Assembly (NCBI RefSeq): GCF_023370775.1
Contig: NZ_JAMCCQ010000001.1
Coordinates: 1,116,001-1,180,000 of the forward strand
From: Marivita sp. GX14005
Lineage (GTDB): Bacteria > Pseudomonadota > Alphaproteobacteria > Rhodobacterales > Rhodobacteraceae
DNA length: 64,000 nucleotides
Direction of reading: 5' to 3'
Shown here: one piece after another, positions 1-64,000 of the stretch
Layout: each line of letters starts with the position of its first letter
Numbering within the stretch: position 1 is the first letter of the stretch
Notes under the pieces: model-generated
What the model was told of the DNA's origin: nothing
Seen by the model: only the letters and a program-made list of their open reading frames with translations
The model's database searches: none
Program-made: the position numbers and the translations under genes

Positions 1-1
1 A

Positions 2-262
2 TCTCTGCCAGCCTCAGCCGTTTCACTTACCTCTCACGTTCACAACACGTCGACAGCGGTCGCGGCTGAACGTGTGAGGGCGATCGATGATGCCGGGGCG
101 GCGGAACAAAAACTGGATATCGCCCGCCAGGCGGTCGCGTCGAATGGCGTAAACACGGATCAGGAGCTGCAAAAACTGATCGAGCTCGAAAAATCCTATG
201 CAGCCAATGCGCGCGTCGTTCGGGTCGTCGACGATATGCTTTCGGAACTGCTTGGAATATAG
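2..262 (+). CDS. flgK: Flagellar hook-associated protein FlgK, C-terminal fragment (gene starts before the window)
   Basis: Only the last 86 codons are visible; the frame is open from base 2 to the stop at 262. FlgK (HAP1) is the first junction protein between flagellar hook and filament. The fragment ends in the typical FlgK terminal helix, with SYAANARVVRVVDDML followed by SELLGI; this helix packs with the N-terminal helix in the assembled structure. An internal GTG at 74 could be mistaken for a start, but the open frame and homology-like sequence run through it. flgL follows 11 bases downstream, supporting the identification. Confidence 0.85.
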   Translation, partial: SLPASAVSLTSHVHNTSTAVAAERVRAIDDAGAAEQKLDIARQAVASNGVNTDQELQKLIELEKSYAANARVVRVVDDMLSELLGI

Positions 263-273
263 GGAGAATATCG

Positions 274-1278
274 ATGCGCGCAATCGGAGATCTAGCATCC
301 TTCATCATAAAGAGCAGGTTTCAAACGAACTTGCAGAATGCTGCAGAGACTTCAGCCAAAACTGCAACAACCGGTATCGTCGAAGACAAGGCCAAACATC
401 TCGGTGGTGCGACGCTGTCATTATCGCTACTGGAGAGAAAGTCGACGCTTCTGCAGCAACACAAACGAGGCATTGACGAAGCGAATGTCATTGCGTCGGC
501 GACCCAACTGGTCATGGGGAAAATTCAGGACCGAACGGAAAACCTTGTGAATTCCCTGAGTCTGGAGTCGCAGCTTCAGACTGACAATGGGGTCAAGGCA
601 CTGTCACGCGACGCAAAAAGTGTTTTTCTAGACACCGTCGCGAATTTGAACACCGAAATTGGGGGTCGTTATTTGTTCGCGGGAACGGCCACGAACCGGC
701 CTCCATTGATTGACGGCGCCGCGCTTCTATCCAACGTTCAATCTTCCTTGGGCGGTGTCGCAACCGCAAATAACGTCAGTCTTGCGGTCGACAATTGGTT
801 CGACTCGGTCGGCGGCGGCTTCGAGGTCTCGGCCTATACAGGATCCACTATCGGTTATCTTACCATACCTCTGGGCGACGACGGCAAAGCGACTTTCGGA
901 TTTCGTGCGGATGACCGGACCATTCGTGACAATCTTAAGGCACTGGCGAAAGCCAGCTTGGCTTCGGATCCCGCGCTCGGGTTGAACATCGAAGATCAGA
1001 AAGCTCTCCTCGGGCAGGCGCGAGCGGAACTTATTGTCGCAAAGGACAACCTGGTTGCCGAGCGGGGAACGCTTGGCCTGACGGAATCGCGGATTGCCGA
1101 AGCGTCCTCTACCGTAGACGAGGAATTGGCGCGATTGGAAATCGACCGCCTGACCCTCGTCGGAGTTGACCAGTTTGAAGAGGTTTCGAAATTCGAGGCC
1201 GCGCAAAGCCAACTCGACATCTTTTACCGGGTCGCCGCACGCCAAGGCCGCGCATCGCTTGCGGAGTATCTAAGATGA
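274..1278 (+). CDS. flgL: Flagellar hook-associated protein FlgL
   Basis: 334-residue flagellin-family junction protein (HAP3) linking FlgK to the filament. The ATG is preceded by a good ribosome site (agggag about 10 bases upstream). The N-terminal helix region resembles flagellin D0/D1, and the conserved GRYLFAG motif of FlgL proteins lies near residues 130-137. The C-terminal helix returns with a VSKFEAAQSQLD-type flagellin end. The gene sits between flgK and flgI, and its stop overlaps the flgI start as ATGA, so translation is probably coupled. Base composition is A/T-richer than in the housekeeping part of the window. Confidence 0.9.
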   Translation: MRAIGDLASFIIKSRFQTNLQNAAETSAKTATTGIVEDKAKHLGGATLSLSLLERKSTLLQQHKRGIDEANVIASATQLVMGKIQDRTENLVNSLSLESQLQTDNGVKALSRDAKSVFLDTVANLNTEIGGRYLFAGTATNRPPLIDGAALLSNVQSSLGGVATANNVSLAVDNWFDSVGGGFEVSAYTGSTIGYLTIPLGDDGKATFGFRADDRTIRDNLKALAKASLASDPALGLNIEDQKALLGQARAELIVAKDNLVAERGTLGLTESRIAEASSTVDEELARLEIDRLTLVGVDQFEEVSKFEAAQSQLDIFYRVAARQGRASLAEYLR

Positions 1279-2375
1279 AACCATTCATTGCTGCCGTGGC
1301 ATTCGCGCTTGTCGCAACCCTGTCGCAGGCTCAGGGCGTGCGCCTCAAGGATTTAGCGAGTTTTGAGGGCGTGCGGGGGAATGATCTTGTCGGGTACGGC
1401 TTGGTTGTCGGGTTGGACGGAACCGGTGACGGGCTGCGAAATTCGCCTTTCACCGAAGATATGATGTCGAATGTACTGGAAAGACTTGGCGTTAACGTCA
1501 CGGGAGAGCAATTTCGCGCCAAAAACGTCGCTGCCGTCATCGTGACCGGACAGTTGCCACCTTTCGCACGCGCCGGCAGCAAACTTGATGTCACAGTCTC
1601 GGCGATCGGCGATGCATCAAGCCTTCGTGGCGGAACACTTGTGATGACACCCATGAACGCCGCGGATGGCAAAATCTATGCGGTTGCGCAGGGTTCGATT
1701 ATCGCCGGTGGCGTGGTTGCGGAAGGGGATGCCGCCAAGGTCGTGCAAGGTGTTCCCACCGCCGGGAGCATCCCCTCAGGCGCGACTGTGGAACGGGAGG
1801 TCGCCTTCCAGTTCGACGAATTGGCGTCCTTGACCATCGCGTTGAAATCTCCTGATTTCTCTACGGCATCCCGCGTGGAAAGGGCGGTCAACACCGCGAT
1901 CGGTTCACCTATTGCGAGAATGCTGGACTCTGGGACGATTTCAGTCGCTCTGGAAAGGGTCGCGGCCAGCACGCCCGCCCACCTGATTGCGCGAATTGAG
2001 AATCTCCGGATCGAGCCGGACACCTTGGCGCGCGTGGTCGTTGATCAACGCTCAGGAACCATCGTTATCAGCGAAAACGTCCGCGTGTCCCGCGTGGCCG
2101 TTTCGAAAGGGAATCTCACCTTGACCGTGCAGGAAACTCCTGTGGTCAGCCAGCCGAACCCGTTTTCGGAAGGAGAGACCGTTGTGGTCCCGCGCACCAA
2201 CGCGGCGATAAATCAAGGCGCGGAAGTTTCCCTGGCGGAAGTACCGGATGGAACGACTTTGTCCGATGTTGTCACCGGATTGAACGCGTTGGGTATCTCG
2301 CCGAACGACCTTATCGACATCCTTAAAACAATCAAAGCAGCGGGTGCATTGCACGCCGAATTTGTCGTGATGTGA
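1275..2375 (+). CDS. flgI: Flagellar P-ring protein FlgI
   Basis: 366 residues, the normal length for FlgI, which forms the periplasmic P-ring around the flagellar rod in the peptidoglycan layer. It begins with a Sec signal peptide (MKPFIAAVAFALVATLSQAQ) with likely cleavage after AQA or AQ. The mature start, VRLKDLASFEGVRGNDLVGYGLVVGL, is the hallmark of the family and is followed by LDGTGDG. The C-terminus has the usual TLSDVVTGLNALGISPNDLIDILKTIKAAGALHAE-type ending. The ATGA overlap with flgL and the motA start 21 bases downstream place it inside one operon. Confidence 0.95.
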   Translation: MKPFIAAVAFALVATLSQAQGVRLKDLASFEGVRGNDLVGYGLVVGLDGTGDGLRNSPFTEDMMSNVLERLGVNVTGEQFRAKNVAAVIVTGQLPPFARAGSKLDVTVSAIGDASSLRGGTLVMTPMNAADGKIYAVAQGSIIAGGVVAEGDAAKVVQGVPTAGSIPSGATVEREVAFQFDELASLTIALKSPDFSTASRVERAVNTAIGSPIARMLDSGTISVALERVAASTPAHLIARIENLRIEPDTLARVVVDQRSGTIVISENVRVSRVAVSKGNLTLTVQETPVVSQPNPFSEGETVVVPRTNAAINQGAEVSLAEVPDGTTLSDVVTGLNALGISPNDLIDILKTIKAAGALHAEFVVM

Positions 2376-2396
2376 AGGCAGGAACGGAGACAGCAC

Positions 2397-3263
2397 ATGA
2401 TTGCGACGGCGGGTATTGCGTTTACGTTCATAATGGTGTTCGGCGGCTATCTCCTGGCGGGCGGAAAGTTGGGAATAATCCTTAAATCATTACCCTTCGA
2501 GTTGACGATGATAGGAGGGGCAGCTGTAGGTGCGTTCGCCGTCGGGAATACCGTCGACTCCCTGAAGCAAACCGCCAAGGACACATTGAAAGTATTCAAA
2601 GGAAGTCATTGGAAAGCAGATGATTACGAAGATCTTCTGAAGGTGATGTACCAGTTGATCGCAGTTTCGCGAAAAAACCCCGTCGCGTTGGAGAGCCATA
2701 TCGACGCACCTGAAACCTCGGAGATTTTCTCGCAATTTCCCAAGCTGCAAAATGATCATTCAGCCCTGGATATCATTTGCGATACGCTGCGGTCCGCATC
2801 CATGAATTACAACGATCCGATGCAAGTGGAAGAGCTGCTTGACAAGAAAATCGAGGAGACCAAACACCATCGCGAACATTCGGTACACGGCCTGCAGTCA
2901 ATCGCAGACGGCTTGCCGGCCCTGGGGATCGTTGCCGCGGTGCTGGGTGTTATTAAAACCATGGGTTCGATCGATCAGCCGCCTGAAGTTCTCGGAAAAT
3001 TGATTGGGGGTGCCTTGGTTGGAACGTTTCTGGGCGTTTTTCTGGCCTATTGCCTGGTCGCGCCGTTTGCCGCGAAGGTCAAAGCCGCCGCAGATGAAGA
3101 TATCAACTTCTATCGGACCATAAAGGAAGTTCTTGTTTCTCACATGCATCAACATCCTCCGAAGATGTGCCTTGAAGTAGCGCGGCAGAATATACCACAT
3201 CATTTGCGACCAGGATTTTCCGAGTTGGACGAGTCTCTAACAGGAATAAAGATAAATGCTTAA
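2397..3263 (+). CDS. motA: Flagellar motor stator protein MotA
   Basis: 288 residues with four membrane segments (about residues 4-24, 34-52, 170-190 and 202-222), matching MotA, the proton-channel subunit that works with MotB to drive the flagellar motor. The third and fourth helices carry the conserved proline and glycine pattern GLPALGIVAAVLGVIKTMG. The cytoplasmic loop between helices 2 and 3 is of normal size. No motB follows; instead the next gene encodes an unrelated secreted protein overlapping the motA end by 8 bases. A partner MotB must therefore be encoded elsewhere. Confidence 0.92.
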   Translation: MIATAGIAFTFIMVFGGYLLAGGKLGIILKSLPFELTMIGGAAVGAFAVGNTVDSLKQTAKDTLKVFKGSHWKADDYEDLLKVMYQLIAVSRKNPVALESHIDAPETSEIFSQFPKLQNDHSALDIICDTLRSASMNYNDPMQVEELLDKKIEETKHHREHSVHGLQSIADGLPALGIVAAVLGVIKTMGSIDQPPEVLGKLIGGALVGTFLGVFLAYCLVAPFAAKVKAAADEDINFYRTIKEVLVSHMHQHPPKMCLEVARQNIPHHLRPGFSELDESLTGIKINA

Positions 3264-4959
3264 AGTAGCTTTTGTAGCAATCATGCTTTTGATAATGTTC
3301 GGAGCATCTAAGGGATCAGCAAACACCGCGATTGTCAGGGGTGGTGAGCACGATAATTTTACGCGGGTAACTTTTTCATTTTCTTCGCCGTTCGACCTCG
3401 AATCGTCCAACATAGCCGATCATGCGGTCTCACTGAAAATCTCCCCTCAAGTGAATGAACTCGACATTTCCAGTCTTCACGACCGGCTGCTATATGGACG
3501 TGTTGACAACATCGTCAAAGATGACTCTTCAATTGAAATATTAACTACATGTGATTGCGATGCTGAAATCTCGCAGTACAATGCAAGGCTACTTGTTATT
3601 GATATATACGACAGGCCCAAATTGCCAAAGCGGATTTTGCAACAGTTTCCGCTCCCTCCGCTTTTGCCGCAGAAAACTACCGCGGATCGTGACTCAGCCA
3701 GTATGGAGTTTGAGCGTGTGGACATGTCTTTGATCGATAGGGTGTCTCGAATTGTATCAAGCTCCTTGTCTCTAACGCCAATGATGAAACCTGATATTTC
3801 AGCCATCGTTCATGAAGAAATATCAACCACGCCGACGGGTAATGATGACAGCACCGAAGGTGCAATTCGATCGGACTGTACTATGGAAGAGCGCTTTTGG
3901 AAGAGGCTTTTTACGGCGGTCGAGGGAGATCCCAAGCAGTCGGTCCGCCAGCGAGAGGCATTATTCACCTTTGATGAGGAAGGCGGAGTCGAACTTGTAG
4001 AAGCGATGTATCTTATGTCTCAAGGGTTATTGCATGAAGCCAAAGCTCTGCTCAGCAGCAAAGCAATAAGCGGGCCAGAGCGAGAGAGCGCCGAACAAAT
4101 TATTATGGTCCTGACAAACGATCATAACGGCAAGGTAAACTGCAAACCAAAATCAGGGTTGGCACTATCATTTACAAGGTGGTTATCGGGCGTAGCGCTT
4201 TCAGATGACGAAACGCTGAGGGCGATGCAAGCTTTCTCGAAGCTGACTTTGGGAATGCAGTTGACTCTCGCCGAGTTGGTGAAGGAAAATGAGGCAATCT
4301 CACGGTCCGAAGCCGGTACGGCCATTCTTGCCCATCGAGTGGTCGAGAAGGAACTCATGGGGTTGCCGACAAAACGGCGTCAAGGCGACGCTTCATACGC
4401 GGAACACGGTGCCGATCCCGATACACTTGCGGCCATTTCCGTAGCCGCGCGGGACACCGAGCATGAAGAAGATGTATCGATAGCTCTTTTTGAAAGCTAT
4501 CTTGAGGCTGATCGGTTCTTCGATGCGTATGAAATGATGACTGACGTGCCGGATAACAATCATGCCGAGGCAGTTGGGCGACTTCTGGCAAATCTTGCAG
4601 AGCACAGCGATCCACTTGCTGTGTTCGAATTTTTGGCCTTGCATGGTGACGATTTCAGCGTGAATAGCCTCTCGCCGGTGATCGTTCGACTGTTAAATGA
4701 TGGGTTCGATGAGGAGTTGAAGCCACTCCTTGAAAAAAAAGGTGATGTTACTGCCAAGTTTCCGTCGTCGGAGTACCAGAAGGCCAAAAACGAAAATCTC
4801 GACGCGGCTGGTTCGCTACTTTCTCCTGAGCCGGGTTTGGAAATTTCGGCGCCGGATACAAAGGCTCCATACGAGGCGCCCACTGTCGAACAGGCAAGAC
4901 AGCGATTATCCACCGCGTCATCGCTTCGTGAGTCACTGGTCGAACAGTTCCGTGAGTAG
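3256..4959 (+). CDS. Secreted AMIN-like domain protein of the flagellar operon, function unknown
   Basis: 567 residues. The start overlaps the motA end by 8 bases. A signal peptide (MLKVAFVAIMLLIMFGASKGSAN) predicts a periplasmic protein. Residues about 25-125 read like an AMIN-type beta domain: a repeated hydrophobic strand pattern ending in ARLLVIDIYD, where AMIN domains typically end. The rest (about 215-500) is mostly alpha-helical and looks TPR- or Sel1-like without clean repeats. Four cysteines are visible, with CDCD near residue 100. Its place next to motA suggests a periplasmic partner of the stator or rings, perhaps analogous to rhizobial MotC, but I see no clear similarity to a named motor protein. 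Composition is A/T-rich compared with the polysaccharide genes. Confidence 0.75.
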   Translation: MLKVAFVAIMLLIMFGASKGSANTAIVRGGEHDNFTRVTFSFSSPFDLESSNIADHAVSLKISPQVNELDISSLHDRLLYGRVDNIVKDDSSIEILTTCDCDAEISQYNARLLVIDIYDRPKLPKRILQQFPLPPLLPQKTTADRDSASMEFERVDMSLIDRVSRIVSSSLSLTPMMKPDISAIVHEEISTTPTGNDDSTEGAIRSDCTMEERFWKRLFTAVEGDPKQSVRQREALFTFDEEGGVELVEAMYLMSQGLLHEAKALLSSKAISGPERESAEQIIMVLTNDHNGKVNCKPKSGLALSFTRWLSGVALSDDETLRAMQAFSKLTLGMQLTLAELVKENEAISRSEAGTAILAHRVVEKELMGLPTKRRQGDASYAEHGADPDTLAAISVAARDTEHEEDVSIALFESYLEADRFFDAYEMMTDVPDNNHAEAVGRLLANLAEHSDPLAVFEFLALHGDDFSVNSLSPVIVRLLNDGFDEELKPLLEKKGDVTAKFPSSEYQKAKNENLDAAGSLLSPEPGLEISAPDTKAPYEAPTVEQARQRLSTASSLRESLVEQFRE

Positions 4960-4969
4960 GGTCAAACCG

Positions 4970-6679
4970 ATGATCCGCATCAAATGTTGGATTGAACGTA
5001 AGTTGCATCGCGCGTCGCACCTCAACTACGCCGGTGCGATCTTTCTGGCACTGAGCGTTATGTTGTGCCCCAGCGGTTCTTTCGCGGCAGCGAGCGAACC
5101 GTCGCAATCTCTATTGGTGAATCTTAATTCCATCTCGGATTGGTCTACGCAGCATCCATTCCTCAATGTCATAAAATCCGCTAGGCCTTGGATCGGCCAT
5201 AAAAATGGCCAGTGGGGGGGTATGACGTTTCACGAACTTCAGGCTATGGGCGCGATCGGTGACAATGGATGGCCGGTATTCGTGCCGCCGGGTCTGCGAA
5301 AAGTCGAGGCCCTGCTATTCACCGATCAGCCGGATACAGCGGGTTATCTTGGAGGGCGGTATCATTTGTATTACGATGGGGTTGGGGATATCAGGATAAC
5401 GGGTTTGGGCGATACCGTCTTAGCGAAAGAAGGGTTCATCGCGTTTGATTATCACCCGGGCGAGGGAGCGGTTGGTATTGCAATCAGTAGCACCGATCGT
5501 GACGATCCGGTTCGAAACATTCAGGTGGTTCACGAAAAACACGCCGAGCTCCTGGCGAACGGGAGTGTCTTCAGTCCCGAATGGCTGCGTATAATACGTG
5601 ATTTTGGCGGGTTTCGGGTTATGGACTGGATGAATACGAATGACTCAACACTTGCCACAACGGATGACCTCGCTTCGCCTTCCGATTTCTCTTATAGCTG
5701 GCGCGGGGTTCCAATCGAGGTGATTGTCGAACTTGCAAACAAAACCGGAGCAGACCCTTGGTTTACGATCCCCCATAAGGCCGATGATGATGTGGTGCGG
5801 GAAATTGCGACGCGAGTGAAAGACGGTTTGGACCCCCATTTGACCGTTTATGTCGAATATTCCAATGAAATGTGGAACTATATCTTCGAACAGGCGCATT
5901 GGGCGAAAGATCGGGCCGAGGCGTTTTGGGGGCCGGTACCGGATGGTTGGATGGAGTTTTACGGGTTGCGTGCTGCCCAGGTCATGGACATCTGGGGCGA
6001 TGTATTTTCCGAAAACCCGGACCGCTTGAGGCGGGTTGTTGCGGTCCACACCGCTTGGCCTGAGCTCGAGAAGGCAACTCTCTATGGGCCATTGGCGAAG
6101 CGAGCGCTTGGGAAAGCGCCAGCTCTGAGTTTCGATGCCTACGCCGTTTCCGGCTATTTCGGACACGAGCTGGGTGACATAAGTGTTTTAAGGCGCATAT
6201 TGGACGAAAGCGAACACGCGGCAATGCAGGAAGGCGCGAAGAACGGCATTTCCGACACCGCTCTGCGGGAGTTTGTAGGGCAGCGAGGATTTGAGCGGGC
6301 GAGCGAAAGAGCGGCTGAAATCGTGAGGCAGGGTTCGCTTTCCTCTTTAATCACCAAGCTCTGGCCATATCATGCGAAGGCCGCGCGGGATGCGGGGCTC
6401 GACCTTGTAATGTATGAGGGCGGATCGCACGCCGCAGCGAGGGATCGGGCCGTCAATGAGAATCGCCTGACTGAGTTTTTGACGCGATTCAATTACTCCG
6501 ACGATATGGGTGAGCTTTATGATCACGCCCTTTCAAGTTGGAGAGAGGTTTCCGACACTCCGTTCAATGTTTTCGTAGATGTCGCACCGCCCAGCAAATG
6601 GGGTAACTGGGGTGCGCTCCGGCATCTTGAAGATGACAATCCCAGATGGCAGGCCTTGCGGCGCGCATTGGGCGAGTAG
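4970..6679 (+). CDS. Secreted glycoside-hydrolase-like protein
   Basis: 569 residues from the ATG at 4970, 10 bases after the previous stop. An upstream in-frame extension overlaps the preceding gene and is rejected. After about 24 charged residues comes a signal-type hydrophobic stretch (AGAIFLALSVMLCPSGSFAA). Residues about 200-450 resemble a TIM-barrel glycosidase: RVMDWMNTN, then PWFTIPHKADDD, then VYVEYSNEMWN, where the glutamate after SN is a plausible catalytic acid. Proteins of this kind in Proteobacteria are often called cellulose-binding or glycosidase-like. It stands at the head of the polysaccharide genes and may trim the exported glycan, but it could also be transcribed with the flagellar operon. 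Substrate unknown. Confidence 0.65.
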   Translation: MIRIKCWIERKLHRASHLNYAGAIFLALSVMLCPSGSFAAASEPSQSLLVNLNSISDWSTQHPFLNVIKSARPWIGHKNGQWGGMTFHELQAMGAIGDNGWPVFVPPGLRKVEALLFTDQPDTAGYLGGRYHLYYDGVGDIRITGLGDTVLAKEGFIAFDYHPGEGAVGIAISSTDRDDPVRNIQVVHEKHAELLANGSVFSPEWLRIIRDFGGFRVMDWMNTNDSTLATTDDLASPSDFSYSWRGVPIEVIVELANKTGADPWFTIPHKADDDVVREIATRVKDGLDPHLTVYVEYSNEMWNYIFEQAHWAKDRAEAFWGPVPDGWMEFYGLRAAQVMDIWGDVFSENPDRLRRVVAVHTAWPELEKATLYGPLAKRALGKAPALSFDAYAVSGYFGHELGDISVLRRILDESEHAAMQEGAKNGISDTALREFVGQRGFERASERAAEIVRQGSLSSLITKLWPYHAKAARDAGLDLVMYEGGSHAAARDRAVNENRLTEFLTRFNYSDDMGELYDHALSSWREVSDTPFNVFVDVAPPSKWGNWGALRHLEDDNPRWQALRRALGE

Positions 6680-6730
6680 CCTGTTCCACTACAGGCTCGG
6701 TTCCTTACAATAGACAATATCTTTCGGCAC

Positions 6731-7636
6731 ATGTCGTTCGAAATGCAGCTCATTGGGATGTCTATGCGAACCCATGTCGACAAGCGTAGGAACGTTTTGG
6801 CGCCGATTGCGACGGTGATCATACCCGCCTCCAACGAGGAGGCGCATATCGAGGCATGCTTGAGCGCCGTTCTGGCAAGCGATTGGAACCGGAGCGAGGC
6901 AATCGAGGTGATCGTGGTGTCGAATGGAAGCAGTGACGGGACTGCCGGCCTGGCGCATCAGATGAGGACTGCGTTTTGCGAGCGCGGGTGGGAACTCCGC
7001 GTGATCGAGAGGGAGAAAGGCGGTAAGATCGCGGCGCTCAATGCCGGAGACCGCCTCGCGCGGGGCGGTATGCGCTTTTATCTCGATGCGGATGTTTTGG
7101 TCTCGCCTCAGCTCCTGAGCCAATTGCGCGAGGTGCTCGATCGCGCCGAGCCCAGATATGCAAGCGGAAGACTTGAGATTTCGCCGCCTGAAACGCGAAT
7201 GACCAGATTCTACGCCCGTATCTATGCTAAGGTTCCTTTCATGACGCATGGCGTTCCCGGTGCGGGCCTGTTCGCGGTCAACGCGGCCGGCAGGCTCAGA
7301 TGGGATGTGTTTCCCGAAATTGTTTCGGACGATACGTTCGTCCGGCTGAGTTTTGCTCCGAGTGAGCGTATTTCGGTCGAAGCGTCCTATCTTTGGCCGA
7401 TGGTCGAGGGATGGAGCAATCTGGTGCGGGTCCGGCGGCGGCAGGACAGGGGCGTCACGGAGATCAAGACTTTGTTTCCGGAGCTTGTCGGGAATGACGA
7501 TAAACCGCGTTTCTCGGTTCGGGCCAAAGCGCGGCTCGCGCTGTTGGATCCGATTGGTTTCGCGGTCTATGCCGCGGTTGCCGTCGCGGTGAGATTGGGC
7601 GTGCGCCCATCTTCGGAATGGAGCCGCGGGAGATGA
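6731..7636 (+). CDS. Glycosyltransferase, family 2
   Basis: 301 residues; a cytoplasmic or membrane-attached GT-A sugar transferase acting in glycan assembly. The nucleotide-sugar fold begins at ATVIIPASNEEAHIEACL and continues to VIVVSNGSSDGTA. FYLDADVLVSP supplies the DxD-type metal site. EIVSDDTFVRL contains the acidic residues expected near the acceptor site. A short hydrophobic stretch near the C-terminus may associate with the membrane. In-frame ATGs at 6758 and 6764 are alternative starts. The stop overlaps the flippase start at 7633 as ATGA, so the two are probably coupled. Confidence 0.85.
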   Translation: MSFEMQLIGMSMRTHVDKRRNVLAPIATVIIPASNEEAHIEACLSAVLASDWNRSEAIEVIVVSNGSSDGTAGLAHQMRTAFCERGWELRVIEREKGGKIAALNAGDRLARGGMRFYLDADVLVSPQLLSQLREVLDRAEPRYASGRLEISPPETRMTRFYARIYAKVPFMTHGVPGAGLFAVNAAGRLRWDVFPEIVSDDTFVRLSFAPSERISVEASYLWPMVEGWSNLVRVRRRQDRGVTEIKTLFPELVGNDDKPRFSVRAKARLALLDPIGFAVYAAVAVAVRLGVRPSSEWSRGR

Positions 7637-8991
7637 ACGGATTTGCCGGCAGGCTGCGCGGCGGCTCATTACAAGCGCGTTTCATGCGCGGCTCGCTCTT
7701 TACCTTGGGCGGGTACGGCGCGAGCCAAGGGCTTCGTCTGCTGTCGAATCTCGTTCTGACGCGGCTGTTGTTTCCCGAGGCGTTCGGATTGATGGCGCTG
7801 GTCGCGATCATCATGCAGGGGCTCGCGATGTTCTCCGATGTCGGCATAAGCCCCGCCATCATGCAATCGAAACGGGGCGATGATCCTGAGTTCCTGGACA
7901 CGGCCTGGACGATACAGGTGATACGCGGCGCGGTCTTGTGGGTGTTCGCAAGCCTGATCGCCGTTCCGGTCGCCTCGATCTATAACGAGCCTCTGCTTGC
8001 CTGGATCTTGCCCGTTTCGGGTTTGAGCCTGCTTGTTTCAGGGTTCAATCCGACGCGTATGGAGACGGCCAACCGCCATCTTCTGCTTGGCCGGTTGACC
8101 GGGATCGATCTGGCCGCACAAGCCGCCGGGATCGTGCTCGCCGTAGGTCTGGCGTGGTGGATGCAATCTGTTTGGGCGCTGGTGATCAGCGGCGTGGCAG
8201 CCTCCGTGTTGCAACTTGCGGCCTATGATCTCTACCTGCCTGGGAAACGCAATCGGTTCCATTGGGAAAGCGGTGCCGCGGCCGAGTTGATCCATTTCGG
8301 GAAATGGATCTTTCTGAGCACGATCTGCGGCTTTATCTACATGCAAAGCGACAAGCTGCTGCTTGGAAAATATCTGCCGCTCGATCAGTTCGGCGTCTAT
8401 AATATCGGCTTTTTCCTCGCCAGTTTTCCGCTTCTGATGGGCGGTGTCATGACGCGCAAGATGTTGATACCGCTTTATCGCGAGCGGCCGCCTGCGGACA
8501 GTGACGCAAATTTTCGAAAACTACAGCGGATGCGCTTCGTCCTGACCGCGGGCATCGTCGCGTTGACGGGTGCGGTTGCGCTGTCGGGCGTGTGGCTTGT
8601 GGATACGCTCTATGATGATCGATACGCAATGGCCGGCGCGGTTGTCGTATTGCTCGCTTCCATGCAGATGCCCCAGATCATCGCGCTGACTTACGAGCAG
8701 GCCGCCTTGGCAACAGGAGATTCGAGGCGATTCTTCGTGTTGTCCGCCGCCCGCGCCGTGCTGACGGTGAGTTTTCTCTTGGCCGGACTGGCGCTCGGCG
8801 GGTTGTTCGGTGCATTGATCGGGATGGGTTTGGCGGGGCTTGCCGCCTATCCGTTCGTAGTGTGGCTGGCGCGCCACGCAGGCGCTTGGGATCCTGCGCA
8901 TGACGGGGCTTATGCACTTGTCGCGGCTGCGCTCGTCGCGCTGGCGATCTGGTTCAATTCTAACCAAATTTCCGTTCTCGCTGCGCTTTGA
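7633..8991 (+). CDS. Wzx-type oligosaccharide flippase (polysaccharide biosynthesis protein)
   Basis: 452-residue integral membrane protein of the MOP/PST superfamily, with about 12 hydrophobic segments. Its start, after a short basic N-terminus, is GSLFTLGGYGASQGLRLLSNLVLTRLL, the usual opening of lipid-linked oligosaccharide flippases; DVGISPAIMQ follows near residue 80, as in the Wzx/WzxC group. It would move lipid-carried glycan, or possibly a glycosylated product, across the inner membrane. The ATG at 7633 was chosen over an upstream in-frame start at 7618 because it overlaps the previous stop as ATGA. The PKS gene follows after a 93-base gap. Confidence 0.88.
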   Translation: MNGFAGRLRGGSLQARFMRGSLFTLGGYGASQGLRLLSNLVLTRLLFPEAFGLMALVAIIMQGLAMFSDVGISPAIMQSKRGDDPEFLDTAWTIQVIRGAVLWVFASLIAVPVASIYNEPLLAWILPVSGLSLLVSGFNPTRMETANRHLLLGRLTGIDLAAQAAGIVLAVGLAWWMQSVWALVISGVAASVLQLAAYDLYLPGKRNRFHWESGAAAELIHFGKWIFLSTICGFIYMQSDKLLLGKYLPLDQFGVYNIGFFLASFPLLMGGVMTRKMLIPLYRERPPADSDANFRKLQRMRFVLTAGIVALTGAVALSGVWLVDTLYDDRYAMAGAVVVLLASMQMPQIIALTYEQAALATGDSRRFFVLSAARAVLTVSFLLAGLALGGLFGALIGMGLAGLAAYPFVVWLARHAGAWDPAHDGAYALVAAALVALAIWFNSNQISVLAAL

Positions 8992-9045
8992 CGCGGAAAA
9001 ATGCCACATGGCTATGCAATGACTGCCAAAGTTTGTTCATAATTG

Positions 9046-9059
9046 TGGGGTAGTCCCCA
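9046..9059. promoter_or_regulatory. Short hairpin in the leader of the PKS gene
   Basis: The 93-base gap between the flippase and the PKS contains TGGGG-tagt-CCCCA, a five-pair stem with a four-base loop ending 25 bases before the PKS ATG. Immediately before and into it is AATTGTGG (9041-9048), an octamer also found in front of the wzz-like gene at 22131-22138. A role in PKS expression is conjecture. Confidence 0.3.
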
Positions 9060-9084
9060 TACGCTGGAGGGCCGGGGTACGAGT

Positions 9085-12000
9085 ATGACGGAACAAGGAA
9101 CCGCGCCGGGGTATGGCGCGGAAAGTGACATTGCGATTGTCGGCATGTCTGTCCATGTGCCGGGTGCGCGGTCGGTCACGGAATATTGGCGAAACCTGCG
9201 CGACGGCGTTTCCTCGATAAAGCGGCAGAGCGAGGAGAATTTGATCGCCGCCGGTGTGGCCAAAGCGCTGCTGCGTCACCCCGATTATGTTCCCTACGCC
9301 GCGCCCCTCGACGGGTTCGATCACTTCGATGCGGAGTTTTTCGGTCTGTCGCCGAAAGATGCGGCCATCATGGATCCGCAGCATCGCCAGTTCCTCGAAT
9401 GTGCATGGGAGGCGCTGGAAGATGCCGGGCATGTGCCGGGGCGATTTTCCGGCAGGATCGGCGTTTTCGGCGGTTGCGGCATGGGCAGCTATTTCTACGT
9501 CAACCTGTGTTCCAACCGCGATCTGGTGGATGAAACCGGGCTGTTCCTTCTGCGCCATACCGGCAATGACAAGGATTTCCTGACCACCCGCGTCAGTCAT
9601 ATCTTCGATCTCGCCGGTCCGTCGATCAGCGTTCAGACAGCCTGTTCCACCTCGCTCGTCGCGGCCCACTACGCCTGCCAGTCGCTGCTGAGCGGCGAGT
9701 GCGATATGGCACTGGCCGGAGGCGTGACGATCGAATTGCCGCAGGGGCATGGATATCTATACAAGGAAAACGAAATCCTTTCGCCCGACGGGCAGTGTCA
9801 CGCCTTCGATCATCGCGCGCAGGGAACGGTGTTCGGCTCGGGCGCCGGGGTTGTCGTGCTGCGGCGGCTGGCCGATGCCGTGGCGGATAACGATCATATC
9901 TGGGCTGTCATTAAAGGCGGCGCCGTCAACAACGATGGCGCGGCGAAGGCCGGGTATCTCGCCCCGTCGGTCGAGGGGCAGGCGGCTGCGATCGCCGAAG
10001 CACAGGCGATGGCCGGGACGACCTCGGACACTATAGATTATGTCGAGTGCCACGGAACCGGCACCTATCTCGGCGATCCGATCGAGGTGAGCGCGCTCAC
10101 ACAGGCCTTCCGCGAAACCGCGGATCGGATTGGCTATTGCCGGATCGGTTCCGTGAAGACGAATATCGGCCATCTCGATACCGCTGCGGGCGTCGCCAGC
10201 CTGGTCAAGGCATCGCTCGCGCTTCACAACCGGCAGATGCCGCCGAGCCTCGGCTTCGAAAAGCCGAACCCGGCAATCGCGTTCGAAACCACGCCCTTCA
10301 TCGTGAATGACCGGCTGACGGATTGGCCCCGCCGCGATCACCCGCGCCGGGCGGGTGTCAATTCCCTTGGCGTCGGCGGCACGAACGCGCATCTCGTTCT
10401 GGAGGAAGCGCCGCCGCGGCCAGCATCCGAACCGAGCGATTGGCCTTTTCAGCTTCTCACCGTTTCGGGCCGGAGTGAGGCCGCGCTGGACGCCAATTGC
10501 GAACGTCTTGCCGCGCATCTTCGCGAACATACCGGCCAACCTTTGCCCGACATCGCCTGGACATTGGCCCAAGGGCGGCGTGCTTTCGAAAAACGCCGGA
10601 TTGTCGTCGCGTCTGACCATGAGGATGCAGCGCGACTGCTCGAGCACAAGGACGCGCGGCGCGTCCATTCCCATTCCGCGCTGAGCGATCCCGACATTGC
10701 CTTCCTCTTCCCGGGTGGCGGCGCGCAATATGTCAACATGGCGCGCGATCTTTACGAAACCGAACCCGTTTTCGCCGATTGGATGGATCGCGGGTTCGAG
10801 TGCCTCGCCGCCGTGGAAAGCACCGATATCCGCGCGCTCTGGCGTCCTGAACCGGGCCGGGAGGCCGCCGCCGAAAAGGCGCTTCGCAAACCCTCTGTTC
10901 AGCTCCCGCTTATCATGATCGTGGAATATGCGCTCGCGCAGCTCTGGATGGGCTGGGGGATCGCGCCATCGGTGCTTGCCGGCCATTCGATGGGTGAAAA
11001 TACGGCCGCCTGTCTCGCCGGCGTAATGTCGTTCGAGGATTGCGTGGGTCTGGTTCATCTGCGCGGACGCCTGTTCGACAGTGTGAACGAAGGGGGGATG
11101 GTGTCTGTGGCGCTTCCCGCGGCGGAGCTGAAACCGATGTTGAGTGATGCTCTCGATCTCGGCGCAATCAATGCGCCCGGGCTCAGCGTGGCGTCGGGGC
11201 CGACCGGCGCGTTGGAGGCACTGGAACGCGCTCTGTCCGAGAAAGACGTCGAATTCCAGCGGATTCCCATCGATATTGCGGCTCATTCCCGGATGCTCGA
11301 TCCAATCCTTGATCGGTTCCGTGACTATCTGCGGTCAATCGATTTGCGCACGCCTCGGATCCCGCTCACGTCGAACCTCACCGGAGAGTTCCTGACCGAC
11401 GACCAGGCCACCGATCCGGAATACTGGGTCATGCATCTGCGCTCGACGGTGCGTTTTGCGAGTTGCCTTGATACGCTCGCCAGACGAAAGGATCGCATCT
11501 ATCTTGAAGTCGGCCCGGGAAAGGCATTGTCCGCCCTCGCTCGCCAAAGCGTGGGGATTGCGGCGCAGCAGACCATTTCGAGCCTTCGGCATCCGGACGA
11601 GGACATTGAAGACGATCGGCACATGCTCGAAGTGCTTGGCCGCATCTGGGCGCTCGGCGGCGAATTCGACTGGGCACAGATCTGGGGCGATGCGCGGCGC
11701 AATCGCGTGCCGCTTCCCAGCTATGCGTTTCAAAGATCGCGCTATTTCATCGAACCGGCCGAACCCCGAATCGAACCGGCCCCGGACTTCCTCACCAGGA
11801 TAGAGAAACCGGAGGACTGGGGCTGGACCCCGATCTGGAGCCGGAAATACGCCGATACGCCAATCGCGACGATGGATGATCTCGGCGCAATCGATCCCGA
11901 AACCTGGCTTGTCTTCATGGATGACGCGGGCCTCGCCCGGCGGGCGGCGGACCGGCTGATCGCGGCGGGGCACACGGTGATCGAACTCTCACCCGGAGAC

Positions 12001-15000
12001 AGCTTCGCCCGGCTTTCGGATCGGCGCTATATCCTTGCTCCCGAGCGGGGGCGCGAAGGCTATGACATGCTGTGCCGCGATCTGCTCTCGCGCGGTCTGG
12101 TGCCAAGCCGTATCGCGCATTTCTGGGGGGTGACGCGGGATAGGCGCCACCGTCCGGGATCGAGTTTTTTCCACCGCGTGCAGGAGCAGGGTTTTTATTC
12201 GCTTCTTTTCCTGACGCAGGCCATCGCCGATGAAACACTGCCAAAGCCCAAACAGATCACGGTATTCACCACCGGCGCTGCATCTGTTGGTGACGAGCCG
12301 CTGGCAGAGCCCGAGAAGGCTGTTATTGCCGGTCCCGCCCGCGTTGCGCCGCGAGAGATACCGGGATTGTCGATCTCGACCCTCGATCTTGCGCTTCCGC
12401 CAAAACCCCGCACGCGTTTCTTTGGCCGTTCCGGAGAGAGCGCATACAGCGAGGCGATGGAACGTCTGAACAGGCAGATTCTCGAAGAGATGCTTGCTGC
12501 GCCCGGCTCTTCCATCGCCGCGCTTCAGGGGGAGCATCGCTACGAACGCAGATTGCGAGCAACCCGCCTGATCGAACGGGCCGAACCTGCGATCCGACCG
12601 GGCGGCGCCTATCTTGTCACCGGCGGGTTTGGCGGAATTGGCATGACCATTGCAAGATCGCTTGCCGCGCATAGATGCAAATTGCATCTGACAAGCCGAC
12701 AGGCCATGCCGCCGCGATCGGAATGGGACGGCTATCTGCAACGACATGCCCCGCATGACCGGATATCCCGCCGGATCGCGGCCGTTCGCGATCTTGAGGA
12801 TCGCGGAGCGACGGTGTTCTGCCATGTCGCCGATATCTGCAATCTGACTGAGATGTCCGCGCTTGTCGAAGACGCGAAAGCGCGCCACGGCAGGATTGAC
12901 GGAGTCATCCATACCGCTGGCGTGATGGAAGATGCGCCGCTCCTTTCCAAGACAACCGCATCGGTGGAGCGCGTTTTTGCCGCCAAGATCCATGGCGCGA
13001 AGGTGTTGGGCAAGCTATTCGCGGATGGAGAAACAGATTTCATCGCGCTCTTTTCCTCGTCGTCCACGCATATCGCACCGGCCGGACAGGTCGATTATGT
13101 CGCCGCGAACGAATATCTCAACGCGTTCGCTCAATCGCGCAAAGGGGGGCGAACCCGCGTCGTCGCGATCAACTGGGGCATTTGGGCCGATGTAGGAATG
13201 GCAGCCGATGCGCTGGCAGATCGGGCTGCGCCGGGAACATTCGAAACGATTGACCAGCCGCTTCTGCACCGAGCGGGTTTCGATCCTGCGGGAAACCGTC
13301 TGTTCACCGCGCGGTATTGCGATGATGACTGGTTCATCGACGAGCATCGAACACGCGACGGAGCCGCACTGTTCCCTGGCGCCGCGCATGTCACGCTTGC
13401 CGCGCAAGCGCTGAAGACGCAGGAGGATGTGCGCGCGTTCACCATACGTGACATGACGTTCCTGCGCCCGCTACATGTGGGTGATCGGGCGCAGCGCGAT
13501 GTTCGGGCGCGATTGGAGCGCCGCGATCACGGCTATCACCTTACCGTCAGCGCTGATTGCGAACTCAACGGCCAGAAAGGTTTCGCGCCCCTTGCTACGG
13601 CACAGCTCTCCCTGGCGCCCGTGAAGCAGCCCGGCCGGATCGATCCCGCCGCAATCCGGGCACGATGCACGGGGCGGGCTGCCGGCAAAGAGGGCGGCAA
13701 ACTCGACGCCGCCCAGGAAACGCAACTGCGGTTCGGCGCGCGCTGGAAAGTGCTCGACAGCTATTGCCTGGGAGACGGCGAAGGCCTGGCTGAACTGTCG
13801 CTGGGCGAGGTCGCGGCGCAGGACCGCGATTGGCTGATCCATCCCGCGCTGCTCGACATCGCCACCGGATGGGCGATGGAGCTGATAGAAGGCTATCGCG
13901 CGGAGCGTTTATGGGTGCCAGTGTCTATCGATACGGTTCACTTGCATCACCCCTTGCCAAACCGGATCGTCAGTTGGGTCCGGTCGGCCGCGCATAACCG
14001 GAGTGGTGGCGATACCGCGCGGTTCGATATTACGCTGGCGACCCCCGATGGCGAAGTCTGCATCCAGATCGAAGGATTTACCATCAAACGGCTTGAAGAC
14101 AGTTCGGTTCTGACTGCGCCGCTTCGCGTAAGCCCGTCGGAGTTCGAACCTGCCGAAGACCAGCGCGCGGAACAGCCTCTCTCCACAGCGGAGCAGCGGT
14201 TGCAATACAACCTGAGCCAGGGGATTCCGCCTGGCTTGGGCGCTGATGCCTTCGCGCGCGCGCTTGCGCTCGGCCAGCCCGAAATCGTCGTTTCGTCCCT
14301 CGATATCGAGGCGTTGACCGATCAGGCGGACAGGGCAGATGCGCAATCGAGCGTCCACAAGTTCGATCGCCCGAAACTGGAGGGGGCATATGTCGCTCCG
14401 CAAAACGATGTGGAACGGAACCTCGTCGCCATCTGGGAAGATCTGCTGGGTGTTCAGAATGTCGGTGTCGAAGACAGTTTTTTCGATCTCGGCGGTCACT
14501 CCCTGATCGCGGTTCGACTGTTCGCCCGGATCAGGAAGGTCTACAACGTCGATTTTCCGATTTCCGTTCTCTTCGAAGCCCCGACAATCCGCGCCTGCGC
14601 CGAGCTCATCCCGAACGAAAACGAAACTCCGACAAGCGGCGAAGCGCCCCGCAAGCCGCCTGCCCATGAGCGCCGTTTCAAGCATCTGGTCGCAATGCAC
14701 GATGGCGAAGGCGGTCCACAAACCCCGTTCTTCCTCGTCGCGGGTATGTTCGGAAACGTCCTCAACCTACGCCATCTCGCGCAGCTTCTGGGCACCGAAC
14801 GGCCGTTCTACGGGCTGCAGGCAAAGGGGCTTTTCGGCGATGAGGAGCCGCACCGTTCGGTCGAAGCGGCCGCGCGCGATTATATCGCCGAGATGATGCA
14901 GGTGCAGCCCAAAGGCCCGTATTTCGTTGGCGGATTTTCCGGCGGAGGGATCATCGCCGTCGAAATCGCCCGCCAACTGCGCGCCGGGGGCGCGGAAGTG

Positions 15001-15543
15001 GCATTGGTCGTTTTGCTGGACACGCCTTTGCCGCGCCGCCGTCCACTGTCTCGATGGGACCGGTTGTTGATCCAGTGGCATGAGTTGCGCCGCAAGGGGG
15101 TCGGTTATCCGATCGTCTGGGCGCGCAATCGCCTGCGATGGGAACTTCAGAAGCGCGATTATCCTCAGGACGATCCAGCCGGGCACGGCTTTCACAACGC
15201 GCGTATCGAAGCGGCCTTTCTGAAAGCTGTCGAGGCATATGAGGTCGCGCCGCTGGACGGCCGCATCGTTCTTTTCCGGCCGCCGCTCACGGGAACCTGG
15301 CGCGTCTCCGCTGGCCGCTGGGTCAATCATGAACGCGCTTACCTTTTCGATGACAACGACTGGGGTCAATACGCGCCACAGATCGAGGTGTTCGAAGTGC
15401 CGGGCGACCATGACAGCATGGTGCTGGAGCCGAACGTCCGCGTTCTCGCCAAGCAGTTGCAGGACGTGATCGTCAGAACCGAAGCGGTGATGAACGGGCA
15501 GGGCGAAGTGCTGCCCTTCCAATCGTCCGAAGCGGCGGAATAG
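9085..15543 (+). CDS. Type I polyketide synthase, one module: KS-AT-KR-DH-ACP-TE
   Basis: 2152 residues from the ATG at 9085, which has a ggagg-type site about 13 bases upstream. Domains in order: ketosynthase (about 12-440; Cys187 in TACSTS, His323 in HGTGT, His363 in KTNIGH); acyltransferase (about 545-850; Ser635 in GHSMGE, probably malonyl); ketoreductase with its structural half (about 950-1345; TGGFGGIG near 1179, Ser1325, Tyr1338, and MED at the LDD position); dehydratase (about 1405-1690; His1421, Asp1591 in HPALLD); ACP (about 1765-1835; Ser1806 in DLGGHSL); thioesterase (about 1880-2130; Ser1952 in GGFSGGG, His2109). All catalytic residues appear intact. There is no loading module and no enoylreductase, so it likely extends a chain handed over by the NRPS encoded at 16569, reduces and dehydrates it, and releases the product. 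A phosphopantetheinyl transferase must come from elsewhere. Confidence 0.93.
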   Translation: MTEQGTAPGYGAESDIAIVGMSVHVPGARSVTEYWRNLRDGVSSIKRQSEENLIAAGVAKALLRHPDYVPYAAPLDGFDHFDAEFFGLSPKDAAIMDPQHRQFLECAWEALEDAGHVPGRFSGRIGVFGGCGMGSYFYVNLCSNRDLVDETGLFLLRHTGNDKDFLTTRVSHIFDLAGPSISVQTACSTSLVAAHYACQSLLSGECDMALAGGVTIELPQGHGYLYKENEILSPDGQCHAFDHRAQGTVFGSGAGVVVLRRLADAVADNDHIWAVIKGGAVNNDGAAKAGYLAPSVEGQAAAIAEAQAMAGTTSDTIDYVECHGTGTYLGDPIEVSALTQAFRETADRIGYCRIGSVKTNIGHLDTAAGVASLVKASLALHNRQMPPSLGFEKPNPAIAFETTPFIVNDRLTDWPRRDHPRRAGVNSLGVGGTNAHLVLEEAPPRPASEPSDWPFQLLTVSGRSEAALDANCERLAAHLREHTGQPLPDIAWTLAQGRRAFEKRRIVVASDHEDAARLLEHKDARRVHSHSALSDPDIAFLFPGGGAQYVNMARDLYETEPVFADWMDRGFECLAAVESTDIRALWRPEPGREAAAEKALRKPSVQLPLIMIVEYALAQLWMGWGIAPSVLAGHSMGENTAACLAGVMSFEDCVGLVHLRGRLFDSVNEGGMVSVALPAAELKPMLSDALDLGAINAPGLSVASGPTGALEALERALSEKDVEFQRIPIDIAAHSRMLDPILDRFRDYLRSIDLRTPRIPLTSNLTGEFLTDDQATDPEYWVMHLRSTVRFASCLDTLARRKDRIYLEVGPGKALSALARQSVGIAAQQTISSLRHPDEDIEDDRHMLEVLGRIWALGGEFDWAQIWGDARRNRVPLPSYAFQRSRYFIEPAEPRIEPAPDFLTRIEKPEDWGWTPIWSRKYADTPIATMDDLGAIDPETWLVFMDDAGLARRAADRLIAAGHTVIELSPGDSFARLSDRRYILAPERGREGYDMLCRDLLSRGLVPSRIAHFWGVTRDRRHRPGSSFFHRVQEQGFYSLLFLTQAIADETLPKPKQITVFTTGAASVGDEPLAEPEKAVIAGPARVAPREIPGLSISTLDLALPPKPRTRFFGRSGESAYSEAMERLNRQILEEMLAAPGSSIAALQGEHRYERRLRATRLIERAEPAIRPGGAYLVTGGFGGIGMTIARSLAAHRCKLHLTSRQAMPPRSEWDGYLQRHAPHDRISRRIAAVRDLEDRGATVFCHVADICNLTEMSALVEDAKARHGRIDGVIHTAGVMEDAPLLSKTTASVERVFAAKIHGAKVLGKLFADGETDFIALFSSSSTHIAPAGQVDYVAANEYLNAFAQSRKGGRTRVVAINWGIWADVGMAADALADRAAPGTFETIDQPLLHRAGFDPAGNRLFTARYCDDDWFIDEHRTRDGAALFPGAAHVTLAAQALKTQEDVRAFTIRDMTFLRPLHVGDRAQRDVRARLERRDHGYHLTVSADCELNGQKGFAPLATAQLSLAPVKQPGRIDPAAIRARCTGRAAGKEGGKLDAAQETQLRFGARWKVLDSYCLGDGEGLAELSLGEVAAQDRDWLIHPALLDIATGWAMELIEGYRAERLWVPVSIDTVHLHHPLPNRIVSWVRSAAHNRSGGDTARFDITLATPDGEVCIQIEGFTIKRLEDSSVLTAPLRVSPSEFEPAEDQRAEQPLSTAEQRLQYNLSQGIPPGLGADAFARALALGQPEIVVSSLDIEALTDQADRADAQSSVHKFDRPKLEGAYVAPQNDVERNLVAIWEDLLGVQNVGVEDSFFDLGGHSLIAVRLFARIRKVYNVDFPISVLFEAPTIRACAELIPNENETPTSGEAPRKPPAHERRFKHLVAMHDGEGGPQTPFFLVAGMFGNVLNLRHLAQLLGTERPFYGLQAKGLFGDEEPHRSVEAAARDYIAEMMQVQPKGPYFVGGFSGGGIIAVEIARQLRAGGAEVALVVLLDTPLPRRRPLSRWDRLLIQWHELRRKGVGYPIVWARNRLRWELQKRDYPQDDPAGHGFHNARIEAAFLKAVEAYEVAPLDGRIVLFRPPLTGTWRVSAGRWVNHERAYLFDDNDWGQYAPQIEVFEVPGDHDSMVLEPNVRVLAKQLQDVIVRTEAVMNGQGEVLPFQSSEAAE

Positions 15544-15545
15544 CC

Positions 15546-16565
15546 ATGACCGATATTGTCGCCGTTATCCTGAATTACAAAACGCCCGATCTTGCGCTCA
15601 AGGCAGCGCGTTCCGTTGCCGCCGCGATGGAAGGTTTTGGAGGCGCGATCCTTCTGGTCGACAACGCCTCGGGCGATGGCTCGTTCGAGGCGATGCGCGA
15701 CGGCGTGGCGCGCGCGAAATGGCCCGCGCATCTTGACCTGCGCGTGCTGCAAACGGGACGGAATGGCGGCTTCGGCGCGGGCAACAATTTCGGCATCCGT
15801 GCCGGCTTGGAGACATGCCCCGGCGCGAAGTTCGTCTACCTGCTCAACCCGGATGCGGAGGTGGAGGCGGGCGGCATCGCGGCGCTCGTGAACCATCTTG
15901 AAATGCACCCCGAAGCGGCAATCGCGGGAAGCTGGATTTCCGGCGAGGATGGAGGCGACCATTGCAGCGCCTTTCGGTTGCCGTCCCTCGCCTCGGAATT
16001 CGAAGCGGCCATTCGCATGGGGCCAGTCACGCGAGTGTTGAAAAATTCTGTTTTGCCGCTTCATGTTCCGGATCGCTCCGGCCCGGTCGGCTGGATCGTC
16101 GGCGCATCGATGCTGGTGCGACGGGACGCGTTGGACAGGACTGGCCTGTTCGACGAAACCTTCTTTTTGTATTTCGAGGAAACCGATCTTTGTCTGCGAG
16201 CGCAGCGGGCAGGGTTCGAAGTGCATTTCGTTCGCGAGAGCCGTGTGTCGCATATCGGTTCGGTGTCAACCGGGATGGGTTCCTGGGCTCGGACGCCGCC
16301 CTATTGGTATCAGAGCCGCTGGTATTACTATTCGAAGAATCACGGGCGCGTTTTTGCGGCGGCGGCTACGCTTCTCAACGTGACGGGAACGCTGCTCTGG
16401 CGGCTACGGCGCCGTATTGAAAGACGGCCCAACACCGATGCCCCCCGCTTCCTGCGCGACATGATCGCCCATGATGCCCGCGCCCTTTTCAAACCCACGC
16501 CCAATGCCGCAATCCGGTCGATCAGGTCCCCGGCCGAGGCGCGTCTTCAAACCAGCATGGATTGA
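15546..16565 (+). CDS. Glycosyltransferase, family 2 (WbbL/rhamnosyltransferase-like)
   Basis: 339 residues, starting 2 bases after the PKS stop. The fold starts at VAVILNYKTPDLALKAARS and includes ILLVDNASGDGS, NGGFGAGNNFG and VYLLNPDAEVE; the last two are typical of the COG1216 rhamnosyltransferase-like group, with NPD supplying metal ligands. GWIVGASMLVRRDAL and FLYFEETDLCLRAQRAG are the family's acceptor-side blocks. The enzyme would add a sugar, possibly a deoxysugar, to a lipid-linked glycan, or possibly to the polyketide-peptide product, since it lies between the PKS and NRPS genes with 2- and 3-base gaps on either side and so appears to be co-transcribed with them. Confidence 0.9.
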   Translation: MTDIVAVILNYKTPDLALKAARSVAAAMEGFGGAILLVDNASGDGSFEAMRDGVARAKWPAHLDLRVLQTGRNGGFGAGNNFGIRAGLETCPGAKFVYLLNPDAEVEAGGIAALVNHLEMHPEAAIAGSWISGEDGGDHCSAFRLPSLASEFEAAIRMGPVTRVLKNSVLPLHVPDRSGPVGWIVGASMLVRRDALDRTGLFDETFFLYFEETDLCLRAQRAGFEVHFVRESRVSHIGSVSTGMGSWARTPPYWYQSRWYYYSKNHGRVFAAAATLLNVTGTLLWRLRRRIERRPNTDAPRFLRDMIAHDARALFKPTPNAAIRSIRSPAEARLQTSMD

Positions 16566-16568
16566 ACC

Positions 16569-19500
16569 ATGACATCACTCGATTGCATCATCATCGGCGA
16601 TGAGAGCCTGACCTTGCAATGTGCCGAAACGCTGCTTGCACGCAGGCACCGGTTGCGTGCGTTCGTGACGGATAATCCGGATCTTCTGCGCTGGGCCGAA
16701 ACGCGGGACATACCCGTGCAGCCGCACGGCCCTGATCTGGCGGACGCGCTGGCCGGTTCGCGCGTCGACTGGATTTTGAGCATCGCGAACCTTGCGCTGC
16801 TACCGCCCGAGCTTCTGAAGCTGGCGTCCAAGGGGTGCGTCAATTTTCACGATGGCCCTTTGCCGCGCCGGGCCGGGCTGAATGCGCCCGTCTGGGCGCT
16901 GATCGATGGGGAGACGATGCACGGTATCACCTGGCATGTGATCGAAAAGGGCGTGGATACAGGCGATATTCTGGTCACGCGCCGGGTCGAGATCACGCCT
17001 GACGATACCGCGCTGACGCTCAACGCCAAATGCTATGAAGCCGGGCTCAACAGCTTTCCCGACCTGCTGTCAGAGCTCGAAAACGGCCTTCCCGGGCGCC
17101 AGCCACAGGATCTGTCGGCGCGCTCTTACCACGCATTGAAGGACCGGCCGGAGGCGAACGGTCTGCTGGATTTCGCTCGATCCGCTGATACCGCCCTTCG
17201 GCTCGTCCGGGCTTTGGATCACGGTCCCTACTGGAATCCCCTGTGCACGCCCAAACTCTTGCTTGGCACGAAGATCGTTCACATCGGTTCGGCCAGGAAA
17301 CGCGCCAGCAGCGCCGCGCCGGGAACGGTGATCGATCTCGACAGGAACAGTTTGACGGTTGCCTTCGCGGACGGCGCATTGCGGCTATCGGATCTTCGCG
17401 GCACGACTGGGCAGGCGATCGATCCGCGCGGGCTTGTTGATCTCGGGCAGCGTCTGAGCGGGCCCGACCAAACGGCGCGAGACAGGATCTCCGAGGTGTT
17501 TCGAGGCTTGGCCGGAAAGGATGCGTTTTGGCGCCGGCAACTTGCGCAGGTTCGGCCGGTTGCCCTGCCCCTGAAATCCGGGGGTGGCGCGGGTTTGAAA
17601 ACCGAACCCCTCGTCGTTCCAGCGGAACATCTTGCCCCGGCTCTTTGCATTCTTGCCGAACACCTGTCGCCAGGCCCCGATGTGGGTCTGGCGTTCACCA
17701 ACCGTACGATACGGCAGTCCGAAACGTACGGTTTGGCCGCCGACTGGGTTCCGGTTCGGGCGGATCACTTGCAGGACGGCTGGCCGGAAATCCGGACGGG
17801 GTTCGCCGCCGATCTCATCGTTCGCGATCCTGCGCTTCATTCCTTCGAAACGCCCGCGCTCGGCCTATCCGACGATGCCGGTGCGATCTGCGAATGTGCG
17901 ATTACGGTCGAGCGCAAGGAAGGCCATATCGTCGCGCATATCGATGAAAGTCGCGTTTCGACCGAGTTCGCGGAGATCGTGCTGCGCCGTCTTCGCTGGA
18001 TCGCCGATCAGTTGGCGGACGGAAAACGCCCCGATGCGATCGATCCGCTGCCGCCGGGCGAACGCCGGAAAGTGATCGAGACGTGCAATGCGACCGAGCG
18101 CGCGATCGATGGCCCGCAGACGATGCACGCGGCCTTTGAGGCGCAGGTTGCAAAAACGCCGAACGCCGTCGCGCTCGTTCATCAAAATATGGCGCTGAGC
18201 TATGCTGCGTTGAACGAACGGGCCAATCGGATTGCGCATGTGCTGCGCGATCTGGGGGTCGCGCCCGAAGAGATCGTCGGCCTGCATTGCCGCCGCGAGC
18301 CAGACATGATCGCCGCCGCGCTGGGCGTGCTCAAGGCCGGCGCGGCCTACCTGCCACTCGATCCGGATTATCCTGCGGATCGGTTGGCGCACTACCTCAA
18401 GGACAGCGGCGCGCGCATCGTTCTGACGCAAAGCGGGATCGAACATGATCTTTCCGTAGACATTGCGGAGCGTATCAGTCTCGACCGCGATTCCCGGTTG
18501 CAAAATGCGGCGACCGGCGATCCGATCACCGAAGCCAGCGACGAAAATCTTGCCTATGTGATCTACACCTCGGGGTCCACCGGAACGCCAAAGGGCGTGA
18601 TGGTGGAGCATCGCAACGTGATGAATTTCTATGCCGCGATGGATGACGTCGTCCAGCCTGAGCCGGAGGCGGCGTGGCTCGCGCTGACAAGCCCAAGCTT
18701 CGATATCTCTGTGCTCGAACTGTTCTACACCATGGCGCGGGGGATCAAGGTTGTCCTGTCAGATTCCAACCAGCGCGACACGCTCTCGCGCCGCGCGGTG
18801 CGACAGGCTGGCACGGGAATGGAGTTTTCGATCTACTATTGGGGAAATGACGACGGCATTGGGCGCGACAAATATCGCCTGCTGCTCGACGGGGCGCGGT
18901 TTGCCGACGAAAACGGGTTCTGCGCCGTCTGGACGCCCGAACGTCATTTCCACGCGTTCGGCGGCCCCTATCCCAATCCGTCCGTCACCGGGGCGGCGGT
19001 CGCGAGCGTGACACGGAATATCGGGGTGCGCGCGGGTAGCTGCGTCGCGCCGCTGCATCATCCGGCGCGGATCGCGGAGGAATGGGCGGTGATCGACAAT
19101 CTGACCAACGGGCGCGCCGGGATCGGCCTCGCGAGCGGTTGGCAGCCCGACGATTTCATCCTCCGCCCCGAGAACACACCGCCCGCCAACAAGCCCGCGA
19201 TGTTTGATACGCTGGCGACGATCCGCAAACTTTGGCGCGGGGAGCCGGTGGCGTTTCCGCGCGGTGACGGAACGATGCACGAGGTGATCACCCAGCCGCG
19301 CCCGGTTTCGCCGGAACTGCCGGTCTGGGTAACGATCGCCGGCAATCCCGAAACCTGGCGCGAGGCAGGGCGGCACGGCGCGCATGTGCTTACGCATCTT
19401 CTGGGCCAGTCGATCGCTGAGGTCGAGCAAAAGATCGGCCTTTATCGCCAGTCGCTCCGCGATGCCGGGCATGATCCTGACGCGTTCAAGGTTACGTTGA

Positions 19501-21125
19501 TGCTGCACACCTGCCTTGCCGAAACGCGCGAGGCTGCACGCGATCTCGCGCGAGAACCGATGAAGGCATATCTTCGCTCGGCCGCCGGGCTCATCAAGGA
19601 ATATGCCTGGACCTTCCCGGCCTTCAAGAAGCCCGAAGGCGTCAAATCCGCGTTCGAACTCGACCTCGGTGATTTGGGAGAAGATGAGCTCGACAGTATC
19701 CTCGAATTCGCGTTCGAGCGGTATTTCAACGAAAGCGGTCTGTTCGGAACGATCGAAGACGCTCTTGCACGAACGCAGCAACTCAAGCGGATCGGCGTAT
19801 CGGAGATTGCCTGCCTGATCGATTACGGCATCCCTGCCGATCAGGTTCTGGACGGGCTGAAACCTCTGGCCGAAGTCGTGCGCCTGTCCAGAACGGAAGA
19901 ACGGGAAGAGACCGATTTTTCACTTGCCGCCATGCTGGAACGACACAAAATCACTCATCTTCAATGCACGCCCTCCATGGCGCGGATGATCCTGATGGAC
20001 GACGATACGCGCACGAGACTTCGCGGTGTGAAGCATATCATGCTCGGGGGGGAGGCTTTGCCCGGCACGCTTGTCGCCGATCTGGCCGAAGTCACCGATG
20101 CAAGCCTTTCGAACATGTATGGGCCGACGGAGACGACGATCTGGTCCTCCTGCTGCGAAGCCGATGCGTCGGAACAGGTGGTCAGTATCGGCAGGCCCAT
20201 CGTCAACACGCAGCTTTACGTCCTGAACGATGCGATGGCGCCCTTGGGCTTCGGCGAAAAAGGCGAGCTGTGGATCGGCGGCGCCGGGGTCGTGCGCGGC
20301 TATCTCCATCGGGAGGGCCTGACATCCGAGAGGTTCAGGCCCAATCCCTTCGGGGCGGGGCGGATTTATCGCACCGGCGATCTGGTGCAGCGCGAGACAG
20401 ATGGATCGCTGAACTTCCTCGGCCGCGCTGACACGCAGATCAAGCTACGCGGATATCGGATCGAACTGGGGGAGATCGAAACGGAGTTGCGGAAATCGGA
20501 AGGGATTACCGATGCGGTGGTTCTGGCCCGCGAGGATGTGCCCGGCGATATGCGACTGGTCGCTTATATAACAGGGCAGGGCGAGATCGATCCGCAATCG
20601 CTTCGCACGGCGCTGGCGGCCCGCTTGCCTGACCATATGGTGCCGGCGCGGTTCGTGATGCTGGATCGGTTCCCGATGACCCCGAACCAGAAGATCGACC
20701 GCGCCGCGCTCCCCGCGCCCGGTGCGGTTCCCGTTCGAAAAGCGCCTGTCGAAACCGCGCCCGTGGCAGATGGGATCGCTGACGCGGATCTTCGCTCGCA
20801 GGTCGCCGATGTCTGGTCCGAAGTGCTTGGCGTGCCAGATATCCCACCGGATGCGAATTTCTTCGCTTTGGGCGGGCATTCCCTGCTCGCTGTGCAGGCG
20901 CATCGCATCCTGAAAAGCCGGCTCGATCTCGAACAACTTTCGATCACCGACATTTTCCAGTTCCCGACTCTTCAGGCTTTGTCCGACAAGATCGCCCGGT
21001 TCGGAGCGCGCCCGGAAGCGCAAAAGGTTGCCCGGATCGAGGAGGCATCGCCGAAAGATCGTGCCCGGCAGCGCGCCGATGCCATGGCCCGCCGCAGGGC
21101 GATGCGGGCACGGCGCCCGGCCTGA
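16569..21125 (+). CDS. Nonribosomal peptide synthetase: formyltransferase, condensation remnant, adenylation with embedded luciferase-like monooxygenase, PCP
   Basis: 1518 residues. Residues 1-300 are a formyltransferase with the catalytic set of Met-tRNA formyltransferase: Asn92 and His94 in NFH, Asp130 in GVDTGD. Residues about 310-510 resemble the second lobe of a condensation domain (DAFWRRQLAQ), but no HHxxxDG is visible. The adenylation domain starts about 525; core A3 is YTSGSTGTPKG (666), A4 FDISVLELF (711), A5 NMYGPTE (1182), and the A10 lysine is Lys1375. Between A4 and A5 (about 751-1105) sits a flavin-type luciferase-like monooxygenase, opening MEFSIYYWGNDDG. I recall this family as TIGR04020 (MupA/Atu3671). 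The PCP serine is Ser1438 in LGGHSLLAV. There is no TE. Specificity residues aligned by eye to GrsA give D-I-L-Q-M-G-M-I-W-K, near the glycine code. The likely role is to load, formylate and oxidise glycine as a starter for the PKS. Confidence 0.92.
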   Translation: MTSLDCIIIGDESLTLQCAETLLARRHRLRAFVTDNPDLLRWAETRDIPVQPHGPDLADALAGSRVDWILSIANLALLPPELLKLASKGCVNFHDGPLPRRAGLNAPVWALIDGETMHGITWHVIEKGVDTGDILVTRRVEITPDDTALTLNAKCYEAGLNSFPDLLSELENGLPGRQPQDLSARSYHALKDRPEANGLLDFARSADTALRLVRALDHGPYWNPLCTPKLLLGTKIVHIGSARKRASSAAPGTVIDLDRNSLTVAFADGALRLSDLRGTTGQAIDPRGLVDLGQRLSGPDQTARDRISEVFRGLAGKDAFWRRQLAQVRPVALPLKSGGGAGLKTEPLVVPAEHLAPALCILAEHLSPGPDVGLAFTNRTIRQSETYGLAADWVPVRADHLQDGWPEIRTGFAADLIVRDPALHSFETPALGLSDDAGAICECAITVERKEGHIVAHIDESRVSTEFAEIVLRRLRWIADQLADGKRPDAIDPLPPGERRKVIETCNATERAIDGPQTMHAAFEAQVAKTPNAVALVHQNMALSYAALNERANRIAHVLRDLGVAPEEIVGLHCRREPDMIAAALGVLKAGAAYLPLDPDYPADRLAHYLKDSGARIVLTQSGIEHDLSVDIAERISLDRDSRLQNAATGDPITEASDENLAYVIYTSGSTGTPKGVMVEHRNVMNFYAAMDDVVQPEPEAAWLALTSPSFDISVLELFYTMARGIKVVLSDSNQRDTLSRRAVRQAGTGMEFSIYYWGNDDGIGRDKYRLLLDGARFADENGFCAVWTPERHFHAFGGPYPNPSVTGAAVASVTRNIGVRAGSCVAPLHHPARIAEEWAVIDNLTNGRAGIGLASGWQPDDFILRPENTPPANKPAMFDTLATIRKLWRGEPVAFPRGDGTMHEVITQPRPVSPELPVWVTIAGNPETWREAGRHGAHVLTHLLGQSIAEVEQKIGLYRQSLRDAGHDPDAFKVTLMLHTCLAETREAARDLAREPMKAYLRSAAGLIKEYAWTFPAFKKPEGVKSAFELDLGDLGEDELDSILEFAFERYFNESGLFGTIEDALARTQQLKRIGVSEIACLIDYGIPADQVLDGLKPLAEVVRLSRTEEREETDFSLAAMLERHKITHLQCTPSMARMILMDDDTRTRLRGVKHIMLGGEALPGTLVADLAEVTDASLSNMYGPTETTIWSSCCEADASEQVVSIGRPIVNTQLYVLNDAMAPLGFGEKGELWIGGAGVVRGYLHREGLTSERFRPNPFGAGRIYRTGDLVQRETDGSLNFLGRADTQIKLRGYRIELGEIETELRKSEGITDAVVLAREDVPGDMRLVAYITGQGEIDPQSLRTALAARLPDHMVPARFVMLDRFPMTPNQKIDRAALPAPGAVPVRKAPVETAPVADGIADADLRSQVADVWSEVLGVPDIPPDANFFALGGHSLLAVQAHRILKSRLDLEQLSITDIFQFPTLQALSDKIARFGARPEAQKVARIEEASPKDRARQRADAMARRRAMRARRPA

Positions 21126-21131
21126 CCGGCA

Positions 21132-22061
21132 ATGCGTCTTTTCGCAAGTCTCGTCGTTGTCGTGGCGCTGGGCCTGAGCGCACTTTGGCTGCGCGCGCCC
21201 GACCGGCTGGCGGCGGAAGAGATGGCGGCCCGGTATCAGAAGCCGCTTCCCGCGCCGGGCGGGCCGCTCGATGTGTTTCACCTCGGCCATTCGCTCGTCG
21301 GGCGTGACATGCCGGCGATGCTGGCGCAACTGGCGGGGCACGATCACGCATCGCAATTGGGATGGGGCACGCCGCTCAAGGCGCATTGGGAAGACAGCCT
21401 GCCGATCGAGGGCTTTGCCACGGAAAACGCGCATCCCCACTATCGCGACGCGCGGGAGGCGCTCGAAAGCGGTGCGTTCGATGCGTTCGTTCTGACTGAG
21501 ATGGTCGAGATCGAAGCTGCAATCGAGTATTTCGAGGCACCGGACTACCTTGAAAGATGGGTCGGTCTTGCCCGCGCGGGCAACACCGATATGCGCATTT
21601 ATCTATTCGAGACCTGGCATGCGCTCGACGATCCGCAAGGCTGGCTGACGCGGCTCGACACCGATCCGGCACGATATTGGGAAGGTGTGCTGCTGGCGCG
21701 GGCTTTGGCGAATGAAGCGTCCGGCGCGATTCACGTGATCCCGGCGGGGCGCGTTCTGGCGGAGTTCGTGCGACGGATCGAGGGGATCGGCGGGTTGGAC
21801 GGTGTTCAAAGCCGCTCCGATCTGTTCGCGCGGCTCGACGATGGCTCTGTCGATCCGCTGCATCTCAACGATCTTGGCGCGTATCTGATCGCGTTGACCC
21901 ATTACGCCGTGCTGTATCACCGCTCGCCCGAAGGTCTGCCAAGGCAGCTTCGGCGCGCCGATGGTACGCTTGCCGATGCGCCGGGGCCAGCTGTGGCGAG
22001 CCTGATGCAGCGCACGGCCTGGGACGTGGTGCGTGAATTGTCCGTCACCGGCCTGCCCTAG
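21132..22061 (+). CDS. Secreted SGNH-hydrolase-like protein
   Basis: 309 residues, beginning 6 bases after the NRPS stop, so probably in the same operon. The N-terminus has a hydrophobic segment (LFASLVVVVALGLSALWL) that is a signal peptide or anchor. The mature part shows SGNH-like blocks: VFHLGHSLVG early, where HSL replaces the usual GDS, and DPLHLNDLGAYL late, with the Asp-x-x-His pair of block V. Such proteins include esterases and polysaccharide O-acyltransferases of the AlgX/AlgJ type. It might attach or remove an acyl group, possibly the polyketide-derived one, on the glycan outside the membrane. Function not established from sequence. Confidence 0.65.
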   Translation: MRLFASLVVVVALGLSALWLRAPDRLAAEEMAARYQKPLPAPGGPLDVFHLGHSLVGRDMPAMLAQLAGHDHASQLGWGTPLKAHWEDSLPIEGFATENAHPHYRDAREALESGAFDAFVLTEMVEIEAAIEYFEAPDYLERWVGLARAGNTDMRIYLFETWHALDDPQGWLTRLDTDPARYWEGVLLARALANEASGAIHVIPAGRVLAEFVRRIEGIGGLDGVQSRSDLFARLDDGSVDPLHLNDLGAYLIALTHYAVLYHRSPEGLPRQLRRADGTLADAPGPAVASLMQRTAWDVVRELSVTGLP

Positions 22062-22068
22062 CCGGGCG

Positions 22069-22085
22069 GGAAACGCAGTGTTTCC
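22069..22085 (+). terminator. Weak hairpin after the SGNH-like gene
   Basis: GGAAAC-gcagt-GTTTCC forms a six-pair stem 7 bases after the stop at 22061. No run of T follows, so termination would be weak at best. It could mark a partial end of the PKS/NRPS operon before the wzz-like gene. Confidence 0.3.
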
Positions 22086-22108
22086 GAACATATGCGGCAA
22101 TTTCATGG

Positions 22109-22135
22109 CAATTAAGGCAAGGCTTGCCTAAATTG
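22109..22135. promoter_or_regulatory. 27-base near-perfect palindrome upstream of the wzz-like gene
   Basis: CAATTaAGGCAAG-g-CTTGCCTaAATTG has 13-base arms around a single central base with one mismatched pair. It lies 66 bases before the ATG at 22201, in the only sizeable gap between the NRPS operon and the polysaccharide chain-length gene. A direct repeat GGCAATT (22097-22103 and 22107-22113) overlaps its left edge. The shape suits an operator for a dimeric repressor; a terminator is less likely as there is no T-tract. Confidence 0.5.
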
Positions 22136-22200
22136 TGGCCTGTCTATGGCGCAGCGTTTCTGCGCCGTTCAGGGTGGGGGCCTTGGATTGGAGCCGGTAA

Positions 22201-23535
22201 ATGCTGTATTTTCAATCGCTCGATGAGGTGCTTTCCGCGCTGAAACGCCGAATCTGGTTGATTGTCGCGATCACGCTTATCGGCTGCGTCGTTTCGGTGG
22301 TCGTCGCGTTGCTGCGCGAGCCCGTCTACAACGCCATAGCGGTTGTTCAGATCGAGGATGCGCAGGTCGCCGGCACCAATACAAGTGCAGGCGCGATTGC
22401 CGAATCCCGCGCGAGCCTCGATGCGCGGCGCACGGTGCGGCTGATCGAACAGCGCGTGATGTCGCGCGGCGCGCTTTTCGAAATCATGGACACGCATGGC
22501 TTGTTCAACGACGATCCGGCGATGACCCCCATCGACCGGCTGACGGCCATGCGCGAGTCGGTGAGCATTGAGGCGATCTTGGCCGGCGAGGCTTGGCAGC
22601 CGAACCAGTCCGTGTCGGGAATGGTGATCGAGGTCAATCTCAACGATCCTCAAAAGGCCGCCGCGGTCGCGAATGATCTGTTGGGTCGCGTGATGGCCGA
22701 AGCGCGGGCGCGCAGCGTGGATCGCGCGCAGTTCGAGCTTGAGTTCTTTGATACGGAAGAGGCGCGGATCCGTGAACAGATCGCTGCGGCCGAGGCTGAA
22801 ATCGCTGAATTCAAAAGCGCGTCGGCCGATGTGCTTCCGGCAAATATCGCCGTGCTACAAGGGGAATTGACCACGCTGAACACGTCTTTGCTGACGCTGC
22901 GACAGCAGATCCTGAGCCTTGAATCCAACAGCAGCCGCGTGCGCCCCGAAGCGCTGGCGCGGCAGGTCGGTGTTCTTGAGGATCAGATCGCGCTGATCGA
23001 GGCGCGTATCGCCGAAATAAACGCGATGCTCGCACGCGCGCCATCGGTGGAGCGCGAACTCGCGGCGCTGGAGCGCGAGCTATCGCGGTTGAACGAACAA
23101 TTCACCGTCATCGCGCGCCGCAAGGCCGATGCTCAGATGAGCCAGAGTCTCGAACAGCAGAGGCAACTGGCGCGGTTCGAAGTGCTGGAACGGGCGATTG
23201 AGCCGGTTTATCCGATCTCGCGCAGCAAACGATCCATTGCGATGCTCGGCGGGGTCGCGAGCCTTCTGGTCGCCATCGGCATCGCGTTCCTGCTTGAAAT
23301 CCGGAACCCGCCGATCCGCAATGCCGCGCAGATGGAGCGTGCGCTGGGCGTGCGGCCAGTGATCACCGTGCCGCATCTCGGCCCCGTGCGCAGCGTTCGG
23401 GGAACGGGCAAGGATCGGCGTTCGAAGTTCGGCTGGGGCGTGATCCTCGCCCTTCTGGCGGGATTGCTCGCTCTCATCGCCAAACCGCTTGGCGAGCTTG
23501 GCGGGATGAATTTCTCGCCGCGCAACGCTCAATAG
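22201..23535 (+). CDS. Wzz/GumC-type polysaccharide co-polymerase (chain-length determinant)
   Basis: 444 residues. An N-terminal membrane helix (about 19-40, LIVAITLIGCVVSVVVALL) is followed by a long periplasmic part with coiled-coil (about 170-340, rich in Glu, Ala and Leu heptads). A second helix follows a proline-containing junction (VYPISRSKRSIAMLGGVASLL, about 337-362), as in PCP proteins that set glycan length. A further hydrophobic segment near the C-terminus (WGVILALLAGLLALIAKPLG) is unusual. No kinase domain is fused; the partner kinase is the convergent gene whose 3' end overlaps this one by 7 bases. Confidence 0.88.
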   Translation: MLYFQSLDEVLSALKRRIWLIVAITLIGCVVSVVVALLREPVYNAIAVVQIEDAQVAGTNTSAGAIAESRASLDARRTVRLIEQRVMSRGALFEIMDTHGLFNDDPAMTPIDRLTAMRESVSIEAILAGEAWQPNQSVSGMVIEVNLNDPQKAAAVANDLLGRVMAEARARSVDRAQFELEFFDTEEARIREQIAAAEAEIAEFKSASADVLPANIAVLQGELTTLNTSLLTLRQQILSLESNSSRVRPEALARQVGVLEDQIALIEARIAEINAMLARAPSVERELAALERELSRLNEQFTVIARRKADAQMSQSLEQQRQLARFEVLERAIEPVYPISRSKRSIAMLGGVASLLVAIGIAFLLEIRNPPIRNAAQMERALGVRPVITVPHLGPVRSVRGTGKDRRSKFGWGVILALLAGLLALIAKPLGELGGMNFSPRNAQ

Positions 23536-24428
23536 GCGTAATCGCCAAGTTCGGGCTGATCGGCCATGTTCAGCACGACGCCGAGCAGGGGCACCGTTTC
23601 GCCAAGCCGTCTTTCGGTTTCCTTGATATCGTTGGCGCGCGTCTTGCCCCCGCCGGCCACGATAAGAAGCGCGTCGAAATGCGGCCGCATCGCGAGAACA
23701 TCATCGTTTACGAGCGCCGGCGGCAGATCGAACAGCATCACATCGGGTTCCAGCAAAGCCTCGATCTTCTTCAGCGCGAGTTCGGTCGCCGGATCCTGCA
23801 AGAGTTCGGCCGCGTAAGGTTCGGCGAGCCCATTGAAGCCGATGGCGACATGCGCGCCTGCCGAAATGTCGTTCGGAGCAAATCCCTGCAGATGCCGCAC
23901 GGGAGAAATGTCGCCGCGCAGCATGTCGGACATAACGCCGGGGTCGCGGACGCCGAAAATGCGGTGCAGCGCCGGGTTGCGCATGTCCAGATCAAGCAGG
24001 ACGGTCCTGCATCGTTCCTGACGCGACAGGCTGATGGCGAGGTTTGCGGCCGTGAATGTCTTGCCGCACCCCTTGGTGGGCGAGGTGATCGCAACGCGCC
24101 GCCAGCCGTTTTCGGCAAGCGCCTGCAACATGCGCGTGCGCAGGATGTCGAACCGGGTATGCGCGGGATCGTCCCGTAGCGCTGTGACGATATGCTGCTT
24201 CGCAAGGCGCGGAATGTCGAGGGTGAACCGGTCCAGCGAGTGCCAGAGCGCTTCGCTATCGGGCAGAGGTTCGGGCGCGGGCGGTTTTGCCAGGACCAAG
24301 GGCTTCGAAGGATGTTTTGTCTTTGGCGCCGCCGCGGGTTTTGGCGCGCTCGCGCTGTCACGCTCGGGCGCGCGTTCGGGCATCGCCTCACGACGTTTGC
24401 GGCGCTGGAACTTGCGCTTTTCGGTCAT
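23529..24428 (-). CDS. CpsD/CapB-type tyrosine-kinase-like ATPase
   Basis: 299 residues. Bacterial tyrosine kinases of this kind bind the co-polymerase and control polysaccharide assembly by cycling phosphorylation. Walker A is SPTKGCGKTFTAANLA (about residue 110), Walker A' is TVLLDLDMRNPAL, and Walker B is VMLFDLPPAL. The N-terminal 60 residues are basic and proline/alanine-rich, unlike the kinase core. The C-terminus ends DYAY, giving only two tyrosines where many kinases carry a tyrosine cluster. The gene runs opposite to the wzz-like gene and overlaps its end by 7 bases, an odd arrangement for a functional pair. A 127-base leader (24429-24555) separates it from the upstream fused oxidoreductase gene. 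Confidence 0.85.
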   Translation of the reverse strand: MTEKRKFQRRKRREAMPERAPERDSASAPKPAAAPKTKHPSKPLVLAKPPAPEPLPDSEALWHSLDRFTLDIPRLAKQHIVTALRDDPAHTRFDILRTRMLQALAENGWRRVAITSPTKGCGKTFTAANLAISLSRQERCRTVLLDLDMRNPALHRIFGVRDPGVMSDMLRGDISPVRHLQGFAPNDISAGAHVAIGFNGLAEPYAAELLQDPATELALKKIEALLEPDVMLFDLPPALVNDDVLAMRPHFDALLIVAGGGKTRANDIKETERRLGETVPLLGVVLNMADQPELGDYAY

Positions 24429-24555
24429 GTTTCACCTGCTCGGCGCATAGGGAGCTTTCCGATTTTCATCGCGCATAAGGGCAGCGTTTATCCCTAGTGA
24501 CACCCCAATCTGTCAAAAATACGTCCGTTTCTGGGGGATTGTTGAGGCCGCACGG

Positions 24556-26664
24556 TCAGAATCCAAAGAGGTTCGCCTTTCCGATCGCCTTTTCGATGAA
24601 GGCGGATTTGTCCGTTTCCGGGCGCCAGCCCAACTCACGTTTCGGCTTGTCGTTCACGAAAGCCGATAGATGCGCGCGGCTCTTCCAATCGACAAGGGAG
24701 GGACGGCTCAGGCCTGTGCGCCCAAGCACGCGGGTTTTCAACTGATGTTTGATCGCATCGGCGGCCCAGAACATCGTCAGGTTTCCGGGGCTGACCCTGA
24801 TCCGCGCACCGAGCGCGGTGTGGATCGCATCGAAATAGCCTCTGGCGGACAGCATCGGCTCCCCGATCAGGTTATAGCTTTCGCCGTCGATGCCGGGCGT
24901 TTCTCCCACCAGGATCAATCCTTCGGCAACATCGTCGATCAACACGAAGGGCAGGATGTTGAGCCCATTGCCCCAGATCCGCACCGCGCCGGCCCCGTGC
25001 CATCGCCCGATGCCCCAATGTTGCAGTGGCCCGCCCGGCCCGACGACGATCCCCGGCCGAGCGATGACGAGGGGCAAGCCCTCTTGCCGGTGCATATCCA
25101 GCAAACGCCTTTCACATTCCGCTTTCGAGCGCGCGTAGAGATTGCGGTCGCTCATGTCGTCGGCAAAGCCCGTGTCTTCGGTGATCCGGCCCCGGGGGTC
25201 CGACATATCGTAGCTGGCAATCGTGCCGGTGTAGACGAGTCGCTTGACGCCGGCGCTCCGGCACGCCTCGGCGATACGCACGGCCACGCCGACATCATGT
25301 TCGAGCGCATCCTGCCACGTGCCTTCAAGCGAGCGGGCGAGGTTATAGACCACATCGATCCCCTGCATCGCATCCGCAAGCGCGGACTTGTCGTAGAGCG
25401 AAACGCCCACGGTCTCGACTTCGTCGGGCAGGTCGGGGAACGGGCCGGACGCGCCGCGGCTGAGCACACGCACGTCCTGCCCCTTGGCCACAAGCGCACG
25501 CGTGAGAGCGCGCCCGATGAAGCCCGTGCCGCCGATCACCATCGCCGTCGGTTTGGGGTTTCGCGTTTCGGGCTTTGGCCGTGCCGGCTGCAGATCCCTT
25601 GCTGGAACGTGCGACAGGATCCGATCGAGCGCATCCATCACCTCGACCGCGCTTTCGCCCGAAAAACGCCGGTCGGGCGGCGTGCCTTCGCGCAGGCTTT
25701 GGTAAATCGTTTGCGTCATCCCCCGGAAGCTTTGCGCGTAGGGGGATTTGCGGTTGAGCGAGAGGGTCTGGACAGCTGTATTGCGCAGCCCCTCGCGCAG
25801 ATGTTGCCAGCTTTGGTCGAGCCGCCTGCGCAGCGGGTTCAGGACCAGATCGGAGGCGTTTTCCCGTTCGACCGTCAGTGTATCTGCAGCGAAATCGAGC
25901 CGCGCGCGCCCCGACGATCCTCTGACGGTGAGCGACCTGTCGTCGATGATCTCCACCGTCGAGATCGTGAGCGTCAGATCGACGCCTCCGGCCTGCGCCA
26001 TGATGCGCCAGGTTTGCTGGCGCGTGTCATCGCCGGGCAGATCGACCGGCTTCGAGAGGTGAACCGCCTCTATCTCCGGCGGGCCGAACAGATCGACGAC
26101 GAAGCCGGCGAGATGCGGCCCGAGTTCCAGCAGGAGGTTTTTTGGCTCGCGAAGTGGCCAAATGCCGTAGGGTCCGGAGCGCAGCGGGGCAAAGGGCAGA
26201 CACCAATGCACCTCGGCACTCGACACGCGCCCGAGATCGCCCTGGCTCAGCATCGACCGAAGCCGGCGGTAGGCGGACAGGCCCATGAAGTTGTGCCCGG
26301 CATGGAACCGCACGCCGTTTTCTTCGGCTGCGGCGAGCATCTCTGCCGCTTCTGAGCAGGAGGTCGCAACGGGCTTTTCAACAAGAACATGCAGACCCGC
26401 GCGCAGGCATCGCAGTGTAATCGCATGGTGCAGCTGCGGCGGCGTGAGGATATGCGCGGCATCGCACAGGCCGGCATCGAGCAGATCGCCCAGGTCCGTA
26501 AAGGCAGGCACACCCAGCCGCCGCGACAACCCCTCGGCGGCGGGCTTCGACGGGTCGCAAACTGCCGCGATTTCCACCCCGTCGGTGGCGCGCAGCGCGT
26601 CGGCGTGCCAATCGGCGATATAGCCTGCGCCGATGAGGGCGACCCGCATTTTGGAAGATGCCAT
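24556..26664 (-). CDS. Fusion protein: Gfo/Idh/MocA oxidoreductase plus NAD-dependent epimerase/dehydratase
   Basis: 702 residues, about the sum of two ordinary enzymes. Residues 1-345 are a MocA-type NAD(P) oxidoreductase: VALIGAGYIADWHADAL dinucleotide motif, VLVEKPVA with the family's EKP, and FHAGHNFMGLSAYRRL. After a proline-rich linker (about 350-370), residues 371-702 form an extended SDR/epimerase: MVIGGTGFIGRAL, NLARSLEG, and catalytic YARSKAE (Tyr-x-x-x-Lys). Both halves look intact. The pair probably carries out successive steps on one nucleotide sugar. The same two families occur as separate overlapping genes farther upstream in this operon (29813-30937 and 28893-29825). Start: ATG at 26664; a second ATG five codons in is possible. 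Confidence 0.88.
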   Translation of the reverse strand: MASSKMRVALIGAGYIADWHADALRATDGVEIAAVCDPSKPAAEGLSRRLGVPAFTDLGDLLDAGLCDAAHILTPPQLHHAITLRCLRAGLHVLVEKPVATSCSEAAEMLAAAEENGVRFHAGHNFMGLSAYRRLRSMLSQGDLGRVSSAEVHWCLPFAPLRSGPYGIWPLREPKNLLLELGPHLAGFVVDLFGPPEIEAVHLSKPVDLPGDDTRQQTWRIMAQAGGVDLTLTISTVEIIDDRSLTVRGSSGRARLDFAADTLTVERENASDLVLNPLRRRLDQSWQHLREGLRNTAVQTLSLNRKSPYAQSFRGMTQTIYQSLREGTPPDRRFSGESAVEVMDALDRILSHVPARDLQPARPKPETRNPKPTAMVIGGTGFIGRALTRALVAKGQDVRVLSRGASGPFPDLPDEVETVGVSLYDKSALADAMQGIDVVYNLARSLEGTWQDALEHDVGVAVRIAEACRSAGVKRLVYTGTIASYDMSDPRGRITEDTGFADDMSDRNLYARSKAECERRLLDMHRQEGLPLVIARPGIVVGPGGPLQHWGIGRWHGAGAVRIWGNGLNILPFVLIDDVAEGLILVGETPGIDGESYNLIGEPMLSARGYFDAIHTALGARIRVSPGNLTMFWAADAIKHQLKTRVLGRTGLSRPSLVDWKSRAHLSAFVNDKPKRELGWRPETDKSAFIEKAIGKANLFGF

Positions 26665-26677
26665 CCGCTTTGGCCCC

Positions 26678-27646
26678 CTATTTATACTCGATTATTTCCA
26701 TTTGCGCATGGCGCAGCCGCCGCCAGTGATAGCGTATCATCCCGATCACGTTGGGAAATTTCGATAGTGTCAGAAAAACCGCGTGGTGCATCGCCTCACG
26801 CGGCGGCAATCCTTCTCGCCGCAGCCCAAGCGCAGCCTTCAGATAGGACAGCAGGTATATCGCCAGCACCAGGAGAGGAAGCCAAAGCGAGACGAAAGTG
26901 CCGAGAACGGCGGTGATCGGCAGGATCAGTCCGAAAAGCCAGCCGCGCAAGCGTTCGCGTCTGAAATACTCAGGATGAAGCGCGCCGACCTGCGCAAAAC
27001 CATGCCCTGTTCGCTCTGCCCGCTTCCACCATTGGGAGAACCGAAACGCGTTGCCGTCATGCTGCGCCATTGGCGCCGTGATGCGAACCAGCCGCCAGCC
27101 CGCCTTGCGCAGACGGTTGCAGATCTCATCGTCCTCCGCCGCGATTACCTGTGGGTCGAACCCGCCGACAGCGTCGAAGGCGGCGGCGCGCAGCATCATG
27201 TTGCCGCCGCAGGTCTCGATCTCTCCAACCGGGCGTTTCCACTCGAAATCGGACATCTGGCTATAGACCGTCGTATTGCGGTGAAGCTCCGCCTGCTGGC
27301 CGGTGACAAGGCCAAGGCCGTCATCGTCCCGCATCGCGGCTTCGGCCTGCCGGAGCCAGTCTGGCGCCATGATGCAATCACCGTCGAGGAACTGGACCAT
27401 CTCGGCCCGGTCACCATGGCGTCCGAGCGCGGCATAGCCCTCATTGCGCGCGCGGGCGGCGGTGAAGGGAACGGTCATGTCGAGCGCCACCACTTCGGCC
27501 CCTGCCGTGCGAGCGGCCTCCACGCTGTTATCGGTCGATCCGCTATCGACATAGACGACACGCCGCGCCTGCGGCATGACGGAGGCGAGCGAGGCAACGA
27601 GCCGCGCGCCTTCGTTGCGCCCGATGAGAACGACATCGACACTCAT
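26678..27646 (-). CDS. Glycosyltransferase, family 2
   Basis: 322 residues. VDVVLIGRNEGARLVASL, VVYVDSGSTDNSVEAAR and VQFLDGDCIMAPDWL (DxD-type) form the GT-A donor site; GGNMMLRAAAFDAVGGFD is the family's acceptor-side block. A C-terminal pair of hydrophobic segments (about 235-275, LPITAVLGTFVSLWLPLLVLAIYLL) predicts membrane attachment. Start and the stop of the upstream GT4 overlap by 4 bases (27643-27646), and the fused oxidoreductase begins 13 bases downstream, so this belongs to the leftward polysaccharide operon. Acceptor and donor sugars cannot be told from sequence. Confidence 0.88.
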   Translation of the reverse strand: MSVDVVLIGRNEGARLVASLASVMPQARRVVYVDSGSTDNSVEAARTAGAEVVALDMTVPFTAARARNEGYAALGRHGDRAEMVQFLDGDCIMAPDWLRQAEAAMRDDDGLGLVTGQQAELHRNTTVYSQMSDFEWKRPVGEIETCGGNMMLRAAAFDAVGGFDPQVIAAEDDEICNRLRKAGWRLVRITAPMAQHDGNAFRFSQWWKRAERTGHGFAQVGALHPEYFRRERLRGWLFGLILPITAVLGTFVSLWLPLLVLAIYLLSYLKAALGLRREGLPPREAMHHAVFLTLSKFPNVIGMIRYHWRRLRHAQMEIIEYK

Positions 27647-28896
27647 GCGCTCTTCTCACAATCGGGGCGCAGTCCGGGGCAGGTGCCGTTTTCCGCATAT
27701 CGGTAAATCAGCGTCGAGAGCCATTGCGCCTCGCGGCGCGCGTCGAATTCCGCCAGAACCTTGGCGCGACCGGCGGTGCCATAGGCCGCACGCCGTTCGG
27801 CATTGCCCAATAGATCTTTCAAGGCATCGACAAACGCGTTCTCGTCACCCGGCGCAACAAGCCGTCCGCTCACGCCGTCCTCGACCAGCTCCGGTATCCC
27901 GGCGATGCGCGTCGCCAGCACCGGAAGACCGGCGGCCATTGCCTCCATCAGCACGACGGGCACGCCTTCGGCAAAGCTCGGCAATGCAAAGATATCCGCA
28001 GCCGCAAGCGCTTCAGCGACCTCCGATTGTGAACGGTAGCCGAGGAACGCGATCCGTTCGTCCAGGCCACGCCGCGCCACCTCCGCCTCGAGCGCGACGC
28101 GGTCGGGTCCGTCGCCGATGATGTCGAGTTGAAGATCGGGGTAGGAATCGGCCAGCCGGGCGACCGCTTCGAGCAGGATCGGCAGGCCCTTGACCGGTGC
28201 GAGGCGACCGACGAACAGGATCGTCATACCATTTCGCGGGCGCGGTTCATAACGCTCGGGATCGACACCGCAATGCACGATATGGAAGCGATCCCAATGC
28301 CGTGCATCGGTGAAACACATGAGTTGGGAGCGGCAGAACTGGCTGATACATGCCACGAATGAGGCGCGCGCGGCCTTTTCGTCGATCCGCCAATGCAGTG
28401 GTTCGAAGAAGATATCCGGTCCGTGAATGGTAAAGCTCCACCTGATCCCGGAAAGCGCGCCGGCCAGCATCGCCACGGTGCAGGACGCTTTCGCTATATG
28501 GTTGTGCAGATGCGTAACGCCCTCGTCATCGAGATGCGCGGCCAGCACGCCGGCCTCTACGAAATAGATCAGGTTGTAAAGCCTCCCGCGCAGGCCCTTG
28601 GGCGAGGTCGTCCATGTCAACCGAAGCGCCGAAAGGTAACGGCGCGGCGTTCGCATCCACCGCGCATGGGCTTTCAAGACGCTCAGCGGATTGCGCGCAG
28701 CCGCGAGAACCTTGAACGTGCGCACGTGTTCGCGTCTTTGTTCATCCCCGACCAGGTGTTCCGCCCCGGTGGTTCGGATGGAGCAGGTCAGCACGTCGTG
28801 TCCCAGTGCACGCAAATGCGCAACTTCGCGTTGGATGAAGGTATCGCTCGCGCGCGGGTATTCTCCGGTTAGATAGGCGAGTTTCGGAAGGCTCAC
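27643..28896 (-). CDS. Glycosyltransferase, family 4
   Basis: 417 residues. The GT-B fold retaining glycosyltransferase signature is clear in the C-terminal half: ILFVGRLAPVKGLPILLEA, LDIIGDGPDR, IAFLGYRSQSEVAEALAAAD, FALPSFAEGVPVVLMEAMAAGLPVLATRIAGIPELVEDGVSG, where the EGxPxxxxEAMA block contains the conserved Glu residues. The N-terminus has LTGEYPRASDTFIQREV, frequent in exopolysaccharide GT4 enzymes of the colanic-acid WcaL type. It overlaps both neighbours by 4 bases (ATGA type), so translation is coupled in the leftward operon. Confidence 0.92.
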   Translation of the reverse strand: MSLPKLAYLTGEYPRASDTFIQREVAHLRALGHDVLTCSIRTTGAEHLVGDEQRREHVRTFKVLAAARNPLSVLKAHARWMRTPRRYLSALRLTWTTSPKGLRGRLYNLIYFVEAGVLAAHLDDEGVTHLHNHIAKASCTVAMLAGALSGIRWSFTIHGPDIFFEPLHWRIDEKAARASFVACISQFCRSQLMCFTDARHWDRFHIVHCGVDPERYEPRPRNGMTILFVGRLAPVKGLPILLEAVARLADSYPDLQLDIIGDGPDRVALEAEVARRGLDERIAFLGYRSQSEVAEALAAADIFALPSFAEGVPVVLMEAMAAGLPVLATRIAGIPELVEDGVSGRLVAPGDENAFVDALKDLLGNAERRAAYGTAGRAKVLAEFDARREAQWLSTLIYRYAENGTCPGLRPDCEKSA

Positions 28897-29825
28897 GAAC
28901 GTCCTCCCCAGTCAGGTGCGGGATTCGGCCAGTCGCGCGACGCTGCGGGGGTCGTCATGCGAAATCGCATCGGAACGGCGCGATGGCGCAAAACGTCCTT
29001 GCGCAGCAAACCCGGACGGGCCTTCCAGAGACCGGCAACCATTCCGGCACCGCGCAAAAGCTGCCAGGGCAGCGGGAATACGATCCGAGGCCAACCATCC
29101 TTCTGCATGTTGGAGATCACCTGATCGCGGGTCGGCAAAACCCTGTCGAGCACGGCGTAGCATCCGCTTGTCCGCGCCAGTGCCGCCTGCACCAACGCCG
29201 CCGCACATCGGTCGACATGGCACATCGGTAGCCGATCGTTTGCGCCGTAGCGAAGCAGCGCAGGGCCGACAGCCGGCCCAAGATGCGCGTTCATCAGCCG
29301 CCCGGTATCATAGACAATGCCGGGTCGCAGGATCGCAAGGCTATCCAAAGGTGCGGCCCGCGCCATGTTCTCTTGCGCGAGTTTCGCGCCGGAATAGGCA
29401 TCGCGTGGGAAAACGGGATCGACGAGAGGGCAATCGTCGCTCAATGCGCCGCCGGGCGGGATTCTCGCAGTGTCAAAAACGGCAATGGAACTTGCGAGCG
29501 TCAGATGCCCTACATGCGCGTCTTCCATCGCGCCGAGGAGCGCGCGCGTGCTGCCCAGGGTCAGGCTTTCATGCGCGGCAGCGTCGTTCGACATGGCGGC
29601 CGCGAGATGTATGACCGCGTCGCAGCCCGCCATAGCCTCAGTGAGCCTTTCGCGCGCGTCTGGCGCCGTCAGATCAATCGGTGCATGGCTTATATGCTGC
29701 CGGCTTTCGCCGACCATTCGCTGAACCGCAACGACCTCGCAACCGACGACCATTGCGGCGGCAACCGTTCGGCTTCCGATAAAGCCGGACGCACCGGTGA
29801 TCAGGAGTCGCTTCACATCGCCCAT
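28893..29825 (-). CDS. NAD-dependent epimerase/dehydratase (SDR family)
   Basis: 310 residues from the ATG at 29825. A longer in-frame extension to 30140 overlaps the upstream gene and has no family similarity, so it is rejected. LLITGASGFIGSRTVAAAM is the Rossmann motif, DAVIHLAAAMS the next conserved block, and YSGAKLAQENMA the catalytic Tyr-x-x-x-Lys. It likely acts on a nucleotide sugar as epimerase, reductase or dehydratase. The start overlaps the end of the upstream Gfo/Idh/MocA gene by 13 bases, and the end overlaps the GT4 start by 4. It is the stand-alone counterpart of the C-terminal half of the fused protein at 24556-26664. Confidence 0.88.
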   Translation of the reverse strand: MGDVKRLLITGASGFIGSRTVAAAMVVGCEVVAVQRMVGESRQHISHAPIDLTAPDARERLTEAMAGCDAVIHLAAAMSNDAAAHESLTLGSTRALLGAMEDAHVGHLTLASSIAVFDTARIPPGGALSDDCPLVDPVFPRDAYSGAKLAQENMARAAPLDSLAILRPGIVYDTGRLMNAHLGPAVGPALLRYGANDRLPMCHVDRCAAALVQAALARTSGCYAVLDRVLPTRDQVISNMQKDGWPRIVFPLPWQLLRGAGMVAGLWKARPGLLRKDVLRHRAVPMRFRMTTPAASRDWPNPAPDWGGRS

Positions 29826-30937
29826 GACATCGGCTCCATCGGATCGCAGCGCGTTGTCATGCGCTGCGCACCGGTCATATCGCCCGCGTTCTGTATGGCG
29901 AGGGTCACTTCCGTCATGTGCAACGCGAATTCGCTCGACAAGCGCGAGGGCCGTCCATCGCGCAACGCCTCCAGCATCTCGGCCGGGCCAAGCATGAAGT
30001 TCATCGCCGCTGCGCCCCAGCGCGCGACCTTCGGATGGGTGGGTTGCGGCAGCCGAATGCGCTTTGGCAAAGGCGACTCGAGCAGCCTGCGGCGGATTGT
30101 GAGGCGCTTTGCAAAGCGCACTTTCGCGCCATTGTCCCAAGCCGCGTTGCAGGACAGAACGCCCTTGTCTCCGACGATACGGATACGATGATCATGCGGC
30201 GCCACGATCGAGCAGGTCAGCCGGGTGACCGGGCCGTTTTCGAAAAACAGCGTCGCGGTTGCGAAATCGGGTGCGAATGGCCCCGTGCCTTCCTTGTGAG
30301 GTATGGTTTGCGCCGAGGCTGCGGTGACGCTGCGCACCGATCCGAACCATGAGATCAACCAGCCGAGGTAATAGCCGGCATGCTCCAGCGTGCAGCCCGT
30401 GCGGAACTCGTCCTCGAAGGGCCAAGGCGCGCCGGTCTCGGACAGCCATTGGCGGTAAGCAGCCTGCGGCACGAAACCGTCATCGAGTTCAGCGTAGATC
30501 AGACGCGGCGTTCCCGCGATCCCCGTGCGCAGCGCATATCCCATCGTTTGCGCCGCTTCGCCGAGAACGCTGCAGGGTGCCGAAGCCAGCATCAGTCGTG
30601 CCGCCTTTGCCTCTCTGCAGAGCGTCTTGGCGTCGTCGAGATCGAGGGCCAGCGGTTTTTCGGAATAGACATGGCAACCGGCCTTCAGACAGGCCATGTT
30701 GACGTCGAAATGGGAGGCCGGATTGGTCAGGTTGAGAACGATTCCATCCGGCGGATGGGCGTTCAGCAGTTCGTCGAGGCCGGCGGCGCGCGGCACGTTC
30801 CAATAGTCGCAGAACCGGGCCAGCCGCTCGGCATCGCGATCGAACACCCGCGCCACGGTGAGCCCCTCCATCGCCCGAAGCGAGCGCATGTAGAGATCGG
30901 CGACGAAACCGCAACCGATGATCGACACCACGCCCAT
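29813..30937 (-). CDS. Gfo/Idh/MocA-family oxidoreductase
   Basis: 374 residues. VSIIGCGFVADLYMRSL is the NAD(P)-binding motif, VLNLTNPASHFDVNMACL the next block, and HVYSEKPLALDLDDA contains the family's EKP lysine. The C-terminal half is the usual beta-sheet substrate domain. It is the first gene of the leftward operon, so a promoter is expected in the 253-base gap to the divergent wecG-like gene (30938-31190). The substrate is probably a sugar or nucleotide sugar, as for other members in polysaccharide loci, but is not identifiable. It may have been the source of the N-terminal half of the fused protein. Confidence 0.87.
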   Translation of the reverse strand: MGVVSIIGCGFVADLYMRSLRAMEGLTVARVFDRDAERLARFCDYWNVPRAAGLDELLNAHPPDGIVLNLTNPASHFDVNMACLKAGCHVYSEKPLALDLDDAKTLCREAKAARLMLASAPCSVLGEAAQTMGYALRTGIAGTPRLIYAELDDGFVPQAAYRQWLSETGAPWPFEDEFRTGCTLEHAGYYLGWLISWFGSVRSVTAASAQTIPHKEGTGPFAPDFATATLFFENGPVTRLTCSIVAPHDHRIRIVGDKGVLSCNAAWDNGAKVRFAKRLTIRRRLLESPLPKRIRLPQPTHPKVARWGAAAMNFMLGPAEMLEALRDGRPSRLSSEFALHMTEVTLAIQNAGDMTGAQRMTTRCDPMEPMSWAM

Positions 30938-31052
30938 CTCAGGCCACCCCCGTCAGAGGGCGGCCGCTTCGGGACAATCGACTGGCGGCAGGTTTCGGAA
31001 TCACCGGGCTTCTCTGTGCATATTCTGGCGTGTTTGACCGGACAATAATGGT

Positions 31053-31110
31053 GACAATTCGACAAATCCCGAAAATCTCAGGCCAATTCGGCGGTTTGCT
31101 GCGAATTGTC
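31053..31110. promoter_or_regulatory. Cluster of CAATTCG heptamers in the divergent promoter region
   Basis: Three copies of CAATTCG lie in 56 bases: direct copies at 31055-31061 and 31084-31090, and an inverted copy (CGAATTG) at 31102-31108. The outer pair extends to a perfect 9-base inverted repeat, GACAATTCG and CGAATTGTC. GACAA also recurs at 31041, 31053 and 31061. The region lies between the starts of the leftward polysaccharide operon (30937) and the rightward glycosyltransferase (31191), so a shared operator is plausible. No known regulator is assigned. Confidence 0.45.
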
Positions 31111-31190
31111 TTGAATTTGCAGCGCTCTCGTCGCGATTTGGTCCCATGCGTGGCCAAAACTTCAAAAATTCTCAACGAACGAGGCCGTTG

Positions 31191-31982
31191 ATGCGTTTCT
31201 GGGGCGATGGGTACGATCTGCGGGTCAATGTCACGGATTGGAGCGAGCTGGAGCGGTCTGTCGCCGCCCGGCTTGCGGCGGGCCGAGGGTTCTGCCTCGC
31301 GACGCTCAATCTCGATCACCTCGTCAAGCTGCGAAGCGATGTGTCGTTCCGAAAGGCCTATGCCGCGCAGGATCTGATTACCGCCGATGGCAATCCGGTC
31401 GTCTGGCTGTCGCGCCTTGCAGCGCGGCCCGTCGAACTGATCCCCGGATCGGACGCGATTTTGCCGCTTGTTCGTATCGCGGCGGCTCAAAACAAGAGGA
31501 TTGCCCTTGTCGGCAGCACCGATACGGCGCTGGCCGCTGCCAGGGATTTTCTGGAATCCCGGATTCCCGGCGCGTGCGTGGTTGCCGCGATCTCGCCGGC
31601 GATGGGGTTCGACCCGGAGGGAGAGGATGCCGAACAGCTGATCGAAGCCCTGCAAGACGCCGAAGCCGATTTGGTTTTTATTGCGCTGGGCGCACCGAAA
31701 CAGGAGGTTTTTGCCGCTCATGCGGCGCGCAGGCTCCCGCGCGCGGGATTCGCCTCCATCGGCGCCGGGCTCGATTTCTTCGCCGGGCATCAACGGCGCG
31801 CGCCGCGTTGGGTTCGGGCAACTGCAATGGAGTGGCTGTGGCGCGCGCTATCGCAACCGACGCGGCTGGTGCCCCGCTATGCCAGATGTTTCGCGATCCT
31901 GCCCGCAGAAACTCTGCATGCGCTTAGGCTGAGATTCGCGCAAGATGAAGCGAAAGAAAATCCGGTTCAGTCCAATGAGTGA
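31191..31982 (+). CDS. WecG/TagA/CpsF-family glycosyltransferase
   Basis: 263 residues from the ATG at 31191, which has gagg about 9 bases upstream; a start at 31146 would add 15 unsupported residues. The family adds an N-acetylmannosamine-type residue to an undecaprenyl-linked sugar in teichoic acid, enterobacterial common antigen or exopolysaccharide. Conserved blocks: FCLATLNLDHLVKL, ITADGNPVVWLSRL, RIALVGSTDTALAAA, DLVFIALGAPKQEVFAA and GFASIGAGLDFFAGHQRRAPRWV. These include the TxNxxxL and DGxxxxW-like motifs typical of the group. It ends in a 16-base convergent overlap with the ABC ATPase gene. It is the most likely second-step transferase of the locus. Confidence 0.9.
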   Translation: MRFWGDGYDLRVNVTDWSELERSVAARLAAGRGFCLATLNLDHLVKLRSDVSFRKAYAAQDLITADGNPVVWLSRLAARPVELIPGSDAILPLVRIAAAQNKRIALVGSTDTALAAARDFLESRIPGACVVAAISPAMGFDPEGEDAEQLIEALQDAEADLVFIALGAPKQEVFAAHAARRLPRAGFASIGAGLDFFAGHQRRAPRWVRATAMEWLWRALSQPTRLVPRYARCFAILPAETLHALRLRFAQDEAKENPVQSNE

Positions 31983-32605
31983 ACACGCCCGCCTGCGGCG
32001 ATGGCATCTTCGCGATCATGCGTGACGAGCAAAACCGGCAACCCCTTCGCCCGCGCCCGCTCGAATACGAGCTCGCGGATCTGTGCACGGCGCTGCGCGT
32101 CGAGACGCGAAAAGGGTTCATCCAATAGTAACGCCTTGGGTTCAGAAAGAAGCATGCGCATCAGCGCGATTCGTGCCTTTTGGCCGCCGGAAAGCGTCGC
32201 TGGATCGCGATTGGCGAAACCCGACAGGCCGATATCGTCCAATGCGTGTTCAATTTGCTCCCGCCGCCGGGCCCGGGGGAGGCGTGTCGTGTCAAGGCCG
32301 AAGGCAAGGTTTTCGCCGACAGACAGATGAGGAAAAAGAAGATCGTCCTGCAGCAGGATACCGATGCGCCGATATTCGGGGCTGGTTTCGGTGATGTCCG
32401 TTCCGTCCAAAAGAACACGCCCTTGCGCCGCGAAACTCGGATCGAGGCTGCCGATGAGAAAAGAAAGGAGCGTCGATTTCCCCGAACCGGACGGCCCCAT
32501 AACGGTAAGGGTTTCGCCGGGACCGACATGGGTGTCGATTTCGACAAGCTTTCGCGTGCCGTGCCGTATAGCCACCCGCTCCAGTGTCAGCCCGGCTCTA
32601 GACAT
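31967..32605 (-). CDS. ynjD: ABC transporter ATP-binding protein (YnjD-like)
   Basis: 212 residues from the ATG at 32605; the upstream in-frame extension lies inside the permease gene and is rejected. Walker A is GPSGSGKST, the signature is LSGGQKARIALMR, Walker B is LLLDEPFSRLD and the switch histidine is in LLVTHDRED. Together with the two-domain permease and binding protein immediately upstream it matches the YnjBCD arrangement, an uncharacterised importer related to thiamine and iron(III) transporters. The start overlaps the permease end by 8 bases, so translation is coupled. Confidence 0.85.
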   Translation of the reverse strand: MSRAGLTLERVAIRHGTRKLVEIDTHVGPGETLTVMGPSGSGKSTLLSFLIGSLDPSFAAQGRVLLDGTDITETSPEYRRIGILLQDDLLFPHLSVGENLAFGLDTTRLPRARRREQIEHALDDIGLSGFANRDPATLSGGQKARIALMRMLLSEPKALLLDEPFSRLDAQRRAQIRELVFERARAKGLPVLLVTHDREDAIAAGGRVHSLD

Positions 32606-34307
32606 GGCGCAGCCCCCGTCGATTGCGCCAGAGAATGGCCGGAACGAAGATCGCGATGGCGAAGGGCAGAAATGCAGCGCCCGTCTGGGTGAGGGCATAG
32701 ACCGCAATCACCCGTCTGTCGCCGCCGGAGGCGAGCGCGACCGCTTCGGTTGTCAGCGTCTGGACGCGCCCGGCGCCCGCCAGAAGGGTGGGAAGGAATT
32801 GCCCGACGGACACCGCGAAGCCGACAGCGGCGGCGGTCAGGATGGGTCGCAGTAGTATCGGCAAGCGCACGCGCCATAAAACCCCGTCCGGCGACGCGCC
32901 CAACGCGCGCGCGACCAACCCGTATCGCATATCCCAAGAGCGGAACGGATCGCCGAGGGACAGGAAAACGTATGGAAGGACAAAGATAATGTGAACGAAA
33001 ATGACTGATGTCCGACCCGCGTCAAGGCCGGTGAAGATCGCAAGTGTCTGGAGGCCGGAAAGAAAGGCGATCTGAGGCACGATCAGCGGCAGATACAAGA
33101 GCAACAACGCGCGCGTACTCGGCTTTATCCCGTGCCGCTCTTCGGCTTCGAGACAGGCGAGCGTGAGAAACAGCGCCACGGCAGTTGCGATCGCGGCAAT
33201 CAGGAGCGTTTCCGTGATGGCAGGCCAGAGACCCGTCGCATGTCGCATCCAAGTGCGCGCCGTGAAACTGTCTGGCAGAGCGTTCGGAAAGCTCCAGAAG
33301 CCGGCAACAGACCAGATCAAAAGACCAAGAAGCCCGAAGACAATCGCAGCCGCGACCAAGATTGCGGCAAGAAGCGAGGCGGCTTTCAAAGCCCCGGTCG
33401 CGCCACCACGCGATCCCGCACGGACCCACGCGCGGCCAATCCGCGCGGCGAGCCATTCAAGCGTGCGCCAGCAAAGCAGGGCAAGAACGACAAGCGCAAG
33501 TTGCCAGACCGCACCGGCGGAGGCCAGAAACCGCATCGAAAGATCGGGATCGTTCATCCATTTCAGGATCTGCACGGCAAGCGGCGGCGGTGTCGTCGGT
33601 CCGAGGATCAGCGCGACATCGATCACCGTCATGGAAAACGCCAGAACGGCGTAAATCGGCAATCGGATCTGGCCGTAAACCAGCGGGAAGACGGTCTTGA
33701 ACCAGCCGGTCACCGGCGCATAGCCCAGCGCGTTCGAGATGCGCCGCGTTTGATCCGCGCGGATCTGGCTCAAGGCTGCGAGGGTCATCAACAGCAGGAA
33801 GGGGATTTCCTTGACCACCAATCCCGCGGTGAGCGAGATGCCGAATGGGTCCTGCAGGACGAGCAAATCGGGTGGCCGCACCCATCCGCTCAGCCAAGGT
33901 GAAACGATGCGCGCCATCCACCCCGAAGGTGCGATCAGAAACGCCAGCCCGAATGCGGCGGCGGCGTGCGGCACGGCCAAAAGCGGCGACAAGGCGCGTT
34001 CGATGGCGCGAAACGCGCGCGTGCCGCTCCACGCGGCGCAGATCAGTGCAACGATGAAAAGCGACAGGCCCGTTGCGGCGAAACCGGTCGTCAGGCTGAG
34101 GAGGCTGGCACGGCCGATTCCCGGAGTGTTCGCAAGATCCCGAAAGGGATCGAGGGTCAGCGCGGTTCCGCCCAGCGCCGGCAGGTAGCCGAAGGCCGGA
34201 CCGAGGGTTCCGAGCAGACCGGCCAGCACAGGGACAAGCATGACCGCAAGCGTCGCGAGCGGCGCCCAATGCAACAGCGCCGGCCGTTTTGTTTCACCCC
34301 ACCTCAC
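32598..34307 (-). CDS. ynjC: ABC transporter permease with two fused membrane domains (YnjC-like)
   Basis: 569 residues with about 12 hydrophobic segments in two homologous halves, as in FbpB/ThiP-type permeases. Each half carries an EAA-like loop: one near residues 190-215 (ISNALGYAPVTGWFKTVFP) and one near 485-505 (VARALGASPDGVLWRVRLP), the contact sites for the ATPase. The gene is 8 bases downstream of the binding-protein gene and overlaps the ATPase gene. Its substrate is unknown; thiamine-like compounds or metal ions are suggested only by family kinship, and no TPP riboswitch is visible upstream of the operon. Confidence 0.87.
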   Translation of the reverse strand: MRWGETKRPALLHWAPLATLAVMLVPVLAGLLGTLGPAFGYLPALGGTALTLDPFRDLANTPGIGRASLLSLTTGFAATGLSLFIVALICAAWSGTRAFRAIERALSPLLAVPHAAAAFGLAFLIAPSGWMARIVSPWLSGWVRPPDLLVLQDPFGISLTAGLVVKEIPFLLLMTLAALSQIRADQTRRISNALGYAPVTGWFKTVFPLVYGQIRLPIYAVLAFSMTVIDVALILGPTTPPPLAVQILKWMNDPDLSMRFLASAGAVWQLALVVLALLCWRTLEWLAARIGRAWVRAGSRGGATGALKAASLLAAILVAAAIVFGLLGLLIWSVAGFWSFPNALPDSFTARTWMRHATGLWPAITETLLIAAIATAVALFLTLACLEAEERHGIKPSTRALLLLYLPLIVPQIAFLSGLQTLAIFTGLDAGRTSVIFVHIIFVLPYVFLSLGDPFRSWDMRYGLVARALGASPDGVLWRVRLPILLRPILTAAAVGFAVSVGQFLPTLLAGAGRVQTLTTEAVALASGGDRRVIAVYALTQTGAAFLPFAIAIFVPAILWRNRRGLRHV

Positions 34308-34315
34308 CGGACCTG

Positions 34316-35521
34316 TTACCGCGCGACGCCGAACCGCTCGATCCAGTCTTCCTCAAGACGCACCATCCAACTCGGATGCGGCTCGGGCAGCGTGCCCCCG
34401 AGCGCATCGGGCGGCAGCGTCGCGATACCGAGATCCAGCTTATCGAACCGCGCGCGGTCGGCATCGCCGAGTTTGTCGAGATCAAGCACCGTCCCAAGGC
34501 CCCATACGTTCGGATCCTGCATCCGCGCCTGAGCCTCCGGCGAGATGAGGAAATTGGCCAGAACCATCGCGCCGGCCTTGGCATTGGCGTTATAGGGAAT
34601 CGCCACGAAACTCGCATTGCCAAGGCTGCCGGCCTCGAACACATAGCTGCGAACGGTATCGGGCAGCTGGAAGTTCGCAATCGCGTTCGAGGCTTCGTTG
34701 GGGTTGAAGCTGATTGCAAGATCGATTTCCCCGTCTGCCATCAACTGAATCTGGCGCGCCTCGTTCTGCGGATAGGCGCGCCCCTTTCGCCAGAGGTTCG
34801 GGGCGAGTGTGTCGAGAAAAGTCCAGAACTCCCGGGTGACCGCATCGTATTCAGCGGGGTTGAGGGGCTGTTGGAGGATCTCCGTATCCGGCACGAATTC
34901 GATCAACGCCTGTTTGAGGAAGGTCGAGCCAAGGAAATTGGGCGGCTGGGGATAGGTGAAACGCCCCGGATTCGCCTGTGCATAATCCAACAACGCGCGC
35001 ATGGATTTGGGCGGGGTCCGCAGGCGCGCGGTATCGTGGTAGAACACGACCTGCGCCATGCCCCAGGGAGCTTCGAGCCCGTCGGTCGGAACGGTGAAAT
35101 CCGATATTACGGCGGGTTTGCCCGACACATCGACATTCGTCCAGTTCGGCAGCGCTTCGACCCAGGGGCCGAACAGGAGATCTTGCGCCTTCATCGCGGC
35201 GAAATTCTCGCCATTGATCCAGATGAGATCGACAGCGCCGCCCTCATCCTTTCCGGCCGATTTTTCGGCCAGAACCCGCGTGACCGCTTCGGCGGTGTCG
35301 GACAGTTTGACATGTTCGACCGTCACGTCGAACTCCTCCTGAACGCGTGTGCCGATCCAGTCGATGAAAGCGTTGATCGTGTCCGATCCGCCCCATGCGT
35401 TCCAATATACCGTTTGTCCGCGCGCCTGTGTTGTCACGCTGTCCCAATCGGCCGGGTCCGGATCTGCAAAGGCGGGAAAAGCGATCAGCACGGTCAGGGC
35501 GGCGATGAGAAAATGGCGCAT
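34316..35521 (-). CDS. ynjB: ABC transporter substrate-binding protein (YnjB-like)
   Basis: 401 residues with a signal peptide (MRHFLIAALTVLIAFPAFA). The mature protein has the extracellular binding-protein type II look, with GQTVYWNAWGGSDTINAFIDWIG early, VDLIWINGENFAAM, and PWGMAQVVFYHDTARL in the middle. It would capture the ligand in the periplasm and deliver it to the fused permease and ATPase encoded downstream. It is the first gene of the three-gene operon, with aaggag about 9 bases before its ATG. Family members bind small organic or metal ligands; nothing here fixes the substrate. Confidence 0.85.
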   Translation of the reverse strand: MRHFLIAALTVLIAFPAFADPDPADWDSVTTQARGQTVYWNAWGGSDTINAFIDWIGTRVQEEFDVTVEHVKLSDTAEAVTRVLAEKSAGKDEGGAVDLIWINGENFAAMKAQDLLFGPWVEALPNWTNVDVSGKPAVISDFTVPTDGLEAPWGMAQVVFYHDTARLRTPPKSMRALLDYAQANPGRFTYPQPPNFLGSTFLKQALIEFVPDTEILQQPLNPAEYDAVTREFWTFLDTLAPNLWRKGRAYPQNEARQIQLMADGEIDLAISFNPNEASNAIANFQLPDTVRSYVFEAGSLGNASFVAIPYNANAKAGAMVLANFLISPEAQARMQDPNVWGLGTVLDLDKLGDADRARFDKLDLGIATLPPDALGGTLPEPHPSWMVRLEEDWIERFGVAR

Positions 35522-35665
35522 CCGGGGCGCTCCTTTGCAATTTTCGTTCGTTCAAAGCAGCGCCGGGGCGTCAGGTCAAATGACAAGCAAGTGTGCAAGA
35601 TTTCAGTATACGCGCCGGGCATGGCCCGCTAAGCCCTGTTTTGACGCGGAAATCTGCAGGTGCCA

Positions 35666-36268
35666 ATGCTCGATGCGACGATCCTTCCATTTGTCCGGCG
35701 CATGCTCTCGCGGCCCGCGCAAGGGCTTGTGACGCGTGGCGTGCGCGCCGATCAGGTGACGCTCGCCGGGTTCGCAGCCGGGCTCGTCGCGGTTGCTGCG
35801 CTCTGGGGCGGGGCGTTCTGGCTCGCCCTTTTTTGCCTTGCGCTCAACCGGATTGCCGACGGGATCGACGGCGAGGTCGCGCGGCGCACGGCGCCAACAG
35901 ACCGGGGTGCCTTTCTCGATATCGCGCTCGATTTCATGATCTACGCGCTTTTTCCGCTGGGCTTTGCGCTGCACGACTCGGCGAACGCGCTTGCGGCTGC
36001 GGTGCTTATCGCAAGTTTCGTCGGCACCGGGTCGTCGTTTCTGGCGTTTTCGATCATCGCGGAACGACGCGGGCTGAGGTCGGACCAGTATCCCAGAAAG
36101 GGCATCTACTACTTGGGTGGTTTGACCGAAGGCACCGAAACCATCGCCGTTTTTGTCGCGATGTGCCTCTGGCCCGGTGCCTTTGCGGAACTGGCCTATA
36201 TCTTTGCCGCGCTTTGTTTCGTGACCACGCTGACCCGGTGGCTGGCCGGGTGGCGGGTCTTTACCTGA
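35666..36268 (+). CDS. CDP-alcohol phosphatidyltransferase family membrane protein
   Basis: 200 residues from the ATG at 35666; a GTG two codons earlier is an alternative. The diagnostic motif DGxxAR-x8-GxxxD-xxxD is present (DGIDGEVARRTAPTDRGAFLDIALD, about residues 66-90), giving the metal-binding aspartates of enzymes that transfer a phosphoalcohol from a CDP donor in phospholipid or related synthesis. Five to six membrane helices are predicted. The acceptor cannot be read from sequence; the protein is shorter than most phosphatidylglycerophosphate or phosphatidylserine synthases. It stands alone between the ABC operon and gpmI. Confidence 0.85.
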   Translation: MLDATILPFVRRMLSRPAQGLVTRGVRADQVTLAGFAAGLVAVAALWGGAFWLALFCLALNRIADGIDGEVARRTAPTDRGAFLDIALDFMIYALFPLGFALHDSANALAAAVLIASFVGTGSSFLAFSIIAERRGLRSDQYPRKGIYYLGGLTEGTETIAVFVAMCLWPGAFAELAYIFAALCFVTTLTRWLAGWRVFT

Positions 36269-36346
36269 AACCGCGCGCCCTCTCCACATTGCGGGAGCGC
36301 TCTGCTACACCGCCTGCAAAGCGATCATCGAGCGGAAAGGCGCGTT

Positions 36347-37864
36347 ATGAGCAGTATCAAACCCGTGGTGCTGACCATCCTCGACGGGTGGGGCCTGCGC
36401 GACGATGAAAATGGCAACGCCCCGCGGCTGGCGAAAACGCCGACCATGGATTGGCTGATGAACACTTGCCCTTCCGCGCGCCTGACCACGCACGGACCGG
36501 ATGTCGGGTTGCCGCAGGGGCAGATGGGAAATTCCGAGGTCGGCCATACGAATATCGGGGCCGGGCGCGTCGTGGCGATGGATCTGGGGCAGATCGATCT
36601 TGCCATCGAGGATGGATCGTTTTTTGAAAACCCGGCCATCCTCGATTTCGCGTCCAGCGTGAAAGAGGCCGGTGGCCGGGCGCATCTGATGGGTGTGGTC
36701 TCCGATGGCGGGGTGCACGGCCATATCGCGCATATCAAGGCGGCGGTGAAGCTTCTGGCGGATCAGGGCCTTGACGTGATCGTCCATGCCATCACCGACG
36801 GGCGCGATGTAGCGCCGAGTTCGGCGGAAGGGTTCATGAGGGATCTTGCGCAAAGCCTGCCCGAAGCCGCGCGGATCGGAACGGTGATCGGCCGTTACTT
36901 CGCGATGGATCGCGACACGAGATGGGACAGGGTCGAACGCGCCTATAATGCAATGATGCTCGGCGACGGGATCGCGGCGGAAGATGCCGTATCGGCGGTG
37001 CAGGACGCCTATGACGACAAGCAGACGGATGAATTCATCGAACCGCGTGTCATCGGCGATTACGACGGTCTGAAGCCGGGTGACGGGGTGTTCTGTCTCA
37101 ACTTCCGCGCCGACCGCGCGCGCGAGATACTCGCTGCGATCGGGGCTTCCGATTTCGACGGGTTCGCGCGCGAAAAGCCCGAGCTTTCCGCGCTGCTCGG
37201 TATGGTGGATTATTCGCAATCCCACAATGAATACATGAGTTCGGCCTATCCGAAGAAGGAAATCGCCAACACCCTGGGCGCTTGGGTGTCGAAGCACGGC
37301 AAGACACAGTTCAGGCTGGCGGAGACGGAAAAATATCCCCATGTGACGTTCTTTTTGAACGGCGGCCGCGAGACGCCGGAAGAAGGTGAAGACCGTTTCA
37401 TGCCGAAGAGCCCGAACGTGGCGACCTACGATCTTCAGCCCGAAATGTCGGCCGATGAGGTGACGGAGGCTTTCGTTGCGGCGATCGAGAAAGGATATGA
37501 CCTCATCGTCACCAACTACGCCAATCCCGACATGGTCGGCCATACCGGCGATCTCGATGCCGCGATCAAGGCGTGCGAGGCGGTCGATGCCGGGCTGGGC
37601 CGCGTTCTGGACGCGCTCGAAAAGGCGGGGGGCGCGATGATCGTGACGGCGGATCATGGCAATTGCGAAACGATGATCGACCCTGAGACCGGCACGCCCC
37701 ATACGGCACATACGACCAACCCGGTGCCCGTGGTGCTGTTCGGCGGGCCGGACGGTGCGCGGTTGGGAAATGGGCGACTGGCCGATCTGGCGCCGACATT
37801 GCTCGACCTGATGGGCCTGCCGAAGCCTGATGAGATGACCGGCAAAAGCCTGATCCGCGCATGA
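36347..37864 (+). CDS. gpmI: 2,3-bisphosphoglycerate-independent phosphoglycerate mutase
   Basis: 505 residues, the normal length. GpmI interconverts 3- and 2-phosphoglycerate in glycolysis and gluconeogenesis using manganese and a phosphoserine intermediate. The start reads PVVLTILDGWGLRDDENGNA (metal-binding DGWG), and the catalytic serine is Ser63 in GNSEVGHTNIGAGR. Further blocks are VSDGGVHGHIAHI, TDGRDVAPSS, NYANPDMVGHTGD and VTADHGNCE, containing the remaining metal ligands. A gaaagg site precedes the ATG. The stop overlaps the start of the EnvC-like gene as ATGA, the first of several coupled genes. Confidence 0.96.
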   Translation: MSSIKPVVLTILDGWGLRDDENGNAPRLAKTPTMDWLMNTCPSARLTTHGPDVGLPQGQMGNSEVGHTNIGAGRVVAMDLGQIDLAIEDGSFFENPAILDFASSVKEAGGRAHLMGVVSDGGVHGHIAHIKAAVKLLADQGLDVIVHAITDGRDVAPSSAEGFMRDLAQSLPEAARIGTVIGRYFAMDRDTRWDRVERAYNAMMLGDGIAAEDAVSAVQDAYDDKQTDEFIEPRVIGDYDGLKPGDGVFCLNFRADRAREILAAIGASDFDGFAREKPELSALLGMVDYSQSHNEYMSSAYPKKEIANTLGAWVSKHGKTQFRLAETEKYPHVTFFLNGGRETPEEGEDRFMPKSPNVATYDLQPEMSADEVTEAFVAAIEKGYDLIVTNYANPDMVGHTGDLDAAIKACEAVDAGLGRVLDALEKAGGAMIVTADHGNCETMIDPETGTPHTAHTTNPVPVVLFGGPDGARLGNGRLADLAPTLLDLMGLPKPDEMTGKSLIRA

Positions 37865-38994
37865 GGCTCGCGGCAGCTATAGCGGGCATGATCCTTGCGA
37901 CACCCGCGCTGGCCGAAACCCCGGCGGAAACCGCGCGCGCGGCAATGGCAGAGCTGGAAGCCGCAACGATCAAGCTAGACGAGGCCGAGACCGCCCGCGA
38001 CCGTGTTCGCGCGCTGACCGAGACGGTGCAGGCCTTCGAGACAGGGCTTGCCGCCATGCGCGCCGGCCTGCGCGCCGCGTCGATCCGGGAAACCGAATTG
38101 CGCCGCAATCTCGATGCGCGCGACGGCGAGGTGACGAAACTGCTTGCGGCGCTCTCGTCGCTTGGTCCCGAGGCCGGTCCACAGACCTTCGTTCATCCCG
38201 ATGGCCCCATCGGTGCGGCGCGGGCCGGGTTGCTCATGGCGTCGGTGACGCCTGCGCTGTCCGATGCAGCGAAGGGCCTGCGCAACGATGTCGAGGAAGC
38301 GATCGCCCTGCGACAGTTGCAACAGGACGCTGCCGATACGCTGCGGCAGGGACTTACCGATGTTCAGGCCGCCCGCACAGCGCTGAGCCAGGCTGTCGCG
38401 GATCGCACCGATCTGCCGCGCAAGTTCACAGAGGATTCCGTGCGCACGGCGCTTCTCATCGCGGCGAGCGAAACGCTCGACGGATTCGCGGCCGGCCTCA
38501 GCCAGATTTCCGAGAACGAGGCTTCCCTCGATCTCGATGCGCTGCGCGGGCGCAAGGGCCGCCTGCCGCTTCCGGTGACAGGCGAAATCCTGCGCCGTGC
38601 CGGCGAAACCGATGCGGCCGGTGTGACCCGCCCCGGGGTGCTGGTCGCGACTCGGCCACACGCGCTCGTCACGACACCGACTGCGGCGACGATCCGCTAT
38701 CGCGGCCCGTTGCTCGATTATGGATTGGTGACGATCCTCGAACCCGAGCCGGATATTCTTTTCGTGTTCGCCGGCCTCGATACCGTGTTCGGCGAAACCG
38801 GGCAGGTTCTGCCCGAGGGCAGCCCGGTCGGCCTCATGGGCGGGCCCGAAGGGAGCCAGAACGACATTCGATCACCAATGGGTGAAAGGGCTGGCGCAGC
38901 CTTGTCCGAAACGCTCTATATAGAGGTCAGGCAAGGGGATGCGCCCGAAGATCCGCTTGGGTGGTTTGCAGACGACAAGGAACTTATCGAATGA
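37861..38994 (+). CDS. envC: EnvC-like murein hydrolase activator (degenerate LytM/M23 domain)
   Basis: 377 residues. A signal peptide (MRLAAAIAGMILATPALA) is followed by a long coiled-coil (about residues 20-220, rich in Ala, Glu, Leu and Arg) and a C-terminal M23-like domain (about 250-365: IRYRGPLLDYGLVTILEPEPDILFVFAGL). The histidines of active LytM peptidases are missing from the expected positions, as in EnvC, which activates amidases at division rather than cutting peptidoglycan itself. The position between gpmI and ctpA is common in Rhodobacteraceae. It is coupled to both neighbours by ATGA overlaps. Confidence 0.85.
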   Translation: MRLAAAIAGMILATPALAETPAETARAAMAELEAATIKLDEAETARDRVRALTETVQAFETGLAAMRAGLRAASIRETELRRNLDARDGEVTKLLAALSSLGPEAGPQTFVHPDGPIGAARAGLLMASVTPALSDAAKGLRNDVEEAIALRQLQQDAADTLRQGLTDVQAARTALSQAVADRTDLPRKFTEDSVRTALLIAASETLDGFAAGLSQISENEASLDLDALRGRKGRLPLPVTGEILRRAGETDAAGVTRPGVLVATRPHALVTTPTAATIRYRGPLLDYGLVTILEPEPDILFVFAGLDTVFGETGQVLPEGSPVGLMGGPEGSQNDIRSPMGERAGAALSETLYIEVRQGDAPEDPLGWFADDKELIE

Positions 38995-40331
38995 AAAAGA
39001 TAGTGATGGCGGCAGCCGGCGGCGCGCTGGCCAGCGTGATTGCCACGACCCAACTGGTCGGGCCGCTGATCGCGCAGGAAAGCGCGCGTTCGACCAGCGT
39101 TTACGAGCAACTCGACCTGTTCGGGGATATTTTCGAGCGTATCCGCTCGCAATATGTCGAAGAGGTGGATGAGGGCGATCTGATCGAGGCGGCCATCGAC
39201 GGGATGCTGACCTCTCTCGATCCCCATTCCAGCTACCTCTCGCCGGACGATGCGGATGACATGCGGGTTCAGACGCGTGGCGAGTTCGGTGGGCTCGGCA
39301 TCGAGGTCACGCAGGAAGATGGCTTCGTCAAGGTCGTCTCTCCGATCGACGGAACCCCGGCTGCGGCGGCTGGGATCGAAGCGGGCGATTTCATCACTCA
39401 CGTCGATGGCGAATCGGTGCTGGGTCTCACGCTCGACGAAGCCGTCGATCTGATGCGCGGTCCCGTCGGATCGGAAATTCTCATCACCGTTGTGCGCGAA
39501 GGCGAGGCGGAGCCATTCGACGTCTCCATCGTGCGCGACACGATTACCCTGACCGCCGTGCGCTCGCGGCTTCAGGGCGATGCCGTCGTGCTGCGTGTAA
39601 CGACGTTCAACGATCAGACCTTTCCCAATCTTGAGGAAGGGCTCAACGAACAGATCGAAGCGGCCGGCGGGATGGAGAATGTCAAAGGCATCGTTCTCGA
39701 TCTGCGCAACAATCCGGGCGGGCTGCTCAACCAGGCGATCCGGGTGAGCGACGCGTTTCTCGACAAGGGCGAGATCGTCTCGACACGCGGGCGCAACCCG
39801 GAGGATGGCGACCGTTACAACGCGACGCCCGGCGATCTGGCTGAGGGCAAACCCATCGTGGTGCTGATCAACGGCGGTTCGGCATCCGCGTCCGAGATCG
39901 TGGCCGGTGCCCTTCAGGATCACCGCCGCGCCATCGTTGTTGGCACCAAGAGCTTCGGCAAGGGGTCTGTCCAGACGGTCATGCCGCTGCGCGGTGACGG
40001 GGCAATGCGGTTGACCACCTCGCGCTATTACACGCCATCGGGTCGGTCGATCCAGGCGCTGGGCGTGTCCCCGGATATCGTGGTCGAGCAACCTCGCACC
40101 CCGGTCGCCAGTGAAGAGGAGGAGGAAGAGAACACTGTCTTCAACCGATCCGAAGCCGACCTGCGCGGAAGGCTCGACAATGACAGCTTGACCGAAGACG
40201 AGGTGCGCCAGATCGAGGAAGATCGCGCCAAGGCCGAAGCGGCGGCAAAGCTGCGCGAGGAGGATTATCAACTCGCCTATGCGATCGATATTCTCAAGGG
40301 ATTGACGGCGCTCGCGCCGCAGGATCAGTAA
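38991..40331 (+). CDS. ctpA: C-terminal processing peptidase CtpA (S41 family)
   Basis: 446 residues from the ATG at 38991, which overlaps the previous stop; a longer in-frame start at 38961 is rejected. A signal peptide or anchor (about 1-25) is followed by a PDZ domain (about 85-165, [22 protein letters not shown]) and the protease core. The catalytic pair by analogy with E. coli Prc is Ser299 in SASASE and Lys324 in FGKGSVQT, with Asp310 between. The enzyme trims C-termini of periplasmic proteins and in many bacteria works with cell-wall hydrolases, fitting the EnvC-like neighbour. A strong hairpin follows the gene. Confidence 0.94.
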
Positions 40332-40340
40332 CGACCATCC

Positions 40341-40364
40341 CGGCGCGGGGCCATCCCCGCGCCG
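40341..40364 (+). terminator. Rho-independent-type hairpin after ctpA
   Basis: CGGCGCGGGG-ccat-CCCCGCGCCG is a perfect ten-pair GC-rich stem with a four-base loop, starting 10 bases after the ctpA stop and followed by TTT. It probably ends the gpmI-envC-ctpA transcript, although rppH begins only 20 bases later and may be read through. Confidence 0.75.
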
Positions 40365-40383
40365 TTTCGAAAAGGCTCCGACC

Positions 40384-40866
40384 ATGCGCGCTGACGATAT
40401 CACCCGCTTGCCCTATCGCCCCTGCGTCGGGGTCATGTTGGTGAACCGGGACGGCCATGTATTCGTCGGACAGCGCATCGATAACCCCGGACCGGCCTGG
40501 CAAATGCCGCAGGGTGGCATCGACCGGGGCGAAGCGCCGCGGGACGCGGCCCTGCGCGAGCTTTGGGAAGAAACCGGCGTCACAGCCGACCTCGTCAATA
40601 TCGAGGCGGAGACGAAGGATTGGATTCCCTATGATCTGCCGCCTGACCTTGTCGGCAAGCTATGGAACGGACGCTATCGCGGGCAGGAGCAGAAATGGTT
40701 TCTGATGCGGTTCAACGGCCGTGACGATCAGGTCGATATCGCGACCGAGCATCAGGAGTTCAGCCGCTGGAAATGGATGGACCCCGATCAGCTCATCAAC
40801 CATATCGTTCCGTTCAAACGCCACGTCTATGACCGAGTTCTGACCGCGTTTCAGCATCATTTCTGA
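40384..40866 (+). CDS. rppH: RNA pyrophosphohydrolase RppH (Nudix)
   Basis: 160 residues. RppH removes pyrophosphate from the 5' end of transcripts and so starts their decay. The Nudix box [23 protein letters not shown] spans residues 44-66 and matches Gx5Ex7REUxEExGU, giving the metal-binding glutamates. The flanking sequences [31 protein letters not shown] and WKWMDPDQL are typical of RppH. The length is usual for alphaproteobacterial members. The ctpA terminator hairpin lies just upstream. Confidence 0.94.
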
Positions 40867-40877
40867 AGCCGCCAACG

Positions 40878-40899
40878 CGGACCCGGTCTGGACGGGCCG
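40878..40899. terminator. Bulged hairpin between convergent rppH and lytic transglycosylase genes
   Basis: CGG-a-CCCG-gtctgga-CGGG-CCG forms a seven-pair stem with one bulged A in the 33 bases between the two convergent stops. It could serve as a bidirectional terminator; no T-tract is present, so strength is uncertain. Confidence 0.45.
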
Positions 40900-42216
40900 T
40901 TACTGTAGCTGTTTCAGGATCGCGAGGGACGCGTAGCCATCGGGAACCTGCCCGATCGAGGCCTGAAACGAGCGCACCGCGTTGATCGTCAGGGGGCCGA
41001 TCTTGCCATCGATCTTGCGCGTGTCGAACCCCCTGGCTGTCAGCAAGCGCTGCATTTCCATCCGTTCGTCGAAGCTGAGCGCGCGATCCTCGCGTGGCCA
41101 ATCCGACCGGATCGGCCCGCCGCCGATGATCCTGTCGCCCAGATGGCCGACCCCGATCACGTAGGCGTCGGCGGTGTTGTAGGTCTCGATCACGTCGAAA
41201 TTTTTGAAGATGAGGAACGCCGCGCCTTTCGCGCCCGCCGGCAGCAATACAGACGCCGCGCCATGATCCCGGACCGGCGCACCATCAACCCCGACAACGC
41301 CCAGCTTGGCCCAGTCCGACGGCATCTTCTTCGTCTCGCGGTTGGCGAGCGTATAGTCGAACCCGACCGGCAGCTGGACCTCGACACCCCATGGCGCGCC
41401 CTTGATCCAACCATTCTTGGCAAGATAATTCGCGGTGGAGGCAAGCGCATCGGCCGGATCGTCAGACCAGATGTCGCGCCTGCCATCGCCGGTGAAATCG
41501 ACGGCGAGGGTCTGGTAAGAGGTTGGAATGAACTGCGTATGCCCCATCGCGCCGGCCCAGCTTCCGGTCATGTTGTCAGGCGTCACGTCGCCGCTTTGCA
41601 GGATGCGCAGCGCTTCGATGAGCTGGCTTTCGAAGAACGCCCCGCGGCGGCTGTCATAGGCCAGCGTCGCAAGCGAAGAGACCACCGGATTCGATCCGCG
41701 GAACGTGCCATAGGCCGATTCCAGCCCCCAGATCGCCACGACGACCTGCCGGTCCACGCCGAACCGTGCTTCGATCCGGTCGAGCAGCGCACTGTGCCGG
41801 GCCAGCGCGGCCTTGCCATTGCGCACCCGCGCGTCCGACGCCGCGCTGTCGAGGTAGTCCCAGATCGTCTTGGTGAATTCCGACTGGTTCCGGTCGCGCT
41901 TGATTACATCCGGGTCATAGCGCGCGCCGTCAAAGGCGGTGTCGAAGACATGCGGCGCGATGCCCTGATCCAACGCGCGGGTGCGGAACGCCTTGATCCA
42001 GGCGTCGAATCCCGCCTGAGTGTCTGGCGGAACGGCCAGCGCCTGCGCGGGTCGCGGGGTCGGGCGCAGGGAGATTTGCGGAGCGACGTAAGCGGCCAGT
42101 GCGACCTTGTCCGGCGCGCTTCGGCTGGACGGCCGGATCGAACTGTCGACCGGACCGGCGAAAGCCTGCCCGCTCATCAACATGGTCAACATAGCGGTAA
42201 TGGCCTGAACGCGCAT
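40900..42216 (-). CDS. Lytic murein transglycosylase (MltB-like) with peptidoglycan-binding domain
   Basis: 438 residues with a signal peptide (MRVQAITAMLTMLMSGQAFAGP). The GH103-type core (about 80-370) carries the catalytic glutamate in AIWGLESAYGTF and typical blocks GAMGHTQFIPTSYQ and GDGRRDIWSDDPADALASTANYL. A C-terminal PG_binding_1 domain (about 375-438, RGFDTRKIDGKIGPLTINAVRSFQ) anchors it to the wall. It cleaves glycan strands with formation of 1,6-anhydromuramic acid. Gaggatccggag lies just upstream of the ATG, and the gene stands 112 bases downstream of rnr on the same strand. Confidence 0.92.
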   Translation of the reverse strand: MRVQAITAMLTMLMSGQAFAGPVDSSIRPSSRSAPDKVALAAYVAPQISLRPTPRPAQALAVPPDTQAGFDAWIKAFRTRALDQGIAPHVFDTAFDGARYDPDVIKRDRNQSEFTKTIWDYLDSAASDARVRNGKAALARHSALLDRIEARFGVDRQVVVAIWGLESAYGTFRGSNPVVSSLATLAYDSRRGAFFESQLIEALRILQSGDVTPDNMTGSWAGAMGHTQFIPTSYQTLAVDFTGDGRRDIWSDDPADALASTANYLAKNGWIKGAPWGVEVQLPVGFDYTLANRETKKMPSDWAKLGVVGVDGAPVRDHGAASVLLPAGAKGAAFLIFKNFDVIETYNTADAYVIGVGHLGDRIIGGGPIRSDWPREDRALSFDERMEMQRLLTARGFDTRKIDGKIGPLTINAVRSFQASIGQVPDGYASLAILKQLQ

Positions 42217-42328
42217 GATCTCCGGATCCTCTCTGCTCTTGTCCGTTTGTCGAACTTTCCGGGCAGTCTACAGCGATCAGACGCATTTCCAAAGCGCGGA
42301 ACGCGGGGCCAAGCAAGGCTTCGCCAAG

Positions 42329-44614
42329 TCAGGAATTCGAGCGCCGCCGCTTCACCTTGCGCTTGGTCTTGGCGTCCTTCTTCCTGGCTTTCGCCGCGCT
42401 GCGCTTCGGCCCGCCTTTCGATTTGCGGCTGCCGCGCCCCATGCGGCCCTTGCCGGAACCGCCGGGCAATTCCTCGTCTTCGAGCGTGAGAAGTTGCAAC
42501 CCGATACCGCCCGTCACCGGCGCGGCATCCATCAGCTTCACCCGCGCGCGCTGGCCCAAAGAGATGAGCGTGCCGGTATCGGCCCCCATCAGCGTGGCGG
42601 CATCGGCGTCGAAATGGAAATACTCGCCGCCCAGCGACCGGATCGGGATCAGCCCGTCCGCACCGGTTTCGTCCAGTTTCACGAACACGCCGAACCGCGC
42701 GATGCCGCTGATACGGCCGGTGAATTCGGCACCGATGCGATCCGACAGGAACGCGGCGAGGTAGCGGTCGGTCGTGTCGCGCTCCGCCATCATGGAGCGA
42801 CGTTCGGTGTCGCTGATATGCTGCGCGGTGGCCTCCAGCCGCTCGATATCGTCGCGGCTCAGCCCGTCCTTGCCCCAGCCATGCGCGGTGATGAGCGCGC
42901 GGTGGACGATCAGATCGGAATAGCGCCGGATCGGCGAAGTGAAATGCGCGTAGCTTTTCAGCGCGAGGCCGAAATGACCGAAATTGGACGGGTTGTAATA
43001 GGCCTGCGTCATCGAGCGCAGCGTGGCGAGGTTGATGAGTTCGGCCTCATCCGTGCCTTCCGCATCGCGTAGCAGCTTGTTCAGATGCGCGGTTTTCAGC
43101 ACCTGACCCTTGGCGAGCGTGAAGCCCGAGGCATCGGCGGTCTCGCGCAGGCTTTCGAGTTTCTCGGGCGGCGGTTCCTCGTGCACGCGGAACAGCAGCG
43201 GCTGGCGCTTTGCGATCAGTGTCTCGGCGGCGCAGACATTGGCCAGCACCATGAATTCTTCGATCAGCTTGTGCGCGTCGAGCCTTTCGGCAAAATCGAC
43301 GGAAACGACCTTGCCTTTCTCGTCCAGCACGATCTTGCGCTCCGGCAGATCGAGCTCCAGCGGCTGGCGCCTCCTCCGCGCTTCGGCCAGAGCGCCATAG
43401 GCGCCATAAAGCGGGCGGATCAGATCGTCCATGAGCGGCCCGACCTTGTCATTCGGGGCGCCGTCCATGCCGGCCTGAACCTCTTGGTAGTTCAGCGAGG
43501 CGGGCGAGCGCATCAGCCCGCGCACGAAGCGATGGCTCAGCTTTTCGCCATGTGCGTCAACCACCATACGCACCGCGATACAGGCGCGCGGCACGCCCTC
43601 GTGCAACGAGCACAGATCGCCCGACAGCCGGTCGGGCAGCATGGGCACGACACGGTCGGGGAAATAGGTGGAATTGCCGCGCTTGCGCGCCTCCTGGTCC
43701 AGGGCCGATCCCGGCGTGACGTAATGCGCGACATCGGCGATGGCGACCCAGATGACATGCCCGCCCTCGTTCTTCGGATCATCGTCGGGATGGGCGTAGC
43801 ACGCATCGTCATGGTCGCGCGCATCGGCCGGGTCGATGGTGAAGAGCGGCAACTCGCGCAGATCCTCGCGCCCTTTCAGCCCGGCGGGCTTCATCGCGTC
43901 GGCTTCGGCGATCACATCGTCGGGGAACGTGTCCGGGATACCGTGCTGGTGGATCGCGATGAGCGATACCGCTCGCGGCTCGGACGGATCGCCCAGACGT
44001 TCGACGATCCTCGCGCGGGGCAGGCCCAAGCGGCCCGCCGGGCCGGCCTGTTCGGCCTCCACCAACTCGCCATCCTTGGCGCCGCCCATCGCGTCGGCGG
44101 CCACGGTCCATTCCTTGTCGGCGCCCTTGTCGATGGGCAGGATCCGCCCGCCATCCGAGCCTTTCTTGAAGATGCCGACGATCTTGCGCGGGTTTGTCCC
44201 GATGCGCCGGATCAGGCGCGCCTCGTAATTGTGGTCTTCCTCGTGCACCACCGTCAGTCGCGCGAGGATGCGGTCGCCTTCGCCCAGCGCGGGATCGCTG
44301 GCACGGGGAATGTAGAGCACGATCGGCTCCACCCCTTCGCCATGCCATTCCAGCGGCTGCGCAAAGATATCGCCGTCCACGGTCGGCTCCTTGATCTGGA
44401 GCACGCTCACCGGGGGCAGCCGGTCGGGATCGCGATAGGTTTTCTTGCGCTTCTCCAGATGCCCCTCGGCCTCAAGCTCCTTGAGCAGGCGTTTCAGGTC
44501 GATCCGCGCCGCGCCCTTGATGCCGAATGCCTTGGCGATCTCGCGCTTTGCTGTGAGGGTCGGGTTGGCGGAGATCCAGTCGAGGATCTCGCTCTTGCTC
44601 GGCAGTTTGCTCAT
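42329..44614 (-). CDS. rnr: Ribonuclease R
   Basis: 761 residues. RNase R degrades structured RNA 3' to 5'. An N-terminal winged-helix-like segment (about 1-70, ISANPTLTAKREIAKAFGIKG) is followed by cold-shock domains, the RNB catalytic domain (about 255-580) with FTIDPADARDHDDACYA supplying the conserved aspartates, and an S1 domain (about 630-715, TGRISGIARFGVFVKLDETGADGLIP). The tail (about 720-761) is strongly basic, as expected for RNA binding. The length is usual. It may form an operon with the lytic transglycosylase downstream. Confidence 0.95.
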   Translation of the reverse strand: MSKLPSKSEILDWISANPTLTAKREIAKAFGIKGAARIDLKRLLKELEAEGHLEKRKKTYRDPDRLPPVSVLQIKEPTVDGDIFAQPLEWHGEGVEPIVLYIPRASDPALGEGDRILARLTVVHEEDHNYEARLIRRIGTNPRKIVGIFKKGSDGGRILPIDKGADKEWTVAADAMGGAKDGELVEAEQAGPAGRLGLPRARIVERLGDPSEPRAVSLIAIHQHGIPDTFPDDVIAEADAMKPAGLKGREDLRELPLFTIDPADARDHDDACYAHPDDDPKNEGGHVIWVAIADVAHYVTPGSALDQEARKRGNSTYFPDRVVPMLPDRLSGDLCSLHEGVPRACIAVRMVVDAHGEKLSHRFVRGLMRSPASLNYQEVQAGMDGAPNDKVGPLMDDLIRPLYGAYGALAEARRRRQPLELDLPERKIVLDEKGKVVSVDFAERLDAHKLIEEFMVLANVCAAETLIAKRQPLLFRVHEEPPPEKLESLRETADASGFTLAKGQVLKTAHLNKLLRDAEGTDEAELINLATLRSMTQAYYNPSNFGHFGLALKSYAHFTSPIRRYSDLIVHRALITAHGWGKDGLSRDDIERLEATAQHISDTERRSMMAERDTTDRYLAAFLSDRIGAEFTGRISGIARFGVFVKLDETGADGLIPIRSLGGEYFHFDADAATLMGADTGTLISLGQRARVKLMDAAPVTGGIGLQLLTLEDEELPGGSGKGRMGRGSRKSKGGPKRSAAKARKKDAKTKRKVKRRRSNS

Positions 44615-44662
44615 GCCCTTGGCGTAGCACGGGCGAAAAGGCGCGTCATGGCGAAAATGGGC

Positions 44663-45091
44663 TCAGTCGGGCAGGCGATATTCCATCATGCGATGATCGA
44701 TTCCGGCATCGTCGAACACCTCGCCATAGGCTGTGAAACCCAGCTTTTCGTAGAACGTCAGGGCGCTGAGCTGCGCACCAAGCACTGCGCGGGTGATTCC
44801 GGTTTGCGCGTTCAGGATATGGAGCGCCTCGCGGATGAGCGAAGCACCGAGGCCGGTGCCGCGCGCTTCGGGCAGAACGCAAACGCGGCCGATTTTGCCG
44901 GTGTCGCCGGTCAACACGATGCGAGCGGCCCCCATCGGGGTGCCCTCAACGCTCGCCAGAAGGTGGATCGCGCTTGCATCCAGCGCATCGCGTTCCAGTT
45001 CGGGCGGCACGTTCTGTTCCTCGACGAAGACGGTGTGGCGCAGCGCATAGCAGGGGGCCGGATCGGCGGGGCGGGTGACGGTCACGCTCAT
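44663..45091 (-). CDS. GNAT-family N-acetyltransferase
   Basis: 142 residues. The GNAT fold is clear: acetyl-CoA loop [24 protein letters not shown] (about 68-92, the R/Q-x-x-G-x-G/A motif) and the C-terminal [28 protein letters not shown]. The sequence resembles the ElaA/YjdJ-type small acetyltransferases. The substrate is unknown. The start overlaps the dapE stop as ATGA (45088-45091), implying coupled translation; whether it has any link to diaminopimelate synthesis is not known. Confidence 0.87.
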
Positions 45092-46236
45092 GCGCGGAAA
45101 TACTCCGTCAAGATGCGCGTATAGATCGCCTTGAGCTGGCCGATCTGTTCCACCGAAACGCGTTCATCGACCTCGTGCATCGTCTTGCCGACAAGCCCGA
45201 ATTCGACGACCGGGCAATGATCCTTGACGAACCGCGCATCCGACGTGCCGCCACTGGTGGACAGCGCGGGTGTGACGCCGGTTTCCGCCTCGACGGCGGC
45301 AGAGACCAGTTCCGACAGCGCGCCCGGCGGCGTCAGGAAACTCTCGCCGGAGATCTTGATCTCGACCTGCGTTTTCGTGCCGAATGCCTCGTCCACCTTC
45401 GCCGCCTCGGCCCGCAGCCAGTCCGAGAGCGCCGCGCCGCTATGTGCGTCGTTGAACCGAATATTCACGCAAGCACGGCTTTGCGCCGGGATCACGTTGG
45501 TCGCGCCGTTTCCGGTGTCGATGGTCACGACCGCCAGCGTCGAGGCGTCGAAATGTTCGGTGCCCTGATCCAGTTCATGCGAGGACAGCACATCCATCAG
45601 CCGCGCCATCGCCGGCATCGGGTTCAGCGCGCGGTGCGGATAGGCGGAATGGCCCTGCTTGCCCGTCACGGTGAACCACGCCGAAAGCGACCCGCGCCGC
45701 CCGATCTTGATCATCTCGCCCATATGGTCGGGGCAGGTCGGCTCTCCGACAAGGCAAACGCTCATTTTCTCGCCCTGCGCCTTCATCCAGTCGAGCAGCG
45801 CAACGGTGCCGTCGGTCGCATCGCCTTCCTCGTCCCCGGTGATCGCGAGGATGATGGACCCGTCCGGCGGGGTATTCTGCACGAAATCCACCGCGGCGGC
45901 GACAAAGGCGGCAACGCCGGATTTCATATCCGTGCTGCCGCGCCCATACATGAACCCGCCGTCGATCTCGGCTCCGAAGGGCGGTTTCGTCCAGTCCTTC
46001 GGATCGCCCAGAGGCACGACATCGGTATGCCCGTTAAACCCAAAGCTGCGCGGATGGCCCATATCACCCCAGCGTGCGAAGAGGTTGGAAATCCCGCCGC
46101 GATCGACGCGGGTGCAGGCGAAACCCGCGTGTTCCAGAAGCTCCTGCAAGAGCGCGAGCGCGCCGCCCTCTTCGGGTGTGATCGAGGGGCAGCGAACGAG
46201 CGCTGCGGTCAGCTCTACGGGATCGATATGCGGCAT
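45088..46236 (-). CDS. dapE: Succinyl-diaminopimelate desuccinylase DapE
   Basis: 382 residues from the ATG at 46236; a longer in-frame start at 46338 is rejected. DapE removes succinate from N-succinyl-L,L-diaminopimelate, a step to lysine and peptidoglycan. The M20 zinc-peptidase motifs are [15 protein letters not shown] with the first metal histidine, [14 protein letters not shown] with the bridging aspartate, and [12 protein letters not shown] with the catalytic glutamate. DapD (49529-50356) and Asd (51488-52510) of the same pathway lie nearby. Confidence 0.94.
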
Positions 46237-46377
46237 GGCGCGGCCCTTCCTGGGATGTTTCGGCTCAGGAGTATCCGCGCTAACACGCGAGGGCAAATGT
46301 GGCGGAAAAGGCGCAATTCGGGCTGGCCTATGCCACATATGGCGGCTGGTGGAGATGACAGATGCCCTGGGGCCGTG

Positions 46378-46393
46378 TTAGCCATTGGTTAAC
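46378..46393 (+). promoter_or_regulatory. CtrA-like box upstream of the Hint genes
   Basis: TTAG-CCATTGG-TTAAC differs at one base from the alphaproteobacterial CtrA consensus TTAA-N7-TTAAC. It lies 116 bases before the ATG at 46509, in a 272-base gap between divergent dapE and the Hint gene. That gap shows no gene. A cell-cycle or motility-linked control of the Hint genes is possible but unproven. Confidence 0.4.
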
Positions 46394-46508
46394 AAACAAT
46401 AAAGTCTTGAGGCAGACAGGTAACGAAAAGGGCAGCGCGGCACGGTGAACACACCGGCCTTGCAACAGCCCCGTGCCTGACACGTGCCCCGACGAAACCG
46501 AGGCAGCA

Positions 46509-48101
46509 ATGGCGACCGCAGCAGAGCTTACCTACATCACCAATGCCAGCGCCATGGACATGGCCAACGCAATTTTCGGCAATGGCGTTTCGGTGGTGAA
46601 CGCCAGCTATACCGGCGACAACCGATCCTCGGCGATCTACGAGGATGGCGACGCGCTGTCTCCGGGTGTGACGCCGGGAGATACGGGCGTGATTCTGTCC
46701 ACCGGCCGCGCGGATGCGTTTACCCGTTCGCCCGGTCCCTGGTGGTGGGGCGGAAACGATCCGAACATCAGCCAGCAGACCGGCACCAATACGAGCGGTC
46801 AGAACAACAATTCCGATTTCAACGCCGCAGCCGGAACCAATACCTACGACGCGTCCTATCTCGATGTCGATTTCATCCCCGATGAAGACACGATGACCAT
46901 GCGTTTCGTGTTTTCTTCGGAGGAATATCCCGAATTCACGGATGACGTGTATCAGGATTTCGTCGGCGTATGGGTGAACGGAACGCAGGTCAATATCCTG
47001 CCCGGCAATGGCGATGTAGACCCGGCGAACCTGAACGAGGATGACAATTCCAACCTGTTCATCAGCAACGCGAATGACGATTACAATACCGAGATGGACG
47101 GCTTCACCGTTACCCTGACGATGAAGATGAACGTCATCCCGGGGCAGGTGAATTCGATCCGTATCGGCATCGCGGACGTGGTGGATTCGAATTACGATTC
47201 CAACCTTCTCATTGCTGCGGATTCGATCCAGACCGATCTGATCGCCGAGGCCGACAGCCTCAATATCTACACCAACAGCACCAAGACGATCGACGTTCTG
47301 TCAAACGACATAAACAACACCGGCAGCGCGCTTTTCATAACGCATATAAACGGCATTGCCGTGACGCCCGGCGACAGCGTCACGCTGAACACAGGTCAGG
47401 TCGTGACACTGACGCCTGCTGGCACGCTTTCGGTCACCTCGGATTCAGATTTCGAGACGGTGAATTTCACCTACGAGGTCGAAAGCGCGAGCGGCGAGAT
47501 CGATACCGGGTTCGTGACCATCGCGACCGTGCCGTGTTTCGTGGCCGGAACCATGATCCGCACGGATGCCGGGCAAAAGCGCGTGGAGCGGCTGGAGCCC
47601 GGCGATCTGGTCTGGACGATGGATAACGGGTTTCAGCCACTTCGCTGGATCGGCCAGCGCACTGTCGCGGCAACGGGAACCTTCGCGCCTGTGCGGGTCG
47701 CGGCGGGAACCTTCGGCGAACACGCCAATCTGATGCTCTCTCCGCAGCACCGCATCCTCATGCGCGATCCGCTGGCCGATCTGGTTTTCGGAACGCCCGA
47801 GGTGCTGGTCGCAGCGAAACATCTGATCGATGGGCGAAACGTCCAATCGGTCGAGGGGGGCAGCGTCACCTATGTGCATCTCCTGTTCGACCGGCACGAG
47901 ATCATCATGGCCAACGGTCTTGCCACCGAGAGCTTCCTGCCCGGCCCGCAAACGATGGACGCGTTCGAGGAGGACATCATAACCGAACTTGTGCAGCTTT
48001 TCCCCGAACTCGACCCGGAGACCGGCGAAGGCTATGGCGATGCGGCGCGGCAGATCCTGAAACGGCACGAAGCCGCGATGTTCATCGGGGCCGCCGCGTG
48101 A
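46509..48101 (+). CDS. Choice-of-anchor L protein with Hint domain
   Basis: 530 residues from the ATG at 46509, with gagg 9 bases upstream; a GTG 12 codons earlier is less likely. No signal peptide is seen. The N-terminal part (about 1-215) is a choice-of-anchor L domain: GVILSTGRAD, then FVFSSEEYPEFTDD and DFVGVWVNG. A short beta-rich segment follows (about 250-335). The C-terminal part (about 345-500) is a Hint_2 domain, beginning CFVAGTMIRTDAG with the nucleophile-type cysteine and including LMLSPQHRILMRDP, the conserved histidine block. Such proteins are secreted or surface-exposed in Rhodobacteraceae; Hint domains can self-process. Translation is coupled to the next gene by ATGA. Confidence 0.82.
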   Translation: MATAAELTYITNASAMDMANAIFGNGVSVVNASYTGDNRSSAIYEDGDALSPGVTPGDTGVILSTGRADAFTRSPGPWWWGGNDPNISQQTGTNTSGQNNNSDFNAAAGTNTYDASYLDVDFIPDEDTMTMRFVFSSEEYPEFTDDVYQDFVGVWVNGTQVNILPGNGDVDPANLNEDDNSNLFISNANDDYNTEMDGFTVTLTMKMNVIPGQVNSIRIGIADVVDSNYDSNLLIAADSIQTDLIAEADSLNIYTNSTKTIDVLSNDINNTGSALFITHINGIAVTPGDSVTLNTGQVVTLTPAGTLSVTSDSDFETVNFTYEVESASGEIDTGFVTIATVPCFVAGTMIRTDAGQKRVERLEPGDLVWTMDNGFQPLRWIGQRTVAATGTFAPVRVAAGTFGEHANLMLSPQHRILMRDPLADLVFGTPEVLVAAKHLIDGRNVQSVEGGSVTYVHLLFDRHEIIMANGLATESFLPGPQTMDAFEEDIITELVQLFPELDPETGEGYGDAARQILKRHEAAMFIGAAA

Positions 48102-49177
48102 GCTGGTTTGCGCTGCTCGATTGCAGCACGCGCGCTCCATGGTTGCGCGAGGACGCGGCGGAGGCATTGCGGCGAAGCTCACGCGCCTGCGTTCCCACGG
48201 GCTCGATCCTGCTTGAGACGCGGCTGTCGCCGGATGCGCGGCCGCAACGGCTCCTGTCCTATGCGCGACGCGATGGGGGCGGGGCGAGTTTTTCGCTGAT
48301 GTCCACGCCCCATGGCAGCGTCGTCTGCGTGATCGCGCAAGGCGGTGACGTGGTGCATGAGGTGATCGAGCGCGGCCGCGAAGCGCGCACGGACACGCTT
48401 CAGGTCACGCTGAGTTGGGATGTCGCCAAGGGGTTGGGCCGGTTGGTCGTGGCGCGGCCGGAAACCGATCTCGTGCTGACGCGCGATTTCACGATGCCGC
48501 GTGCGCCGCTGCTCGCCGATCTCGTTGCGCTGACCCATCCGCAAGGTCTGACGGAGATCGATCCCGATGTGATTTTCGTCGCCCTGTCGAGCCGGATCGA
48601 GCCGGTCGGCCCGATGCCGTCGCTTGCGCCTTCGGTGCCGCTGGAAACCGCGCAGGGGCCGCGACTTGTCATGTCGCTCAGGCAGGGCGATGTGGTGCGT
48701 GCCGCGGGCGGCGCACTGGTGCCGGTCCTGCATACCGCGGCGCGCGAGGTTCCCGCGCTTGGCTCGTTCCGCCCCATCCGCCTGCGTGCGCCTTATTTCG
48801 GCCTGCAACAGGATGTGGTCGTTTCCCGCCATCAGCGCCTGCTCGTCAACGGGCCGGAGGTCGAATACCTTTTCGGGCGCGAAGAGGTGCTGATCCCCGC
48901 CACCGCGCTGGTCGACGGCTATGCCGCGCGGTTCGAACCGGCGCCGCGTTTTGCCCGCTATCACCAGATCCTTCTGCCGCACCATGACGCCGTGCGCACA
49001 TCGGGCGCGGCACTGGAATCGCTTTATATCGGCCGGATGCGCCGCGATACCGCGCTTCTGGACGCGTCGGTCCTTGGCGGGCTGCCACGCGCGCTATTGC
49101 CGGAACATCACCGCGCCGGATATCAGGTCTTGCGAGCCTTCGAGGCGATCACGCTTGCCGAGGCACGCGCTGCCTAG
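48098..49177 (+). CDS. Second Hint-like protein lacking the N-terminal cysteine
   Basis: 359 residues. The start overlaps the previous stop as ATGA. The C-terminal 160 residues align by eye with the Hint_2 domain of the preceding protein: QGDVVRAAGGALVPVL, FRPIRLRAPYFG, DVVVSRHQRLLVNGPEVEYLFG and VLIPATALVDG correspond to its GDLVW, FAPVRVAAGTFG, MLSPQHRIL and VLVAAKHLIDG blocks. The usual CFxxGT opening is absent, so it should not self-splice. The N-terminal 190 residues are a beta-rich region of unknown type. It may be a partner or inactive paralogue. Its end overlaps a convergent gene by 4 bases. Confidence 0.72.
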   Translation: MSWFALLDCSTRAPWLREDAAEALRRSSRACVPTGSILLETRLSPDARPQRLLSYARRDGGGASFSLMSTPHGSVVCVIAQGGDVVHEVIERGREARTDTLQVTLSWDVAKGLGRLVVARPETDLVLTRDFTMPRAPLLADLVALTHPQGLTEIDPDVIFVALSSRIEPVGPMPSLAPSVPLETAQGPRLVMSLRQGDVVRAAGGALVPVLHTAAREVPALGSFRPIRLRAPYFGLQQDVVVSRHQRLLVNGPEVEYLFGREEVLIPATALVDGYAARFEPAPRFARYHQILLPHHDAVRTSGAALESLYIGRMRRDTALLDASVLGGLPRALLPEHHRAGYQVLRAFEAITLAEARAA

Positions 49178-49518
49178 CTTTCTCTTTCGTCGAAATGCGG
49201 CGTGACCTGCGCCACGATCACCGCGTTGTCATCGAGCGCCTGCTGCATGAGCTCCGCCTCGTCCGCGCCGATCTCGTGGCCCTGCGCCTCGCGATCCTCG
49301 CGCGTGCCATAGCCCGTCACATCGAGCGGCGCCATGTCGGCCTGTTTGAGGATCGCCACGGTCTCGCGCACGGCCTCCGCCTCATCGACACCGCTGGCAT
49401 AACACATGAGCGCGGCGCCCGTCGCCCCGTCAGGCAGCCCGTCGCCGGTCTTGCGACCAAGCTCGACCACAAGCGTATAGACATGCTGCGGCTTCTTAGC
49501 TTTCGCCCCGTCGCTCAT
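49174..49518 (-). CDS. Conserved hypothetical protein downstream of dapD
   Basis: 114 residues, no signal peptide or membrane segment. The sequence is a mixed alpha/beta small domain (VYTLVVELGRKTGDGLPDGATGAALMCYA, then a helix EAEAVRETVAILKQADM) with a ferredoxin-like strand-helix pattern. I do not recognise a named family. It begins 10 bases after the dapD stop on the same strand and is likely co-transcribed with it. Its 3' end overlaps the convergent Hint-like gene by 4 bases. Confidence 0.65.
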   Translation of the reverse strand: MSDGAKAKKPQHVYTLVVELGRKTGDGLPDGATGAALMCYASGVDEAEAVRETVAILKQADMAPLDVTGYGTREDREAQGHEIGADEAELMQQALDDNAVIVAQVTPHFDERES

Positions 49519-49528
49519 GCGCCCGGCC

Positions 49529-50356
49529 CTAATCGCGCAGCAATTCGTTGATGCCGGTCTTGGAGCGCGTGCGCTCGTCCACCCGCTTCACGATCACGGC
49601 GCAGTAAAGGTTGATGTTGTTCTTGGTCGGCATCGAGCCGGCAACCACGACGGAATAGGGCGGCACCTCGCCATACATGACCTCGCCGGTTTCGCGGTCC
49701 ACAATCTTCGTGGACTGGCCGATGAACACGCCCATGCCGAGAACGGATCCTTCGCGCACGATGCACCCCTCGACCACTTCGGAGCGCGCGCCGATGAAGC
49801 AATTGTCTTCGATGATGGTCGGGCCGGCCTGCATGGGCTCCAGCACGCCGCCGATTCCGACGCCACCCGACAGATGCACGTTCTTTCCGATCTGCGCGCA
49901 GGACCCCACGGTCGCCCATGTATCGACCATCGTGCCCTCATCGACATAAGCGCCGAGATTTACGAAGGACGGCATCAGCACGACGCCCGGCGCGATATAG
50001 GCGCTCTTGCGGACGACGCAGTTCGGCACGGCGCGGAAACCGGCGGCCTTCCATTGGTTGTCGCCCCAGCCGGCGAACTTGCTGTCCACCTTGTCCCACC
50101 AGCCACCACCTTGCGGTCCGCCGTCCTGCTGCTCCATGTCCTTGATGCGAAAGCCCAGAAGCACCGCCTTCTTGGCCCACTGGTTCACATGCCAATCACC
50201 ATTGTCCTGCCGCTCGGCCACCCGCAGCTTGCCGCTGTCGAGCGCATCGAGCGTATCCTCGATGGCCTCGCGCGTTTCGCCCGTGGTTGCCGGGGTGATG
50301 CTGTCTCGGGACTCCCAGGCGGCTTCGATGGCGGTTTCAAGCTGTGCGTTCGACAT
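49529..50356 (-). CDS. dapD: 2,3,4,5-tetrahydropyridine-2,6-dicarboxylate N-succinyltransferase DapD
   Basis: 275 residues, the standard length. DapD transfers succinyl from succinyl-CoA to tetrahydrodipicolinate in the succinylase branch of lysine and diaminopimelate synthesis. The N-terminal helices are followed by a left-handed beta-helix of hexapeptide repeats (about 105-250: [43 protein letters not shown] and onward). [25 protein letters not shown] is characteristic. It works directly before the aminotransferase and DapE, and dapE lies 3.3 kb away in this window. Confidence 0.96.
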
Positions 50357-50520
50357 GCGGAGTTCCCAAGCGTAAGTGACGTTCGCTTCCCTATAAGAGG
50401 GGGCGGGGCAAATCGCAACGGATCAGCGCCGCGTCGATCCGGCCTTGACCGGCGCCATCACTGGTCATGTTGGCCGCGTCGGTTTACGTGTGAAAGATCA
50501 CATACGAGGAAAAGACCCGA

Positions 50521-51390
50521 ATGAACGATCAGCGCAACAGCCCTTTCCGCGACGCAGGGCGCGACCGCAGCACCGCAAGCGACGTTCCCGATACGCCGCA
50601 GACGCGGTCGCCCTCCTATCGACTGGCCTTTGCAGACGACGATTTCCTGTGCCGCGAAGAGCTGCGCCCCGTGCGGCTTCAACTTGAACTGCTCAAACCG
50701 GAAATGGTGATGGATGCGCACCAGATCGAAAGCACGGTCGTGCTGTTCGGCGGCGCACGTATCCCGCGGCCCTCCGAGGCTGATCAGGCCCGCACCAGAA
50801 CGCTCGCCGAGTTGTCGCATTTCTACAACGAGGCACGCGAGTTTTCCCGCCTGATGACGCGCAAGTCCATGGACCGGGGCGGCAAGGAGTTCGTCATCGT
50901 CACCGGCGGTGGGCCGGGCGTGATGGAGGCCGGCAATCGCGGCGCGATGGACGTGGGCGGGCAGTCGATCGGGCTGGGGATCGTGCTGCCGCATGAGCAG
51001 GCTCCGAACGAATACGTGACGCCGGATCTCAGTTTCAACTTCCACTATTTCGCCATTCGAAAGATGCATTTCCTGCTGCGCGCACGGGCGATCTGCATCT
51101 TTCCGGGCGGTTTCGGAACGCTCGACGAAATGTTCGAGACGCTGACCCTGATCCAGACCGGACGGATGGAGCGGGTCCCGTTCCTTCTGTTCGGGCGGGA
51201 TTTCTGGGAGAGGATCATCAACTGGCAGGCGCTGGCCGAAGCTGGCACGATCAGTGAGGAGGATCTCGATCTCTTCCGTTTCGTCGAAAGCGCGGCCGAA
51301 GCGGTGGAACTGATCGAGAACTGGCAACCCGCTCCGCCGCGCGAGGAGATCCCGGGCCGCCCCCAGCGCGATGATGCGAAAACCGGTTGA
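50521..51390 (+). CDS. LOG-family protein (cytokinin riboside 5'-monophosphate phosphoribohydrolase-like)
   Basis: 289 residues. The LOG/lysine-decarboxylase-like motif PGGFGTLDE (about residue 196) is intact, and GGGPGVMEAGNRGAMDVGG provides the nucleotide-binding loop. Enzymes of this family cleave nucleoside monophosphates to base and ribose 5-phosphate. The first 60 residues before the fold (polar, EELRPVRLQLELLKPE) are an extension beyond small LOG proteins, as in the longer bacterial type. Gagga stands 10 bases before the ATG. An imperfect TGTGA-aaga-TCACA repeat lies upstream. It is encoded alone between dapD and asd. Confidence 0.85.
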   Translation: MNDQRNSPFRDAGRDRSTASDVPDTPQTRSPSYRLAFADDDFLCREELRPVRLQLELLKPEMVMDAHQIESTVVLFGGARIPRPSEADQARTRTLAELSHFYNEAREFSRLMTRKSMDRGGKEFVIVTGGGPGVMEAGNRGAMDVGGQSIGLGIVLPHEQAPNEYVTPDLSFNFHYFAIRKMHFLLRARAICIFPGGFGTLDEMFETLTLIQTGRMERVPFLLFGRDFWERIINWQALAEAGTISEEDLDLFRFVESAAEAVELIENWQPAPPREEIPGRPQRDDAKTG

Positions 51391-51487
51391 GGGCAAGCCC
51401 CCTTTCGTCCTGCGCGGCCTTCCTGTATGAGCCACGCTCGACCCCGCCCGCGACGCGCGTTCGCGGGGCAGATGAAAGGAGAGCCAC

Positions 51488-52510
51488 ATGGGCTACAGAG
51501 TCGTTGTTGTTGGCGCCACCGGAAATGTGGGCCGCGAAATGCTGAGTATCCTGGCCGAGCGCCAGTTCCCCGTCGATGAGATCGCCGCGCTTGCATCGCG
51601 CCGGTCCCTCGGAACGGAGGTCAGCTTCGGCGACACGACGTTGAAGACGCAGGATCTCGATACGTTCGATTTTTCGGGCTGGGATATCGCGCTTTTCGCC
51701 ATCGGCTCGGACGCGACCAAGAAATACGCGCCCGTGGCGGCCAAGGCGGGATGCGTGGTAATCGACAATTCCTCGCTGTACCGCTACGACCCGGACGTGC
51801 CGCTGATCGTGCCCGAGTGCAACGCGGACGCGATCCACGGCTATTCGAAAAAGAACATCATCGCCAATCCGAACTGCTCAACCGCGCAGATGGTCGTGGC
51901 GCTCAAGCCGCTGCATGACCGTGCGAATATCAAGCGCGTCGTCGTCAGCACGTATCAGTCGGTCTCCGGCTCCGGCAAGGAAGCGATCGATGAACTGTGG
52001 GACCAGACCAAGGCAGTTTATAACCCGACCGACGACTATCAGCGCAAGGTCTATCCCAAGGACATCGCCTTCAACGTGATCCCGCATATCGACGTGTTCC
52101 TCGAGGACGGGCAGACCAAGGAAGAGTGGAAGATGGTCGCCGAGACGAAAAAGATCGTCGATCCGGCGATCAAGGTCACGGCCACATGCGTGCGCGTTCC
52201 GGTCTTTGTCGGCCATTCCGAGGCGATCAATATCGAGTTCGAAGACTTCCTCGACGAGGATGAAGCGCGCGATATCCTGCGCGAGGCTCCCGGCATCATG
52301 GTGATCGACAAGCGCGAGGATGGCGGCTACGTCACGCCCAAGGAATGCGTCGGCGATTTCGCGACATTCATCAGCCGAATCCGGCAGGATCCGACCATCG
52401 ATAACGGCATCAACCTCTGGTGCGTGTCCGACAACCTGCGCAAGGGCGCGGCGCTGAACGCGGTTCAGATTGCCGAAACGCTAGGCCGCGAGGTTCTCAA
52501 GAAGGGCTGA
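51488..52510 (+). CDS. asd: Aspartate-semialdehyde dehydrogenase
   Basis: 340 residues. Asd reduces aspartyl phosphate to the semialdehyde, the branch point to lysine/diaminopimelate, threonine and methionine. The NADP motif is VVVGATGNVGREML, the catalytic cysteine is Cys130 in NPNCSTAQM, and the substrate region contains TYQSVSGSGKEAIDEL and VRVPVFVGHSEAINIEF with the active-site histidine. A strong aaggagag ribosome site precedes the ATG. A perfect 12-pair hairpin follows the gene. With dapE and dapD nearby, three diaminopimelate-pathway genes sit within 7.5 kb. Confidence 0.96.
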   Translation: MGYRVVVVGATGNVGREMLSILAERQFPVDEIAALASRRSLGTEVSFGDTTLKTQDLDTFDFSGWDIALFAIGSDATKKYAPVAAKAGCVVIDNSSLYRYDPDVPLIVPECNADAIHGYSKKNIIANPNCSTAQMVVALKPLHDRANIKRVVVSTYQSVSGSGKEAIDELWDQTKAVYNPTDDYQRKVYPKDIAFNVIPHIDVFLEDGQTKEEWKMVAETKKIVDPAIKVTATCVRVPVFVGHSEAINIEFEDFLDEDEARDILREAPGIMVIDKREDGGYVTPKECVGDFATFISRIRQDPTIDNGINLWCVSDNLRKGAALNAVQIAETLGREVLKKG

Positions 52511-52516
52511 CACTCC

Positions 52517-52547
52517 TATCGCGCCCGGCCTGCTTCCGGGCGCGATA
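52517..52547. terminator. Bidirectional hairpin between asd and the cupin gene
   Basis: TATCGCGCCCGG-cctgctt-CCGGGCGCGATA is a perfect 12-pair stem with a 7-base loop lying in the 42 bases between two convergent stop codons (52510 and 52553). The position and symmetry point to a shared terminator, although there is no T-run on either side. Confidence 0.7.
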
Positions 52548-52552
52548 CGCGT

Positions 52553-52936
52553 TCATGCCTCCGGATCGTCCAGATCGGTTTGAATCCATTCGCGGCTCAG
52601 GTGAATATCGATGCTGCGCAGGGTTCCGCTGCCCGAGTTGTGAAACTTGTGCGGCACATGCGCCGGCCCCATCACCACATCGCCGACCGTCGCGTCTATT
52701 TTTTCGTCCCCGACGGTGAATGACGCGCATCCTTCGGTGATGATGAAGATCTCGTCATAGGGATGCAGGTGCCATGACGGTCCTTCGCCCGGCTCGGCGG
52801 ATACGAAAAGGATCGTCGCATCGCACCCGAGCACCGTGCCATCGACCGACCCGTCCCAGAGGCTGTCACCAAAGATCCGCGCCGCGTCGAGTTTCCGAGC
52901 CTGTTTTGGCCCAAGTTTCCGAGCCATTACCGTCAT
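52553..52936 (-). CDS. Cupin-domain protein
   Basis: 127 residues from the ATG at 52936, which has gaggagg 6 bases upstream; a long in-frame extension to 53236 covers the next gene and is rejected. The single cupin_2 barrel includes SWHLHPYDEIFIITEGCASFTVGD (metal ligands His, His and Glu) and GDVVMGPAHVPHKFHNSG with the fourth ligand. Such proteins are small dioxygenase-, isomerase- or sensor-like barrels. No substrate is implied by the neighbours. Confidence 0.8.
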   Translation of the reverse strand: MTVMARKLGPKQARKLDAARIFGDSLWDGSVDGTVLGCDATILFVSAEPGEGPSWHLHPYDEIFIITEGCASFTVGDEKIDATVGDVVMGPAHVPHKFHNSGSGTLRSIDIHLSREWIQTDLDDPEA

Positions 52937-53081
52937 GCGATGCCTCCTCACTGTGACGATGGGGAAACAGTCGCGCGGCAAACCCGGTTCCCCGAAAGTG
53001 GGCGAGCAGTCCGTGCCCAATTTCTGCCTCAATCGGCGCGCAGCGTTTTTCGATGGTCGAAGCTGAACCACAGGTGATGTC

Positions 53082-53408
53082 ATGACTGCACATTCCGGGA
53101 CGTTCCACGCCGATGGATCGGCTGCCTTGCCGGCTCCGCTCGATTCGGAAACCGCGATGCTGCTGCGCACCTTTCTGTTGCGCCATTTCGAATCTGCGAC
53201 AAGCTGGGGCGATCTTTGCCGGCGGCTAAAATCCAAGGGCTACGAGATCGCGTTCCGATCCGGCCATCTTGTCCTGATCGACGAAAACGGCACCGCGATC
53301 TGTACCGGAACAACGCTCGGCACACCGCTCGCGCGCCTTGCCGATCGTCTCGGCCGCCCGAAACTGCGCAGCGACCATTCCGGCTCGACCGCGACGCTGT
53401 CGCGTTGA
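53082..53408 (+). CDS. Small conserved hypothetical protein
   Basis: 108 residues. The first 25 residues are polar; the core (about 25-80) is a helix followed by beta strands (TSWGDLCRRLKSKGYEIAFRSGHLVLIDENGTAICTG), which reads like a small winged-helix-like or mobilisation-relaxase-type accessory domain. A family name is not certain. The gene is divergent from the cupin gene (145-base gap) and convergent with the carbonic anhydrase gene. The ATG lies close to gtgatgtc with a weak ribosome site, so the start is uncertain. Confidence 0.6.
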   Translation: MTAHSGTFHADGSAALPAPLDSETAMLLRTFLLRHFESATSWGDLCRRLKSKGYEIAFRSGHLVLIDENGTAICTGTTLGTPLARLADRLGRPKLRSDHSGSTATLSR

Positions 53409-53417
53409 ATTATCGTC

Positions 53418-54068
53418 CTACACCGGCTTGAAGGTTCTCGACGCCGGTTCGTAATGCTCAAGACTGCCTTCGCCGATATCGGTCCACAGACCGTGAAGCG
53501 TCAGCGTTTCGTCTTTCACCGCATTGGCGATAAAGGGGAAACTCATCAGGTTCTCAAGCGAGACAATCACCGATTCCTTCTCCAGCGCGCGAACCTGATC
53601 GCTCTCGGGCCGCACATCCGCAACGCGGTCGTAGCCAGGGCGGAGAATGTCCATCCAGCGTCCGACGAAGCTTGAGGTTTCCTCCAGTTCCGGCGCCTTG
53701 CCGGAGCACATATCGAGGCATCCCTGAACGCCGCCGCAATTCGAATGGCCGAGGACGAGCAGATGCGCCACCTTGAGCGCGGTGACCGCGTATTCGATGG
53801 CGGCGGAGGTGCCGTGGCGGTCGCCGTTCGGTTCATAGGGCGGCACCAGGTTCGCGATATTGCGATGGATGAAGAATTCGCCCTGGTCCGCACCGAAGAT
53901 CGACGTCACATGCACCCGGCTGTCGCAGCAGGATATGACCATCGCGCGCGGCCGCTGGCCTTCGTTCGCGAGCCTTTTGTACCACGCGCTGTTGTCGTGA
54001 TACGTGGTCGCCTTCCAGCCGTGATATCTTTGAACCAGATAAGCAGGCAACGGCTTTGCTGAATCCAT
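53418..54068 (-). CDS. Beta-class carbonic anhydrase
   Basis: 216 residues. It interconverts carbon dioxide and bicarbonate. The zinc site is complete: cysteine and aspartate-arginine in VISCCDSRV, and histidine plus cysteine in LLVLGHSNCGG. The Asp-Arg dyad next to the first cysteine is the usual proton-shuttle arrangement. FIHRNIANLVPPYEPNGDRHGTSAAIEYAV is a typical beta-CA block. It is a single gene, divergent from the helical protein gene at 54214 with a 145-base gap that should hold both promoters. Confidence 0.93.
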   Translation of the reverse strand: MDSAKPLPAYLVQRYHGWKATTYHDNSAWYKRLANEGQRPRAMVISCCDSRVHVTSIFGADQGEFFIHRNIANLVPPYEPNGDRHGTSAAIEYAVTALKVAHLLVLGHSNCGGVQGCLDMCSGKAPELEETSSFVGRWMDILRPGYDRVADVRPESDQVRALEKESVIVSLENLMSFPFIANAVKDETLTLHGLWTDIGEGSLEHYEPASRTFKPV

Positions 54069-54213
54069 GGATCGCGGTCTCCGATTGTTCTTTCGACCTG
54101 CGATAGTGCGGATTTGATCGAATTTCGAGCGAAAAACAAAGCGGCGGGTTACCGGATGGTAAGGCTTGGCTGCGATGCCTCATCCAAGGTCGGGGTGAGA
54201 AAGGAGTCACATC

Positions 54214-54597
54214 ATGGTGCAGCAGGTTTCCATATTGCATCCGCGCGATACCGCGTATTTCGACGAGGATGTCCTTGACATGCTCAGTCGTGATCTGGGG
54301 CCGAGCGTGGCGGAAAACATCGTCTGCCGCGCGCTGGAGGATATGGCCGTCCGGCTATCGCAGATCCGCGCGCAATATGCCGAGGGCGAGGAAATCGCGC
54401 TTCGTAAATCGGTGCGGGGCCTCATCCCGGTTGCCGAGCAGATCGGGTTGCAAGGGGTGGCCGCGATCGCCCGTGACGTTCTGGTTTGCGTGGATCGCGG
54501 CGAAGGGGTAGCGCTCGCGGCGACCTTGTGCCGCCTTCTGCGCAGCGGTGAACTGGCGATCTCCTGCGCGGAACTGGGCGTGGATCTTTCCATTTGA
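54214..54597 (+). CDS. Small helical protein of unknown function
   Basis: 127 residues with aaggag 9 bases before the ATG, a strong start. The whole sequence looks helical (DVLDMLSRDLGPSVAENIVCRALEDMAVRLSQIRAQYAEGE, then a second bundle). The length and pattern resemble a histidine-phosphotransfer helical bundle, but no phosphorylatable histidine stands in the expected HxxKG motif; the only histidine is near the N-terminus. I do not assign a function. It lies 60 bases upstream of the leucyl aminopeptidase start. Confidence 0.65.
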   Translation: MVQQVSILHPRDTAYFDEDVLDMLSRDLGPSVAENIVCRALEDMAVRLSQIRAQYAEGEEIALRKSVRGLIPVAEQIGLQGVAAIARDVLVCVDRGEGVALAATLCRLLRSGELAISCAELGVDLSI

Positions 54598-54657
54598 TTG
54601 GGCTTGCAGCGCGGCGGCATCAGCGTAGGTTCGCGCCAAGCGATGAATGAGGATGCC

Positions 54658-56040
54658 ATGACAGTAGATTTCGCCCCAGGCGGCGCCGATGCCGTTCCGC
54701 TTCACCTTGTAGATGCGGACCAGTTGGACGATTGGCTCAAGGAGCAGGGCGACCGTGTCCGGAATTGGGTGGCAGCGAGCGGGTTCAAGGGTGATATTGG
54801 GACTGCGCTTGTGAGTTACGATGCCGCAGGGCGCCCGGAATTCGCGCTGGCCGGGTATGGAACGGCGCGGCAGCGGAAGCGGGGCAGGTTCGCCCTTGCG
54901 GCTGCGCTTCCCCGGCTTGCGCCCTGCACATACCGGATGGAAACCGCCCTCGGGGATCGCACCGAAGAGGAAGCGCTCGGCTGGCTCCTGTCGGCTTACA
55001 AGTTCGACCGCTACCGCAAGAGCGATGCGGCTATGCCGAAGCTGATCGCGCCTGAAGGCATAGATGCGGACCGCGTGAGATACATGGCCGAAGCGGAGTT
55101 CACCGCCCGCGATCTCATCAATACGCCCGCGTCTGACATGGGGCCGGACGAGTTGGAGATCGCCGCCCGCAATATGGCCGAGACCTATGGCGCAGCGCTT
55201 ACCGTGATCACCGGCGATGCGCTGATCGAGCAGAACTTTCCAATGATCCATGCGGTCGGCCGCGCATCGAACCGCGCGCCACGCCTGATCGACATGCGCT
55301 GGGGCCAAAAGGGGCCGCGCCTGACTCTTGTGGGCAAAGGAGTCTGTTTCGATACCGGAGGGCTCAACCTCAAGCCCGGTTCGTCCATGGGCCTTATGAA
55401 AAAGGACATGGGCGGCGCGGCGAATGTGCTGGCGCTGGCGCAGATGATCATGGCCTGCGGTCTGGAAGTGCAGTTGCGGGTCTTGATCCCGGCGGTCGAA
55501 AACGCTGTCAGCGGCAACAGTTTCCGTCCGCAGGATATTCTGACCTCGCGCAAGGGGTTGACTGTCGAGATCAACAACACCGATGCCGAAGGCCGGCTGG
55601 TGCTCGCCGATGCGCTGGCCCTTGCATCGGAGGAAGCGCCGGATTTGATCGTGTCGATGGCCACCTTGACGGGCGCTGCGCGCGTCGCCGTTGGCCCCGA
55701 TATCGCGCCCTACTACACCGATGACGATAGCCTCGCCACGTTGCTCGACAAAGCGGCGCGCGGCATGGCCGATCCGGTCTGGCGACTTCCGTTCCACGAT
55801 CCCTACGAGACCATGATCGAGCCGGGTATCGCCGATCTGGACAACGCGCCGAAAGGCGGTTTCGCCGGATCGATCACCGCAGCCTTGTTCCTGCGCCGGT
55901 TCGTGGAGGACAAGGACCGCTACGTCCATTTCGATATCTACGGCTGGACCCCGACCGCCGCGCCGGCGCAGCCCAAGGGCGGCGCGCTACAAGGGGCGCG
56001 GGCGATTTTCGACGCATTGCCTGAAGTGTTGTCGCTATGA
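54658..56040 (+). CDS. Leucyl aminopeptidase family protein (M17)
   Basis: 460 residues from the ATG at 54658; ATG 54643 and TTG 54598 are in-frame alternatives, and gagg lies just before 54658. The M17 signature NTDAEGRLVLADAL is intact with the metal-binding aspartate and glutamate, and GKGVCFDTGGLNLKPGSSM contains the other metal aspartate; KKDMGGAA supplies lysine and aspartate. The enzyme removes N-terminal residues from peptides. It is somewhat shorter than E. coli PepA and nearer to the PepB-like group. The stop overlaps the start of the NlpC/P60 gene as ATGA. Confidence 0.9.
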   Translation: MTVDFAPGGADAVPLHLVDADQLDDWLKEQGDRVRNWVAASGFKGDIGTALVSYDAAGRPEFALAGYGTARQRKRGRFALAAALPRLAPCTYRMETALGDRTEEEALGWLLSAYKFDRYRKSDAAMPKLIAPEGIDADRVRYMAEAEFTARDLINTPASDMGPDELEIAARNMAETYGAALTVITGDALIEQNFPMIHAVGRASNRAPRLIDMRWGQKGPRLTLVGKGVCFDTGGLNLKPGSSMGLMKKDMGGAANVLALAQMIMACGLEVQLRVLIPAVENAVSGNSFRPQDILTSRKGLTVEINNTDAEGRLVLADALALASEEAPDLIVSMATLTGAARVAVGPDIAPYYTDDDSLATLLDKAARGMADPVWRLPFHDPYETMIEPGIADLDNAPKGGFAGSITAALFLRRFVEDKDRYVHFDIYGWTPTAAPAQPKGGALQGARAIFDALPEVLSL

Positions 56041-56885
56041 CCGACAAACGGGATCTCTGGTCGAATGGGGCTGTCGCTCATTCAAGCCTGAAGGGCCACG
56101 TCGACGCCGAAAATTATACCGAAGGCGAGGAGTTTCGCGTCACCGAAGCACCCGTGGCCGCGCTTCGCAATGCGGCCGGCAATCGGGAGCGGGAGCTTTT
56201 GTGGGGGCAAGTGTTCTGCGTTCTGGACCGCGCAGACGGCAAAGCGTTCGGTTTCGCAAGGCGCGATGGCTATGCCGGCTATATCAACGCAGATCTGCTG
56301 ACCCCGGTTCGCGCCGCGCCGTCACATAGGGTCCGCAACCGGCACACAGTCGCGTTGCCGCGCCCTGATTTCAAAGCGACCGAAGGGCAGGGTCTCGCGC
56401 TTTCCCTCGGTGCGGAGCTTTCTGTGATCGAACTGGAGGGGCGCTGGGCCACCATCGACGGCGGCGGACGCGATCTTTACGTGCCCGCATCGCATATCGC
56501 GCCTCTGGACCCGCCCGAGAGGGACCCTGTCGCAGTGGCGGAACGGCTCTTTGGAACGCCCTATCTCTGGGGTGGCAATTCGGCTTTCGGCATCGATTGT
56601 TCGGGCCTCGTGCAGATCGCCTGTCATGCTTGCGGCATCGCCTGTCCGGGCGATAGCGATCAGCAGGAAAAATCGCTCGGCGAAACGCTGCCTGCCGGAA
56701 CGCCGCTGGAACGCGGTGATATCCTGTTCTGGGAAGGTCATGTGGGGTGGATCGCCGGGCCGGACAGCCTGTTGCACGCGAATGCGCATCACATGGCGGT
56801 GGCGTTCGAGCCGCTGAAACCCGCGCTCGCAAGAATCGAAGCGCAGGGGGACGGTAAGGTCACGCGGCACGCGCGGCTGCACTAG
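56037..56885 (+). CDS. NlpC/P60-family peptidase
   Basis: 282 residues, no signal peptide. The N-terminal part (about 15-155) has two SH3-like beta segments (VFCVLDRADGKAFGFARRDGYAGYI and LSVIELEGRWATIDGGGRDLYVP). The C-terminal NlpC/P60 domain (about 165-275) has the catalytic cysteine Cys188 in GIDCSGLVQ and histidine His235 in GHVGWI, giving a papain-like hydrolase that cleaves peptidoglycan stem peptides or similar. Coupled to the aminopeptidase, the pair may recycle peptides from cell wall; without a signal it may act in the cytoplasm. Confidence 0.87.
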   Translation: MTDKRDLWSNGAVAHSSLKGHVDAENYTEGEEFRVTEAPVAALRNAAGNRERELLWGQVFCVLDRADGKAFGFARRDGYAGYINADLLTPVRAAPSHRVRNRHTVALPRPDFKATEGQGLALSLGAELSVIELEGRWATIDGGGRDLYVPASHIAPLDPPERDPVAVAERLFGTPYLWGGNSAFGIDCSGLVQIACHACGIACPGDSDQQEKSLGETLPAGTPLERGDILFWEGHVGWIAGPDSLLHANAHHMAVAFEPLKPALARIEAQGDGKVTRHARLH

Positions 56886-56897
56886 AACCGCCGCGAC

Positions 56898-57812
56898 CTA
56901 CCGCGCGCGCCAACGGTCGAGAATGTAGCGGCTGACCATCAGATCGAGATGCGCGCCGCCGCCATTCTTGAACAGCGTGATCTCTTCTTCCGAACGGCGA
57001 ACGAACCGATCCAGATCGTAATAATCGGCCACGATATCGCTGCGCTGCAACACCCCCCGCGCGAGCGGGTCTTTCAACTCGCCGATATGCCCCGCGGTCG
57101 TGTCGATATTGTCCACGAAAATCCGCGCGCGGCGCAGGGCGGCATCGTCGGCTTCGCGCATGTCGGGCCGATAGGCGCCAATCAGATCGACATGGGTGCC
57201 AGGACTCAGCCACTCTCCGCGCAGAACCGGCTCCGTCGACATGGTGGCGCAAGCGACGATATCGGCTGCGGCGACGGCCTTCGGAAGATCCTCGGCCACC
57301 TCGATTCCGTCATATTGCCCTGCAAGGGCGCGCGCCTTTTCAGCCGTACGGTTCCACAGCACGAACCGTGCAGTCGGGAAGGCCGCGCCATAAGCCTCGA
57401 TCAGCGAATGCGCGACTGTCCCTGCGCCGACGATCAGGATCACAGCGCTATCGGCCCGTGCCAACAGCTGCGCCGCCAGCAGGCTGTCACCGGCGGTTTT
57501 CCATTTCGTGACGAGGTGAAAATCGACGACGGCCTCAAGCGTGCCATCGGCATCGGAATACAGCGAAACGCCGCCATTGACGGTCGGCGCGCCCCGCTCC
57601 GCATTGCCCGGAAAGATCGTCGCCGACTTGACAGCAAGACCGAGCCCGTCGATCCATGCCGCCCGGTTCAGCAACGTGTCGCTGCGGCGATAAAGAAACC
57701 CGTCCGAAATTTCGGCTTTGGGAAGATTGTGCCCGCGGGCGATGGCCTCGGTCAGTTCGAGCCAATCCAGCTGCGCCTCGCCTTCGGAAAAGGGGATGAT
57801 CTCGATACTCAT
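56898..57812 (-). CDS. Ornithine cyclodeaminase-family protein
   Basis: 304 residues from the ATG at 57812; an extension to 57920 is rejected. The NAD-binding motif is VGAGTVAHSLIEAYG, and upstream lie KSATIFPGNAERGAPTVNG and the family's conserved lysine in AVKSATIFP. Members include ornithine cyclodeaminase, alanine dehydrogenase of archaea and ketimine reductase, so the substrate is open. It is last of four leftward genes (AEC transporter, S-formylglutathione hydrolase, YaiI-like, this gene) with gaps of 10 bases or less or overlaps, suggesting one transcript. Confidence 0.85.
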   Translation of the reverse strand: MSIEIIPFSEGEAQLDWLELTEAIARGHNLPKAEISDGFLYRRSDTLLNRAAWIDGLGLAVKSATIFPGNAERGAPTVNGGVSLYSDADGTLEAVVDFHLVTKWKTAGDSLLAAQLLARADSAVILIVGAGTVAHSLIEAYGAAFPTARFVLWNRTAEKARALAGQYDGIEVAEDLPKAVAAADIVACATMSTEPVLRGEWLSPGTHVDLIGAYRPDMREADDAALRRARIFVDNIDTTAGHIGELKDPLARGVLQRSDIVADYYDLDRFVRRSEEEITLFKNGGGAHLDLMVSRYILDRWRAR

Positions 57813-57822
57813 GGCTGTCCTT

Positions 57823-58290
57823 TCAGGTGTCTCTCGGCGCCTCGCGCGCCGCGCTGCGCAACTCCCGTTCCAGTGCATCGAGGAAACGGGATCGATCTGC
57901 CTTTGAAAACGCGCGCCCACCGCCCTGACGGAAAGGGTCGGCGGCGCGCAGATCGGTCATCAAATCGCGCGTTGCGAGCGCCTGCCCGACATTGCGCGCG
58001 CTCAGCGCTTCACCGTTCGGCTTGAGCACGCGGGCCCCGGACTCGACGCAGCGGGCCGCCAGCGGAATGTCGGCGGTGATCACCACGTCACCCGGCCCGG
58101 CGCGTTCAGCGATCCACATATCGGCCACGTCCGGCCCATCGGGAACGACGACGATCTGGACCAACGGATTTTGCGACGGGCGCAAGCCGCCATTGGACAC
58201 CAGATAAACCGGTGCCCGGTGCCGGGTTGCGACGCGCTCGACCTCTGCCTTCACCGGACAGGCATCGGCATCGACGAAAATTCGGCTCAC
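57823..58290 (-). CDS. YaiI/YqxD-family protein (UPF0178)
   Basis: 155 residues. The start is GTG at 58290, overlapping the stop of the S-formylglutathione hydrolase gene as GTGA; a long in-frame extension to 58581 lies over that gene and is rejected. Typical blocks are [18 protein letters not shown] at the start and [16 protein letters not shown], then [15 protein letters not shown] in the middle, all with acidic residues suggesting a PIN-like metal site. The biochemical role of the family is not established. Coupling to the upstream gene is evident. Confidence 0.88.
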
Positions 58291-59120
58291 AGGCCAAGCG
58301 CGTCGGCGTGAAACGCGATGTGGTCGGGCATGAAGGTCGAAACGAAGAAATAGGAGTGGTCGTATCCCTTTTGCATTCGGAACACCCCATCCTGCCGCCG
58401 CGCGGTCATTGCCTGTGCCAAGGCTTCGGGTTTCAGCAGATCGAGGAATTGATCGTCTCCGCCCTGATCGATCAGCACCGGCCCGTCGAATCCTGCCGCC
58501 TCCATCTGCCGCGTCGCATCGTGCCGCGCCCAATCGTCCCGATCCTCGCCCAGATAGGCGGAAAGCTGTTTTTGGCCCCATTCGCTTTGGCTCGGGTTGG
58601 CGATGGGGGCAAAGGCCGACACGCTTGAGAACCGGCCGGGATCGGCCATCACCAGCGTCAAGGCTCCGTGGCCGCCCATGGAATGCCCGGTGATGGCCTG
58701 CAACTCGGGCTCGATGGGGAAATTGCGCTCAACAAGCTTCGGCAGCTCCTCGGCAATGTAGTCCCACATCCGGTAATGCGGCGCCCAGGGGTCTTGTGTG
58801 GCATTGACGTAGAACCCCGCGCCCTTGCCCAGATCATAGGCGTCATCATCGGCCACATCGTCGCCGCGCGGCGATGTATCGGGAAAGACCAGCGCCAACC
58901 CCGCTTCGGCGGCGAACCCCTGCGCGCCGGCCTTGGTCATGGCGTTCTCATGGGTGCATGTCAGGCCCGACAGATACCAAAGAACCGGAACGGGATGCAG
59001 CGTGGCTTGCGGCGGAAGGTAAAGGCCGAAGGTCATGTCGCAGCCGCACGCCTCGGAGCCGTGCGTATAGACGCCCTGAACGCCTCCAAAAGCCTTGTTT
59101 TCCGATACGGTTTTCATCAT
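58287..59120 (-). CDS. fghA: S-formylglutathione hydrolase
   Basis: 277 residues. The enzyme hydrolyses S-formylglutathione to formate and glutathione in formaldehyde detoxification. The serine hydrolase motif is [10 protein letters not shown] (about residues 147-156), and the aspartate/histidine part of the triad is in the C-terminal quarter ([12 protein letters not shown] and [13 protein letters not shown]). [16 protein letters not shown] and [27 protein letters not shown] are characteristic. The glutathione-dependent formaldehyde dehydrogenase is not in this window. Start at 59120; the second methionine is equally possible. Confidence 0.93.
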
Positions 59121-59129
59121 GCGCCCTTT

Positions 59130-60056
59130 CTATTGCGAAACGAGTGAGATTACGAACGACACCGTCACGATGCTCAACGTCGTGGAAATCAGGATCGCGG
59201 CGGACACGCGCTGCGGCGCGACGCGGTAATGTTGCGCCAGCATGAAGACGTTTCCCGCCACCGGCAAGGCCGCCGCTGCAACGACAACTCCAGCCTTATA
59301 TGGATCGGCCGAAAAAAGCGTATAAACCCCGATGGAAACGGCCAGCGGATGCAGCGCAAGCTTGCAGAAGCTGAGCCATGCGGCGGTGCTCAGACGCTCG
59401 GCCGATTTGTCCGACAGCGATGCGCCAATGGCGAAAAGAGCGCCGGGCGTGGCCGCAGCGGCGAGGATCGCCAGGAAGGTATCGGCCGGAACGGGAAGCA
59501 CGGCACCGCTGGTTGAGACTGCGAAACCGAGAAGGATCGACACGATCATCGGGTTTCTGAGCAACCCGGCACCGACCGGCCGTAGCACTGAGAGAGACAG
59601 CCGCCCCTCCTGCGCACCGACGACGAGAATGACGAGCAAGGACGAAAACACCACGAGATCGATGGTCAGGACAAGAATGATCGGCCCGACCGCCTCCGGC
59701 CCCATCAAGAGGGCCAGCATGGGAACGCCCAGAAACCCGGTATTCCCGATCGCGGCGACCTGCCCTTCGATGGCTGCGACCGGCAGGGACATGCCGCGCA
59801 GACGCGCCGCGACGACGGCAAGACAATAGACCAGCGCCGTTCCAAAGAGATACCCGGCAGCAAGGCGTGGCTCGAAGATCGCATCGAGCGACAGCGTGGC
59901 CGAGAATCGAAAGAGCATCGCGGACAGCGCGAAGTAAAAAACGAATTTCGTCAGATAGGCTGTCGCGTCCGGCGGGAAGAAACCCATGCGGCCCGCACCA
60001 TAGCCAAGCGCGATCAGCGCGAAGAAAGGAAGCGTCTGGAGCAGAACGTCAAGCAT
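59130..60056 (-). CDS. AEC-family transporter (auxin efflux carrier-like)
   Basis: 308 residues with about ten hydrophobic segments in two halves. LLQTLPFFALIALGYGAGRMGFFPPDATAYLTKFVFYFALSAML is the typical opening of AEC permeases, and VAAIGNTGFLGVPMLALLMG is the conserved first-half motif with the NxGxxG/P pattern. Members carry small organic acids, amino acids or auxin-like compounds. First gene of the leftward four-gene set, divergent from mutL with a 110-base gap that should hold both promoters. Confidence 0.9.
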   Translation of the reverse strand: MLDVLLQTLPFFALIALGYGAGRMGFFPPDATAYLTKFVFYFALSAMLFRFSATLSLDAIFEPRLAAGYLFGTALVYCLAVVAARLRGMSLPVAAIEGQVAAIGNTGFLGVPMLALLMGPEAVGPIILVLTIDLVVFSSLLVILVVGAQEGRLSLSVLRPVGAGLLRNPMIVSILLGFAVSTSGAVLPVPADTFLAILAAAATPGALFAIGASLSDKSAERLSTAAWLSFCKLALHPLAVSIGVYTLFSADPYKAGVVVAAAALPVAGNVFMLAQHYRVAPQRVSAAILISTTLSIVTVSFVISLVSQ

Positions 60057-60166
60057 GACAGACTGTTAGCAGCCCGGTATGCCGGGTCAATGCAGAGCGC
60101 TGGCCGAAGCGGATCTCGCGCGGTGCCCCTTGGAAGAATCGGTGCCGCCATGCTACATCTCGTGGC

Positions 60167-61996
60167 ATGAACACCCACAGCCCCAATATCCGCGCATCTA
60201 TTCAACAGCTTGAGGAAAGCGCCATCAACCGGATCGCCGCCGGCGAGGTTGTGGAGCGCCCGGCCTCCGCCGTCAAGGAACTGGTGGAGAACGCGATAGA
60301 TGCCGGCGCGACGCGGATCGAGGTGGCTGTCGCCGACGGCGGCAAGACATCCATTCGCGTCTCTGATGACGGTTGCGGTATCCCGCCCGAGGAATTGCCG
60401 CTCGCCCTGGCGCGGCACGCCACCTCCAAGATCGACGGTTCGGATTTGCTCGACATCCACAGTTTCGGCTTTCGCGGTGAGGCGCTCGCATCGCTTGGTG
60501 CGGTCGCGCGGCTCTGCATCACCAGCCGTGCCGACGGCTGCGAGGGTGCGGAGATCGCCGTTTCCGGCGGGGCCGTCGCACCGATCAAACCGGCAGCGCT
60601 GACGCGCGGCACGGTCGTTTCGCTGCGCGATTTGTTTCACGCCACCCCGGCGCGCTTGAAGTTTCTGCGGTCCGACCGAGCGGAGATGCAGGCGATTTCG
60701 GACGTCATCAAGCGCCTTGCAATGGCCGAGCCTTCTATCGCGTTCACGCTGCGCGATGTCTCGGGTGGCGGCGAGGGGCGCGTGACCTTTCGGGCCGATG
60801 CGGCAAGCGGTGATCTGTTCGAAGCGTTGGGCGAGCGTTTGCGGCAGGTGATGGGGCGCGATTTCGTCGAGAATGCCGTTCAAATCGATGCCGAACGCGA
60901 GGGCGTCCGCCTGACGGGGCTGGCCGGTTTGCCGACCTATTCGCGCGGCGCGGCGGTCGCGCAGTTCCTCTTCGTCAACGGGCGCCCGGTGCGGGACAAG
61001 CTCCTGATCGGCGCGCTGCGCGGTGCCTATGCCGATTTCCTGTCGCGCGACAGGCACCCGGCGGTCGCGCTCTTCATCGATTGCGATCCGCGCAAGGTCG
61101 ATGTCAATGTCCATCCGGCCAAATCGGAAGTCCGTTTTCGGGAGCCGGGTTTGGTGCGCGGCCTGGTCGTCTCGGGCCTGCGCCACGCGCTTGCAGACGC
61201 CGGCCATCGCGCCTCGACCACCGTCGCCGGAGCCACGCTCGGTGCGATGCGCCCGGAGCCAGCGGGCGAGCCGCGCATCTACCAGATGGACCGCCCCGAT
61301 TTCGCCGCGAAACAAACGGCCTATGCGGCGCAAGCGCCCGGTTTTTCCGAAATGGCCCAAAGCTTTAGCGGCCGCGTCGTGGAGGAGACAGGCCAGTCCG
61401 AAGCGCCGCGCACCGCTCTGCCCCTCGGCGCGGCGCGCGGGCAGGTGCACGAAAATTACATTATCGCACAGACCGAAGACGGGATCGTGATCGTCGATCA
61501 ACACGCCGCGCATGAACGGCTCGTTTACGAAAAACTGAAAGCGCAGATGGCCGAGACCGGCGTATCCGCGCAGGCTCTTTTGATTCCCGAGGTTGTGGAG
61601 TTGAGCCAAGCAGATTGCGATCGGCTTTTAGAGAATGTTCACGATTTGTATCGTATGGGTCTTGTGGTAGAACCATTCGGGAACGGTGCCGTCGTGGTGC
61701 GGGAAACCCCTGCCATTCTGGGCCAGATCAATGCGGACGCGTTGCTGCGCGATGTGCTTGATGAGCTTGACGATAACGGGCGTTCGCGAGCGGTTGAAGA
61801 CAGGATCGAGGCGATATTGAGCCGTGTGGCCTGTCATGGCTCGATCCGATCGGGCCGGGCGATGAGGGCCGAGGAGATGAACGCGCTGCTGCGCGAGATG
61901 GAAGCGACGCCCTATTCCGGGCAATGCAATCACGGCCGGCCCACCTATGTGGAACTCAAGCTGGCCGATATCGAAAGGCTGTTCGGACGGACATGA
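60167..61996 (+). CDS. mutL: DNA mismatch repair protein MutL with endonuclease motif
   Basis: 609 residues. The GHKL ATPase domain (about 10-345) has [28 protein letters not shown] and [15 protein letters not shown]. The C-terminal domain carries DQHA-x2-E-x4-E (Asp444 to Glu455), the metal-binding endonuclease motif, together with ACHGSIRSG and [14 protein letters not shown]. It therefore should nick DNA itself, as in bacteria that lack MutH, rather than activate a separate nuclease. The stop overlaps the rmuC start as ATGA. Confidence 0.96.
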
Positions 61997-63159
61997 TTCA
62001 GATTGGTGATACCGCGCTCGATCTTTCGAACCCGCTCGTGCTTGCCGCGCTGGCGCTGATGGCCGCGGTTCTGGGGCTTCTCTTCCTGTCCGTGCTTTCA
62101 GCACGCCGCGCTGCGAAACTGGCGGAACCATTGGTCTACCAACTCGCGCAGGTCGGCCAGCGCGTTCAGGCGCTCAGCGACGGGCAGGAGCGGCTTTCCG
62201 GCGGACTGACGCATGTCAGCGAGGCGCAGGCGCAGAGCCAGACGGCCATGCTCCAACTGATGGAGCGCCGCTTGGCGCAGGTGCAATCGCAGATGACGGA
62301 GAACCTGCAAGGGTCGGCGCGCCGCACCGCGCAATCGCTCGGCGATCTACAGCAACGGCTGCAAAGCATCGACAAGGCGCAGGACAATATCACCAAATTG
62401 TCGGGCGACGTGCTATCTCTGCAAGATATCCTCTCTAACAAGCAGACCCGCGGCGCGTTCGGGGAAATCCAGCTCACCGATATCGTCAGCAAGGCATTAC
62501 CGAAGGACAGCTACGATCTGCAGGCCACGCTCTCGAACGGCAAACGGGCCGATTGCCTGATTCACCTGCCCAACCCGCCGGGGCCGATCGCCATAGACAG
62601 CAAATTCCCGCTCGAAGCCTATGAGCAGTTGCGCCGTTCGGAAACGGCCGAGCAGGCGACGCGCGCGGCCCAACAGCTGCGTCTTTCGCTGCGAAAACAC
62701 ATCAAGGATATTTCCGAGCGGTATATCATCGAGGGTGAGACAGCGGACGGCGCACTGCTGTTCCTGCCCTCCGAAGCTGTTTATGCCGAATTGCACGCAA
62801 ATTTTCGCGAGATCGTGCGAGAGGGTTTTGCGGCGCGCGTTTGGATCGTGTCGCCCACCACATGCATGGCGACGCTCAATACAATGCGCGCTATCCTGAA
62901 GGACGCGCGGATGCAGGAGCAGGCCGGGGCCATCCGAAAGGAGCTTGGGTTGCTGTATGCCGATGTCGACCGTCTTGGCACACGGGTCGAGAATCTGGAT
63001 CGGCATTTCGGGCAGGCGTCCAAGGACATCGCCGAGATAAAGATCAGCGCCGACAAGGCCGGGCGCCGCGCGCGGCGGCTTGATAACTTCGATTTTGAAG
63101 AATTGGCGCAGGACGCCGGCCAGCCGGTGATGCGCCTTGCCGAAACGCCGGGGGAATGA
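61993..63159 (+). CDS. rmuC: DNA recombination protein RmuC
   Basis: 388 residues from the ATG at 61993, overlapping the mutL stop; an upstream extension is rejected. An N-terminal membrane helix (about 14-34, [21 protein letters not shown]) is followed by a coiled-coil (about 45-140) and the RmuC domain (about 145-345) with [37 protein letters not shown] and [12 protein letters not shown]. The [10 protein letters not shown] block is PD-(D/E)xK-nuclease-like. RmuC limits rearrangements at inverted repeats; its biochemical activity is not settled. Confidence 0.94.
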
Positions 63160-63190
63160 TCGGGCATATAGGTCAGCAACCGCGCCCTTT

Positions 63191-63208
63191 TGTTTCGCAT
63201 GCGAAACA
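63191..63208. promoter_or_regulatory. Perfect 18-base palindrome downstream of rmuC
   Basis: TGTTTCGCATGCGAAACA is identical to its own reverse complement. It lies 32 bases after the rmuC stop and 69 bases before the ATG at 63277. With 9-base arms and no spacer it suits a protein operator better than an RNA hairpin terminator. Confidence 0.45.
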
Positions 63209-63228
63209 TCGGGTCCGTTCCGGCCCTT

Positions 63229-63243
63229 TTAACCTTTCGTTAA
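63229..63243 (+). promoter_or_regulatory. Perfect CtrA-type box TTAA-N7-TTAA
   Basis: TTAACCTTTCGTTAA matches the full CtrA consensus TTAA-N7-TTAA. It ends 33 bases before the ATG at 63277, where a response-regulator site would overlap the promoter. The adjacent 18-base palindrome suggests a second regulator. Binding is inferred from the motif only. Confidence 0.55.
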
Positions 63244-63276
63244 TCTGCTTCCCCGTTCGCCACGCAGGAGCCTGAC

Positions 63277-63735
63277 ATGAACGACGATATCAGAACGACA
63301 GCGGAATATGCCGAAACGGATGCTTTGCCCCGCAAATACGATGCGCATACGTCCGATGACGCGTCGACGCGCGCGGCGGCAAGCGCCGATTGCGTGACCG
63401 AGAAGCCGGCCGCGCGCAAGAGCCCGGCAGAATGGGCGCATGAGAGGCTGATCCTTTATATCAAGAATTTCGAGGAGGCGCTGGACAACGAACACGAGGT
63501 CGCGATGGGATTTGCCGGCAATGAGACAGGCGTGCTCCGGATCGAAGGGCTAGGCTTCTTCGATCCGGATATCGTCACCTTCTACGGCACCGATTCGAAG
63601 GGACGGCGGATGCAGCTTATTCAGCATGTGTCTCAACTCAACGTCGCCCTGCGCGCCTTGCCGAAACCAGAGACAAAGGCGGAGCCGCGCCGGATCGGGT
63701 TCGAATTGGCGGCGAAACTTGAACAAGCCGGTTAG
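63277..63735 (+). CDS. Conserved hypothetical protein with a helix-strand domain (possibly DUF6173)
   Basis: 152 residues. The first 50 are polar and low-complexity. The folded part (about 50-130) is AEWAHERLILYIKNFEEALDNEHEVAMGFAG, then IEGLGFFDPDIVTFYGTDSKGRRMQLIQHVSQLNVAL, an alternating helix and strand pattern. I associate it from memory with a DUF common in Rhodobacteraceae (perhaps DUF6173); no function is known. Ggag lies 8-11 bases before the ATG, and the CtrA-type box stands just upstream, so the gene is probably controlled separately from rmuC. Confidence 0.68.
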   Translation: MNDDIRTTAEYAETDALPRKYDAHTSDDASTRAAASADCVTEKPAARKSPAEWAHERLILYIKNFEEALDNEHEVAMGFAGNETGVLRIEGLGFFDPDIVTFYGTDSKGRRMQLIQHVSQLNVALRALPKPETKAEPRRIGFELAAKLEQAG

Positions 63736-63821
63736 GCGCGACAGATCGCACTCTATGCAGGCGTGACAGCGGCTGGCAAATCAGGTAGCGACAGGGCAAC
63801 TCAGGTTAGGGATTGTTTGAA

Positions 63822-63956
63822 ATGGCTGAACACAAGCACGGTTCCATGGATATCACGGAGCAGGAAAAGACCTTCGAAGGCTTTATCAAGGTCGCAACAC
63901 GCGTCGCGATCGCCTCGATTGCGGTTCTTATTTTCCTCGCGATCTTCAATTCCTGA
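63822..63956 (+). CDS. aa3-type cytochrome c oxidase subunit IV (small membrane subunit)
   Basis: 44 residues. It reads [20 protein letters not shown] and then a hydrophobic helix ([20 protein letters not shown]) ending NS. This matches the small subunit IV of alphaproteobacterial aa3 oxidase (PF07835): a short polar N-terminus with an EQxKTFxGF-like block followed by one transmembrane helix. Its role in the terminal oxidase is accessory. The other oxidase subunits are not in the window. The start has only a weak ribosome site (gattgtttga before ATG). The last 44 bases of the window hold no gene that can be identified. Confidence 0.8.
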
Positions 63957-64000
63957 TCGCCGGCCAGCGTGACCGTGATGACTTCGCTTTGGCGTCTCTG

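Follow-up and report, generated by a model that had tools for sequence, protein, structure and literature searches.

The window, the whole 64,000-nucleotide stretch of DNA analyzed here, encodes a 1518-residue protein that is best explained as a formylglycine loading module for a polyketide synthase (PKS) encoded alongside it; we put the probability of this reading at about 0.6. It is based on the domains of the protein, their catalytic residues, a glycine-type adenylation code, the loss of one half of a condensation domain and a nearly strict pairing with the PKS. The enzyme is real and fairly widespread, and it probably activates glycine, adds a formyl cap, oxidises the capped residue and hands the unit to the nearby PKS. 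Formylglycine starters and monooxygenases embedded between the A4 and A5 motifs are each known, and their combination in one module has not been reported in the literature searched.

Domain organization of the starter protein

The features of the starter protein and its surroundings are listed below, where FT stands for formyltransferase, LLM for luciferase-like (flavin) monooxygenase, A for adenylation and PCP for peptidyl carrier.

6731..7636, + strand: GT2 glycosyltransferase (domain scan)
7618..8991, + strand: Wzx-type flippase, Polysacc_synt_3 (domain scan)
9085..15543, + strand: type I PKS, KS-AT-KR-DH-ACP-TE (ORF from TTG 9043)
15546..16565, + strand: GT2 glycosyltransferase between PKS and starter (domain scan)
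16569..21125, + strand: starter protein, 1518 aa, FT / C-lobe relic / A with LLM between A4 and A5 / PCP (ATG start)
16569..17438, + strand: FT domain, N- and C-terminal parts, Asn92/His94/Asp130 (Pfam and alignment)
17505..18113, + strand: relic, C-terminal half of a condensation domain with the HHxxxDG half missing (hhalign)
18135..18779, + strand: A core part 1, up to and including A4 (Pfam and alignment)
18825..19877, + strand: LLM flavin monooxygenase insert, TIGR04020 (NCBIfam; 6ket match)
19920..20711, + strand: A core part 2, A5-A10, with most of the glycine-type code (Pfam, NCBIfam, alignment)
20799..20987, + strand: PCP, Ser1438 (Pfam and alignment)
21036..21122, + strand: basic C-terminal tail (sequence comparison)
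21132..22061, + strand: 309-aa protein without a Pfam family, shared by some of the loci
22201..23535, + strand: Wzz-type chain-length protein (domain scan)
23529..30937, - strand: ParA/CbiA-type ATPase, MocA-epimerase fusion, GT2, GT4, epimerase, MocA oxidoreductase (domain scan)

In the starter protein, Pfam identified Formyl_trans_N at residues 53-165 (70.3 bits, cut-off 26.1) and Formyl_trans_C at residues 196-287 (27.5 bits, cut-off 21.1), an AMP-binding match split in two with its best stretch at residues 523-737 (297.4 bits), Bac_luciferase inside this split at residues 767-1076 (162.8 bits), AMP-binding_C at residues 1302-1375 and PP-binding at residues 1411-1473. Pfam, NCBIfam and profile alignment thus confirmed the preliminary description of this DNA, which had seen an FT, a condensation remnant, an interrupted A domain and a PCP in a single protein. 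In PDB, the full-length protein matched LgrA chains best.

The interruption of the A domain by a segment of flavin monooxygenase type was likewise confirmed in position and family. The insert lies past A4 (FDIS, Asp712) and ahead of A5 (MYGPTETTIW from residue 1183), and TIGR04020, the family which had been named for a domain search, matched residues 753-1103 (469.9 bits, cut-off 244.45). The nearest solved relative of the insert is the LLM domain of PuwE (PDB 6ket, E 1.5e-97); a flavin site is predicted, as judged only from the family score and the likeness to this domain.

When the FT domain alone was compared with solved proteins, a set that does not contain CongA and OzmO, its nearest relatives were ArnA (2.7e-21), Fmt (5.1e-19) and sugar formyltransferases, followed by LgrA (6.5e-11). 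Taken by itself, this comparison does not place the domain among the FTs of NRPSs; a role as sugar-tailoring formyltransferase was nevertheless rejected, as the fusion to A-PCP decides. The features of an F-A-PCP initiation module are present, namely an FT with its catalytic triad, an A domain and a PCP with its serine, and no working condensation domain upstream. On these sequence features, the FT is very likely to formylate PCP-bound glycine.

The region between FT and A domain (residues 289-508) gave no Pfam or PDB match with the window protein alone. A profile of 46 such remnants was compared by hhalign with 10 condensation domains excised around HHxxxDG from 12 loci, and a probability of 96.7 was obtained (E 4.5e-10); five of five column shuffles gave 0.1 each and the reversed profile 0.6. 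The Pfam Condensation family matched 2 of the 46 remnant homologues at E ≤ 1. Since the relic aligns with template columns 201-473, downstream of the HHxxxDG of the template, the FT occupies the place of the first half of the condensation domain, which can be seen as a trace of module evolution. The condensation-like remnant without HHxxxDG that had been described corresponds to the C-terminal half of such a domain. The presence of a complete condensation domain was rejected on the basis of Pfam and of the profile alignment, which covers the C-terminal half only.

The relatives of the starter protein were collected by a scan of genome contigs, from which the best 80 of 484 loci were kept (judged by title, 73 from Rhodobacterales, 6 from Hydrogenophaga and 1 labelled Nocardioides). 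All 80 loci contained the FT, both A parts and the LLM; a search for proteins sharing such domains had been proposed earlier. For residue counts, 88 proteins could be aligned out of 94 sought (the window protein, the 80 loci and 13 others); L064, L065, L088, L090, L130 and L133 had no frame passing the motif test and were left out, and at most 87 of the 88 are independent, as L138 and L074 are one contig. Asn92, His94 and Asp130, on which the claim of an intact FT had been founded, are present at these positions and kept in 87 of the 88 homologues, the lone exception most likely being L135, where no FT was found. The PCP that had been described is supported by the PP-binding match and by a phosphopantetheine serine conserved in 88/88. 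Over the matched stretches, the mean pairwise identity of the LLM (0.76) exceeds that of the FT (0.52) and of the two A parts (0.61-0.65).

The A code of the window protein reads DILQMGMIWK. Homologues vary at only 3 of the 10 positions, and the pattern DILQ[MFLYA]G[ML][IV]WK holds for 88/88, with DILQMGMIWK in 45, DILQFGMIWK in 23, DILQLGMIWK in 10, DILQYGMIWK in 7 and three single variants. All 88 codes were read as glycine on the basis of DILQLGLIWK, which we take to be a glycine code, and glycine is the substrate predicted for the A domain with high confidence.

Partner polyketide synthase and surface-polysaccharide setting

The PKS gene, which the preliminary description did not contain, lies two genes upstream of the starter gene with a GT2 gene between them. 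Its start looks likelier to be the ATG at 9085 than the TTG at 9043. The enzyme is a type I cis-AT PKS in which the catalytic residues of KS, AT and ACP are present, and twelve catalytic positions were identical in 83/83 full-length frames (out of 92 sought; the KS Cys and AT Ser motifs formed part of the selection).

To quantify the pairing, we surveyed the family with one genome per genus (295 in total), searching for the FT part at E ≤ 1e-40 and for the PKS part at E ≤ 1e-60. The former was detected in 105 and the latter in 108 genomes; 105 had both, 3 the PKS part only, none the FT part only and 187 neither. In two of the three PKS-only genomes (G158, G198) the lone match stops close to the contig end on the FT side, and in the third (G068) it begins at the first bases of the contig. 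With an FT part in 105/295 genomes, rarity of the protein within the family was rejected. This frequency contrasts with a 2022 review which, in the part available, describes F domains as very seldom encountered and lists three peptides made with them (PMC8949500).

Among 108 FT copies, the PKS was located at most 3 kb upstream on the same strand in 101 cases, downstream on the same strand in 2 and on another contig in 5. Over 90 loci, in which one contig was entered twice (L074 = L138), the PKS was found upstream on the same strand 82 times, divergent 5 times (including Shinella, Aminobacter and Rhizobium) and downstream 2 times, and was cut by a contig end once; as orientation varies, the pairing survives rearrangement. 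A KS was present in 75 of the best 80 of 484 loci, and the five loci without it (L012, L015, L025, L073, L086) are contig-end cuts.

The strongest case for a transfer of the PCP-bound unit to the KS is made by colinear gene orders. In Methylobacterium bullatum, FT-A-LLM-T is followed directly by the PKS, and in Aliiroseovarius sp. M344 by KS-AT-KR-DH-ACP-C-A-T-TE, a readable assembly line. Most loci are PKS-first and hence not colinear, which counts against a transfer from starter to PKS. All in all, the gene arrangement makes it highly probable that the starter protein primes the PKS. The term "starter module" used in the preliminary description is well supported by inference, since the catalytic half of the condensation domain is missing, an FT can act only on an amine that is free and a PKS is almost always encoded next to it. 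The C-terminal tail was alike in the seven Rhodobacterales and Hydrogenophaga tails compared, and this basic segment is a possible docking helix to the PKS. Mirror-tree correlations of the PKS with the starter domains (0.45-0.78) and of the GT2 gene (0.16-0.65) were given no weight, because genes of one genome correlate anyway.

The setting in a polysaccharide locus, noted before, was borne out by genes for a flippase and a Wzz-type protein as well as several glycosyltransferases and enzymes that modify sugars. The GT2 gene between PKS and starter was found in 80/80 of the best 80 of 484 loci, and in rhizobial loci it is not next to the pair. At least three of nine polysaccharide gene types of the window occurred in 64/80 and at least one in 76/80 of these best 80 loci, a count which used the window's own genes as queries, favours near kin and has no random-locus control. 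Among the four loci without window types, L057, L059 and L091 have sugar or glycosyltransferase genes of other kinds, those of L091 beside unrelated genes. In Shinella, Aminobacter, Paracoccus, Ruegeria and Hydrogenophaga, too, the pair has polysaccharide-type genes next to it. The Aliiroseovarius locus, which is surrounded by denitrification genes, is not plainly a polysaccharide locus and counts against a glycan setting. Overall, the starter protein links an assembly line with loci for surface polysaccharides, in bacteria that are marine or plant-associated.

Further genes recur next to the pair. A 234-aa gene family was present in 63/80 loci (best 80 of 484) with its median place directly past the starter gene, and a scan of one member identified it as an Sfp-type PPTase. 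A PPTase is annotated right after the starter in Ruegeria, Shinella and Aminobacter and about 9 kb further in Paracoccus; in the genome of the window, matches to the PPTase family lie elsewhere. The 309-aa protein encoded behind the starter gene appears SGNH-hydrolase-like by eye. The 702-aa protein in which a MocA-type oxidoreductase is fused to a sugar epimerase (24556-26664, - strand) recurs in 37/80 of the best 80 of 484 loci. The region 274-3263, before the polysaccharide cluster, contains genes for flagella and motility (flagellin-like, FlgI, MotA). Long antisense ORFs of the window are presumed to be side effects of its G+C content.

Comparison with known systems and proposed reactions

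LgrA (linear gramicidin), PtxE, CongA and OzmO, which we presume to be the F-A-PCP initiation module of oxazolomycin, carry an N-terminal FT, an A domain and a PCP as in the window protein. The window starter differs from these four by the monooxygenase in its A domain and by the condensation C-lobe relic between FT and A, and its line has one PKS ending in a TE. No CongE/OzmP-type cyclodehydratase was noticed among the neighbours covered by the domain scan. According to the sections available of the respective reports, PtxE (phthoxazolin; PMC5764310) and CongA (conglobatin; PMC4504003) are F-A(Gly)-PCP modules that provide the formylglycine start of an oxazole polyketide and feed a KS; like the window starter, they are predicted to be glycine-type and feed a PKS.

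With respect to the insert, the closest arrangement is that of MtaG and MelG (myxothiazol, melithiazol), in which, as far as the excerpts of the sources show, a flavin monooxygenase is also located between A4 and A5 of a glycine A domain. MtaG and MelG are terminal, chain-extending C-A-Ox-PCP-TE modules. The window starter shares their type of A4/A5 LLM and the glycine-type code, without a complete condensation domain and without a TE. In SolF (solanimycin), the monooxygenase is inserted into a glycine A domain between A8 and A9; SolF, MtaG and MelG extend a chain, and the portions of the sources at hand make no mention of an FT for them. The SolF monooxygenase is described there as leading to alpha-hydroxyglycine, and MtaG and MelG as hydroxylating the glycine alpha-carbon with subsequent cleavage (PMC10204066). 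The PuwE domain (puwainaphycin) sits between PKS and NRPS modules, whereas the LLM of the window lies inside the A domain; the excerpt available proposes a 2-hydroxy acyl chain as its product (PMC4219810). Members of TIGR04020 in several PKS lines are, in the part of the source available, hydroxylases or Baeyer-Villiger-type oxidases (PMC8739492).

The preliminary description had regarded the combination of an FT with an A4/A5 monooxygenase as new. This holds insofar as the literature searched, with subscription journals mostly outside its scope, contained no description or characterised case of a module that unites an FT with an embedded LLM; it does not hold for the proteins as such, which NCBI already names 'MupA/Atu3671 family FMN-dependent luciferase-like monooxygenase'. 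The search found no literature on Atu3671, and what it gave on NRPS-PKS lines of roseobacters, on oxygenases of formylglycine and on interrupted A domains did not lead further.

In the reaction sequence we propose, the A domain would load Gly onto the PCP, the FT would formylate it from formyl-THF, and the LLM would hydroxylate the glycine alpha-carbon with reduced FMN. The KS would accept this unit and add one C2 (several if iterating), KR and DH would leave an enoyl chain, and the TE would release or transfer it. If one C2 is added and the hydroxyl kept, an example product would be 4-formamido-4-hydroxybut-2-enoyl. Two proteins, a loading protein and a PKS, would then form a compact system that brings a formyl group and an embedded oxygenase together on one PCP-bound glycine. 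Alpha-hydroxylation of glycine by the LLM is, by analogy, somewhat favoured; for its action on this substrate, likewise by analogy, an N-acyl cleavage in the style of MtaG/MelG would waste the formyl group, which counts against it.

Precisely this cleavage is assumed if the module provides a glyoxylyl starter, with the formyl group serving as a disposable cap. MtaG/MelG, the closest parallel for an A4/A5 monooxygenase that acts on glycine, are described in the accessible text as cleaving an N-acyl-alpha-hydroxyglycine to leave a two-carbon glyoxyl unit; there, however, cleavage releases the chain, whereas here a PKS follows, and solanimycin B and skyllamycin retain alpha-hydroxyglycine according to the part of the source available (PMC10204066), so that we consider a glyoxylyl starter improbable. 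A plain formylglycine starter, with an LLM acting on the polyketide chain or nowhere rather than on PCP-bound glycine, appears slightly less improbable, though still unlikely. The PuwE LLM, the nearest solved relative, is proposed in the excerpt to hydroxylate an acyl chain (PMC4219810), and solanimycin A indicates, in what is available of its description, that such a hydroxylation can be skipped (PMC10204066); the embedding of the LLM in the A domain and its better conservation compared with the surroundings argue for action on the loaded glycine. An FT and a flavin monooxygenase would in principle also be capable of N-hydroxylation to an N-formyl-N-hydroxyglycyl unit, a metal-binding group, but LLM-type enzymes in the literature, as far as available, act on carbon, and this outcome is very improbable.

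The fate of the formylglycine-primed chain is less clear-cut than its start. For roseobacters, we propose that the GT2 enzyme, together with the polysaccharide genes, uses the product as a glycoside or glycan substituent, and the chances that the end product is a glycan or glycoside are about even. A more far-reaching and less probable reading sees the pair as an NRPS-PKS line dedicated to the cell surface in which an acyl unit primed with N-formyl-alpha-hydroxyglycine is built into, or glycosylated for, exopolysaccharide; this reading covers about one third of the sampled Rhodobacteraceae genera, some rhizobia and Hydrogenophaga. If true, it would define a type of polysaccharide decoration that an assembly line produces, with a starter that combines an FT and an embedded oxygenase. 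A similarly possible, though likewise not the probable, outcome is a diffusible small molecule (signal, antibiotic or metallophore), with the polysaccharide genes as mere neighbours in a variable island. Published FT-A starters, in the sources as available, yield peptide or polyketide natural products, and the sugar genes around the PKS/starter pair are far more variable than the pair itself. On the other hand, polysaccharide-type genes recur in the five genera named above and beside a related Deinococcus pair, and no recurring receptor or efflux gene was noticed among the neighbours inspected.

Distribution and relatives of the starter protein

The starter gene is accessory, which counts against the loading-module reading: 12 of 16 genomes of the same genus hold it, in one case split over two contigs, and four have no full-length copy. 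Rhizobia, Methylobacterium, Paracoccus and Hydrogenophaga also have PKS/starter pairs, and where the surroundings were inspected these mostly lie close to polysaccharide genes. At the phylum level, 19/398 genomes contained any LLM above the TIGR04020 cut-off, not all of them with an FT. In a tree of the A-LLM region (28 rows), the 23 FT proteins fell into two groups, and a Deinococcus protein on a long branch was placed beside one of them; a single FT clade was not rejected (p-AU 0.06).

Relatives of the type C-A(LLM)-T (L130, L135, Streptomyces L159 and Nostoc L160) share the A(LLM) core with 44-47% identity. In L130, L135 and Nostoc L160, a complete condensation domain replaces the FT, L130 reading SHAILDS and L135 HHIAADG at the place of HHxxxDG; the N-terminus of Streptomyces L159 was read by its HHxxxDG motif only. 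L130 and Nostoc L160 have a methyltransferase as well. The L130 protein (11042-16621) is a C-A(LLM)-methyltransferase-T protein encoded divergently to the same kind of PKS and is possibly a sister of the FT form. On a plasmid of Deinococcus actinosclerus, a member of another phylum (L162, 18189-29014), A-LLM-T is followed by KS-AT-KR-DH-ACP-C, and this pair is flanked by capsule and polysaccharide genes. Neither FT nor condensation domain was found by Pfam in the A-LLM-T protein, whose N-terminus of about 350 residues belongs to no Pfam family.

The locus labelled Nocardioides marinus DP1N28-1 (L076) has genes and a gene order like those of Leisingera/Phaeobacter and 54% identity to the window; its genome is possibly mislabelled or mixed. 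For Phaeobacter inhibens, the PKS Inhi_1972 and the NRPS Inhi_1974, one tag apart, are mentioned without a product in the excerpt available (PMC4062626), a spacing that fits the PKS-GT-NRPS trio of the Phaeobacter locus L087. A VPLPA-CTERM exosortase XrtD is encoded near the starter in Ruegeria (L139, 1-798) and Aliiroseovarius (L163, 19911-21512). In the genome of the window itself, contig C6 shows a partial Condensation match near an AMP-binding match at about 4554-7407, perhaps a second, unrelated NRPS-like locus.
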